NCBI GenBank assembly: GCA_007693325.1
Contig: REDW01000059.1
Span: forward strand, 1 to 39,602
Reading direction: 5' to 3'
Length of the DNA: 39,602 bases
Source of the DNA: Spirochaetaceae bacterium
GTDB taxonomy: Bacteria > Spirochaetota > Spirochaetia > DSM-27196 > PWMO01
The translations under genes and the position numbers were made by a program. How positions within the stretch are numbered: position 1 is the stretch's first letter; every line of letters starts with the position of its first letter. The notes under the pieces were generated by a model. It was not told the DNA's origin. It did not search any database and was given only the letters and a program-made list of their open reading frames with translations. This document shows positions 1 through 39,602 of the stretch, in pieces.

Positions 1-398
1 CAGGGATCGCCCGGATCGGGGAATACGAAGTCCTGGACCTCGGCGGCCGAGGAAACATCAGCCAGAGGATGACCGATAGTGTCCACGTAGAGCGGCCCCT
101 GCCGCATCACCATCTGGAACTCGTTGCGGTAGCTTCCATCTGAAGAGCGGTCAAGAGTGAATGCCTCTCCAGGCCCGGTGCCCACCACGATGCAATCGCT
201 CCCCATGCGTGTCCGCAGCCGGTTGGCGGAGATTCGGTAGGTCAGATCCTCGTAGTAGGAGGGCGAGAGCTCCAGCGGCAGATTGTAGACGGCGCTGAAG
301 CGCTCTATCTGCTGCAGGCTGAGGTCAAACTGCAGCGGGGGCCGATCCGGTTCCGCCTCCCGGCGCAGTGCCTGCAGCGCACGTTGCTTCGATGTCAT
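1..398 (-). CDS. URO-D family methyltransferase-like protein, N-terminal part (runs off the window)
   Basis: This reading frame is open from the left edge of the window to an ATG at 398. The protein begins MTSKQRALQALRREAEPDRPP, the usual opening of uroporphyrinogen decarboxylase-like corrinoid methyltransferases (a TxxxRxxxALxxxxxDRPP pattern). About 132 residues are visible. A GGGAGG ribosome binding site lies 5 bases before the ATG, and a TTGACT-17-CATCAT promoter lies upstream. The family includes true heme-pathway HemE and many MtaA/MtbA-like methyl transfer enzymes. The N-terminus favours the second, broader group, but the catalytic part is outside the window, so the substrate cannot be assigned. 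It is divergent from the thiol transporter gene at 565. Confidence 0.7.
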   Translation of the reverse strand, partial: MTSKQRALQALRREAEPDRPPLQFDLSLQQIERFSAVYNLPLELSPSYYEDLTYRISANRLRTRMGSDCIVVGTGPGEAFTLDRSSDGSYRNEFQMVMRQGPLYVDTIGHPLADVSSAAEVQDFVFPDPGDP

Positions 399-426
399 GA
401 CAGCCTCCCGCCAGCGTATCGCCGCT

Positions 427-455
427 ATGATGAAGCAATCACAGGGGGCAGTCAA
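427..455 (-). promoter_or_regulatory. Promoter of the URO-D-like gene
   Basis: On the minus strand, -35 TTGACT (455-450) is separated by 17 bases from -10 CATCAT (432-427). The predicted start near 420 gives a leader of about 22 bases that carries the GGGAGG ribosome binding site. Confidence 0.5.
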
Positions 456-473
456 GGACGACCCGGTCACCGA

Positions 474-502
474 TTGACAGCCGGTGCAAACAAAACCATA
501 CT
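474..502 (+). promoter_or_regulatory. Promoter of the DsbD/CcdA-like gene
   Basis: A consensus -35 TTGACA (474-479), a 17-base spacer and -10 CATACT (497-502). The expected transcript starts near 509, so translation must begin downstream of that point. This supports the GTG at 565 over the ATG at 484. Confidence 0.6.
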
Positions 503-564
503 GGCAGAGAGTTCCACACAGATGGCGCTACGATTCTCTGATCCCGGCAGACTCGAGGAATGCA

Positions 565-2220
565 GTGGTCAAATTGTCAGCCAGAAGTCCCCATAGAACG
601 CACGCCCTGCTGTTCGGGTTGATCTCACTTCTGGGCCTGACGCTGCAGGTTGCTGCCGAAGCACCTCAGGTAGCTATCCGCTATTACGCCGACATCAACT
701 GCCTCAAGTGTGATGCCTTTGCTGCACTGCTTCCGGGCTACCAGGAACACTACAACGCTGACTTTGGCGTTGTCGGTGTGGATATAATGAATTCGGAGAA
801 CCGCCGCGAACTCGAGCAACGGCTGAGACAATACGGTCAGGACTACAGAACCTTTCCGGTGGTCTTTGTTGGCAACAACGCCTACCAGGGAATCAGCGCA
901 ATTGAACAGCACTTCCCGCGTGAGCTTGAACACGTACTGGAAACCGGTACGTACCGGCCGCAGCTTGCGCCCGAGCAGACGCTTGCTTCAGCGCCGCGGC
1001 CGCCACAGGACCAACCGCCGTCCGCTGCATACGCTGATGGCGCGGGTCATACTCCGATGCTGCAGTACTTCTGGATGGAAGGGTGTCCGGCGTGCGCGCG
1101 TGCCGCCGTCTTTCTCGACGAGTTGGAACAACGTTTTCCAGCTCTCGAGATTGACCGCCTTGAAGTGTCACAGAATCGTGACAACTTTGCCCGCTATCGC
1201 GAGACCGCCAGAGGGAGAGATATCGACGCAGGCGCCGTACCGGCATTCTTCCTGCCCGGGCGCCACTGGATAGGATTCAACCAGAACATCGCCGTTGAGA
1301 TTGCCGAAGCGGTGCAAACCGGACTTGCGGGTGGCTGGATTGATCCGCACCCGGCGGGGAGCGGGTTTGCGCAGCAGCAGATCGAGCTGCCGCTGTTCGG
1401 CAGTATCTCGCTTGCGAATACACCTGCGTTTGCCGTTACCGCTGCAATTGCCGCGGTAGACGGGTTCAATCCGTGTTCGCTGTGGGTGCTGACCTTTCTG
1501 ATCGGGTTGATCATCCGTACCGGTTCGCGGCGGCGCACCATGGCGGTGGGGCTGGCCTTCCTCACGGTTACCGCAACGGTCTACGGTCTGTTCATTCTGG
1601 GACTCTTCACCGTCTTTGCCGCCGCGGGCGGTCTGCTGAGTGTGCGCATTATTGTTGCTGTGCTGGCGGTGGCTATGGGCCTCGTCAACATGAAGGACTA
1701 CTTTGCGTACAAGGTCGGCTTCTCGCTGACCATTCCGCAGCGGCTTCAACCGGCTATTGCGCGCATGGGGCGCGGCGTATTTGACCGCAGTGGCAACCCG
1801 CTGGCCATGCTCGCCATGACGATGCTGTTTGCACTGGGTATCAGCGTCATTGAATTGCCGTGCACCGCGGGCTTCCCGATAATCTGGTCACAGTATGTGG
1901 CCGCTTCAGGAATCAGCGGCGGCACATTCGCCGCACTGTTGGCGCTCTACCTGCTGGTCTACCTTTCAATTGAAATCGCGGTGGTTGTGGTATCGGTGGT
2001 GTTCATGCAGCGGTTGGCTTTTGGCGAGTCTCACGCGCGCGTCCTGAAACTCAGCGCCGGCTCGATCATGGTTGCGCTCGGTATAGCCTATCTCGGCATT
2101 CCTCAGCTCACCCGCACTATGAGCGGAGTGGCCTGGATATTTGGCAGCGCACTGGTTCTCAGTGCGCTGATAATGATCACTTCGCATGTCATAGGCAGGT
2201 CTTCGCTGGCGTCTTCTTAG
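565..2220 (+). CDS. DsbD/CcdA-like membrane thiol:disulfide transporter with two thioredoxin-fold domains
   Basis: The predicted protein has 551 residues. I chose the GTG at 565 because GAGGA lies 5 bases upstream and a good promoter starts transcription near 509, after the longer ATG at 484. Residues about 11-31 form a signal peptide or anchor. A first thioredoxin-like region carries CxxC at C46/C49 (CLKC), and a second carries CPAC at C174/C177. The C-terminal half is a CcdA/DsbD-type bundle of six or more membrane helices with conserved cysteines in NPCS (C304) and ELPCTAGFP (C433). Such proteins pass electrons from cytoplasmic thioredoxin across the membrane to extracytoplasmic thiol proteins. 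The arrangement of two N-terminal thioredoxin folds before the membrane part differs from classical DsbD. Its natural partners could include the TlpA-like protein at 15949, but this is an inference. Confidence 0.8.
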   Translation: MVKLSARSPHRTHALLFGLISLLGLTLQVAAEAPQVAIRYYADINCLKCDAFAALLPGYQEHYNADFGVVGVDIMNSENRRELEQRLRQYGQDYRTFPVVFVGNNAYQGISAIEQHFPRELEHVLETGTYRPQLAPEQTLASAPRPPQDQPPSAAYADGAGHTPMLQYFWMEGCPACARAAVFLDELEQRFPALEIDRLEVSQNRDNFARYRETARGRDIDAGAVPAFFLPGRHWIGFNQNIAVEIAEAVQTGLAGGWIDPHPAGSGFAQQQIELPLFGSISLANTPAFAVTAAIAAVDGFNPCSLWVLTFLIGLIIRTGSRRRTMAVGLAFLTVTATVYGLFILGLFTVFAAAGGLLSVRIIVAVLAVAMGLVNMKDYFAYKVGFSLTIPQRLQPAIARMGRGVFDRSGNPLAMLAMTMLFALGISVIELPCTAGFPIIWSQYVAASGISGGTFAALLALYLLVYLSIEIAVVVVSVVFMQRLAFGESHARVLKLSAGSIMVALGIAYLGIPQLTRTMSGVAWIFGSALVLSALIMITSHVIGRSSLASS

Positions 2221-2221
2221 T

Positions 2222-2250
2222 TTGCACGTGTGCAATTACCGCTGCAGCGG
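2222..2250. terminator. Paired palindromes between convergent genes, possible weak bidirectional terminator
   Basis: TTGCAC-GT-GTGCAA (2222-2235) and the perfect palindrome CCGCTGCAGCGG (2239-2250) fill the 38-base gap between the thiol transporter and the DUF302 gene. Both could form hairpins in transcripts from either side. No U-tract follows, so a terminator role is only a suggestion. Confidence 0.35.
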
Positions 2251-2258
2251 CATGCCGT

Positions 2259-2762
2259 CTATCGCGAACCTATGGCGACACCCGGATCCAGAACGCGCTC
2301 TATGACTACCTCGGTTTCTACCGCGGCCTGATTCATCACCGCGGCAATCACGCCGCCGAACGGCCTGGCCATCAGCTCGCTGTTCATGCGCGCAATGTAG
2401 GTGGATCCATTGCTCTTCTCGTAGATCGCAACGCGGCACGGCATCAGCGGCGAGACAATGCGCTCATCGTCGAGGCGCAGGATTTCCGCGGAGTACTTGG
2501 AGGAACACAGTTCGTAGATCTTCACCGCGGCTACATCGTGGCCGTGTCCGGCAAGGATAGCCTGCATATCGTGTGTCTGCAGCACCGACCAACCTCCGGC
2601 TGACACCTCGCGTTCAAACACCTCAACCGTTGTGGCAAAATCGTGTGGACTCTCGTCCTCCAGCATCATCATGGACGGCATGCTGTAGAATCCGATGACC
2701 GCCGTAAGAAGAACCCCAATCACCAGCGCACCTGCACCGACAAAAATTGTTTGCTTTTTCAT
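2259..2762 (-). CDS. DUF302 family membrane-anchored protein
   Basis: The 167-residue protein has an N-terminal hydrophobic anchor (about residues 5-27) and then a DUF302-like domain, recognised from the LCSSKYSAEILRLDDERI region followed by MPCRVAIYEKSNG. DUF302 proteins are small, of unknown function, and often sit next to redox or stress genes. A CGGAGG ribosome binding site precedes the ATG. The gene follows tetR by 56 bases, but its own promoter, with TetR-like AT-rich repeats, lies in that gap. It is therefore probably the regulator's target or is separately inducible. C-terminal residues after about 150 look disordered. Confidence 0.75.
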   Translation of the reverse strand: MKKQTIFVGAGALVIGVLLTAVIGFYSMPSMMMLEDESPHDFATTVEVFEREVSAGGWSVLQTHDMQAILAGHGHDVAAVKIYELCSSKYSAEILRLDDERIVSPLMPCRVAIYEKSNGSTYIARMNSELMARPFGGVIAAVMNQAAVETEVVIERVLDPGVAIGSR

Positions 2763-2793
2763 TTGGAAAAACCTCCGCTCGATTGATGGTAGT

Positions 2794-2822
2794 AATATAT
2801 AGTTTTCTTACTATATAGTCAA
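2794..2822 (-). promoter_or_regulatory. Promoter with putative TetR operator, in front of the DUF302 gene
   Basis: On the minus strand, TTGACT (2822-2817), a 17-base spacer and TATATT (2799-2794). The TGA stop codon of tetR lies inside the -35 box. The spacer holds the palindrome ACTATATAGT, and a second ACTATATA copy begins 16 bases further on and runs into the -10 box. Two AT-rich repeats across a promoter beside a tetR gene are typical of a TetR-family operator. Confidence 0.6.
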
Positions 2823-3451
2823 CCACCCGAAACGGATTTGCCGCGCGCCAGCGCTGCAATCATCCAATCGCGGCAATACCCCTCTGCCTCTTTGACCAGA
2901 TCGAACTCCTGACCGCTGGAGATGCACCACTCGAGAAACAGACCGCGAACGGTGCGGTTGAACCAATCGGCAAGCTGCTCGGCACTCCTGTCGCTGCGGA
3001 ACTCGCCGGCAGCCTGGCCATCGGCGATGATGTCGCGGATCAGATGATACCAGAAGCGCTCGCGGTTGTTGATGATCTTGACCGAGCCGGGTTCGATGGT
3101 CTGATTGGCGTAGAGCACCTTGAGGTTCTCGTTACCAACCGTATCGCGCACGTAGCGCATCTGCGCGCGCGTGAACGCCAGCAGCTTCTGCTGTGCGGTC
3201 CGGTAGCGCTTGAGGTTGGCCGCGTAGCGGCGATAGTAGTCATCGATATCGCGAAACTCGGCGATAATGATTTCGCTCTTGTTCTTGAAATAGGTGTAGA
3301 AACTGCCGCGCGCCACTCCGGCAGCGTCGGTAATCTCTTCTATAGTCACCGCCTCAAATCCGCGCTCACGAAACAGCCGCTGCGCGTGCTCCACAATTGC
3401 CGCGCGCGTCTGCTGCGCCTGTTCCTTTCTCCTGGTAGCCTTGGGCCGCAT
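2819..3451 (-). CDS. TetR/AcrR family transcriptional regulator
   Basis: The protein has 210 residues, normal for the family. The N-terminal helix-turn-helix is clear: TRAAIVEHAQRLFRERGFEA, then the recognition segment GVARGSFYTYFKNKSEI at about residues 46-62. The C-terminal ligand-binding part is divergent, so the effector cannot be predicted. An AGGA ribosome binding site precedes the ATG at 3451. Only 8 bases separate it from the second FAD dehydrogenase, so it can be transcribed with the lactate operon. A TetR-like operator sits at its own 3' end in front of DUF302. Control of the lactate genes themselves is possible, but the repeats at the etfB promoter have a different sequence. Confidence 0.88.
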   Translation of the reverse strand: MRPKATRRKEQAQQTRAAIVEHAQRLFRERGFEAVTIEEITDAAGVARGSFYTYFKNKSEIIIAEFRDIDDYYRRYAANLKRYRTAQQKLLAFTRAQMRYVRDTVGNENLKVLYANQTIEPGSVKIINNRERFWYHLIRDIIADGQAAGEFRSDRSAEQLADWFNRTVRGLFLEWCISSGQEFDLVKEAEGYCRDWMIAALARGKSVSGG

Positions 3452-3459
3452 TCCCGATC

Positions 3460-4899
3460 CTACCCTACGTGTGACTCCCCGTCCAGCGATGCGTTCGGTA
3501 GCGCTACACCCGGATTCAGCACGTTGTTGGGATCGAGCGCGCGCTTGATGGTCCGCATCAGCGCTATCTCCTGGTTGCCAAGCGCCAGCGAAAGGTACCC
3601 GGTGCGCTTGCGGCCGATGCCGTGTTCACCGCTGATAGTGCCCCCGAGGTCCGCCACGTGGCCGTAGAGCTCGCGCAGCAGCCGATCGATAGTGGTGCTC
3701 CACTCTTCGGGGGCCATCGCCGCGGGCTTCATCGGGGTAATATGGAAGTTGCCGTCGCCGGCGTGGCCAAAGACGGCGATCGGCACGCGGTACTCGCTGC
3801 GCAGATGCTCGCAGAACACAACGAGCGCCGGGATAGCGGCCGGCGGCACCACCACGTCCTCCAACGAGTGGTAGCTGCCCGCGATACGCTTGGTCCACCA
3901 GGGAACCGCCTTGCGCAGCTTCCAGGCGCGCTCCATCGACGGTTGGTCGGTGCCCGTCAGCACCAGCGTTCCGCCGGCGGTTTCGATTACACGCCGCGCC
4001 GCGTCACTCTCTCGAGCCACCTCCGTCTCATCGGCACCGTCGAGCTCAACCAGCAGAAAGGCGTCCGCCTGTTCGGGCAGTGCGGTGCGCTGCGCGCTCG
4101 GCAGCCCTTCGTTGGTGCGGCGCGCGGTTTGGCCATCGATAAACTCGATTGATGAGAGCGCGCGCGAGCGCTTGAGCTCGGCAACGCCGGTGCAAGCTCC
4201 TGCGCTGTCCGGGAAGGCGCAGAAAAGCACCGCCCGTGCGGCCGGCCGCGGCACCACGCGGATGACCAGCCGCGTGAACAGCCCCAGCGTACCTTCGGAC
4301 CCTATCATCAGTTGCAGCAGGCTATAGCCGGTGACATCCTTGAGCCGCTTTCCGCCGAGCTGCAGCACTTCACCGGTTGGGGTTACCACCTCCGCGCCGA
4401 GCACGTAGGCGGCGGTGGTTCCGTACTTGACCGCCCGGCCGCCGCCGGCGTTTTCGGCCACGTTGCCGCCGATGCAGCAGATGTCTTCGCTCATCGGGTA
4501 GCCGGCAAAGAAGAGTCCATGCGGCTCCAGCTCATCGTCAAGCCGGCTGGTGACCACCCCCGGTTCCACCACCACCATCAGATTCTGCGTATCAATCTCA
4601 ATGATGCGGTTCATGCGCTCAAAACTGCAAACCACTCCGCCTGCAGCCGGAATTGCGGCGCCGGCGAGACCGCTGCCGCCGCCGCGCGGGGTCACCGGAG
4701 TTGCGCTCTGGTTGGCCCAGCGCATCAGCGCGGCAACCTGCGCCGTGGTGGTGGGAAAGACCACCGCCAGCGGCGTCCGGGCGTACGCCTGGTCTCCCAC
4801 CTGATCGACGCCGTAGCGCGCAAGCTGTTTCTGATCGTCCAGGATCAGGTTGTCACCGAATATGTCGCCCAATGCGCGCTGCCGGCTCTGGTGGCTCAT
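3460..4899 (-). CDS. Second FAD-binding 2-hydroxyacid dehydrogenase (GlcD/LctD family)
   Basis: Starting at the ATG at 4899, which overlaps the larA stop by 4 bases (ATGA), the protein has 479 residues. The frame stays open further upstream, but that extension lies inside larA. The PCMH-type FAD domain shows TPRGGGSGLAGAAIP and GGNVAENAGGGRAVKYG. The C-terminal part has the metal-site motifs VFGHAGDGNFH and ISGEHGIG. The family oxidises D-lactate, glycolate, D-2-hydroxyglutarate and similar acids, with electrons passed to an Etf or another carrier. It is clearly a paralogue of the lctD-like gene at 6218 but quite divergent. It may have a different enantiomer or substrate preference while sharing the same Etf. 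That division of labour is an inference. Confidence 0.85.
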   Translation of the reverse strand: MSHQSRQRALGDIFGDNLILDDQKQLARYGVDQVGDQAYARTPLAVVFPTTTAQVAALMRWANQSATPVTPRGGGSGLAGAAIPAAGGVVCSFERMNRIIEIDTQNLMVVVEPGVVTSRLDDELEPHGLFFAGYPMSEDICCIGGNVAENAGGGRAVKYGTTAAYVLGAEVVTPTGEVLQLGGKRLKDVTGYSLLQLMIGSEGTLGLFTRLVIRVVPRPAARAVLFCAFPDSAGACTGVAELKRSRALSSIEFIDGQTARRTNEGLPSAQRTALPEQADAFLLVELDGADETEVARESDAARRVIETAGGTLVLTGTDQPSMERAWKLRKAVPWWTKRIAGSYHSLEDVVVPPAAIPALVVFCEHLRSEYRVPIAVFGHAGDGNFHITPMKPAAMAPEEWSTTIDRLLRELYGHVADLGGTISGEHGIGRKRTGYLSLALGNQEIALMRTIKRALDPNNVLNPGVALPNASLDGESHVG

Positions 4900-6182
4900 G
4901 CGCTGCCCCGCAGCTGCAGGATCAGGTAGGGGCCGTCGGGCACCACCGCCCATTGCGCGTCGGGCCCGTGCTTCCCGAGCAGCCCGCGAACGGTCTCTTC
5001 TATCGCCGCAGAGGGCTGCACTCCGTAGCGCCGCAGTGTCGGTGCATCGATTCCATCGCAGTAGAGATGGATAGAGCGGCTGCGCATCCACTTGAAGATC
5101 TCCTGCGCGCACCACTGGTCGGCGTAGCTGAACTCACGGCGCATCGCACGCGCGGTCCACTCCTGCGGGTCGCGGAACTCGTCCATGGAGCGGACAAAGT
5201 CATCGCTGCCGAGCCCTTCTGCGCAGTACGACGCGATCACAATATCACCGCCGGGTTGGACCACCGGTGCCACGCCGGCAATGCCTTTGGCACTCTGATA
5301 CAAGTTGACGTCCAGCGGCGAACCGCCGTTGGTGGTCACCACAAAGTCAAGCGGCTGCTCCAGAAAAGCGGTGCTGAACGGCTCGAGCTCGCGGCAGCCG
5401 GTCAGATGCGCCTGCACCGGGTGACCGCTGTAGACACCGGTCAGCTGCTTGTTGGTGTTCAGCGTTACGTTGACTATGAAGTCAGCGCCAACGGTCTGCA
5501 TCACCTGCAGCCCCGCCTCGTGGAACGGATTACCCTCCAGCTTGCCGTACACCACGTTGGGGTCAGCTATCATCTCCGGTCCGTGCATGTATTCCAGCGT
5601 CTTCAGACTCGATATACCCGGCAGAATCGACTTACGCCCGCCGGAGTAGCCGGCCCACATGTGCGGCTCGATGAAGCCGGTGAGAATCTTCAGATCAGCC
5701 TCAGCGTAGTGGCGATTCACCGAGACCGGCACTCTGTCCATGATAGTCCCTACCCCGACCAGCTCCTCCTCCCGGCGCGAGAAGTGGTTCAGGATGCGGT
5801 ATCCGCCGGCGATCTCCTCGCCGACCAGCCCCACCAGTTCATCACCCTCGTTGGGCCTGTGTATGCCCGTGGCGATCAGGATGGTGATCCGGTCCTGCGG
5901 CATGCCTGCGGCGCGAAGTTCGGCGATGATCGGCGGCAACAGCAGCCGGTTGGGAACCGGGCGGGTCACATCGCTGATGACGATGACCGCGTTGCTGCGG
6001 CCTGCGGCTATCTCGCGCAGCGGCCGGCTGTCTATCGGACGCGCCAGACTGTCGGCCACCGCGCGCGCCGGGTCTGACAGCAGCGGCCTGTCCTGCGGCG
6101 TGAGCACACCGAGGAATCCTGCGCTGTCGGGCAGCTCGAGCTGCAAACCCGAGCTCCCGTACTTCAAATCGATTGTGGCCAT
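4896..6182 (-). CDS. larA: Nickel-pincer lactate racemase (LarA)
   Basis: The 428-residue protein matches the LarA family. H108 (in TGIHRPN), H174 (in EPHMWAGYSGG), K184 (in GGRKSILPG) and H200 (in LEYMHGPE) fall on the same numbers as the catalytic histidines, the pincer-bearing lysine and the nickel-binding histidine described for Lactiplantibacillus plantarum LarA. LarA interconverts D- and L-lactate with a nickel-pincer nucleotide cofactor made by LarB, LarC and LarE; none of those is in this window. A GGGAG ribosome binding site is present, 35 bases after the lctD-like gene. Its place between two FAD lactate dehydrogenase-like genes and etfAB parallels lctF in Acetobacterium woodii. Some LarA homologues racemise other 2-hydroxyacids, so the exact substrate remains open. 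Confidence 0.88.
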   Translation of the reverse strand: MATIDLKYGSSGLQLELPDSAGFLGVLTPQDRPLLSDPARAVADSLARPIDSRPLREIAAGRSNAVIVISDVTRPVPNRLLLPPIIAELRAAGMPQDRITILIATGIHRPNEGDELVGLVGEEIAGGYRILNHFSRREEELVGVGTIMDRVPVSVNRHYAEADLKILTGFIEPHMWAGYSGGRKSILPGISSLKTLEYMHGPEMIADPNVVYGKLEGNPFHEAGLQVMQTVGADFIVNVTLNTNKQLTGVYSGHPVQAHLTGCRELEPFSTAFLEQPLDFVVTTNGGSPLDVNLYQSAKGIAGVAPVVQPGGDIVIASYCAEGLGSDDFVRSMDEFRDPQEWTARAMRREFSYADQWCAQEIFKWMRSRSIHLYCDGIDAPTLRRYGVQPSAAIEETVRGLLGKHGPDAQWAVVPDGPYLILQLRGSA

Positions 6183-6217
6183 CGGCGGCTCTCCCTGGCG
6201 GTCATTCTACCGCATTG

Positions 6218-7654
6218 CTACGCCAGATCGAAGATCTTGCCCGGGTTCATGATGTTGGCCGGATCCCAGGCGCGCTTGATCGCCCGCATCAGGCCCAGCT
6301 CTACCGGGTCGATCAGTTCACCCAGATAGGCCTTGCGCTTGATGCCGATGCCGTGTTCTCCGCTGATCTTGCCGCCGAGGCGCCGGGTCACCGCGTAGAG
6401 ATCGCGCAGTGCCTTGTCCTGATTCTCGCGCCAGCTGTCCATCGACATCTGGGGATCTTTGACCAGAGTGGCGTGCAGATTACCGTCGCCGGCGTGGCCG
6501 TAGCACGGAATCTGCATGCCGTAGGCGGTGCTGATGCGTTGGAGCTCGGGAATTACATCGGGGATGGCTGCGATGGGAACCACGATGTCCTCCAGGCTCT
6601 GAACAGGACTGTAGACCTTGAACGCCTCGGCGATGTTGCGCCGCACACTCCAGACGCGCTCCATGGTGTTGTGATCTTCTGCCACGTAGACCTCTATCGC
6701 TCCGTGCTCTTCGCAGAGATCGCCCACGGCGATAAGGTCTGCCTCCACCTGTTCGGCGCTGGTTCCATCCACCTCGATCAACAGCATGGCGCCGGCGTCC
6801 TGGTAGGCAAGGCTCTCGTTCAGGTAGCGGCAGCTGGTCTGCACCGAGAGCTGGTCCATGAACTCAATGCTGGTGGGTACAATTCCGTGTGCCATGATCA
6901 CCGGCACCATATCGATTGCCTCTTTGGGACCTTCAAACAGCACCAGAAGATCGGCCCTGGCTGTCGGCAGGCCGATCAGTCTGACAATCGCCTTGGTCAC
7001 GATGCCGAGCGTGCCCTCCGAGCCGATCACCAGCTGCTTCAGGTCGTAGCCGCTGACGTCCTTGGCGAGTTTGCCGCCAAGCCAGACGATCTCACCGGTG
7101 GGGGTAACCAGTTCCAGACCCTGAATGTAGCGGCCGGTGACCCCGTACTTGATTGCTTTGCCGCCGCCGGCGTTCTCGGCGATGTTGCCGCCGAGAAAAC
7201 AGGTCTCCAGGCTCATCGGATAACCGGCGTAGAACAGCCCCTTCTCAGCCACCAGGGCGTTGATCTCATTGGTGACGATTCCACTCTCGGCAACCACCAC
7301 CATGTTGTCGTAGTCGATCTCGATGACGCGGTTCATCTTCTCCACCGAGAGCAGGATGCCACCGAAAACCGGAACGGCACCGCCGGAGAGCCCGCTGCCG
7401 GCGCCGCGCGGCGTAATCGGGATACCCGTCCGGTTGGCGAGCTTCACCACCGCGGCCACCTGATTTGCATCCACAGGGGTTACCACCACCTCGGGCATAT
7501 GACCATATTCCTCGGCCGAGGTTTCATCGTGCGCGTAGGCCTCAATGCGCTCGTGCTCCAGCAGCACATTGGAGGCTCCGAGCAGCCCGATCAGTTCTTC
7601 GATCACCGCCGGCGTGACCGCGTTGTAGACTGTTGCCTGCGTGTGAGATTTCAT
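6218..7654 (-). CDS. lctD: FAD-binding D-lactate dehydrogenase, probable partner of EtfAB (LctD-like)
   Basis: The protein has 478 residues. The FAD-binding half contains TPRGAGSGLSGGAVP (about residues 82-96) and GGNIAENAGGGKAIKYG. The C-terminal oxidase half has CYGHAGDGNLH and ISGEHGIGIKRK. The ATG overlaps the etfA stop codon (ATGA), so translation is coupled to etfA. In Acetobacterium woodii the LctD-EtfAB complex oxidises lactate with NAD+ by using reduced ferredoxin in electron confurcation. The same gene order, etfB-etfA-lctD with a racemase, suggests the same chemistry here, though a non-bifurcating Etf cannot be excluded from sequence alone. Confidence 0.87.
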   Translation of the reverse strand: MKSHTQATVYNAVTPAVIEELIGLLGASNVLLEHERIEAYAHDETSAEEYGHMPEVVVTPVDANQVAAVVKLANRTGIPITPRGAGSGLSGGAVPVFGGILLSVEKMNRVIEIDYDNMVVVAESGIVTNEINALVAEKGLFYAGYPMSLETCFLGGNIAENAGGGKAIKYGVTGRYIQGLELVTPTGEIVWLGGKLAKDVSGYDLKQLVIGSEGTLGIVTKAIVRLIGLPTARADLLVLFEGPKEAIDMVPVIMAHGIVPTSIEFMDQLSVQTSCRYLNESLAYQDAGAMLLIEVDGTSAEQVEADLIAVGDLCEEHGAIEVYVAEDHNTMERVWSVRRNIAEAFKVYSPVQSLEDIVVPIAAIPDVIPELQRISTAYGMQIPCYGHAGDGNLHATLVKDPQMSMDSWRENQDKALRDLYAVTRRLGGKISGEHGIGIKRKAYLGELIDPVELGLMRAIKRAWDPANIMNPGKIFDLA

Positions 7655-8652
7655 GTTTCTGCCGCCTTGAGTGCTTTGAGCCGTCGGGTGAGCTCGGGGA
7701 CCACCTCAAACAGATCACCGACAATGGCAAAGTCGGCAATGCTGTGCAGCGGGGCGTCGGGGTCCCGGTTCACCGAGACTATGGTCTCGGCGGTCTTGAT
7801 GCCGGCCAGGTGCTGAATCGAGCCCGAGATACCGGCGCCGATGTAGAGCTTGGGCGAGATCGTCTTGCCGCTCAGGCCGATCTGATGCGGATAACCGATC
7901 CAGCCGCGGTCTACCGCGTCACGCGAGGCGCCCACCATCGCATCGAGCTGTGCGGCAAGATCCCGCAGCAGAGCAAAGTTCTCCGCCCTCTTCATGCCCT
8001 TTCCACCGGCAACCACCACTTCTGCCTCTTCGAGGTTCACAAAGTCCTCGGCGTCCGTGCGACAGCCGAGTACGCGAACCCGGGTCTCTACCTCTGCCTC
8101 ATCCGCCGGCACGCGGATGATCTTGCCGGCGCGCTGTGGATCGCGCGGCAGCGGCACGGTTGATCTGGGGCGCACCGTGGCCATCTGCGGCCGGTTGTCG
8201 GGTGTCTTGATGGTAGCCATGATATTGCCGCCGATGGCCGGACGCGTCTGCAGCAGGTTGTCGGTTCCCGCCTCGATGGCCAGTTCGGTGCAGTCCGCCG
8301 TCAGTCCGGCATTCAGCTTGACCGCAAGGTGAGGCATCAGTGTCCGGCCGGTCGAGGTTGCCGCGGCCAGAATCACCGCCGGCTGGTACTGCCGCACCAG
8401 CGTTGCCAGTGTGTTGCTCCAGGACTCGCACACAAACTCGGCCAGGCGCCGGTCTTCTATGTAATAGACTTCGTCAGCACCACGAACCACCAGCTCCTGC
8501 AACTGCGCCTCTGAAACCTCCGCGCCGATCAGCACCGACGCCAGCCTGGTATCCAGTGCGTCGGCCAGCGCGCGCCCCCGGGCCAGCAGCTCGAACGAAA
8601 CCGCCTTGAGTTCTCCGTCATGCTGTTCCGCGATGGTCCAGATAAAACTCAT
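7651..8652 (-). CDS. etfA: Electron transfer flavoprotein alpha subunit
   Basis: The 333-residue protein has the EtfA C-terminal FAD-binding signature: LYIGAGISGSIQHLAGIKTA, then IVSVNRDPDAPLHSIADFAIVGDL. The N-terminal Rossmann-like half is also typical (AATSTGRTLMPHLAVKLNAG). It has no N-terminal ferredoxin-like extension, unlike some bifurcating EtfA proteins. Start and stop overlap its neighbours by 4 bases on both sides, so etfB, etfA and lctD are translationally coupled. It forms the heterodimer with EtfB and accepts electrons from the lactate dehydrogenase. Confidence 0.93.
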   Translation of the reverse strand: MSFIWTIAEQHDGELKAVSFELLARGRALADALDTRLASVLIGAEVSEAQLQELVVRGADEVYYIEDRRLAEFVCESWSNTLATLVRQYQPAVILAAATSTGRTLMPHLAVKLNAGLTADCTELAIEAGTDNLLQTRPAIGGNIMATIKTPDNRPQMATVRPRSTVPLPRDPQRAGKIIRVPADEAEVETRVRVLGCRTDAEDFVNLEEAEVVVAGGKGMKRAENFALLRDLAAQLDAMVGASRDAVDRGWIGYPHQIGLSGKTISPKLYIGAGISGSIQHLAGIKTAETIVSVNRDPDAPLHSIADFAIVGDLFEVVPELTRRLKALKAAET

Positions 8653-9455
8653 TGCCTGCCTCCGGTTACCAGCTGCCGCTGCTCCAGAAAGGCTATCAAG
8701 GCATCCACTGCGGCCGCCGGGTCACCGTTGACCGCCACCCGTTCTCCGCCGCGGGCCACCTTTGGCCGCGCTATCTTCACCACCTTGGTGGGTGACCCTT
8801 TGAGTCCCAGCCTGGCACCGTCCAGATCGAGGTCGGCAGCTGTGAGCAGCGGCACTTCGGTCTGCCGGGCGCGTTTCTTGCCGCGCAGCGTCGGCAGCCG
8901 CACCGTTGCAATCTCCTTGACCACCGTCAGTAGTGCCGGTAAGGCCAGTTCCACCTGCTGGTAGCCCTCTTCAGTCAGGCGCTCGACGCTGATCCCGGCC
9001 TCGCTTGCGTGCGTGATGTGCGCTACGTAGGTTGCCAGCGGTACGTCCAGCCACGCGGCAAGACCGGGACCAACCTGCGCGGTATCCCCGTCTGTGGCAC
9101 GTTCTCCGGCAACAATCAGGTCAGAGCCGCCCATCCAGCGGATGGCGGCAGCCAGTGTGTAGGAAGTGGCCCAGGTGTCAGAGCCGGCGAACTTGCGGTC
9201 CGAGACCAGCACCCCGCCGTCACAGCCCATGGCGATAGCTTCCCGGATCGCCTTGATGGCCGCCGGGGGCCCCATAGACACCACGGTCACCGAGCCGCCG
9301 TGGCGCTCGCGCAGCCGCAGCGCGGCCTCGATTGCGTACAGGTCCAGCGGGTTAACCACCGCCGCCGCACCACTGCGGATCATGGTTCCGGTCTGCGGAT
9401 CCATCTTGACGTTGCCTGTTTCAGGGACCTGCTTGATCGGCACAATTATCTTCAC
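8649..9455 (-). CDS. etfB: Electron transfer flavoprotein beta subunit
   Basis: I place the start at the GTG at 9455 (protein VKIIVPIKQVPETG..., 268 residues). AGGAG lies 6 bases upstream, the protein then begins exactly like other EtfB proteins, and the predicted transcript begins only about 15-20 bases before it. The frame remains open to 9914, but that extension would lie upstream of the promoter and overlap the divergent exporter gene. The EtfB signature GERATDGDTAQVGPGLA is present. It is the first gene of the lactate operon. Confidence 0.93.
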   Translation of the reverse strand: MKIIVPIKQVPETGNVKMDPQTGTMIRSGAAAVVNPLDLYAIEAALRLRERHGGSVTVVSMGPPAAIKAIREAIAMGCDGGVLVSDRKFAGSDTWATSYTLAAAIRWMGGSDLIVAGERATDGDTAQVGPGLAAWLDVPLATYVAHITHASEAGISVERLTEEGYQQVELALPALLTVVKEIATVRLPTLRGKKRARQTEVPLLTAADLDLDGARLGLKGSPTKVVKIARPKVARGGERVAVNGDPAAAVDALIAFLEQRQLVTGGRQ

Positions 9456-9474
9456 CGGCTTCTCCTGGTACGCC

Positions 9475-9503
9475 AGCATACACCGGGAGGGTGATACAGT
9501 CAA
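9475..9503 (-). promoter_or_regulatory. Promoter of the lactate operon (etfB)
   Basis: On the minus strand, -35 TTGACT (9503-9498), a 17-base spacer and -10 TATGCT (9480-9475), close to consensus. The leader is short and contains only the AGGAG site. Two palindromes upstream, one covering the -35 box, suggest strong regulation. Confidence 0.65.
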
Positions 9504-9533
9504 TGTTTTATTGACAGTATTCATTGAATGCTG
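9496..9533. promoter_or_regulatory. Two overlapping operator-like palindromes at the lactate promoter
   Basis: Palindrome one is ACAGTCAAT-N5-ATTGACAGT (9496-9518, one mismatch) and covers the -35 box. Palindrome two is CAGTATTCATTGAATGCTG (9515-9533, one mismatch). They share four bases. This looks like a binding site for one or two dimers of a repressor or activator. The motif differs from the AT-rich repeats in front of DUF302, so the regulator may be encoded outside this window. Confidence 0.5.
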
Positions 9534-9608
9534 TTGGCGAATGCTGCTCCTGGCGCGGGATGGCACACGATCCTGCAAAGGCGGAGCTGTTACTGATCGC
9601 CGGCACCT

Positions 9609-9637
9609 TTGACAGGCCGCCGCCAACCGGGTAGAGT
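9609..9637 (+). promoter_or_regulatory. Promoter of the DMT exporter gene, probably giving a leaderless mRNA
   Basis: TTGACA (9609-9614), a 17-base spacer and TAGAGT (9632-9637). Only 9 bases separate the -10 box from the GTG start at 9647, so transcription should begin within about three bases of the start codon. Confidence 0.6.
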
Positions 9638-9646
9638 CCCGGAATT

Positions 9647-10570
9647 GTGATCCAAACCGACGCAAAGAGTTCAGCTGCCTACTTTGCCGCCGTTGCTGCC
9701 GTTCTCCTGTGGGGCAGCTCGTTTGTGGCCACCAAAATTGCCTTGAACAGTTTCTCCGCGGTAGCCTACGTAGTCTTTCGCTTCTCTGCGGCCAGCCTGA
9801 TCTTCGGCATGATTCTGCTGCGAAGCCGGCTGCCCCGGATTCCGCTGCAGAGCCATCTGCGCCTGGCGCTGATGGCGCTCTTTGAACCGGGGCTCTATTT
9901 TGTCTTCGAGACAACCGGGCTTCAACGGACTACCGCGTCCAGCGCGTCGATCATCATAGCGTCGGTCCCGGTAGTAGTTGCTGTTGCCGCGGCATTGCTG
10001 CTCAAGGAGCACCTGCCGCTGCGGGGGTGGCTGGGGGCGCTGCTGTCGATAGCCGGCATCATTCTGCTGTCGGTGTGGGACGGGGCAACAGGCCTGACAG
10101 AAGGCAGTGCGGTTGGCAACCTGCTGGTATTTCTGGCCGTCCTGTCCGCCTCTGGCTACATCATTCTGGCGCGCCATCTGTCGGCCTCGCTCAGTACACT
10201 GCAGATTACCGCATTCCAGGTGCTCTACGGCACCCTCTACTTCTCGCCGGGACTGGTGTGGCTGATCATTTCCGGACAGTGGCCCCGCCCCGACGCGGCG
10301 GCAATCGGGGCTCTGGTCTTCCTGGTTATCGGGGCAACTCTCGGCGCCTTTCTATGCTACAACTACTCGCTGTCGCGTCTCGGGGCAGCCAGATCAGCGG
10401 TGTTCCTGAACGGAATTCCCGTTGTCACGGTGGTGGTGGCCGCCGTGCTGCTCGGTGAGCGGATCTCCTACCACCACGGGCTGGCGGCAATACTGGTTAT
10501 ATTGGGTGTCTCAATTGCCAACCAGCCGCAGAAACGCGCCGCCCAGGCGGTTTCACCCGGTGTCGGGTAG
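9647..10570 (+). CDS. EamA/DMT superfamily transporter
   Basis: The 307-residue protein has about ten membrane helices arranged as two EamA repeats. Typical features are LLWGSSFVATKIAL in the first helix, the PVVVAVAAALLLKEHLPLRGWLGALLSIAGIILL stretch closing repeat one and the matching GERISYHHGLAAILVILGV closing repeat two. Members export amino acids, nucleobases or other metabolites; the substrate cannot be read from sequence. The GTG at 9647 starts just before the first helix. There is no proper ribosome binding site, and the promoter predicts an almost leaderless transcript. The exchanger gene follows after 3 bases, so the two are probably co-transcribed. Confidence 0.85.
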   Translation: MIQTDAKSSAAYFAAVAAVLLWGSSFVATKIALNSFSAVAYVVFRFSAASLIFGMILLRSRLPRIPLQSHLRLALMALFEPGLYFVFETTGLQRTTASSASIIIASVPVVVAVAAALLLKEHLPLRGWLGALLSIAGIILLSVWDGATGLTEGSAVGNLLVFLAVLSASGYIILARHLSASLSTLQITAFQVLYGTLYFSPGLVWLIISGQWPRPDAAAIGALVFLVIGATLGAFLCYNYSLSRLGAARSAVFLNGIPVVTVVVAAVLLGERISYHHGLAAILVILGVSIANQPQKRAAQAVSPGVG

Positions 10571-10573
10571 CAT

Positions 10574-11623
10574 ATGGAAGCACTGATACTGAACCTGATC
10601 GCTGATGCCTCGCTTGCAATCCTGTTTGCGGTGATTGCGCTCTCTCTGCTGGTGCTGACCAAGGGTGCCGACCTGCTGGTGGAACAGGCGGTTGCGCTCT
10701 CGGTCAGCTGGGGCGTCCCCAAGATGCTGATCGGCGCCACAATCGTCAGCCTGGGGACCACACTGCCGGAAGCATCGGTCAGTGTTCTGGCGGCGCTGCG
10801 CGGCTCACCGGGGCTGGCGCTGGGCAACGCGGTGGGGTCAATCATTGCAGACACCGGTCTGATCCTGGGACTGGCGCTGCTGCTGGGGCCGGTCCCGATC
10901 GGGCACGCAGTCGTGCGCAGGCAGAGCTGGATCCAGTTCGCCAGCGCTGTAGTGCTGGTTGTAGTCTGCATACCGTTCCTGCGGCTCGACACAATCCTGA
11001 TCGAGGGCGGACGGATGCCGCGAGCGGTTGGTTTTGTGTTTCTGGTACTGCTGGCGCTCTACATCTGGCGCTCTATCAAATGGTCCGCGTCCGCACAGCC
11101 GCCGGCAGGCGATGTCAGCCCTGTTGCCGCGCGCTCGCGAGCCGGCGCCGTGCTGTCGCTGCTGAAGCTGATTGGCGGGATAACGCTGGTAGTGGCTGCC
11201 TCCCAGGTTCTGATCCCCACCGTTGAACTGACCGCGCTGCGCCTTCGGGTACCCGAATCTGTCATAGCCGCAACCCTGGTAGCCTTTGGCACCTCGCTCC
11301 CCGAACTGGTAACGGCCGTTACCGCGGTGCGCAGGGGGCACGGTGACCTGGCGCTCGGCAATGTGATAGGGGCTGATATCCTGAATGTGCTCTTTGTCAG
11401 CGGCGCCGCCGCGGCGGCAACCCCGGGTGGCCTGCAGGTACCGCCACCGTTTTTCTATCTCTACTTTCCGTCGCTGATCTTTGTAGTCAGCGTACTGCGT
11501 ATCGGGATCTGGCGCAGCAAGACAGAGCTGCGCCGCGGCTTTGGATTTGTGCTGCTGGCAGCCTATATTCTGACCGTGGTAGCCGGGTACGTGGTCTCCG
11601 GCGTGCCGACAGCGACGCACTAA
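10574..11623 (+). CDS. CaCA family sodium/calcium-type exchanger
   Basis: The 349-residue membrane protein has about ten helices and both alpha repeats of the CaCA family. Repeat one reads GATIVSLGTTLPEASVSVLAALRG and then GNAVGSIIADTGL. Repeat two reads ATLVAFGTSLPELVTAVTAVRRG and then GNVIGADILNVL. The GTxLPE glutamates that bind the cation are present in both. In repeat one the usual GSNxxN segment has become GSIIAD, and repeat two has GADILN, so an acidic side chain replaces an asparagine in each half. This may alter ion selectivity (Ca2+, K+ dependence or another cation). The gene begins 3 bases after the DMT transporter stop. Confidence 0.85.
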   Translation: MEALILNLIADASLAILFAVIALSLLVLTKGADLLVEQAVALSVSWGVPKMLIGATIVSLGTTLPEASVSVLAALRGSPGLALGNAVGSIIADTGLILGLALLLGPVPIGHAVVRRQSWIQFASAVVLVVVCIPFLRLDTILIEGGRMPRAVGFVFLVLLALYIWRSIKWSASAQPPAGDVSPVAARSRAGAVLSLLKLIGGITLVVAASQVLIPTVELTALRLRVPESVIAATLVAFGTSLPELVTAVTAVRRGHGDLALGNVIGADILNVLFVSGAAAAATPGGLQVPPPFFYLYFPSLIFVVSVLRIGIWRSKTELRRGFGFVLLAAYILTVVAGYVVSGVPTATH

Positions 11624-11664
11624 GCGGCCGTCTCGGCGGCGTCACTCTCGGGTTGTTCTCCTTT

Positions 11665-11693
11665 GCGTACAGCTGCGTACAGCTGCCTACAGC
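11665..11693. repeat. Three tandem copies of a 10-base unit
   Basis: GCGTACAGCT occurs twice in tandem, followed by GCCTACAGC. It lies in the 79-base gap between the convergent exchanger and PRPP synthetase genes. I see no clear terminator hairpin in this gap. Confidence 0.6.
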
Positions 11694-11702
11694 GAATCGC
11701 GG

Positions 11703-12905
11703 CTAGCGCGAGCGGAAGACCTCGCTCACCGAGCGCGAATAGTGAACCCTGTTGATACTATAGCAGAAAACCTCGGCCAGGCTGTGCACCGAGAAGAACG
11801 GCAGCTCCACAAATTCGGCGGTCTGCGGAATACTGTTGGTGACTACTACGCGCTTGAGGTTATAATCGGCGTGCAGTTCTTCCAGCCGCGGCCGCGTGCC
11901 CGGCAAGCAGAGATTGTGCGACGCGGCCAGAAATACCTGCTGCACTCCCTTGTTTGTGACCAGTTCGCGCACCAGTTCCACCACGGTGCCGGCGCTGGCG
12001 ATCATGTCGTCGAGGATGATTGCGGTGGTCTTGCCGCGAAAATCCCCGATAATGTCGGTGATTATCGCTTCTTCCTGTTCCGGGCGAAACTTGCTCGCTA
12101 TTGCGGAGCTGACGTCCATCTCGCGGCTGAAATGCATCACCAGCTTGGTGGCGCCGGCGTCCGGGGCAACCGCGATGACCTCTCTGCGGCCCTTGAACTC
12201 GGCAAACTCGCGATTGAACATGGTCAGCGGATCCAGCATATGGACCGGCATGTCGGCGTAGAAACCGTGAATTTGATCAGAGTGCGGATTCCAGGAGATG
12301 ACCCGGTCGATACCCGCGGCACGCGACAGGTCCGCCATGAGCTTGGCCGTGGTAGGCTCGCGCTGAAACTTGGTTGGCTTGTCCTGCCGGGCGTAGGGCA
12401 GATACGGCAGCACCGCGGTCACCCGGTTGGCGCCGTGCTCGCGGAACGCGCGCGCAGCGATGAGCAGCGACATATAGTTGTCATTGACGACAAATCCCCG
12501 CTCGGGAGCCAGCAGTGCCTGGAACAGAAACACATCGGCACCGCCAACGTGGCGGGCCAGTCTGACCTTTGTCTCGGTGTCCGCGAAACGCTCGTCGATG
12601 CAGTCCAGAAAGACCAGCTGTTCATCGCGGCCGGTGCCGGCGAGGTGCTGTGCGTAGCACTCTGCAACCTGCTGCGCCATATAACTGCCGCTACTGCAGC
12701 CGGCAATCAGCAGTGGGCCGTTCTTGGACTCGATGCGCCGAGCCTGCTCATCGAAGAACTGCTCAGGGTAGATGAATACGGCATCACTCTCCAGACCGAA
12801 GTGCCGACCCGAAGCGTCGCCTCTGGAAGTCTCTGTGGTTTCCACTGTTTCAGCATAATCGACCAACGCCGACAATTCAAGCTGGGAGTTAAGGCGCGCA
12901 GGCAC
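11703..12905 (-). CDS. prs: Ribose-phosphate pyrophosphokinase (PRPP synthetase), long form
   Basis: The protein makes PRPP from ribose 5-phosphate and ATP. Core motifs are present: YLPYARQDKPTK with REPTTAK (ATP and ribose-5-phosphate region), NPHSDQIHGFY (the HxDQ site), DPLTMF, VIAVAPDAGATK, and the PRPP-binding loop IILDDMIASAGTV. At about 400 residues it is longer than the usual 310-320. The extra length comes from an N-terminal extension and an altered first segment (GPLLIAGCSSGSYMAQQVAE replaces the usual FSGNxNxxLA). The start is uncertain: a GTG at 12905 is the longest option, and no good ribosome binding site or in-frame ATG helps to choose. It is divergent from fabH. Confidence 0.87.
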   Translation of the reverse strand: MPARLNSQLELSALVDYAETVETTETSRGDASGRHFGLESDAVFIYPEQFFDEQARRIESKNGPLLIAGCSSGSYMAQQVAECYAQHLAGTGRDEQLVFLDCIDERFADTETKVRLARHVGGADVFLFQALLAPERGFVVNDNYMSLLIAARAFREHGANRVTAVLPYLPYARQDKPTKFQREPTTAKLMADLSRAAGIDRVISWNPHSDQIHGFYADMPVHMLDPLTMFNREFAEFKGRREVIAVAPDAGATKLVMHFSREMDVSSAIASKFRPEQEEAIITDIIGDFRGKTTAIILDDMIASAGTVVELVRELVTNKGVQQVFLAASHNLCLPGTRPRLEELHADYNLKRVVVTNSIPQTAEFVELPFFSVHSLAEVFCYSINRVHYSRSVSEVFRSR

Positions 12906-12939
12906 AGCCGCGACTGCCGCAGCCTTCTTCTGTCGGCCA

Positions 12940-12968
12940 TTGACCGAATAATGAAGTGGGCGTAGAAT
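12940..12968 (+). promoter_or_regulatory. Promoter of fabH, predicted to give a leaderless mRNA
   Basis: TTGACC (12940-12945), a 17-base spacer and TAGAAT (12963-12968). Five bases later comes the ATG at 12974, so the transcript should start at or within a base or two of the start codon. Confidence 0.62.
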
Positions 12969-12973
12969 TGCGC

Positions 12974-13960
12974 ATGATGAAAACAGGCATCACCGCAATC
13001 GGATGTTACGTGCCCGAACGCGTAGTTACCAATGACGAGCTGGCGCAGATGATGGACACCTCCGATGAGTGGATTGTGTCGCATACCGGGATCCGCGAAC
13101 GTCGCATTGTTGCCGAGGGCGAGGCCGCCAGCGACCTGGCCGTACACGCCGCCAGGACCGCGCTGGAGCGCCGCGGCATCGGAGCTGAAGATATCGATAT
13201 GATAATAGTTGCAACGTCTTCACCGGACTACCCGTTCCCCGCTACCGCCTGCCTGGTGCAGCACCGGCTGGGAGCCAAAGTCGCCGGGGCGTTCGATCTC
13301 TCCGCGGGTTGCACCGGGTTTGTCTACGCGGTTGAGACCGCGCGCGCGTTTGTGGAAGCCGGCAGCGCAAGGCGGGTACTGCTTATCGGCAGTGAAGTGC
13401 TTACCAGTATTGCAAACTGGGAAGACCGCAACTCGTGCGTTCTGTTTGGAGACGGCGCCGGGGCGGTGGTGATCGAGTCGCTGGACGGCGTGGCCGGCCA
13501 CCAGATCATGAGTTCGTGGCTGCGCTCGGACGGCGCCGGTGAAACCGCGCTGATTCGCCCGGTGAGCGGCTCCCGCAGCCCGTTTGACCCGCGCAAGCAC
13601 AGCGCGGCCGACCTTCAACTCCAGATGGACGGTAAGCGCGTCTACCTCTTTGCCGTAGACGCAATTGTGAAAACCATACGCACGCTGTGCGAGCGCGAAG
13701 GGATTCTCATCGAGGACCTTGCCTGGATCGTTCCACACCAGGCCAATCTCAGAATCATTGAAGCCGCCGCCAAACGGCTCAAACTGCCCACCGAACGCTT
13801 CTACACTAATCTGGAACGCTACGCCAATACCTCGGCAGCATCTATTCCGCTGGCAATCGACGAGATGATTGACAATGACCTGCTGCGGCCCGGTCAGTGG
13901 GTGCTGAGCGTGGGATTTGGCGCCGGGCTGACCTATGGCGGAAATCTGATCCGCTGGTAA
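12974..13960 (+). CDS. fabH: Beta-ketoacyl-ACP synthase III
   Basis: The enzyme condenses acetyl-CoA (or a branched acyl-CoA) with malonyl-ACP to start fatty acid synthesis. The catalytic triad is visible: C113 in LSAGCTGF, the histidine of IVPHQANLRI and the asparagine of YANTSAASIP. The N-terminus (TGITAIGCYVPERVVTNDEL) and the DTSDEWIVSHTGIRERRI segment are typical. I chose the ATG at 12974 (328 residues). An upstream in-frame GTG at 12956 lies before the -10 box of the promoter and cannot be on that transcript. There is no ribosome binding site. The gene stands alone, with no other fatty acid genes beside it. Confidence 0.93.
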   Translation: MMKTGITAIGCYVPERVVTNDELAQMMDTSDEWIVSHTGIRERRIVAEGEAASDLAVHAARTALERRGIGAEDIDMIIVATSSPDYPFPATACLVQHRLGAKVAGAFDLSAGCTGFVYAVETARAFVEAGSARRVLLIGSEVLTSIANWEDRNSCVLFGDGAGAVVIESLDGVAGHQIMSSWLRSDGAGETALIRPVSGSRSPFDPRKHSAADLQLQMDGKRVYLFAVDAIVKTIRTLCEREGILIEDLAWIVPHQANLRIIEAAAKRLKLPTERFYTNLERYANTSAASIPLAIDEMIDNDLLRPGQWVLSVGFGAGLTYGGNLIRW

Positions 13961-13969
13961 GCCAGGGCG

Positions 13970-15898
13970 CTACTGCAGCACAAACAGCAGCGCCGGTTCA
14001 AAGCCGCCGTCGTAGGCAATCCGCGTTGTCCAGACAGTGGTCCGGCCGGTGGCGCGCCAGCCGCGGCCGTCAACACCGCGCACCTCCAGGTCATAGCTGA
14101 TGCTGCGCCCTTCATCCAGAACCACTTCGCGGTCAAACGAGAGCTGTTGCCCGGCGCGAACGCCGCGGCCCTGCCATACCGGGCCTGCGAAGAGCTGCTC
14201 CTCGGTTTCCGCATCGCGGACGGTCAACCCGGCGCCCGTGCTGCCGTCAGCGGCACGCGCAAGCTCCTGTACCGTGAACTGGTTGCGGCCAATCCGGCCC
14301 GGAGGGATCATCGAAAAACGTCCGTCTACCGGCACCGGCGTTCCAATCTGCGGCCATTCTACACGTGGATTGCCGCTGAGAAGCAGAAATGGAACCTCTA
14401 CGGATGCAGTCTCGCCGGCTACTACGGCCCGACTGTAGTGCAGAAACGCTGCGCCGCTGGTGGGGATCGCTATCTCCACCTCTACCAGCTCACCGGCGCG
14501 GGCACCAGAACGCTCTGAATTCCAATTGAACGAGAGTAGCGGCGGGTTGTTGCCGCGCCGCTGGATATCCACCGCTACCGCCTCACTGATCAGCACGCTA
14601 TTGCTGCGGTAGCCGCGTACGGTGACAGTTGCCTGGTTGCGGATCTCATCGCGGCCGAGAGCCGCCGTTTCGCGTCGGCCCAGCTGCAGCGATGTAGCGC
14701 TGACGCTCAGCTGCAGCGCCGCATCCGGGCTGCGAGCGGCACCGGATTCCGCAGCAGGCTGCACCGTGGCCACTGGTGCGGGCGCCGGGGGTGGCGGCGT
14801 TTGCGCCGCGGGATCCGGGGCGGGTTCGTCGGCGGGTTGCACGCCTGCTGCCGCGCCGACCGGTGGCGCAGCACGGCGCACGTCCAGCGTGTAGCGCAAC
14901 GGGGTTCCGTCTTCCGCGCGCACCGCTATTACCAACCTCAGTCTGTCGCTGTCGCGGAACGCTACGGTTGCACCGCGCGGGCTTGCCGGATCGCCGGAGA
15001 CCGCCAGCGGCCTGCCGGCATCAGCGGGTTCAATACTGACCGAGGCTACGCTGCTCTGCGGTTGAGCGCGCACCACAATATCGCGCGCATCGTGAGCTGC
15101 CTCGGTGGTGTAATGCAGCCGGTCAAAGTCGAATGCCGGCGTAAGCGTTGCAGCGCCAACCGAGAGCGACTCAAGCGCCGGGTTGCGATCGGGTGCGGCG
15201 CGCAACAGTGTCAGGGTATAGCGCTGACGCGTCACTCGATCCTCGGCGAGAGTCTCGATCACGATTTCGCGTCGATCTGTGTGGTCAAACGCTACCGACA
15301 CGCTGCCGGACCCGGAGCGGATCAGCGTCCCGTCGATATCGATCCGCTGCAGATAGGAGCTCCTGGCGCGGGCGCCTATGCGCACGCTGCGGCTGGAGAA
15401 CGGCACCTCGGCACGGTAGGTAAAAACATCTGCCTGGAATCGCGGTTCAAAATTGACCGCGTTCTCCACGTGCAGCGCCGCCAACTGTGCATCCGTCTCA
15501 GCCTCGCGTACCGTTACGCGATACAGCCACGGCTCGTCGTCACCGGGTACCGCAACCGAGTACATGACCGGCACGCTGAAATCATTGGGCGTGACACTGT
15601 TGCGCTGTTCCACCCGCCGGCCCGAGGAAATGACGGCCACCGACGCTTCGGTATTGAGGCTGATAGTGGCCACCAGCGACCGGGTGTCGGTTCCGGGAGG
15701 CACCACCAGCTGCACCTCTTTGGGTTCGCGGCGCTCGTTGATAGCAGCGTCCACCGGAGCCGAAAGTGCGGGGTTGTGCTGCGGAAGAAACGAGAAGGTT
15801 TCGATTGGCCCACGACCTCGGCCAAAGAGCGTTCTACAACCGGTTGCCAGGCTCAGGGCGAGCGCTGCCAGCATCAGCGCAAACAGAACACGTTTCAT
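13970..15898 (-). CDS. Lipoprotein with cadherin-like beta-sandwich domains
   Basis: The 642-residue protein has a lipoprotein signal peptide ending LSLATGC with the lipidated cysteine at C21, so it is probably anchored in the outer membrane or the outer face of the inner membrane. Three regions of about 90-100 residues resemble Cadherin-like beta-sandwich modules; the clearest begins NPALESLSVGAATLTPAFDFDRLHY and ends in RYTLDVRR. A proline/alanine-rich linker follows, then a C-terminal region of about 250 residues that looks like beta-rich structure without a family I recognise. GGAGGT is the ribosome binding site. The stop is 9 bases from the convergent fabH stop. Likely structural or adhesive in the envelope; no enzymatic motif is seen. 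Confidence 0.7.
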   Translation of the reverse strand: MKRVLFALMLAALALSLATGCRTLFGRGRGPIETFSFLPQHNPALSAPVDAAINERREPKEVQLVVPPGTDTRSLVATISLNTEASVAVISSGRRVEQRNSVTPNDFSVPVMYSVAVPGDDEPWLYRVTVREAETDAQLAALHVENAVNFEPRFQADVFTYRAEVPFSSRSVRIGARARSSYLQRIDIDGTLIRSGSGSVSVAFDHTDRREIVIETLAEDRVTRQRYTLTLLRAAPDRNPALESLSVGAATLTPAFDFDRLHYTTEAAHDARDIVVRAQPQSSVASVSIEPADAGRPLAVSGDPASPRGATVAFRDSDRLRLVIAVRAEDGTPLRYTLDVRRAAPPVGAAAGVQPADEPAPDPAAQTPPPPAPAPVATVQPAAESGAARSPDAALQLSVSATSLQLGRRETAALGRDEIRNQATVTVRGYRSNSVLISEAVAVDIQRRGNNPPLLSFNWNSERSGARAGELVEVEIAIPTSGAAFLHYSRAVVAGETASVEVPFLLLSGNPRVEWPQIGTPVPVDGRFSMIPPGRIGRNQFTVQELARAADGSTGAGLTVRDAETEEQLFAGPVWQGRGVRAGQQLSFDREVVLDEGRSISYDLEVRGVDGRGWRATGRTTVWTTRIAYDGGFEPALLFVLQ

Positions 15899-15948
15899 GA
15901 GTACCTCCGGAGAACGGGGCGTGCTCCTATTGTAACGCGCTGCAGCGC

Positions 15949-16830
15949 CTATTTCCAGCGTTGGTCCGCCTGCCGCAGGGCGCGCGCGGCAGCGTCGTAG
16001 CTCATTGCGCCGAAGATCCGGCTGTGTACCGCGCCGTCTGCATCCAGCACCACGGTGGTCGGTGTTCCGCGTACGCCGTATGAGGCCGCCGCACTACCAC
16101 TGTGATCAAGCAGTACCGGAAAGGAGAGATCCCACTGGCGTGCATAGTCGCGCACCGTGTGCACCCCTGACTCACTGTTGGTCAGGTTAACGCCCACAAC
16201 GTGTGCCCGCCCGCTGAACTCCTGCGCCAACCGGTTCTTGACCGCCGTCTCGGCGCGGCACGGTGCGCACCAGGTGGCCCAGAAGTTGACCAGCACCGGA
16301 GCGCCGCGCAGCTGCGCCACGCTCAGTGTTGCACCGTCCAGTGTCTCCAGCTCCAGCGGTGGTGCCGCGTCACCAACTCGTGCCGCAAAACCCCCGGCTG
16401 CGCCTGCCGCGGTTGTCAGCGCCACGGCGCTGTAGAGCAGCAGCAACAGCGTCAGCGACGCGGCCAGCGTCAGCGCCGTAGCGCGTACCAGCTGAGCGGC
16501 ATCCGTGCGCCGGTAGAACTGCCAACCCAGATAGCCGAGTGCCGCCACAGATCCGATGACCACGCCCAGGCGGCCGCCGGACGCCCACAGCAGCAGCAGC
16601 GGCTCGCGGCGAATGGTTGCAAACTGAGACAACAGCGCAGCAGTTTTCCAGCTCAGCAGAAAGAGCAGCCCCGCTGTGGAGAGCGTATCGACCAGCCGAC
16701 GGCGAAGCGCGTTGCGCCGGTTGCCCAGCAGAACCCACGTTGCCAGCAGCCCTCCGCCGGCAGAGCTGAATATCAGCAGCAGTCGCACGGAAAGCACCGC
16801 ACGCCCAATCGTCAGCGCCTCGGGTATCAT
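15949..16830 (-). CDS. Membrane-anchored TlpA-like thioredoxin
   Basis: The 293-residue protein has four to five hydrophobic helices in residues 1-145 and a TlpA/ResA-like thioredoxin domain in the rest. The active site is W187-C-A-P-C191 in VNFWATWCAPCRAE, and the cis-proline loop is GVRGTPTTVVLDADG. Such domains reduce or oxidise extracytoplasmic thiols, for example in cytochrome or envelope protein maturation. The multi-helix N-terminal part is unusual for TlpA proteins and could carry electrons or only anchor the domain. The gene follows the rhodanese by 13 bases, and the two form an operon. The DsbD/CcdA-like protein at 565 is a plausible electron donor. Confidence 0.8.
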   Translation of the reverse strand: MIPEALTIGRAVLSVRLLLIFSSAGGGLLATWVLLGNRRNALRRRLVDTLSTAGLLFLLSWKTAALLSQFATIRREPLLLLWASGGRLGVVIGSVAALGYLGWQFYRRTDAAQLVRATALTLAASLTLLLLLYSAVALTTAAGAAGGFAARVGDAAPPLELETLDGATLSVAQLRGAPVLVNFWATWCAPCRAETAVKNRLAQEFSGRAHVVGVNLTNSESGVHTVRDYARQWDLSFPVLLDHSGSAAASYGVRGTPTTVVLDADGAVHSRIFGAMSYDAAARALRQADQRWK

Positions 16831-16843
16831 AGCTGAACGCCCT

Positions 16844-17260
16844 TCATGGCCGCACGATGTTGCCGTTCCAGCGATTGATGCCGCCGAAATCGACTACCTG
16901 CGTGTAACCGAGTTGCCGCAGCTCGTTCAGCGCGATTCCCGAACGGCGGCCGGTGCGGCAGTAGAGAACCAACACGCGGTCAGCAGGCCGATCTGCCAGC
17001 CCGGCGGCGATTTGGTCGTAGGGAATGTTGATTGCGCCGGGGATGTGCCCCGCGTGGAACTCCGCTGCGGTGCGCACATCCACCAGCAGATACGGTTCAC
17101 CGTTGCCGCCAATCAGTTCGGCCAGGCCCTCGGGGGTGGTGTAGCGCTCGAGCTCAGGTGAGCGGCCGTTCTCTGCGGTCCCCGCTGCCCTGGCAAACGT
17201 CGCTACGCCGAGCAGTCCAACTACAACAATGATCAGGCCCCACAGCAATCGTGTTGTCAT
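16844..17260 (-). CDS. Exported single-domain rhodanese
   Basis: With the ATG at 17260 the protein has 138 residues. Residues 5-26 form a signal peptide or anchor ending in AARA-like sequence, and the rhodanese domain follows (LLVDVRTAAEFHAGHIPGAINIP). The active-site loop is C101-RTGRRS. It can carry persulfide sulfur or act in thiol redox outside the cytoplasm. An ATG six codons upstream (17278) is open too, but it lies before the -10 box of a good promoter. The 17260 start is only 6 bases after that -10 box, so the mRNA is probably leaderless. Operon with the TlpA-like gene. Confidence 0.85.
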   Translation of the reverse strand: MTTRLLWGLIIVVVGLLGVATFARAAGTAENGRSPELERYTTPEGLAELIGGNGEPYLLVDVRTAAEFHAGHIPGAINIPYDQIAAGLADRPADRVLVLYCRTGRRSGIALNELRQLGYTQVVDFGGINRWNGNIVRP

Positions 17261-17266
17261 ATATAG

Positions 17267-17295
17267 AGTATATGACATTCAGCGGCTGCAGTCCA
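17267..17295 (-). promoter_or_regulatory. Promoter of the rhodanese-TlpA operon, predicted leaderless
   Basis: On the minus strand, TGGACT (17295-17290), a 17-base spacer and TATACT (17272-17267). Six bases separate the -10 box from the ATG at 17260. The -35 box TGGACT is identical to that of the divergent YHS gene. Confidence 0.6.
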
Positions 17296-17327
17296 CGGTT
17301 GGTAAAGATCATTAGCAGAAAACGGAC

Positions 17328-17356
17328 TGGACTCCCACGGGAAACTGCGTTATATT
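17328..17356 (+). promoter_or_regulatory. Promoter of the YHS protein gene
   Basis: TGGACT (17328-17333), a 17-base spacer and TATATT (17351-17356). A small inverted repeat, TTGTA-GT-TACAA (17360-17371), lies just at the expected transcription start. AGGAGG at 17380-17385 is the ribosome binding site. Confidence 0.55.
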
Positions 17357-17389
17357 TTGTTGTAGTTACAAGTATATAGGAGGTAACAC

Positions 17390-17914
17390 ATGACAGTCAG
17401 ATCAAGAACGCACAGCACGGGCTACTCTGCTACAGCGCTGACGCGCTGGATTCTGCTGCTGGCGGTATTGCTGATGGTTCCCGCGGTCTGGAGTGCAGCT
17501 GCCGGTCAGCACGAAGGAGCGGTCTACACCGAAGACGGCGTGGCGATCAAGGGCTATGACCCGGTAGCCTACTTCACCCTCGGCGAGCCTACCCAAGGTT
17601 CGGCGCAGTATAGTGTTGAGTGGGACGGTGCCGAGTGGTGGTTTGCCGGCACCGAGCACCGTGACATGTTTGCCGATGATCCCGAACGCTACGCTCCCAG
17701 GTACGGTGGCTACTGCGCGTATGCAGCCGCCCAGGGTAGCGTATCCGACATCGATCCGGACCAGTGGGCCATCGAAGACGGCAGGCTCTATCTCAACCGC
17801 AACGCGCGTTTCCACCGCCGCTTCCACGCCGACCTGGCGGCAAACATAGCGGCAGCCGATCAGAACTGGCCCGCCTTACGCGCCAAACTCGAAGAGGCTG
17901 CTGCCGCTCAGTAG
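17390..17914 (+). CDS. Exported YHS-domain protein
   Basis: The 174-residue protein has a signal peptide (hydrophobic residues about 19-36, cut near AAAG) and a YHS-like domain: GVAIKGYDPVAYFTLGEPTQG, then EWWFAGTEHRDMFADDPERYAPRYGGYCAYAAAQG. Proteins of this type are small periplasmic or exported proteins of poorly known role; YHS domains in other settings bind metal ions. It has a strong AGGAGG ribosome binding site 4 bases before the ATG, unlike the leaderless genes nearby. It is divergent from the rhodanese operon with matching -35 boxes, so the genes may respond to the same signal. Confidence 0.85.
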   Translation: MTVRSRTHSTGYSATALTRWILLLAVLLMVPAVWSAAAGQHEGAVYTEDGVAIKGYDPVAYFTLGEPTQGSAQYSVEWDGAEWWFAGTEHRDMFADDPERYAPRYGGYCAYAAAQGSVSDIDPDQWAIEDGRLYLNRNARFHRRFHADLAANIAAADQNWPALRAKLEEAAAAQ

Positions 17915-17917
17915 CAC

Positions 17918-17953
17918 GCCGACGTAACCCACCGCAGCCGCCGGCCGACGTAA
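17918..17953. repeat. Direct repeat of GCCGACGTAA in a convergent gap
   Basis: The 10-base word occurs at 17918-17927 and 17944-17953 between the YHS and flavodoxin stops. No function is evident and no terminator hairpin is seen. Confidence 0.4.
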
Positions 17954-17960
17954 GCGCGGC

Positions 17961-18452
17961 TCAGGCGGTGCGGTCAATGCAGACGTCCACGACGCCTTTG
18001 ACAAAAGGCGGTAGCTTGCCGCGCTCGAGCAGATCGCTGGTGGTGATGTAGCCGGCACCAAGCACCTCTGCGCCTTTCTGCTGCAGCAACTCGGAAGCAC
18101 GCCCCAGCGTTCCCGCGGTGTCTCCGAAACAGCAGTGCAGACTGTAGAACTTCTTGCCCTCGGCTCTATCCATGCTCTTGACAAAGCCCAGAAACTCAGG
18201 GGTCAGATGTCCGGCCCAGATCGGACTGCAGACAACAATCGGGTTGTACTCCACCAGATTGGGCTTCTGCTCGAGCCTGGCGGGGCGGCCCAGGATTGCC
18301 CGAATCAGAGCCCGCACCATTCCAATCTGCCTTCGGGCGGTGATCTGTATCATGGCGGCGTCTATTCCGCGCCCCTGGAACTCTTCAGTCAGTGCCATGG
18401 CAAGCGCCTTGTTGTGGCCTTGCCGGCTATGATAGACAATCGCGGGTCTCAT
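17961..18452 (-). CDS. Flavodoxin-like protein
   Basis: The 163-residue protein begins PAIVYHSRQGHNKALAMALTEEF, a flavodoxin phosphate-loop-like start (S/T-x-x-G-x-T/N pattern). It has the PIVVCSPIWAGHLTPEFLGFV loop that contacts the flavin in flavodoxins and related NAD(P)H oxidoreductases. Likely a cytoplasmic FMN electron carrier. A -10 box TATAAT lies shortly before the ATG. The nearby GGGGGAG is too close to the ATG to be an ideal ribosome binding site. Convergent with the YHS gene. Confidence 0.82.
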   Translation of the reverse strand: MRPAIVYHSRQGHNKALAMALTEEFQGRGIDAAMIQITARRQIGMVRALIRAILGRPARLEQKPNLVEYNPIVVCSPIWAGHLTPEFLGFVKSMDRAEGKKFYSLHCCFGDTAGTLGRASELLQQKGAEVLGAGYITTSDLLERGKLPPFVKGVVDVCIDRTA

Positions 18453-18469
18453 GGCTCCCCCTGCCGACT

Positions 18470-18498
18470 ATTATACCACCGGCGCTGCTGATGCTGAA
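18470..18498 (-). promoter_or_regulatory. Promoter of the flavodoxin gene
   Basis: On the minus strand, a perfect -10 TATAAT (18475-18470) with a weak -35 TTCAGC (18498-18493) at 17 bases. The leader would be about 10-13 bases. Confidence 0.45.
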
Positions 18499-18549
18499 CA
18501 ACATTTTTGGCACCACTCACTACTCGATACATGAATATGTTTGTGGTAG

Positions 18550-18564
18550 GATGCGCTACGCATC
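18550..18564 (+). other. Small perfect hairpin upstream of the PTS-like gene
   Basis: GATGCG-CTA-CGCATC, a 6-base-pair stem with a 3-base loop, about 30 bases before the ATG at 18593. It may lie in the 5' leader or be a protein binding site. No clear promoter could be placed. Confidence 0.35.
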
Positions 18565-18592
18565 TTCATACAGTAAACGACGGGAGAATCAG

Positions 18593-20161
18593 ATGGAAAA
18601 ACGCATAGCCGTGCTCGGCTCCAGTGGGGGAAACCTCTACAACATAGGCGGAAGCGATCCGCGTTCGCTGATTGCAGAGATCGCAACGCAGGCCGGCTCA
18701 GTCGGCATCGAACTGGCCGCGGTGCAGTTTGTCTCCGCCAGGGCAAGCATGGATCAGGCCAGGGACGCTACACCGGCTTCGCTCTTCTCATGGAGTAACG
18801 ACCTGCGTGAGCTGGTGCTGGTCCGCGAAGGGACGCTGGAAGAGGTCAATCTCACGGCGCGCGAGACAGATCAGCAGATTGCCGACGAGATCCGTGCCGG
18901 CAGGATTGACGCCCTGGTACTGGTCAGCTGCGACCCCGAAGGTGTCAATCAGCAGGCCATCAAGGCCGCGATCGAACGCAAGATGCCGATAGCCGGTACC
19001 GGCGGTACGTCGATGGCCAAGGTCCAGGCGGCAGGCGCCAAAGTGATTTCCACCTCGGGGACCACCGGCAGCACCAACCGGACGCGGGCAATCGGCGCCA
19101 TCAGTGCTATTTGCCGCGAGTGGAAGATCAGGTACTCGCCGGTAATCGGCAGCACCAGCTCATTTGCCGGGGCCCAGGGTGATGTCTGGTCGCGCATCAA
19201 GCTGCGTGGAATCATGATGGCCGCCCTGCCCGGCTTCATAGCTATGGCGCTGCTGCTGGCGCTGGGCCGTATTCCGGGACTCGACGCTCTCGGCGATGCG
19301 TTTGGCGTGGTCATAGGTGCACTGCCGGTGGTCATTGCCGCCATCGCTGCCAAACAGGTTTCCGGAATGGACGACGTAGGAATTGTTGCCGGAATTGTGG
19401 CCGGTGTACTCTCTACCGACGGCGGAATCATCGGTGGGTTGGTCGGCGGTATCCTGGCGGGTATACTGGCCTACTACCTGGTGCGCGCAACAATCAACCT
19501 CAAGTTTCCGGCCACCACCGTGGGCATTGTCTCAGGCGGACTTTCGGGTTTGATTGCCGGACTGGCGGTATACTTCCTGGTGGCGCCGGTGGCGCTGATG
19601 GCCGGCGACGGTATCCGCGCACTGATTGAAAGCGCCCTCGAGTTCAACGCGGTGCTGGCCGGAGCAATTGCCGGACTGCTGATCTGGCCGGCTATAATCG
19701 GTGGTGTCTATCATGCTGCTATTCTGCCGATTGTGCTACTGGAGATGGAGCAGGTTGGCAACAGCTTCCTGGGCGCGGTTGACATGACCGGCCTGGTGAT
19801 GGTTTCCGCCGGCATAACGCTGGCCAATATCGTCTTTCCGCGCGAGAAGAGCGAAGCTACCCTGGCTGCTCCAGGATTCCTGATCAACGTTGGCTTTGGA
19901 ACCTTTGTTGAGGCCGCCTACCCGTTTATGTTCTCCAACAAGCTGGTGTTTGCCGCGGCCATCATCTCGGCCGGCGTTTCGGGGTTGTTTGTAGGGCTCT
20001 TCGGCGTGCGCGGAACCGCCTACGTACCGGCTGTAATTGCACCAACGGTGTCCAACACACCGCTGGGATTTCTGTTGAGCATGCTCATTGCACTTGGTTC
20101 GGCCTTTGTGCTGACCTCGCTGGCAAACAGGCTGGCACGCAGAAAGCAGATACAGGCCTGA
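18593..20161 (+). CDS. PTS EIIC-like membrane protein with a conserved N-terminal cytoplasmic domain
   Basis: I chose the ATG at 18593 (522 residues), with GGGAG 6 bases upstream; the open frame further upstream overlaps the flavodoxin promoter. Residues 1-195 are soluble and have glycine-rich segments (GSSGGNLYNIGGSDPRSL; IAGTGGTSMAKVQAAGAKVISTSGTTGSTNRTRA). Residues about 205-515 hold eight to ten membrane helices that resemble the fructose-type PTS EIIC fold, including NVGFGTFVEAAYPFMFSNK near the place of the EIIC substrate loop. I see no EIIA or EIIB phosphorylation domain and no sugar genes nearby. It may be an uptake system of unknown substrate or a receptor-like relative. The assignment to the PTS fold is from pattern recognition and is not certain. 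Confidence 0.55.
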   Translation: MEKRIAVLGSSGGNLYNIGGSDPRSLIAEIATQAGSVGIELAAVQFVSARASMDQARDATPASLFSWSNDLRELVLVREGTLEEVNLTARETDQQIADEIRAGRIDALVLVSCDPEGVNQQAIKAAIERKMPIAGTGGTSMAKVQAAGAKVISTSGTTGSTNRTRAIGAISAICREWKIRYSPVIGSTSSFAGAQGDVWSRIKLRGIMMAALPGFIAMALLLALGRIPGLDALGDAFGVVIGALPVVIAAIAAKQVSGMDDVGIVAGIVAGVLSTDGGIIGGLVGGILAGILAYYLVRATINLKFPATTVGIVSGGLSGLIAGLAVYFLVAPVALMAGDGIRALIESALEFNAVLAGAIAGLLIWPAIIGGVYHAAILPIVLLEMEQVGNSFLGAVDMTGLVMVSAGITLANIVFPREKSEATLAAPGFLINVGFGTFVEAAYPFMFSNKLVFAAAIISAGVSGLFVGLFGVRGTAYVPAVIAPTVSNTPLGFLLSMLIALGSAFVLTSLANRLARRKQIQA

Positions 20162-20194
20162 CACGGGCGTCTGCGGCGCATAGGCGTATCGGCC

Positions 20195-20228
20195 GCGCAG
20201 CCGAGCGGGCACTTGCCGCCGGCTGCGC
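20195..20228 (+). terminator. Strong GC-rich hairpin after the PTS-like gene
   Basis: GCGCAGCCG (20195-20203) pairs perfectly with CGGCTGCGC (20220-20228). The loop can pair further (GCGG with CCGC). No run of T follows directly (TTCGTCC). A terminator role is likely but unproven. The -35 box of the FemAB promoter lies within this hairpin. Confidence 0.5.
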
Positions 20229-20241
20229 TTCGTCCTATGAT
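20213..20241 (+). promoter_or_regulatory. Promoter of the FemAB gene, predicted leaderless
   Basis: TTGCCG (20213-20218), a 17-base spacer and TATGAT (20236-20241). Five bases later is the ATG at 20247. An AAGGA directly before the ATG is too close to serve as a ribosome binding site and would lie upstream of the predicted transcription start. Confidence 0.5.
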
Positions 20242-20246
20242 AAGGA

Positions 20247-21320
20247 ATGCGCGTCCGGGAGGTTGATCCACGCGAATCCCGATCCAGTTCAAACCTGCTG
20301 CAGAGTTCCTTCTGGGCGCACTTCAAGCAGCGCATCGGCCACCGGACCATCGCATTGCGCTTTGAGAGTGCGCGCGGGCGGGGAACCGTACTGGCAGTGC
20401 ACCGCACCACCGGCTGCGGTCAGCACCTTTATGTGCCGCACGGCCCGGAGATGACGCTGCCGGAAGCCGAGCAAGGGGCCTTCCTGCTGCAGCTGTCGGA
20501 CGCCATAGCGGCCGCCGTTGACTGCAATCCAACCTTCCTGCGCTTTGATCTGCCGTGGAGATCGCCGTTTACCGAAGACGGCCACTGGCTCGGCCGTCCC
20601 GAGCCGCGCCTGCAGGAGATGCGCATGAACTTCGGTAGCGGAGGCCTCCATCTGCGTAAAGCACCCAGCGATATCCAGCCGCCGGATACGGTCATCATCG
20701 ATCTACAGCACGGCGAAACCAGCCTGCTGGCGCGCATGAAAGCCAAGACGCGTTACAACATCCGCCTGGCCGCTCGTCACGGCGTGCAGGTGTGTGATGA
20801 AGGCGTTGAAAAGCTGCAGGAGTGGCACGATCTGTACCGCCAGACGTGCGAGCGCCAGCGTATTGTGTGCGAGCAGGCAGACTACTTCGGCAAACTGTTT
20901 GATACTGCAGCTGCCGACCGGGCGGCCAACCGGGGGCAGGCACCGCGGCTGCACCTGATCGCCGCGCGCCACAACCGCCGCATGGTAGCCGGGCTGATCT
21001 GTGCCATCTGGAAGGACAAGGCATACTATCTCTACGGCGCCAGTTCACGGGCGCACGGGCGTCTGATGGCACCCTACGCGGTCCAGTGGCACACGATGCT
21101 GACCGCGCGCGCCGCCGGGTGCCGCAGCTACGACATGTGCGGTGTACCCCCCGAGAACGACCCGGCGCATCCAATGTACGGACTCTATCGCTTCAAGACC
21201 GGCTTTGGCGGGCAAGTGCACCATTTTTGCGGCTGTTGGGACTACCCGGTGGATGAGGAGCAGTATTGCGCTCACGCGCAGGCACAGGCGTCGCACGCTG
21301 CGTACCATCTGCGCGGCTGA
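20247..21320 (+). CDS. FemAB/FemX-family aminoacyltransferase (GNAT-fold)
   Basis: The 357-residue protein matches the FemAB family. It opens with LLQSSFWAHFKQRIGHRTIAL, and the middle has LLARMKAKTRYNIRLAARHGV. The second GNAT domain contains AYYLYGASSRAHGRLMAPYAVQWHTMLTARAAGCRSYDMCGVPP and then YGLYRFKTGFGG. FemAB enzymes transfer amino acids from aminoacyl-tRNA to the peptidoglycan precursor or to other acceptors. Similar proteins occur in organisms without interpeptide bridges, so the acceptor is unknown. Start at the ATG at 20247, with a probably leaderless mRNA. The stop is 9 bases from the convergent histidine kinase gene. Confidence 0.87.
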   Translation: MRVREVDPRESRSSSNLLQSSFWAHFKQRIGHRTIALRFESARGRGTVLAVHRTTGCGQHLYVPHGPEMTLPEAEQGAFLLQLSDAIAAAVDCNPTFLRFDLPWRSPFTEDGHWLGRPEPRLQEMRMNFGSGGLHLRKAPSDIQPPDTVIIDLQHGETSLLARMKAKTRYNIRLAARHGVQVCDEGVEKLQEWHDLYRQTCERQRIVCEQADYFGKLFDTAAADRAANRGQAPRLHLIAARHNRRMVAGLICAIWKDKAYYLYGASSRAHGRLMAPYAVQWHTMLTARAAGCRSYDMCGVPPENDPAHPMYGLYRFKTGFGGQVHHFCGCWDYPVDEEQYCAHAQAQASHAAYHLRG

Positions 21321-21329
21321 ATGGTTACC

Positions 21330-23849
21330 TCAGATAGCATGGAACTCGGCGCGGGGGATCTCATCTACGCTTATACGTTGCTGCCTGCGCAACCCGCGCA
21401 GGAATGCGTCTACAACCCTGGGATCAAACTGGCGCCCTTTGTTGCGGTAGAGTTCAGCGATTGCCTGCTCACTGCGCAGAGCCTTGCGGTAGGGGCGGTC
21501 TTCGGTCATAGCGTGCCATGAGTCGGCTACCGCAATAATCCGCGCCTGCAGCGGAATCTCTTCACCCTTCAAACCGCGCGGGTAGCCGCTGCCGTCGTAA
21601 CGTTCCTGGTGTGCCAGAATGATATCACTCACGGTATGGAACGAATCAAACGTGCGCAACAACGCGGCCCCCAGCTCTGCGTGGCTCTTCATGACTTCCC
21701 ACTCCTCGCTGGACAGCGGCCCCTCCTTGAGCAGGATCGAGTCAGGTATACCGAGTTTACCCACATCGTGCAGCAGCAGCGACTCGCGCAACGTCATGTC
21801 GACCGACACGCCCAGTTCTTCGGCAATCAGGCTACCGTAGTGCAGTACATCGTAGGAATGCCCGGCGGTGTAGCGATCGCGCAGCTCCAGTGTGCGGGCA
21901 AAGCTGAACGACAACTCCCGAATGCGCTGCTCCAAATAGCGCGCGTGGGCTTCGCTCTGCTGCAGTTTGCGCATGTGGATAAGGTTCTTGATGCGGGCAT
22001 CGAGCTCACGGATATTGATCGGCTTGGCCAGGTAGTCATCGGCACCGCTTTCAAGACCTTCAATCCTGGATTCCATCTCCGACTTGGCGGTGATCATGAT
22101 CACCGGCAGCTGGTGCAGCTGTTCATCCTGCCGGATGCGTCTGAGAAGCTCGAATCCGTCCATGTGCGGCATCATCACGTCGGTGACCACAATGTCAGGT
22201 TCAGCGCTCGTTATGGCTTTCCAGCCCTCAAGACCGTCGTGCGCCACGGTTACACGGTAGCCGTGATTGCCCAGCATGCGGTAGACGAAAGCGCGCAGAT
22301 CCACGTTATCTTCCACGTAGAGAACGTGGGTTGCGTCTTCGCCGACATGCTGCGGGGCCTGGATCTCATCGGACAGCTGCGTCTCGATAGATTGACTCTC
22401 CATCAACGCCAGTTCGCGCACCGAGAGGTGAGCAAAGTCGTCGGTGCGCCGCGCCGAACGGCGGCGCTCGGGCCCGCTGTAGTCCGCCTCGCCGCGCCTG
22501 CGGTCATCGCCCTCGCGGCGCTCGATGAACGCGTCCGGAGCCAGGACGTCGAGGTTAGCAGGGATACCGACGGTGAACGTAGTACCGGTTCCGGCTTCAC
22601 TCTCAACATCAATTGTGCCGTGAAGCAGCTCTACGGCTTCTTTGACAATCGCGAGTCCCAGGCCGGTACCTTCATAGCGGCGCGTCGAGGATCCGTCCAC
22701 CTGCCGAAAGCGCTCAAAGACTGCGTCCAGCCGATCTGTCGGAATGCCGATTCCGCTGTCGGTCACCGTAAGCACAATTGAGTCGCGCTCTGCCCGCAAC
22801 CCGACCACAATCGAGCCGCTGTCGGTAAACTTCACCGCGTTGCGCAGCAGATTGGAAAGGATTCGCTCGATCTTTTCTCGATCCAGGTAGGCCTCGACTG
22901 CCCCGGGTGCAGCGTTTAGCCTGAGCTGAACGCCTTTGCGCCGGCATACATCGCCAAATACGGTGGTCATGTCTTCGCAGACGTCGAGCATGTTTACCCA
23001 GGTCAGCCGCAACTGCATCCGGCGCGCATCGTACTTGGCGAAGTCCAGCATCTGATTGATCATGTCCAGCAGCCGCAACCCGTTGCGATAGACCTGCGCG
23101 ATCAGCTGATGCTGCTCACGAGTGAGTGTACCCGCGTCTCCCTGGTAGAGCCCCTGGACCGGCGAGATAATCGAGGTCAGCGGTGTGCGCACCTCGTGGC
23201 TCACGTTGGCAAAGAACTGCGACTTCAGCACATCCATCGTCTTGAGCTCTTCATTTGCCTGTGCGAGGCGATAGCGGGCTGCAAACTCTTTGAAGCGCAG
23301 CCGACTGGAGAAATGTGCGCTCAGTGCCACCAGCAAAATCGTACCAAGCAGGAAGAAGTTGTTGTTGGCGAGAATAGCCCAGTTCTGGATCTGCGGTGTG
23401 AAGAGCACCGGTATGATGTAGGCCGCGTAGACTACAAGACAGATGAACAGTGTGGGAAGCGTATGCAGCGGGAGAATAGCCACAAATACTATGAGGACCA
23501 GGTTGATACCCGCATAGTACGGACTGAGATAACCCTCGGTCAAATGAACCATGATCACCAGGCCCAAACTGCACACCAGGTACTGGACCATTGCGAGCAA
23601 GAAGGGATAGTGCTGACCGATGGTGCTATAGGCGGTGAAATAGATAACGATACTTGCCAGCACCACTGCCAACCGCAATGTCAGTAGAGCTGCCAGATAG
23701 TCCGGGTACATTACAAAATCGAGCAGACCGAACACTGGGAACGCGATAGCGGCTGCAACTGCTGCAACGCGCGTATTACGTTGGGTTCGCTGCCGTGCTT
23801 CATCGAGAAACTGGTGGTGAAGACTTGGCGGGTCCGCTACTTCACTCAA
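21330..23849 (-). CDS. Hybrid sensor: histidine kinase, receiver and HD-GYP phosphodiesterase in one chain
   Basis: The 839-residue protein has six or so membrane helices (about residues 27-185), a short coiled coil, and HisKA with the phospho-accepting H218 (SHEVRTP). The HATPase domain has NLLRNAVKF, DSGIGI and GTGLGLAIV. A charged linker follows, then a receiver domain with D557 (VTDVMMP) and K609, then an HD-GYP domain with H694-D695 (LLHDVGKLGIPD) and H747-Q-E-R-Y-D-G-S-G-Y-P757. HD-GYP domains hydrolyse c-di-GMP. Here the usual HHE of the motif is HQE, so one metal ligand may be changed. The start is a TTG at 23849 with GAGAGGA just upstream. It is last in the operon with the triple-PilZ enzyme, 18 bases after the radical SAM gene. 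Confidence 0.9.
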   Translation of the reverse strand: MSEVADPPSLHHQFLDEARQRTQRNTRVAAVAAAIAFPVFGLLDFVMYPDYLAALLTLRLAVVLASIVIYFTAYSTIGQHYPFLLAMVQYLVCSLGLVIMVHLTEGYLSPYYAGINLVLIVFVAILPLHTLPTLFICLVVYAAYIIPVLFTPQIQNWAILANNNFFLLGTILLVALSAHFSSRLRFKEFAARYRLAQANEELKTMDVLKSQFFANVSHEVRTPLTSIISPVQGLYQGDAGTLTREQHQLIAQVYRNGLRLLDMINQMLDFAKYDARRMQLRLTWVNMLDVCEDMTTVFGDVCRRKGVQLRLNAAPGAVEAYLDREKIERILSNLLRNAVKFTDSGSIVVGLRAERDSIVLTVTDSGIGIPTDRLDAVFERFRQVDGSSTRRYEGTGLGLAIVKEAVELLHGTIDVESEAGTGTTFTVGIPANLDVLAPDAFIERREGDDRRRGEADYSGPERRRSARRTDDFAHLSVRELALMESQSIETQLSDEIQAPQHVGEDATHVLYVEDNVDLRAFVYRMLGNHGYRVTVAHDGLEGWKAITSAEPDIVVTDVMMPHMDGFELLRRIRQDEQLHQLPVIMITAKSEMESRIEGLESGADDYLAKPINIRELDARIKNLIHMRKLQQSEAHARYLEQRIRELSFSFARTLELRDRYTAGHSYDVLHYGSLIAEELGVSVDMTLRESLLLHDVGKLGIPDSILLKEGPLSSEEWEVMKSHAELGAALLRTFDSFHTVSDIILAHQERYDGSGYPRGLKGEEIPLQARIIAVADSWHAMTEDRPYRKALRSEQAIAELYRNKGRQFDPRVVDAFLRGLRRQQRISVDEIPRAEFHAI

Positions 23850-23867
23850 AACGTCCTCTCCTGTCAG

Positions 23868-25175
23868 TCAGTTGGAGGGCACCAATTTGTGAAACACCTG
23901 ACGAAAATACTTCGCCCTGTCACGATAGCTTTCTTCACTATAGATGCTTCGATAGATTCTCAGTAGCCCTTCCTCAAGCTCTGCGGCAGACAACAGGGGA
24001 TGGCGAATTACCGGATTCCAGGCGGTGTACAGGCTCCAGTCACTGCTGGTGATTCGGCCGCTATCCAGAAGTCTTTGCCGCAGGCGGCTTCCCGGAAACG
24101 GCGTCAGGATAGTAACCTGGGCACCCATGATGTGGTGTTCATTAACGAAATCGATCGTTCGGTTGAATACGCTGTGGTCGTCCTCCTCCATTCCTACGAT
24201 GAACGAAGCGTACACACCGATACCGTTTTCCTGAATCGCCCGAATATGCTCTCCATACCGGGCAAAGCGTCGAGCTTTCCATTTGTTGCCGTTCAAGTTG
24301 ACCAGATTGCCCTCTACCACGCTTTCCAGCCCGATGAAAACTATCCTGCAACCTGTTTCATGCAGTCTGCGCAACAACTCAGAGTCAGTCGCTATAGCGA
24401 TATCGCTTTGGGCGTACCAGGTAAACGGGATACTCTCGAACTCGGTCATGAGCTCCCGCACAAACTTCCTGTTCACAAACATATTGTCGTCAGCAAAACC
24501 GACCTGAGCATTTTTCCAATACCGCTTCACTTCGCGTATCTCTGCCGCCACTTGAGCGGCAGACTTATGCCGATAGCTTGTCCCGTACACCTCCGGTGCC
24601 GTGCAGAACTCACAGTCATGCGGACAACCACGGGTAGCCTGGACCCACACCACCGGGTATTTTGTTTCAGCCAGAAGGTCGTAACGCGGCAACGGAATGG
24701 CAGCCATATCAACAGACTTGTGGTCAGAAGCGCGGTAGACTTTTCTTGGGGTTCCCTGCACAAAGTCTTGTAGAAACAGCGGCCAGGTGTGCTCGGCTTC
24801 TCCCACAAATACAGTATCAACGTGTTGCGCAGCCTCATCGGGCAGAACCGTAGCGTGTATCCCACCGAGCGCTACATGAATACCGCGTTGGCGAAACGCA
24901 GCGGCAATTTCGTAGGCACGGACAGCCTGCTGCGTCATCGCGGAGATGCCCACCAGATCAACATCCTGAGCCAGATCAAGCTTCTGGTAGTTCTCATCGA
25001 CTATCAGAACCGAGTGCTCGGGTGCGGTCAGTGCCGCAACGGTCGGCAGTGCTGCCCCGAGACCGTTCCAGTAGTGCAGGATCGTTCGCATCTCCCGCGA
25101 ATTCTTGACGAAATCTGCAAATGCCCGCGACCGACCGAGAAAATCTCCTGCGGGCGACACGAGCAGAATTCTCAT
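23868..25175 (-). CDS. B12-binding-type radical SAM enzyme
   Basis: The 435-residue protein has an N-terminal cobalamin-binding-like Rossmann domain (DLVGISAMTQQAVRAYEIAAAFRQRGIHVALGGIHATVLPDEA) and a radical SAM core with C184-P-H-D-C188-E-F-C191, the CxxxCxxC motif that holds the 4Fe-4S cluster. The GGIHAT segment and the following VFVGEAE are typical of the class B/BchE-like group. The DxHxxG motif that would supply the lower cobalamin ligand is not seen, as in many members. Such enzymes methylate or otherwise modify unactivated carbons or phosphonates. The ATG overlaps the ACP stop (TAATG), so the enzyme probably acts on the ACP-bound or finished product of this operon. Confidence 0.88.
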   Translation of the reverse strand: MRILLVSPAGDFLGRSRAFADFVKNSREMRTILHYWNGLGAALPTVAALTAPEHSVLIVDENYQKLDLAQDVDLVGISAMTQQAVRAYEIAAAFRQRGIHVALGGIHATVLPDEAAQHVDTVFVGEAEHTWPLFLQDFVQGTPRKVYRASDHKSVDMAAIPLPRYDLLAETKYPVVWVQATRGCPHDCEFCTAPEVYGTSYRHKSAAQVAAEIREVKRYWKNAQVGFADDNMFVNRKFVRELMTEFESIPFTWYAQSDIAIATDSELLRRLHETGCRIVFIGLESVVEGNLVNLNGNKWKARRFARYGEHIRAIQENGIGVYASFIVGMEEDDHSVFNRTIDFVNEHHIMGAQVTILTPFPGSRLRQRLLDSGRITSSDWSLYTAWNPVIRHPLLSAAELEEGLLRIYRSIYSEESYRDRAKYFRQVFHKLVPSN

Positions 25176-25459
25176 TACCCTGCCGCCCTCCGATCGTGAT
25201 ATCGGGACTCAAGCAGCGCGAAAAACTCGCCTACTGTTTCTACGCTCGCAAATTCCCCCTCGTCGAGCTCGAGGTCGAGTTCTTTTTCTAATGTAGCCAG
25301 TATCTCCATCGACATCAGGCTGTCGATGCCCAGTTCTTCGCGAATCAACACGTCGTCGTTGAACTCAGACGCCGCAATACGCGATATGCGCGATACGGTT
25401 TGTTCAATCCGCTGTCGCAGACCGCCCGTATAGAGCGTTCCTTCCGGATGCTCGCTCAT
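25175..25459 (-). CDS. Acyl carrier protein
   Basis: The 94-residue protein has the phosphopantetheine attachment site S47 in EELGIDSLMSMEIL, followed by the acidic helix LEKELDLELDEGEF that is typical of ACPs. It has an N-terminal tail of about 15 residues beyond the core. GGAG precedes the ATG. It lies between the AMP-forming ligase (32 bases upstream) and the radical SAM gene (overlapping by one base), so it is a dedicated carrier for this pathway, not the main fatty acid ACP. Confidence 0.92.
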   Translation of the reverse strand: MSEHPEGTLYTGGLRQRIEQTVSRISRIAASEFNDDVLIREELGIDSLMSMEILATLEKELDLELDEGEFASVETVGEFFALLESRYHDRRAAG

Positions 25460-25491
25460 GAGACATACTCCTTCATTTGAGTGTCGGCAGG

Positions 25492-26895
25492 TTAGCGCTG
25501 TAGGTTTATGGTCTTGGGAACCTTGTACGGTGCCAGCAACTGCTTCAACGACGCTCTAATCTGTGATATTTTTTCATTGAGAGCAAAGTGACGTGCCGGT
25601 ACGATTTCTGCTTCTACGCTGTTCTGGTGCGCCCGGACGATAGCATCGGCAATATCCGGATCGAGGCACAAAGCACGGCGTATTTCCTCTAAATCTACTA
25701 TAACACCATTTACCTTACATGTCAACTTCACCTCGGCATCGAACACGAGGTGGTCACCGTCAAAATGGCCGATATCTCCGGTGCGTAACCAGTCGCCTGC
25801 GCGGGATTGCCGCGACTCGCGCGGCCTGCGGTAATAGCCCGCGCTCATCGAGCCGGTCCTGACCAGGATCTCGCCTGCAGCACTGCCGTCCTTTGAATCG
25901 ATACGACACTCTACCCCCTGGCAGACCGGACCAACGGTCCCCGCCCGCGCCTTGCCGCGCGAGTTTCGGCTTACCGGAGTGAACTCCGTCAACCCGTATC
26001 CGTGCAGCACCTCAACACCAAACGTCTCGCGCAGCGCGTGATACTCGCTGTCGCTAAGTACGCTGCCACCGCAGACAAACGCCTGCAGCGAAGGCAGCTG
26101 CGTCGAGTCCCCGGCGGCGCGCCGCAACAACGCGTAGAGCTCGGGAACTGCGGTCACGTGCTGGATCCTGAGCTCATCAATTGCGTCAAAGAGCACTCGC
26201 GGATGGATAGTTCGCGCGATGATGCCGGTGAGACCGTAGAGCAGAGGGACCATAATACAGCCAACCAGCGTGAAGATGTGCGACATCGGTATGCTGTAGA
26301 GCATGCGGTCGCCGGACGCCGCCTGCAGCCCCTCTTCCTGCAGCACGCGTGCACCGTCGAGATACTGCTGATGCGAGACCAGCGCACCAAGCGGGTAGCC
26401 GTACCCGCGATAGGTGTAGTTGACCGACGCAACTTCATCGGCAAGATCGGCCGGCTCTGCCGGCTCAGCGCGCTGCTGCACCAGACGCACCGCCTGATCG
26501 GTTCTGGAGATAACCGTCCTGCCGCGCAGGTACGGCTCCAGCAGCGATAGATGGTGCTGCTCACTGATGACCACCGGCGGATTGGAGTTTTCGAACACCT
26601 CGTTCAGCTCAAGCGTGCGGTATTCGAGCTTTCCGAACACCGGGACCGCTTTGAGCCTGACCAGCGCGAGCAGTATCACCACGAAGTCAATCGAGTTCTC
26701 CAGAAACAGCGCAACCAGGGTTCCACGCTGCAGACCCCAGCGCGACAACTGCGCCGAGGCATCCAGAATGCGGCGTCTCAGCTCATCGGCGCTTACGGGT
26801 AGTGCGTTCTTTGCGTCTCTGAGCTCCACCAGACACGGGTGGTTACCCCATTGCTGCAGTGCATCCAGCGCTGCGGATGCTATCGTATGATTCAC
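25492..26895 (-). CDS. AMP-forming acyl ligase with an atypical P-loop
   Basis: The 467-residue protein belongs to the ANL (acyl-CoA/acyl-ACP/NRPS adenylation) family. Motifs include HGYGLTEF (the A5-like YGxTE), GEILVRTGSMSAGYYRRP, DWLRTGDIGHFDGDHLVF (A7/A8) and VNGVIVDLEEIRRAL. The phosphate-binding loop is T161-YRGYGYPLG170 in place of the usual TSGTTGxPKG: the lysine is a leucine. The C-terminus ends at APYKVPKTINLQR, without the GK lysine that normally catalyses adenylation. It probably loads an acyl or aminoacyl group on the neighbouring ACP, but the altered loop and missing lysine leave its chemistry open. The start overlaps the upstream stop by 4 bases (ATGA). Confidence 0.85.
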   Translation of the reverse strand: MNHTIASAALDALQQWGNHPCLVELRDAKNALPVSADELRRRILDASAQLSRWGLQRGTLVALFLENSIDFVVILLALVRLKAVPVFGKLEYRTLELNEVFENSNPPVVISEQHHLSLLEPYLRGRTVISRTDQAVRLVQQRAEPAEPADLADEVASVNYTYRGYGYPLGALVSHQQYLDGARVLQEEGLQAASGDRMLYSIPMSHIFTLVGCIMVPLLYGLTGIIARTIHPRVLFDAIDELRIQHVTAVPELYALLRRAAGDSTQLPSLQAFVCGGSVLSDSEYHALRETFGVEVLHGYGLTEFTPVSRNSRGKARAGTVGPVCQGVECRIDSKDGSAAGEILVRTGSMSAGYYRRPRESRQSRAGDWLRTGDIGHFDGDHLVFDAEVKLTCKVNGVIVDLEEIRRALCLDPDIADAIVRAHQNSVEAEIVPARHFALNEKISQIRASLKQLLAPYKVPKTINLQR

Positions 26896-29800
26896 AACGG
26901 TTTTTCGGCGGCCGCAATCACCGCCTGCGGCGGTGACCCCAGCGCGCGCTCCACGGTGACGTTGCAGAAACCAGCGTCGGTGAGCATCGCAACCAGCTCC
27001 GGGGCGTCAAAGAACCGGAAATAGCCCTCTTCTTCCAGCTCAAACAACTCAGCCGCTTCATTGAGCATCTCGCGTGCGTCGCGCAGTTCCGAGCCTCCGC
27101 TGTAACTCTGGGTTGCCTCTTCAACGTACTCGGTGAAGATCACCGAGATATCGCTATCGGGCCGCATGCTCGATACTACTACGCGGCCGCCGGGATGCAA
27201 CATGCGGTAGAACTCGACGATAGCGTAGTGCGGGTTGAACAGATAGGAAATGAACAGACTGGCGTTGATCCTGTCAAACGAAGCATCGGCAAAACTGTAG
27301 TTCAGTGGGCGTTCCAGCGCTCCGAATGTCAGCCGGCTGAACTGCGGCGCGGAGTGCTTGGGCAGCGTCCCGCTCAGGTAGCGCGCTGCCTGGTGAAGGT
27401 CGTGCAGAACCTGTTGCGCCTCAGGCGTCAGCGCGCGGCCCTCGACTGCCGCCGGGACAGCAAGATCTTCAGACTGACCGCGCGCGTAGCGTCCGAGTAC
27501 GCCATCAGGGTCATGCTGCAGCTCTTTGCAGATTGCGCCGGTAAGCCCCTCAATTCTGCCGCGCAGATGCGGCAGCGGCAGCCGTGGATCCTCGATCAGC
27601 TCCTGCAGCGGAAGCAGCCGGCTCGGCTCGAGATCCGCCTGGCGGTACTGTATGCTCCAACCCTCCGGGGCGCTACCGCCGCTGAGTACGGCCTCTACCT
27701 TGCGGCTCGCGCTCTGCAGTGCTTCACTCACGAGGTCAACCGCGGTAACTTCAACTGAACGCGCCTCGAGGTGCCCATCCGCGCCGTGCAGCTGAAACAG
27801 TTGCTCGAGGTAGAGTCCGGTGCCGCAGCCCATATCGGCTACCTGCATGCCGTCACCGACCTGCAGCAGCTCGCCCTGGCGCTGCAGAAACCGGCGGAAG
27901 TCGGCCAGATTGCGGTAGAAATCGTATCCGCTGCCGGGCTCGCCGCGGCCAACCAGGTAGTTATGCCAGTACTGCACCGGATCGGGCGCGCGCCGCTGAT
28001 CGAGGCGCTCGCGCTCGGAGGTGATCAGCTCCAGCACCTCGTCCTTGTCCGGATCAACCGGATCAAACCATTGGCCGAAGAGCTGCTGCAGGGTGTAGGC
28101 GGTTATCAGTTTAAAAGTGCGCAGCGCGTCATCACTGGTGCGAAGATTGTGGCCGGCGGGAATCTGCACGATCTCGCGTGCAGCAGGGGCGGCCACGCTC
28201 ATGATGTCTTCAACCTCTGATGGCATCACCCACATATCGTGGCGGCCGTACAACCAGAGCACCGGCGTATCGATTGCCGCCATATCAACGCGCGCGTCGG
28301 TGATGTAGGCATAGCGCTGATCTATCAGATCCTGGGCAACGCGGTCCATATCTACCAGGTGGCCCAGCAGACCGCAGACGCCTGAAGGAATGCCCATTTT
28401 GAAGTTGCCAACCACATCCAGCCCACCCAGAGTGTTGCGCAGCGCCGTCTGTGCCGCCGGCAGGCCCATCGCGCTGACCCAGTAGTCGACCATTCCCTTG
28501 TTGGCCGGATCCGAGAGCACCTTGCGCGCGTCCAGCGCCGACATGCTGAAGGTAACCAGCACAACGCGGTCCGCACGGAACAGCGGACTGCTGTGAACGT
28601 AGTCGAGGGTTGCCTGCAGGTCCGATCGTCCGCTGCTGATTCTGTAGTGCAGCATCTCGTAACCGTGATCTACCCCGGCGTAGGCATTGTCACTCTCACC
28701 GGGGCGGTCAATTCCGTCGTAGCGCACCACAGCCAGGGGCTCACCGCGGTGGGCAAAGTTGGCCATCAGTACCGCAGCCAACGGCGCCAGCGCTTCTTTC
28801 TTCTTACCGAAGGCCGGCGGCAGGACAAACACGGTTGCCGGAGGCCTCTCTGAGCCGCTTAGACGGCTCAGACCAACCGTGTTCAAGAGCGCCGCGATAG
28901 AACGGCCACGCTCGTCGGGGTAGCGCAGCAGCGTGGAGGCCGCCCCGGGCAGTCCCAGCACCCCGGTTTGAAAGCGATAGACCGGTATTGAGTCCCACTC
29001 GGCGCTTTCCATCCGGCGCAGCCCGGTCTCGCTGCGGCGGATTCCCGCCTCGACACCAATACGGACCAGCGCCTCATCGTCGGCTTCACCGGAAACCACG
29101 CTGGACTGCAGGTGCCGTATCTCACCGTGCGAGTCGAGACCAAGCGACTCCGCCATGCGGTAATAGACACTGGCCAGCCCTTCCAGCTTGGCCAGCATAT
29201 CGTGGTCCGCGGTGAACTCGCACAGGAATCCGCGCCGGCTGATATCAACCAGGCGCGCCGGAATCTCACGTGCCGTGGGTCCATCGAGCATCAGTCCAAA
29301 CTCGGTACCCTCGTCCAGGATTTTGCGGCCGTAGGACCGCTGCTCGCTGCGAAACAGCTTTCGCGGCGCGTCACACCGCAGCGTAGCGTCACGTAACTGC
29401 TGAACTGTTGTGGAGAAGAAGAAACTGCCCGCATCTGCAACAAAACTGCCGAAGAGGGTTGTCTCGGCGGCGTCGATCGGCCGGCCGGCGGAGAGCTGCA
29501 GCGTAATACTCCAGCTATTGGCATCGAATGACGTCACCAATCCGCTGCGCAGCTCGTGGCCGTGGGCCGGCATCAGGTGCAGCAGCGCTCCGGTTGCCAT
29601 CACCAGCTGTATATAACGCGCAACCGTCTCCGGCTCACTCACCTGGAAGCTGCTCTCCAGCCCCTGTTGCTCAATCCAGCTGTGAACGGTGCGCAGCGTG
29701 CCGCCCGAACTGGCCTGTACGATGAAATTGCGCAGTCTGGTCCGGTCTATTTCGCCGATCCGTTCAATGCGCAAGCCGGCTGAAGCCCGATCGTGAAACG

Positions 29801-30371
29801 GGTTGCGCTCGGTATAAACCACCGAAACCTCGGCACGAACTGTGCGCTTCTCGCCCGGCAGTGTCAGCTTCAGTGTCATTCTGTCGCCGATTGCCAGGTA
29901 ACCGCCGTAGGTAGCAAGAAAACCGTCGGTTGATACGTTGTCCAGGCTCTGAATAGTGGCGCTGCGGTGATCGGTGCCCACCGAAGCGATGACGCACGAG
30001 GCTCGCGGAAGCTTGCGGTTATTTGCCCCGGTGCCGCTGTTAAGAATGTCGTGTTCTTTGGCTGCGCGCACGTAACTGTCGATGAGGGCGCGCTGCGCCT
30101 CGGCCTCAAACTCAAATTGCAGCCCGATGACGCGGTCCGACCCGCTTTCAACGTGGCGGGTGATCCGCGCCGGGATCTGCACTTCTCCGTCCAGGTCGGG
30201 AAACCGCACCACGAGAGTGTCGAGGCCGGTCTGGTCCTCATTGAGAGACGCCACAATGCGCATCCCGGAGCTGCTGATATCGGTTGCCCTGGCCTCAATG
30301 CTCCGTCCGTCGCTGTCAAAGGCTACACGAGCGCTGCGCTGTATTCGTACGTGTCGTCGCTTCTCCGGCAT
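26892..30371 (-). CDS. Triple-PilZ, alpha/beta-hydrolase and SAM methyltransferase fusion
   Basis: This 1159-residue protein joins parts normally found separately. Three PilZ-like domains carry complete c-di-GMP motifs: R5xxxR9 with D31-ISSS-G36; R119xxxR123 with N145-VSTD-G150; and R341xxxR345 with D376-ISRR-G381. Residues about 510-765 form an alpha/beta-hydrolase with nucleophile S609 (VTFSMSA), D712 (YGRHD) and H741 (PAGHN). Residues about 815-1159 are a class I SAM methyltransferase with D846-MGCGTG852 and HPGGRVVVSSMRP. I infer that c-di-GMP binding controls the hydrolase (thioesterase or acyltransferase) and methylation steps. The ATG at 30371 lacks a close ribosome binding site. Its stop overlaps the ligase start, so the two are coupled. 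Confidence 0.88.
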   Translation of the reverse strand: MPEKRRHVRIQRSARVAFDSDGRSIEARATDISSSGMRIVASLNEDQTGLDTLVVRFPDLDGEVQIPARITRHVESGSDRVIGLQFEFEAEAQRALIDSYVRAAKEHDILNSGTGANNRKLPRASCVIASVGTDHRSATIQSLDNVSTDGFLATYGGYLAIGDRMTLKLTLPGEKRTVRAEVSVVYTERNPFHDRASAGLRIERIGEIDRTRLRNFIVQASSGGTLRTVHSWIEQQGLESSFQVSEPETVARYIQLVMATGALLHLMPAHGHELRSGLVTSFDANSWSITLQLSAGRPIDAAETTLFGSFVADAGSFFFSTTVQQLRDATLRCDAPRKLFRSEQRSYGRKILDEGTEFGLMLDGPTAREIPARLVDISRRGFLCEFTADHDMLAKLEGLASVYYRMAESLGLDSHGEIRHLQSSVVSGEADDEALVRIGVEAGIRRSETGLRRMESAEWDSIPVYRFQTGVLGLPGAASTLLRYPDERGRSIAALLNTVGLSRLSGSERPPATVFVLPPAFGKKKEALAPLAAVLMANFAHRGEPLAVVRYDGIDRPGESDNAYAGVDHGYEMLHYRISSGRSDLQATLDYVHSSPLFRADRVVLVTFSMSALDARKVLSDPANKGMVDYWVSAMGLPAAQTALRNTLGGLDVVGNFKMGIPSGVCGLLGHLVDMDRVAQDLIDQRYAYITDARVDMAAIDTPVLWLYGRHDMWVMPSEVEDIMSVAAPAAREIVQIPAGHNLRTSDDALRTFKLITAYTLQQLFGQWFDPVDPDKDEVLELITSERERLDQRRAPDPVQYWHNYLVGRGEPGSGYDFYRNLADFRRFLQRQGELLQVGDGMQVADMGCGTGLYLEQLFQLHGADGHLEARSVEVTAVDLVSEALQSASRKVEAVLSGGSAPEGWSIQYRQADLEPSRLLPLQELIEDPRLPLPHLRGRIEGLTGAICKELQHDPDGVLGRYARGQSEDLAVPAAVEGRALTPEAQQVLHDLHQAARYLSGTLPKHSAPQFSRLTFGALERPLNYSFADASFDRINASLFISYLFNPHYAIVEFYRMLHPGGRVVVSSMRPDSDISVIFTEYVEEATQSYSGGSELRDAREMLNEAAELFELEEEGYFRFFDAPELVAMLTDAGFCNVTVERALGSPPQAVIAAAEKPL

Positions 30372-30413
30372 GGGTGGTGAAAAACCTCGTGCATTAGAGT
30401 ACCCGGTTATGGC

Positions 30414-31265
30414 TCAGCGCGCAAGCGCACCCGGGCGCCCCTCAGCGTACTGCTTCAGAAACTCGTCGTACGCCTTCATCAACCGGCGCACCAGCTCGGG
30501 AATCTCGAACTCCAGATCACCGATTTGTGAGACCGGCATGACCTTGCTCGACGTGCTGGTTACAAAGCATCCGGCAACGTGCGCCAGCTCGCGCTGCGCT
30601 ATTGGCTCTTCAAGCAGTGGAACGCCGAGATCGTCGATCACCTGGTTGACCGTAGTGCGCGTGACCCCGGCCAGCACCTGCGAATGTGGAGTGGTACGGA
30701 TGGTCTGGCCGTCGGTAACGTAGAAGTTGGTTCGGGTGCCTTCGGTAACGTTGCCGTGGCGGTCCAGCAGCAGCGCATCGTAGGCGCCGGCAGCACGAGC
30801 CTGGCGATACGCGATAGTGCTGGCCAGCATGTTGAGCGACTTGGCCTGCGGAAACTGGCGCTCGGCCTCCACAATGATCAACGCCGCTCCGCGTTGGTAC
30901 AGCTTGCGATCCGGAAACAGCGGGTTAAGCGCCATGACGTAGAGCGTACTGAGCTCCGGTCGGTCCTCGGAGGGACTGCCGATCAGCAACTGCTTGATGT
31001 TGGCATCCGAGATCCGGTTGGCGGCAATCAGCTCGCCGGTCCAACGTGAAACGTCGCCGGGTTGCAGCAGGTGCCCTAACCCGATGACCTGGGCCGAGTG
31101 AAACAGCCGCTGCTCGTGCATCTCGGGAAAGTACAGCACGCCCTTGCGCACTTTCATGGTCTCGTACACACCGTAGCCGTACTGAAAATTGACGTCGTCT
31201 ATTGGCACGGTTGCCTCGGCAAGCGGCAGCAGCGCACCATTTCTCGAACAGTACGGTCCTATCAT
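30414..31265 (-). CDS. Class IV (fold type IV) PLP aminotransferase
   Basis: The 283-residue protein starts at the ATG at 31265, where AGGAGGA is 5 bases upstream and the ATG overlaps the MATE stop (ATGA). The frame extends further but inside the MATE gene. The PLP lysine is K142 in QAKSLNMLAST. The family signature follows: AGAYDALLLDRHGNVTEGTRTNFYV, then VLAGVTRTTV. Relatives are branched-chain aminotransferase (IlvE), D-alanine aminotransferase and aminodeoxychorismate lyase. Position in this operon suggests that it supplies or uses an amino acid in the ACP pathway, but a role in branched-chain amino acid metabolism is also possible. Confidence 0.88.
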   Translation of the reverse strand: MIGPYCSRNGALLPLAEATVPIDDVNFQYGYGVYETMKVRKGVLYFPEMHEQRLFHSAQVIGLGHLLQPGDVSRWTGELIAANRISDANIKQLLIGSPSEDRPELSTLYVMALNPLFPDRKLYQRGAALIIVEAERQFPQAKSLNMLASTIAYRQARAAGAYDALLLDRHGNVTEGTRTNFYVTDGQTIRTTPHSQVLAGVTRTTVNQVIDDLGVPLLEEPIAQRELAHVAGCFVTSTSSKVMPVSQIGDLEFEIPELVRRLMKAYDEFLKQYAEGRPGALAR

Positions 31266-32662
31266 GTCTCCTCCTGCACCGGCGCCGGTTCTGATTGGCG
31301 TTCGGTGAGAACGTGAATCCAACGCCCCGACAGTACTCTATGCACCCCCAGAACTGCCTTGAACAGCTCTTCGCTTCCGGTCATCAGGTAGACCAGCCAC
31401 ACCGGCAGTCCCAGCACCAATCCGCCTATGACCGCGGCCGGTACACCCACCAGCCACAGGATACCAACATCCACAAACAGGCTGAAGCGCGTATCGCCGC
31501 CGCTGCGCAGCAAACCGACCACCAGCTGCATGTTGGTGGCCTTCAACGTCAGAATGATACCCAGCACCACCAGCAACTGCTGCAGCATCAGCCTCACCTG
31601 CGGCGATACCTGAAACAGCAGCGGTATCCAGCGCGACAGCACGATAACCCCGGCGCCAAACAGGATCCCGAGCAGCGGTATCAGGGTCAGCAGACGTGTA
31701 GCGTAGCGCTGGGCGTCCGCACGCCTGCCTGCTCCGATTGCGTTGCCGATCATGATTGCGCTGCCGTTGCCGGTTCCCATGAATATTACGAATGAGAGCC
31801 GCGCGACTGTCTCGCAAAGATTGTACGCCGCCACCACCTCGGTGCCCATGCGCGCGTAGACTACCATGTACATGGTCATTCCCAGTGACCAGCCGATCTC
31901 GTTGAGAATAACCGGAGACGCAGTGCGCAGGAAGCGCCCCACAAAGACGCGCTGGAAGCTGAAGAACTCCGCCGGCCGGCCGGCCGGCGCCTCCTTACGG
32001 CGATATACCAGCAGCAGAAGCACAGTGACCTCCAGCGTCCTTGCCAGCGCGGTAGCAATTGCCGCACCACGCACGCCGAGCGCGGGAAACCCGAACAGTC
32101 CGAAGATCAACAGCATATTAAGCGCAGTGTTGACCGCCAGTGAAACCAGCGACACGTACAGCGGCAGACGAACGTTGCCGGTGCTGCGCAGCACCAGCGA
32201 GAAGACGATTGTCAGCGTAGTGGCAACGTAGCTCAGTCCGACGATCTGCAGATAGCCGCGTCCCAGCTCGATTACCGCTGTGTCGCTGGTGTAGAAGCCC
32301 AACACAGTCCCGGGCACCACAATCGCGGCAAAGCTGAACAGCGCGGCGCCGCAGAGGCCCAGCACCAGTGCGATGCCCGTTGAAGAGCGTATGTTCTTGA
32401 GGTCGCGCACGCCCCAGTACTGTGCGGTGAATACGGTGGTACCGCTTCCCACACCAAACAGGAACAGCATCAACAGGAAGAAGAGCTGATTACTCAGCGC
32501 CACGGCCGCAATCTCGGTTTCACCAAGCTGGCCGATCATCACCGTGTCGATCATGTTGAGCGACGTCACTACCAGGTTCTGCAGCGCGATCGGCAACGAG
32601 ATAACAATAAGTCTGCGCAGAAAGTCGCGGTCACGCAAGGTATTGCGCAGGGCGTTCGTCAC
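31262..32662 (-). CDS. MATE family efflux transporter
   Basis: A 466-residue protein from the GTG at 32662 (VTNALRNTLRDRDFLRRLIVISLPIALQNL). The usual MATE opening is reached directly, and the longer open frame upstream would overlap the divergent promoter region. About 12 helices are visible, with MIDTVMIGQLGETEIAAVALSNQL in the N-half and LNEIGWSLGMTMYMVVYARMG in the C-half. MATE proteins export drugs or metabolites with Na+ or H+. As the first gene of the operon with an aminotransferase, ACP and ligase, it may export the product. It overlaps the aminotransferase start by 4 bases. Confidence 0.87.
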   Translation of the reverse strand: MTNALRNTLRDRDFLRRLIVISLPIALQNLVVTSLNMIDTVMIGQLGETEIAAVALSNQLFFLLMLFLFGVGSGTTVFTAQYWGVRDLKNIRSSTGIALVLGLCGAALFSFAAIVVPGTVLGFYTSDTAVIELGRGYLQIVGLSYVATTLTIVFSLVLRSTGNVRLPLYVSLVSLAVNTALNMLLIFGLFGFPALGVRGAAIATALARTLEVTVLLLLVYRRKEAPAGRPAEFFSFQRVFVGRFLRTASPVILNEIGWSLGMTMYMVVYARMGTEVVAAYNLCETVARLSFVIFMGTGNGSAIMIGNAIGAGRRADAQRYATRLLTLIPLLGILFGAGVIVLSRWIPLLFQVSPQVRLMLQQLLVVLGIILTLKATNMQLVVGLLRSGGDTRFSLFVDVGILWLVGVPAAVIGGLVLGLPVWLVYLMTGSEELFKAVLGVHRVLSGRWIHVLTERQSEPAPVQEET

Positions 32663-32692
32663 AAGTAGGCCCCCGTCATGCTGTTCTCTGTT

Positions 32693-32721
32693 TTGACATG
32701 ATAGCCGGTTTGCAGTATGAA
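32693..32721 (+). promoter_or_regulatory. Promoter of the NadR-like gene, predicted leaderless
   Basis: TTGACA (32693-32698), a 17-base spacer and TATGAA (32716-32721). Eight bases later is the ATG at 32730, which has no ribosome binding site. Confidence 0.62.
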
Positions 32722-32742
32722 ATGAAACTATGAGCGCAACAA
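32714..32742 (-). promoter_or_regulatory. Possible promoter of the MATE/PilZ operon
   Basis: On the minus strand, TTGTTG (32742-32737), a 17-base spacer and CATACT (32719-32714). It is weak and back-to-back with the -10 box of the NadR-like gene, so the two promoters may compete for polymerase. Confidence 0.35.
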
Positions 32743-33719
32743 CGCACGGGGTCATTCTGGGGCGTTTTATGCCGCCGCATAACGGGCATCGCTATCTGAT
32801 AGATTTTGGTCGACACGTGGCCGACGAGCTGACGGTCTTCCTCTGCTCGCTGCCGCGGGACCCGATCCCCGGCGAGTTGCGCCTGAGCTGGATGCAGGAG
32901 CTTTTCCCTTCGGTGCGCCTGGTGCACATCACCGAAGAGAATCCCAACGCCAACAAGGCTCAGCCCGGGGCATTCAGGATCTGGGCCGATGCAATTGCGC
33001 GCAACATGCCGCACGGCGTGGATTATGTGTTTGCCTCAGAGCACTACGGACGCGCTCTGGCGCTGGAACTGGGTGCAGGTTTTCTTCCGGTGGATCCGTC
33101 GCGCTCGCTGTTTCCGGTATCGGCGTCGGCAGTGCGCGCAGCACCGATGACCTACTGGGACTACCTGCCGGAGCCGGTTCGGCCGTTCTTTGTGCGACGC
33201 GTCTGCATTGTGGGTAACGATGTCGACCGGCGTGTAGCGCTGGGGCGAGCGCTGGCGGAGCATTTCAGGACGATCTTTGCCGGCGACTACGCCGCCTTCT
33301 GGCAGGACCACGTAGAGCGCGCGCCAACCGCCGCCGATCTGCCGCTGCTGCTGCGTGCCCAGGCAGCATCCGAAGGCGCACTGGCACGCCAGGCGCAGCG
33401 ATTGCTGTTTGTGACCACCGATCCAACCCAGCTGGCGCTGCAATGGAGCGTCGAGCACGGTGAAGCCGCTGACCGCCTGGCGGCCGAGCGGCAGCGCGGC
33501 TACGATCTCTACCTGGCTCTACAGGCCGCGCCGCCGGCCGCTGAGCACCGGCAGCTCGGTGGTGACCTGCTGTCACGCTACCTGGCGATGCTTCCGCCAA
33601 CCGAACGGGTAGTACCAGTCCCGGCTCCAGAACCCGAAGCCGGTCACATCACTACTGCACTGGAGTCCGCCTGCAGTGCGGTGGAGCAACTGCTCAAAAC
33701 GAGTGAACAAAGTCCTTGA
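32730..33719 (+). CDS. NadR-like protein: NMN adenylyltransferase domain with a degenerate kinase domain
   Basis: The 329-residue protein opens with VILGRFMPPHNGHRYLIDF, where H17-N-G-H20 is the nucleotidyltransferase motif, and has PVSASAVR136, matching the ISxTxxR motif. It probably makes NAD from NMN and ATP. The second half has the layout of the NadR ribosylnicotinamide kinase, but the Walker A GxxxSGKS is replaced by G162-NDVDRRV and the later CDTD-like segment by VTTD. The kinase is therefore probably inactive. The ATG at 32730 is at a predicted leaderless transcription start. The 3' end overlaps the convergent marC gene by 26 bases. Confidence 0.8.
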   Translation: MSATTHGVILGRFMPPHNGHRYLIDFGRHVADELTVFLCSLPRDPIPGELRLSWMQELFPSVRLVHITEENPNANKAQPGAFRIWADAIARNMPHGVDYVFASEHYGRALALELGAGFLPVDPSRSLFPVSASAVRAAPMTYWDYLPEPVRPFFVRRVCIVGNDVDRRVALGRALAEHFRTIFAGDYAAFWQDHVERAPTAADLPLLLRAQAASEGALARQAQRLLFVTTDPTQLALQWSVEHGEAADRLAAERQRGYDLYLALQAAPPAAEHRQLGGDLLSRYLAMLPPTERVVPVPAPEPEAGHITTALESACSAVEQLLKTSEQSP

Positions 33720-34284
33720 TGCCGGTCAGCAGCATCTGAATTGCCAGCGTGGTGAGAATCATCCCCATCAGGCGTTCGATTGCGGTCAAAAAGCGGTTAC
33801 CGAGTCGTCTCCTGATTGCGTCCGAAGAAATCAGCACGCACGCCGAGGCAAGCCACGACGCCAGCAGTGCGATCAACCAGAGCCAGATTCTGCCCGGGTA
33901 CTGACTTGAGAACAGAATGACCGTAGCCATTGACGATGGGCCGGCGATCAGCGGTACCGCCAGCGGTACAATCAGCGGCTCTTCATCCTTGTGATCGCGG
34001 ACGTCTTCGCGCTGACGCGGGAATATCATGCGAATGGCGATCAGGAACAGCACCACGCCACCACCAATTCCCAGCGCGTGCTCCTGGATGTGCATGGCCT
34101 GCAGAATGTACTTGCCGAAGAACAGAAACAGCAACAGGATCACCAGCGCAATCAGCATCTCGCGCACGATGATCCTGCGGCGGCGGCGCGCGTCGAAGTG
34201 GGCCAGGATCGAGAGGAAGACCGGAATATTACCAATCGGGTCCATCACCAGAAACAGGGTAATAGCAGCGGTGTAGACTGTCAC
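33694..34284 (-). CDS. MarC family integral membrane protein
   Basis: The 196-residue protein has six membrane helices and the MarC/YhgN pattern: ITLFLVMDPIGNIPVFLSIL at the start, GGGVVLFLIAIRMIFP in the middle, then PLAVPLIAGPSSMATVILFSS. The function of this family is not established. Its start overlaps the MATE stop by 4 bases, so it is the last gene of the gatA-gatB-aspS operon. The 3' end overlaps the NadR-like gene on the opposite strand. Confidence 0.88.
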   Translation of the reverse strand: MTVYTAAITLFLVMDPIGNIPVFLSILAHFDARRRRRIIVREMLIALVILLLFLFFGKYILQAMHIQEHALGIGGGVVLFLIAIRMIFPRQREDVRDHKDEEPLIVPLAVPLIAGPSSMATVILFSSQYPGRIWLWLIALLASWLASACVLISSDAIRRRLGNRFLTAIERLMGMILTTLAIQMLLTGIKDFVHSF

Positions 34285-35654
34285 AGGTTTTCTCCTCGAG
34301 CGGCGTTGCGCGCTTCGCGCTGCAGTTCTCTGATCACGCGCAGCGCAAAGTAGGCGGTAGTGATCACAGTGAAGAAGTCGGCAAAGGTCTGCGTGAACAG
34401 CACTCCGGTCAAACCGAAGAGACGCGGCAGTATCACAATAGCCGGGATAAGAAAGATACCCTGGCGCGCCATCGACAGAACCGCCGCCGGCAGCCCACGT
34501 CCGAGTGCCTGGAAGAGCACGTTGAAGATCACAACAGGACCAAAGAACATGAACAGTGCGTGGAATGCGCGCACGTTGAAGGTGGCAATGCGGATCACCT
34601 CGGGATCATCGCTGAAAACCTTCAGCAGCAGCGGAGCTGTCAACTGGATGAGGATTGTGAACAGCACGCTGAAGATGCTCGACCACAGCACACCGACGCG
34701 AATGACCTCAAACAGACGGTCGTAGCGCCGCGCCCCGTAGTTGTAGCCGGCCAGCGGCTGAAAACCCTGGCCAAAGCCGAACACCGGGAACATGCCCAGG
34801 AACAGTATGCGGAAGGTCAACCCGATCGAAGCCACCGCGGCGTCACCGTAGACCGCCGCAGCGTTGTTCAGCAGCGCAACTGCAACACTGGTGAATAACT
34901 GGCGGACCAGGGTTGGGGTGCCGATCTTGAACACCTCCCAGTTGAGCTGCCGATCCAGCGAGAAGTAGCGCGGCTGGATGCGCAGATAGCTGTGTCTGCG
35001 CAAAAAGTACCATAGCATCAGCCCTTCGGCGATGACCTGGGACACCACGGTGGCCAGCGCGGCGCCCTGGATTCCGAGCCCCAGGGTGAACATGAACAGC
35101 GGATCGAGCGCGATGTTCAGTCCGGCACCGGTCATCATCGCGGCCATAGCCAGCCGCGCGTTTCCTTCGGCACGCACAACGTTATTGAGGGTCATGCGCA
35201 CCACCAGAATCGGCGCGCCAATCACCAGGATACGGGTGTAGTTCTCGGCGTACGGCAGGATAGTGGCGGTGGCACCAAACAGGCGCAGCAGTGGAACCAG
35301 GTAGATCAATCCTGCCACCGTGGTCAGCACCCCGAAGAGAGCAGCCAGGCCGAGCACGGTGGTTGCAACGCGGTTGGCCTGATCGCGGTCACCGGCGCCC
35401 AGCGCGCGTGATATGTAGGAAGCGCCGCCCAGCCCGAACAGCAGACCGATCCCGACAATTACCTGCGTAATCGGGAAGGCCACCGCCACCGCTCCGATAG
35501 CTTCGGTCCCCAGCCGGCCGATGAAAACGGCGTCTACGAGATTGTAGAACGCATTCGACAGCATCGCCACAATTGACGGCAGCGCCAGACCAGCGAGTAC
35601 CGGTTTGATTCGGCCCTCGCCCATGCGGCGGGTGCGGTCTTCGGGCGTCTGCAT
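34281..35654 (-). CDS. MATE family efflux transporter (second copy)
   Basis: The 457-residue protein has 12 helices and MATE features: PSIVAMLSNAFYNLVDAVFIGRLGTEAIGAVAVAFP, then GGASYISRALGAGDRDQANRV, with FPVFGFGQGFQPLAGYNYGARRYDR in the second half. It is only distantly related to the MATE at 31262. Its ATG shares one base with the aspS stop (TAATG). This is odd, since the other genes of the operon serve tRNA aminoacylation. Substrate unknown. Confidence 0.88.
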   Translation of the reverse strand: MQTPEDRTRRMGEGRIKPVLAGLALPSIVAMLSNAFYNLVDAVFIGRLGTEAIGAVAVAFPITQVIVGIGLLFGLGGASYISRALGAGDRDQANRVATTVLGLAALFGVLTTVAGLIYLVPLLRLFGATATILPYAENYTRILVIGAPILVVRMTLNNVVRAEGNARLAMAAMMTGAGLNIALDPLFMFTLGLGIQGAALATVVSQVIAEGLMLWYFLRRHSYLRIQPRYFSLDRQLNWEVFKIGTPTLVRQLFTSVAVALLNNAAAVYGDAAVASIGLTFRILFLGMFPVFGFGQGFQPLAGYNYGARRYDRLFEVIRVGVLWSSIFSVLFTILIQLTAPLLLKVFSDDPEVIRIATFNVRAFHALFMFFGPVVIFNVLFQALGRGLPAAVLSMARQGIFLIPAIVILPRLFGLTGVLFTQTFADFFTVITTAYFALRVIRELQREARNAARGENL

Positions 35655-36925
35655 TACGGTCTTATTCGGCGACGATCCCGCGGAAACAGCGAAGCTTGCT
35701 TGACGTTCTGCAGGCCAAGGATCTTCTGTGTCAGGCGCTCGAGCCCGATGGCAAACCCTCCGTGCGGAGGACAGCCGTAGCGGAAGATCTGCAGGTAGTC
35801 GGCCAGGCCTTCCGGCGTCAGGCCGAACCTGGGCAACGTCTCCAGGAGCATCGCGTACTGATGGATACGCTTGCCGCCGGTGGTGATCTCCAGACCACGG
35901 AACAGCAGGTCAAAGCTGCGCGTCTTTGTGTCGTCGGGGTAGGTGTAGAATGGCCGCTTCTTGCGCGGAAACCCGTAGACAAAAACCGCTTCCACGCCGT
36001 GTTCGGCCGCGGCCCAGTCACACAGCGCGCGCTCGGCTTCGGGGCTGATCTCGAACAGTCGCCGGCCCATCTTGTCGGCGGCAATCTGCTTTGCCTCGTC
36101 GTGGCTGATACGCGGGGTCTTGTTCAGCTCCTGGCGAGATGGAACCGTGGCACCGTAGAGCTCCAGCACCTCACCGCACTCGGCGCTCACGCCGGCAAAG
36201 ATCGCGGCCAGGATTTCCAGTTCCAGATCCATCAACTCGTGCTCGTCTTCGATGAAGCCGATCTCCACGTCCAGTGAGACGTACTCGTTGAGGTGGCGTG
36301 GCGTGTCGTGCTTTTCGGCGCGGTAGGCAGTACCGATCTCAAAGACCCGTTCCATGCCCGAGGCAACCATTGCCTGCTTGTAGAACTGCGGTGACTGGGC
36401 CAGGTAGACCTTCTCGTCAAAATAGTCGACCTGGAACAGCCCGGTGCCGCCCTCGGTGCCGGTACCGATCAGTTTGCTCGATTTGATCTCCGTGAAGTCC
36501 TGGCTGCGCAGATAGCCGGCAAAGTGCTCGAGGATTGCCGACTGAACCGCAAATATCTTGCGCAGCTTGGGGTTGCGCAACGCTATCAGGCGCTGATCGA
36601 GGATTGCGTCGATCGACACAGCGTCCAGATCCTGGTTGACCGCCAACGGCAGATCGAGTTCGGCCGGCGCCAGCAGTTCACTGCTGTTGACGCGCACCTC
36701 GAATCCGCCGGGCGCCTTCTCGTTGGCGGCTACTTCACCGCTGACCGATATGACCGATTCCAGCGTGAACGGAACTTTCTCCTGGTAGACAAGCTGCACA
36801 ACGCCCGAGCGGTCCCGCAGCAGCACAAACGAGATAGCGCCGAGCTCTCGCACCCGGTGCACCCAGCCGGATAGCGTGACCTGTCCTCCGGCGTGCTGTG
36901 CGACATCGCGCGCCAGCGTTCTCAT
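35654..36925 (-). CDS. aspS: Archaeal-type aspartyl-tRNA synthetase, predicted non-discriminating
   Basis: The 423-residue protein is the short archaeal-type AspRS, without the GAD insertion of the standard bacterial enzyme. Class II motif 2 is YRAEKHDTPRHLNEYVSLDVE and motif 3 is GFAIGLERLTQKILGL. In the anticodon-binding domain, H23 (GWVH) and P72 (EKAPGG) occupy the two places where discriminating archaeal AspRS enzymes have tryptophan and lysine. His and Pro are the reported signs of a non-discriminating enzyme that also charges tRNA(Asn) with aspartate. The ATG overlaps the gatB-fusion stop by 4 bases. It therefore probably makes the Asp-tRNA(Asn) substrate for the amidotransferase. Confidence 0.9.
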   Translation of the reverse strand: MRTLARDVAQHAGGQVTLSGWVHRVRELGAISFVLLRDRSGVVQLVYQEKVPFTLESVISVSGEVAANEKAPGGFEVRVNSSELLAPAELDLPLAVNQDLDAVSIDAILDQRLIALRNPKLRKIFAVQSAILEHFAGYLRSQDFTEIKSSKLIGTGTEGGTGLFQVDYFDEKVYLAQSPQFYKQAMVASGMERVFEIGTAYRAEKHDTPRHLNEYVSLDVEIGFIEDEHELMDLELEILAAIFAGVSAECGEVLELYGATVPSRQELNKTPRISHDEAKQIAADKMGRRLFEISPEAERALCDWAAAEHGVEAVFVYGFPRKKRPFYTYPDDTKTRSFDLLFRGLEITTGGKRIHQYAMLLETLPRFGLTPEGLADYLQIFRYGCPPHGGFAIGLERLTQKILGLQNVKQASLFPRDRRRIRP

Positions 36926-39348
36926 AGCTCCTCCTCCATCCGCTGCACAACCTCAGCCTCGGACTCGGAACAGATCAGTGCAGCAATCAGACGCGTGTAG
37001 ACGGTCTCGGTAGTCAGGGTACCCATCGGGATTGCGCCCTCCTTCCAGAGCTCGTGGCTGGTAACGTATTCAGAGAAATCCACAATACCTTCCTGCTGCG
37101 AAGTACAGAAGAAGTGTACGCTGCGCTCGGCTCCGTAGGCAAACGCGTGCTTGAGCGAGAACGGGGTTTCGCGTAGTGAGGCGGTACCGGTATCAAAGAG
37201 CTCGAGGATGAAATACTTGACCCCGCTGTTGATCAGCGCAATCAGCGAGTCACCGCGCATCCCCGGATAGATCCGCGCAACAAAGATCGAGCCGATCGCA
37301 CGCTCCAGACGTTCGGTGAGCGCCGGCAGGTCCAGCTCCAGCGGACCGTCTATCACCGGGCGGCCGTGATAGACCGGCGTTGTCTGATTCCAGTTGCGGA
37401 ACGGTCCCGGCAGCTCGCTGCTCTCGGTGCCGAAGCGCTCGAACTTCAGATTGATGGGCGAAAGGTCCTTGTCACCGTAGACCACGTGCACGCCGGGAAC
37501 GTTGCTGGTGGCGCGCTCAACCGCCGCACGCAGGTTGCGCAGCGCCTCGCTGCCTGCGTGCGCCCGCTCGCTGACAGGTTCCCACGGCACCGCCGATGCG
37601 GTGAGCACAATCGGGATAGTGGCGTCGGCAAAAAACCAGTAGAGCAGCCCGGCGGTGTAGGCCAGAGTGTCGGTACCGTGCGCGATCACGATGCCTGACG
37701 CGTCGCCGCTGCGTACGCGGGCGTTGACCGCGTCGAGCAGGGCAGCCCAGTCTGCCGGTGTTATCTCCTCGCTCAGGAAGCGGCCCAGCTGCACCTCCTC
37801 AAAGCGCAGCGTTGCCGAGAGCTCCTGGTCGAGAATCTGCCTCAAGTCCCGCAGATCGCCGGGCACAATCAGTCCGTCGTCCTCACGCGTACCCGAGATT
37901 GCTCCGCCGAACGAAAGCACGTGCACAAACTCCAGGCCCAGGCGCTGTTTCAACAGCTGGGTCACCAGCTGGGGCTCGGCCCGCCCCGAGGTACGGCGCA
38001 TGATCTGTCCCACCAGATACCCGAGCGGTCTGCTGTCACCGGCGTTTATCTGCTCTACCGCCTGCGATTGATCGGCCAGCACCTCGTCTACGTAACGCTG
38101 CAGTTCTGCGGCATCGGTGATCTGCTCCCAGCCCTTCTCCATGATGATTGCTTCAGGGTCCTTATCCTCGCTGAAGACCGCTTCCAGAGTCTGCTTGGCG
38201 ATCTTGCCGTGGATCCGGCCCTCGGCCAGCAGCATCAGCAGGTTGGCAAAGCGCTGCACGCTCAACGGGCCATTGGTCAGCGAACTGCCGTGGCGGTTGA
38301 GCATCTTGCGTACATCGGTTGCCAGCCAGCTGGCCGCGGCGGCCGGATCAGCCCCCTGCATCACCGCCTGTTCATAGTAGTCGGCCAGGCTCTTCTCATC
38401 GCACAGAAAATCCGCCTGTGGCTCCAACAGCGCGTACTCACGCACAAAGCGCTCTTTGCGCTGCGCCGGCAGCTCAACCAGATCGGCCTCCACCGCCGCC
38501 AGGAACTCTTCGCCGGCGCTGAACGGTGGCAGATCCGGCTCGGGGAAATAGCGGTAGTCATTGGCGCTCTCTTTGACGCGCATGGTCTCGGTCAGGTCAC
38601 GGTTCTCGTTCCACAACCGCGTTTCCTGCACCACGGTTCCGCCGCGCTCGAGGATCTCCTGCTGGCGGCCTATCTCGTGGTTGAGCGCCTTGCGCACAAA
38701 GCGCGACGAGTTCATGTTCTTGATCTCCACCTTGCTGCCCAACCCGGCACCACGGAGATTGATCGACACGTTGGCGTCGCAGCGCATCGATCCCTCTTCC
38801 ATGTTGCCGTCGCAGACGCCCAGGTAGCGCACCAGGCGGCGGAACTGCTGCAACAGCATCTCGGCCTCTTCGCCAATTTCCATATCCGGCTCGGTCACTA
38901 TCTCCAGCAGCGGTGTCCCGGCGCGGTTGTAGTCCAGCAATGACATGTCTCCGGCGTGGATCATTTTGCCGGCATCTTCCTCCAGGTGAACCTCGTGGAT
39001 GCGGACGCGCTTCTTCTTGCGGTGGAACTGGACGTCGATGTAGCCGTCGGTGCCCAGAGGCGCCGCAAACTGGCTGATCTGGTAATTCTTGGGCAGGTCG
39101 GGATAGAAGTAGTTCTTGCGTTCAAAGCCGGTCTTGTGAGCCAGCGTGCAGTTCAGTGCACGCGCCACCAGGTAGGCCATGTGGATGGCGCGCTGATTGA
39201 GCGTTGGCAGAACACCGGGATAGCCCATGCAGACCGGGCATACGTTGCTGTTGGGCTCATCGCCAAACGCCGCCCGGCAGCCACAGAAGACCTTGGTCTC
39301 GGTAAGCAGCTGTATGTGGATTTCCAAACCGATAAAGGACTGATACAT
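36922..39348 (-). CDS. gatB: GatB fused to an asparaginase-like domain
   Basis: The 808-residue protein is far longer than normal GatB (about 475). Residues 1-473 are a full GatB: FIGLEIHIQLLTETKVFCGC, CPVCMGYPGVLP, EEGSMRCDANVSI, and the YqeY-like tail LVGQIMRRTSGRAEPQLVTQLL. Residues about 475-808 are a type I (AnsA-like) asparaginase domain. HGTDTLAYTA (557-566) carries the Thr-Asp pair, and K635 fits the catalytic lysine. The first motif, however, is FGG-A483-I where active enzymes have TGGTI, so the nucleophilic threonine is missing. Together with GatA it should amidate Asp-tRNA(Asn) and/or Glu-tRNA(Gln). The extra domain may be structural or bind asparagine. CCGGAG is its ribosome binding site, in the gatA end. 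Confidence 0.92.
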   Translation of the reverse strand: MYQSFIGLEIHIQLLTETKVFCGCRAAFGDEPNSNVCPVCMGYPGVLPTLNQRAIHMAYLVARALNCTLAHKTGFERKNYFYPDLPKNYQISQFAAPLGTDGYIDVQFHRKKKRVRIHEVHLEEDAGKMIHAGDMSLLDYNRAGTPLLEIVTEPDMEIGEEAEMLLQQFRRLVRYLGVCDGNMEEGSMRCDANVSINLRGAGLGSKVEIKNMNSSRFVRKALNHEIGRQQEILERGGTVVQETRLWNENRDLTETMRVKESANDYRYFPEPDLPPFSAGEEFLAAVEADLVELPAQRKERFVREYALLEPQADFLCDEKSLADYYEQAVMQGADPAAAASWLATDVRKMLNRHGSSLTNGPLSVQRFANLLMLLAEGRIHGKIAKQTLEAVFSEDKDPEAIIMEKGWEQITDAAELQRYVDEVLADQSQAVEQINAGDSRPLGYLVGQIMRRTSGRAEPQLVTQLLKQRLGLEFVHVLSFGGAISGTREDDGLIVPGDLRDLRQILDQELSATLRFEEVQLGRFLSEEITPADWAALLDAVNARVRSGDASGIVIAHGTDTLAYTAGLLYWFFADATIPIVLTASAVPWEPVSERAHAGSEALRNLRAAVERATSNVPGVHVVYGDKDLSPINLKFERFGTESSELPGPFRNWNQTTPVYHGRPVIDGPLELDLPALTERLERAIGSIFVARIYPGMRGDSLIALINSGVKYFILELFDTGTASLRETPFSLKHAFAYGAERSVHFFCTSQQEGIVDFSEYVTSHELWKEGAIPMGTLTTETVYTRLIAALICSESEAEVVQRMEEEL

Positions 39349-39351
39349 CTG

Positions 39352-39602
39352 TTACTCCGGGGTACCGCTGCTGTCGGACAACGGCGGGTAGTCCGGCGGA
39401 AACTGCGGCGGTGTCTGCTGCTCAAGCACCCGCGCAACCTGGAACAGGCGGTGCTCGTGAAAGGCCGGTGCCATGAGCTGAACCGCCAGCGGCAGCCCGT
39501 TTTGCAATCCGGTTGGCAGCGCCAGCGCCGGCAGTCCGGCCAGGTTGGCGGTACTGGTGAACCTGTCGGCCACCTTCTGCTGAAACGGTGTGAGGCCGGC
39601 CT
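39352..39602 (-). CDS. gatA: GatA, amidotransferase subunit A, C-terminal end (runs off the window)
   Basis: The frame is open to the right edge and ends with TAA at 39352, 3 bases before the gatB start. The about 83 residues seen match the GatA C-terminus: FTSTANLAGLPALALPTGLQNGLPLAVQLMAPAFHEHRLFQVARVLEQQ. GatA is the glutaminase (amidase signature) subunit that supplies ammonia to GatB. Its presence means the fused asparaginase-like domain is not needed as the only ammonia source. Confidence 0.85.
   Translation of the reverse strand, partial: AGLTPFQQKVADRFTSTANLAGLPALALPTGLQNGLPLAVQLMAPAFHEHRLFQVARVLEQQTPPQFPPDYPPLSDSSGTPE

Follow-up and report, generated by a model that had tools for sequence, protein, structure and literature searches.

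In the Rpf/DSF system of Xanthomonas (RpfF, RpfC, RpfG), a fatty-acyl signal acts through a membrane hybrid kinase on a receiver-HD-GYP phosphodiesterase. The pairing of RpfC-RpfG with DSF has been described (PMC8895600). In the Phc quorum sensing of Ralstonia (PhcB, PhcS, PhcR, PhcQ), PhcB makes 3-hydroxy fatty-acid methyl esters, which are sensed by PhcS (PMC10653808, PMC11960443). The locus described here shares features with both. As in Phc, a SAM methyltransferase gene and a histidine kinase gene lie in one operon, and as in Rpf/DSF, hybrid kinase output runs through a receiver-HD-GYP module. In contrast to Phc, the receptor has its own receiver and HD-GYP output in place of PhcR/PhcQ/PhcA, and the operon also has an ACP of its own together with a ligase-like protein. 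In contrast to Rpf/DSF, kinase, receiver and HD-GYP are joined in a single chain, the sensor is MASE8-like and the proposed synthase has PilZ domains; none of the operon's proteins gave a crotonase-like match of the RpfF kind. Enzymes apparently capable of cleaving and methylating a fatty acid are here combined with a receptor of a type found next to enzymes of fatty-acid signalling, and c-di-GMP appears connected to both. The operon may therefore encode an undescribed bacterial chemical-communication circuit.

The window, that is the whole stretch of DNA analysed, comprises 39,602 nucleotides. At positions 21330-32662 all seven minus-strand open reading frames of the preliminary description were found in the order given there, each with domain matches:

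31262-32755, minus strand, MATE exporter (PF01554, E 1.5e-50; start uncertain, 32755 or later)
30414-31322, minus strand, class IV aminotransferase (PF01063, E 1.1e-41; start probably 31265)
26892-30371, minus strand, fusion protein of 1159 aa (PilZ, E 2.2e-19; LuxD-type Acyl_transf_2, E 0.0014; methyltransferase, E 2e-10)
25492-26895, minus strand, AMP-ligase-like (ANL-fold) protein of 467 aa (AMP-binding, E 4.2e-49)
25175-25459, minus strand, ACP of 94 aa (E 5.4e-11)
23868-25175, minus strand, B12-binding radical SAM enzyme with CxxxCxxC, HpnJ-like class
21330-23849, minus strand, receptor, HisKA-HATPase-receiver-HD (HD_5, E 5.9e-38)

The junctions had been described as mostly 4-base or 1-base overlaps. 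Only two of the six clearly overlap, fusion/ligase by 4 bases and ACP/radical SAM by 1 base. The MATE/aminotransferase overlap is 4 bases if a later ATG start is taken, and the remaining junctions have gaps of 42, 32 and 18 bases.

A five-gene block is common to about two dozen spirochaete genomes. Its core consists of four genes (fusion, AMP-ligase-like protein, ACP and histidine kinase-receiver-HD-GYP) and is conserved in two classes of Spirochaetota, far beyond chance. The order fusion-ligase-ACP-(radical SAM)-kinase is fixed in every sufficiently long contig, in several families of the window's order and in the second class, and about two thirds of the operons include the radical SAM gene. 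The aminotransferase and the MATE exporter are genus-specific extras that adjoin the fusion only in loci of the window's own genus. These distribution figures are those of Spirochaetota; the scan of the genome collection with the fusion relies on exact peptide words and returned two very close relatives only. A search of the plasmid collection with the hydrolase-methyltransferase part of the fusion gave no match. A FemAB-like gene adjoins the operon, again only in the window's genus. It had prompted an exosortase/PEP-CTERM reading of the locus, which was dropped because of this restricted occurrence and because the PEP-CTERM FemAB model scored far under its cut-off.

The fusion protein, which is the proposed signal synthase, is divided as follows:

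residues about 3-102, PilZ domain 1
residues about 119-217, PilZ domain 2
residues about 252-430, YcgR-N-like domain and PilZ domain 3
residues about 510-760, LuxD-like alpha/beta hydrolase
residues about 800-1159, SAM methyltransferase with a large insertion

The RxxxR and (D/N)xSxxG motifs of c-di-GMP-binding PilZ proteins are intact in all three PilZ domains, as had been noted earlier, and are conserved in 17 homologues. They read R5xxxR9 and D31xSxxG36 in the first domain, R119xxxR123 and NxS147xxG150 in the second, and R345xxxR349 and DxS378xxG381 in the third, and c-di-GMP binding is predicted. The N-terminal fusion model matches the YcgR-type c-di-GMP-binding proteins 3KYF, 5Y6F and 7MIE. 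With such proteins (PP4397, YcgR, PlzA) the fusion shares the succession of a YcgR-N-like domain and a PilZ domain in which both c-di-GMP motifs are present, but its chain holds another two PilZ domains as well as two enzyme domains.

The hydrolase of the preliminary description is present and could be refined. By profile and structure model it is specifically LuxD-like. In the PDB the hydrolase profile has a single credible sequence match, LuxD (1THT, E 8.7e-4), the myristoyl-ACP thioesterase of the bacterial luciferase fatty-acid reductase, and LuxD also heads the fold matches of the model (E 1.2e-12). PF02273 matches 12 of 17 fusion members at E values up to 0.01 (best 1.6e-7), the window protein lying under the Pfam gathering score. 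Fold, catalytic triad and a non-GxSxG nucleophile elbow are shared with LuxD; the elbow is of the [AT]xSxS type, and the triad S609, D712 and H741 is invariant in the 17 homologues. The domain is nevertheless only about 15% identical to LuxD and is set between PilZ and methyltransferase domains, and no LuxC- or LuxE-like protein is encoded among the operon's genes.

In the methyltransferase domain the motif D846-x-GCGTG is invariant. In contrast to Phc, this domain is by sequence no member of the PhcB family, and it shares its chain with the PilZ and LuxD-like domains. Comparison with the PhcB-like profile gave an hhalign probability of 52% over only 65 columns at motif I, and neither the K-GY-GD nor the FDYL motif of the PhcB-like enzymes is present. 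Homology to PhcB is not supported on these grounds.

The protein described earlier as an AMP-forming ligase keeps its AMP-binding match but misses two core catalytic motifs of the superfamily. Canonical AMP-forming acyl ligases have a P-loop (S/T)GTTG and an A10 lysine, and both are missing from all 19 aligned homologues: an invariant TYRGxG stands where the canonical sequence has SGTTG, and the chains end near YK(I/V)P. Since ATP-binding loop and catalytic lysine are lost throughout, the protein is considered catalytically atypical, and a family of ligase-like proteins that lack adenylation motifs poses a separate enzymology question. The ACP carries the phosphopantetheine serine (GIDS), and all copies read in frame have ELG(I/V)DS.

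The receptor combines the following elements on one chain:

residues 1-206, MASE8-like multi-pass membrane sensor
H218, histidine kinase (HisKA, HATPase)
D557, receiver
H694, D695, K698, H723, H747, GYP and D776, candidate HD-GYP phosphodiesterase

Its key residues are invariant, and those of the HD-GYP domain (HD, HHExxDGxGYP, metal ligands) are so at most positions. In the window's order Gln stands in place of the second His of HHE, and phosphodiesterase activity is therefore not certain; in the second class this position is His and the next Asp is Asn. The genome has 18 GGDEF matches.

The sensor profile was compared with the kinase of an operon of phcBS(R)Q form on a Paraburkholderia plasmid, in which the kinase lies beside a PhcB-like methyltransferase; the link to PhcB and PhcS of Ralstonia runs through this operon. 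The match covers 199 columns with an hhalign probability of 98.7% (E 3e-16), whereas unrelated membrane proteins reach 0.2-0.7%. Among Spirochaetota, 27 PhcB-like methyltransferase genes were located, and 18 of them have a MASE8-like sensor no more than 3 kb away, where 0.09 would be expected. The receptor thus belongs to a sensor type that adjoins PhcB-like methyltransferases. In two genomes, G303 and G333, the same HD-GYP receptor is divergently paired with a PhcB-like methyltransferase; only in these two does such an enzyme accompany this receptor, and both lack the fusion. The G333 receptor nests within the fusion-associated clade. The G303 PhcB-like protein shows PilZ motifs that look right by eye, yet Pfam detects none, and a PilZ domain is not claimed. 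A short Pseudanabaena plasmid protein also shares the sensor domain; its gene has an HTH gene on one side and genes of type IV secretion on the other, and it was not counted as support for that reason.

Based on these observations, we put at about even chances that the operon forms a self-contained circuit for a chemical signal, with c-di-GMP-controlled synthesis and its own receptor. Its product would be an acyl signal, probably a methyl ester. The ACP would carry an acyl chain that either comes from fatty-acid synthesis or is handled by the atypical ligase-like protein; the B12 radical SAM enzyme, where present, might modify this chain. The LuxD-like domain would release the chain as free fatty acid, to be methylated by the methyltransferase domain of the same protein, the simplest product being a fatty-acid methyl ester. 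The rate of synthesis would be set by c-di-GMP through the three PilZ domains. The MASE8-like domain would sense the product, and the kinase would control its own receiver and HD-GYP domains, so that c-di-GMP falls and a feedback loop closes. In this scheme we infer which substrate is used, that a methyl ester is formed, that the sensor binds a ligand, and the sign of both c-di-GMP effects. Only tentatively would we go further, to a quorum-sensing-like spirochaete system with c-di-GMP-gated synthase and c-di-GMP phosphodiesterase receptor in one closed loop within a single operon. If true, spirochaetes would possess a cell-cell signal system in which a secreted lipid is coupled to c-di-GMP at synthesis and perception. 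The MASE8-like sensor type could then exchange its partner enzyme, and new signals could be found through the enzymes beside MASE8-like kinases.

The preliminary description had favoured one c-di-GMP-regulated small-molecule or lipid-modifying pathway with its own candidate c-di-GMP phosphodiesterase gene. The conserved four-gene core supports such a unit, but the aminotransferase and exporter are additions of one genus, the ligase is atypical, and a cell-cell signal system appears likelier than a generic lipid-modifying pathway, since the receptor is of the type found beside PhcB-like methyltransferases. A non-signal pathway is possible, if somewhat doubtful. Its product would be a modified lipid, in the membrane or secreted, that serves a biofilm/motile switch, with the kinase sensing membrane state or another cue and tuning c-di-GMP. 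Biosynthetic enzymes are commonly under PilZ control (cellulose, alginate), lipids are frequent substrates of HpnJ-like B12 radical SAM enzymes, one genus adds exporter and aminotransferase, and 39 of 63 MASE8-like sensor places hold a kinase without a PhcB-like methyltransferase nearby. However, there is a strong linkage of the sensor subfamily to another methyltransferase type, unrelated to that of the fusion, and one receptor lineage occurs with both enzymes; a receptor matched to its ligand accounts for this better than a physical cue common to the two.

It is unlikely that the product is an acyl-amino compound or some other acyl derivative instead of a methyl ester. Here the ligase-like protein and the LuxD-like domain would move the acyl group to an acceptor that the methyltransferase modifies. 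LuxD is formally an acyltransferase, and the ligase-like protein may have gained a transfer role with the loss of its adenylation motifs; the aminotransferase of the window's genus would also fit, but operons of other genera lack it, and acid release followed by methylation requires no further enzyme.

An accidental placement of the kinase-HD-GYP gene next to the others has nothing in its favour beyond the general abundance of such regulators, and is scarcely credible because the ordered core includes this gene in two classes and because it occurs in 16 of the 18 fusion-bearing genomes of the order, the other two being fragmentary. The earlier doubt, that fusion, ligase, ACP and radical SAM genes might fail to co-occur or that the HD-GYP gene might almost never accompany them, is answered by the same conservation. 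Without correction for phylogeny, the association of kinase and fusion across the order (both 16, fusion only 2, kinase only 2, neither 26) gives a Fisher p of 2e-8. The kinase is nearly absent from members without the fusion, and in every contig that reaches it, in both classes, it is the last gene of the set.

All seven minus-strand genes named in the preliminary description were found in the window, which is one contig of a 3.47 Mb spirochaete assembly and whose closest named relatives are spirochaete metagenome assemblies. The fusion is 95% identical in SKLB01000367.1 and 74% identical in RECP01000025.1. The operon includes the following genes:

26892-30371, minus strand: fusion of three PilZ domains, a LuxD-like hydrolase and a methyltransferase (1159 aa)
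25492-26895, minus strand: ligase-like protein (467 aa)
25175-25459, minus strand: ACP
23868-25175, minus strand: radical SAM enzyme
21330-23849, minus strand: receptor (kinase/HD-GYP)

The tight gene coupling described previously holds at two junctions, with unambiguous overlaps of 4 bases (fusion/ligase) and 1 base (ACP/radical SAM). Coupling was otherwise looser than claimed: the remaining intergenic gaps are 42, 32 and 18 bases, and the MATE/aminotransferase overlap hinges on the choice of start codon. A FemAB/FemX-like gene (20247-21317) is convergent with the operon and adjoins it only in loci of the window's genus. Elsewhere in the window (3460-9914, minus strand), translations read as a cluster resembling a lactate-utilisation set, with two GlcD-type dehydrogenases, a LarA-like racemase and electron-transfer flavoprotein subunits.

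Besides the window's own genome, 17 genomes of its order and 4 from another class of the phylum carry fusion homologues. Gene order, fusion-ligase-ACP-(radical SAM)-kinase/HD-GYP, was identical in every sufficiently long contig of the retrieved loci. Thus the proposed set does co-occur in other genomes, except that the radical SAM gene is absent from families f58 and f59 and genome G301, where the ACP adjoins the kinase directly. The HD-GYP gene, whose near-constant absence would have spoken against a single system, ends the set in every contig that extends as far as it. The aminotransferase and MATE genes are linked to the operon only in the window's genus, and flanking genes vary from genus to genus. 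Within the order, 16 genomes carry fusion and kinase, 2 the fusion alone, 2 the kinase alone and 26 neither (Fisher p = 2e-8, uncorrected for phylogeny). The two fusion-only genomes are 75-76% complete and their contigs stop within the operon.

The fusion was aligned with 16 homologues, 35-95% identical to the window protein. Across these 17 proteins, the three PilZ domains retain both c-di-GMP motifs. A YcgR-N-like domain precedes the third PilZ, and residues 252-430 match the PP4397 structures 3KYF and 2GJG in a profile search. A moderately confident model of residues 1-440 (pLDDT 71, pTM 0.46) best matched PP4397 with c-di-GMP, MrkH, MotI/DgrA, YcgR and Borreliella PlzA. The hydrolase model was good (pLDDT 83.5, pTM 0.87); the two chains of 1THT (Vibrio harveyi LuxD) headed its fold matches, with E 1.2e-12 and a TM-score of 0.73 by target length, ahead of other alpha/beta hydrolases (E ~1e-10). 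Against PDB sequences, 1THT was the sole credible profile match (E 8.7e-4). As in LuxD, the nucleophile elbow reads [TA]xSxS in place of GxSxG; S609, D712 and H741 do not vary across the alignment. Motif I of the C-terminal methyltransferase is intact, and this domain also carries an insertion of ~120 residues.

In all 19 ligase-like proteins (window protein and 18 homologues), an invariant TYRGxG replaces the ATP-phosphate-binding loop SGTTGxPKG, and the chain terminates ahead of the A10 lysine. The motifs around GYGLTE, TGD and the hinge are kept. Judged by sequence, ligase-like proteins lacking P-loop and A10 lysine are a conserved family, and they may handle thioesters without adenylation. 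The ACP retains its phosphopantetheine serine.

The receptor consists of a multi-pass membrane sensor, HisKA, HATPase, receiver and HD-GYP domains. H218 (HisKA) and D557 (receiver) are invariant in 17 homologues; the second His of the HHE motif is Gln in the window's order and His in the second class. The sensor is MASE8-like, with 9 of 16 members matching PF20968 at E up to 1 (best 3.5e-5).

In Ralstonia, 3-hydroxy fatty-acid methyl esters are made by PhcB and sensed by PhcS (PMC10653808, PMC11960443). A LuxD-like thioesterase-methyltransferase fusion beside an ACP could plausibly arrive at a similar molecule by a different route. The LuxD-like domain would release the free acid from acyl-ACP and the methyltransferase would convert it to the methyl ester. 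Synthesis would be linked to c-di-GMP by the PilZ domains and perception to its breakdown by the HD-GYP output, the latter resembling RpfC/RpfG. With 18 GGDEF matches in the genome, c-di-GMP synthesis is expected. No paper combining the operon's elements was found in the open-access literature. Beyond Spirochaetota, coverage was a plasmid collection plus a single word-based scan.

A connection to METHYLTRANSFERASE signalling is suggested by genomes G303 and G333, which have the same receptor (~50% identical throughout) and lack the fusion. At these loci (L086:1-1668 in G333; L087:3090-4772 in G303) its divergent partner is another, PhcB-like methyltransferase, P0001; the synthase has apparently been exchanged. 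In the tree, the G333 receptor is nested in the fusion-associated clade (clade 94/94, position 87/73, deeper forks weak), and thus a single receptor lineage appears to be paired with two methyltransferase types.

In the plasmid collection, P0001 best matched a Paraburkholderia graminis methyltransferase (E 9e-21). Genes for a kinase and two response regulators come after it, which is the phcBSRQ layout (PMC10653808). The sensor of this kinase matched the operon receptor sensor along its entire length (98.7%, E 3e-16; controls 0.2-0.7%); the likeness to Phc is drawn via this plasmid kinase. Since this phcBS(R)Q-like operon (L094, NZ_CP024936.1 432595-436970) lies on a conjugative plasmid, the module may be mobile.

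Independent searches of 296 genomes located the PhcB-like methyltransferase in 27 places and the sensor domain in 63. Eighteen of the 27 methyltransferase places have a sensor no more than 3 kb away (0.09 expected), 17 of them on the same strand, and in most pairs the gene maps put the kinase gene immediately beside the methyltransferase gene. Sensor domains of this type also occur elsewhere without a nearby methyltransferase. The adjacent methyltransferase and MASE8-like kinase genes, seen in many Spirochaetota genomes (L152-L169, e.g. L161:5772-8527, L163:3643-6374), apparently form a family of phcBS-like two-gene modules, of which we found no earlier report in this phylum. On the Pseudanabaena conjugative plasmid NC_019690.1 (L093:18304-21286), a PhcB-like methyltransferase gene is convergent with genes for a kinase bearing this type of sensor and for a response regulator.
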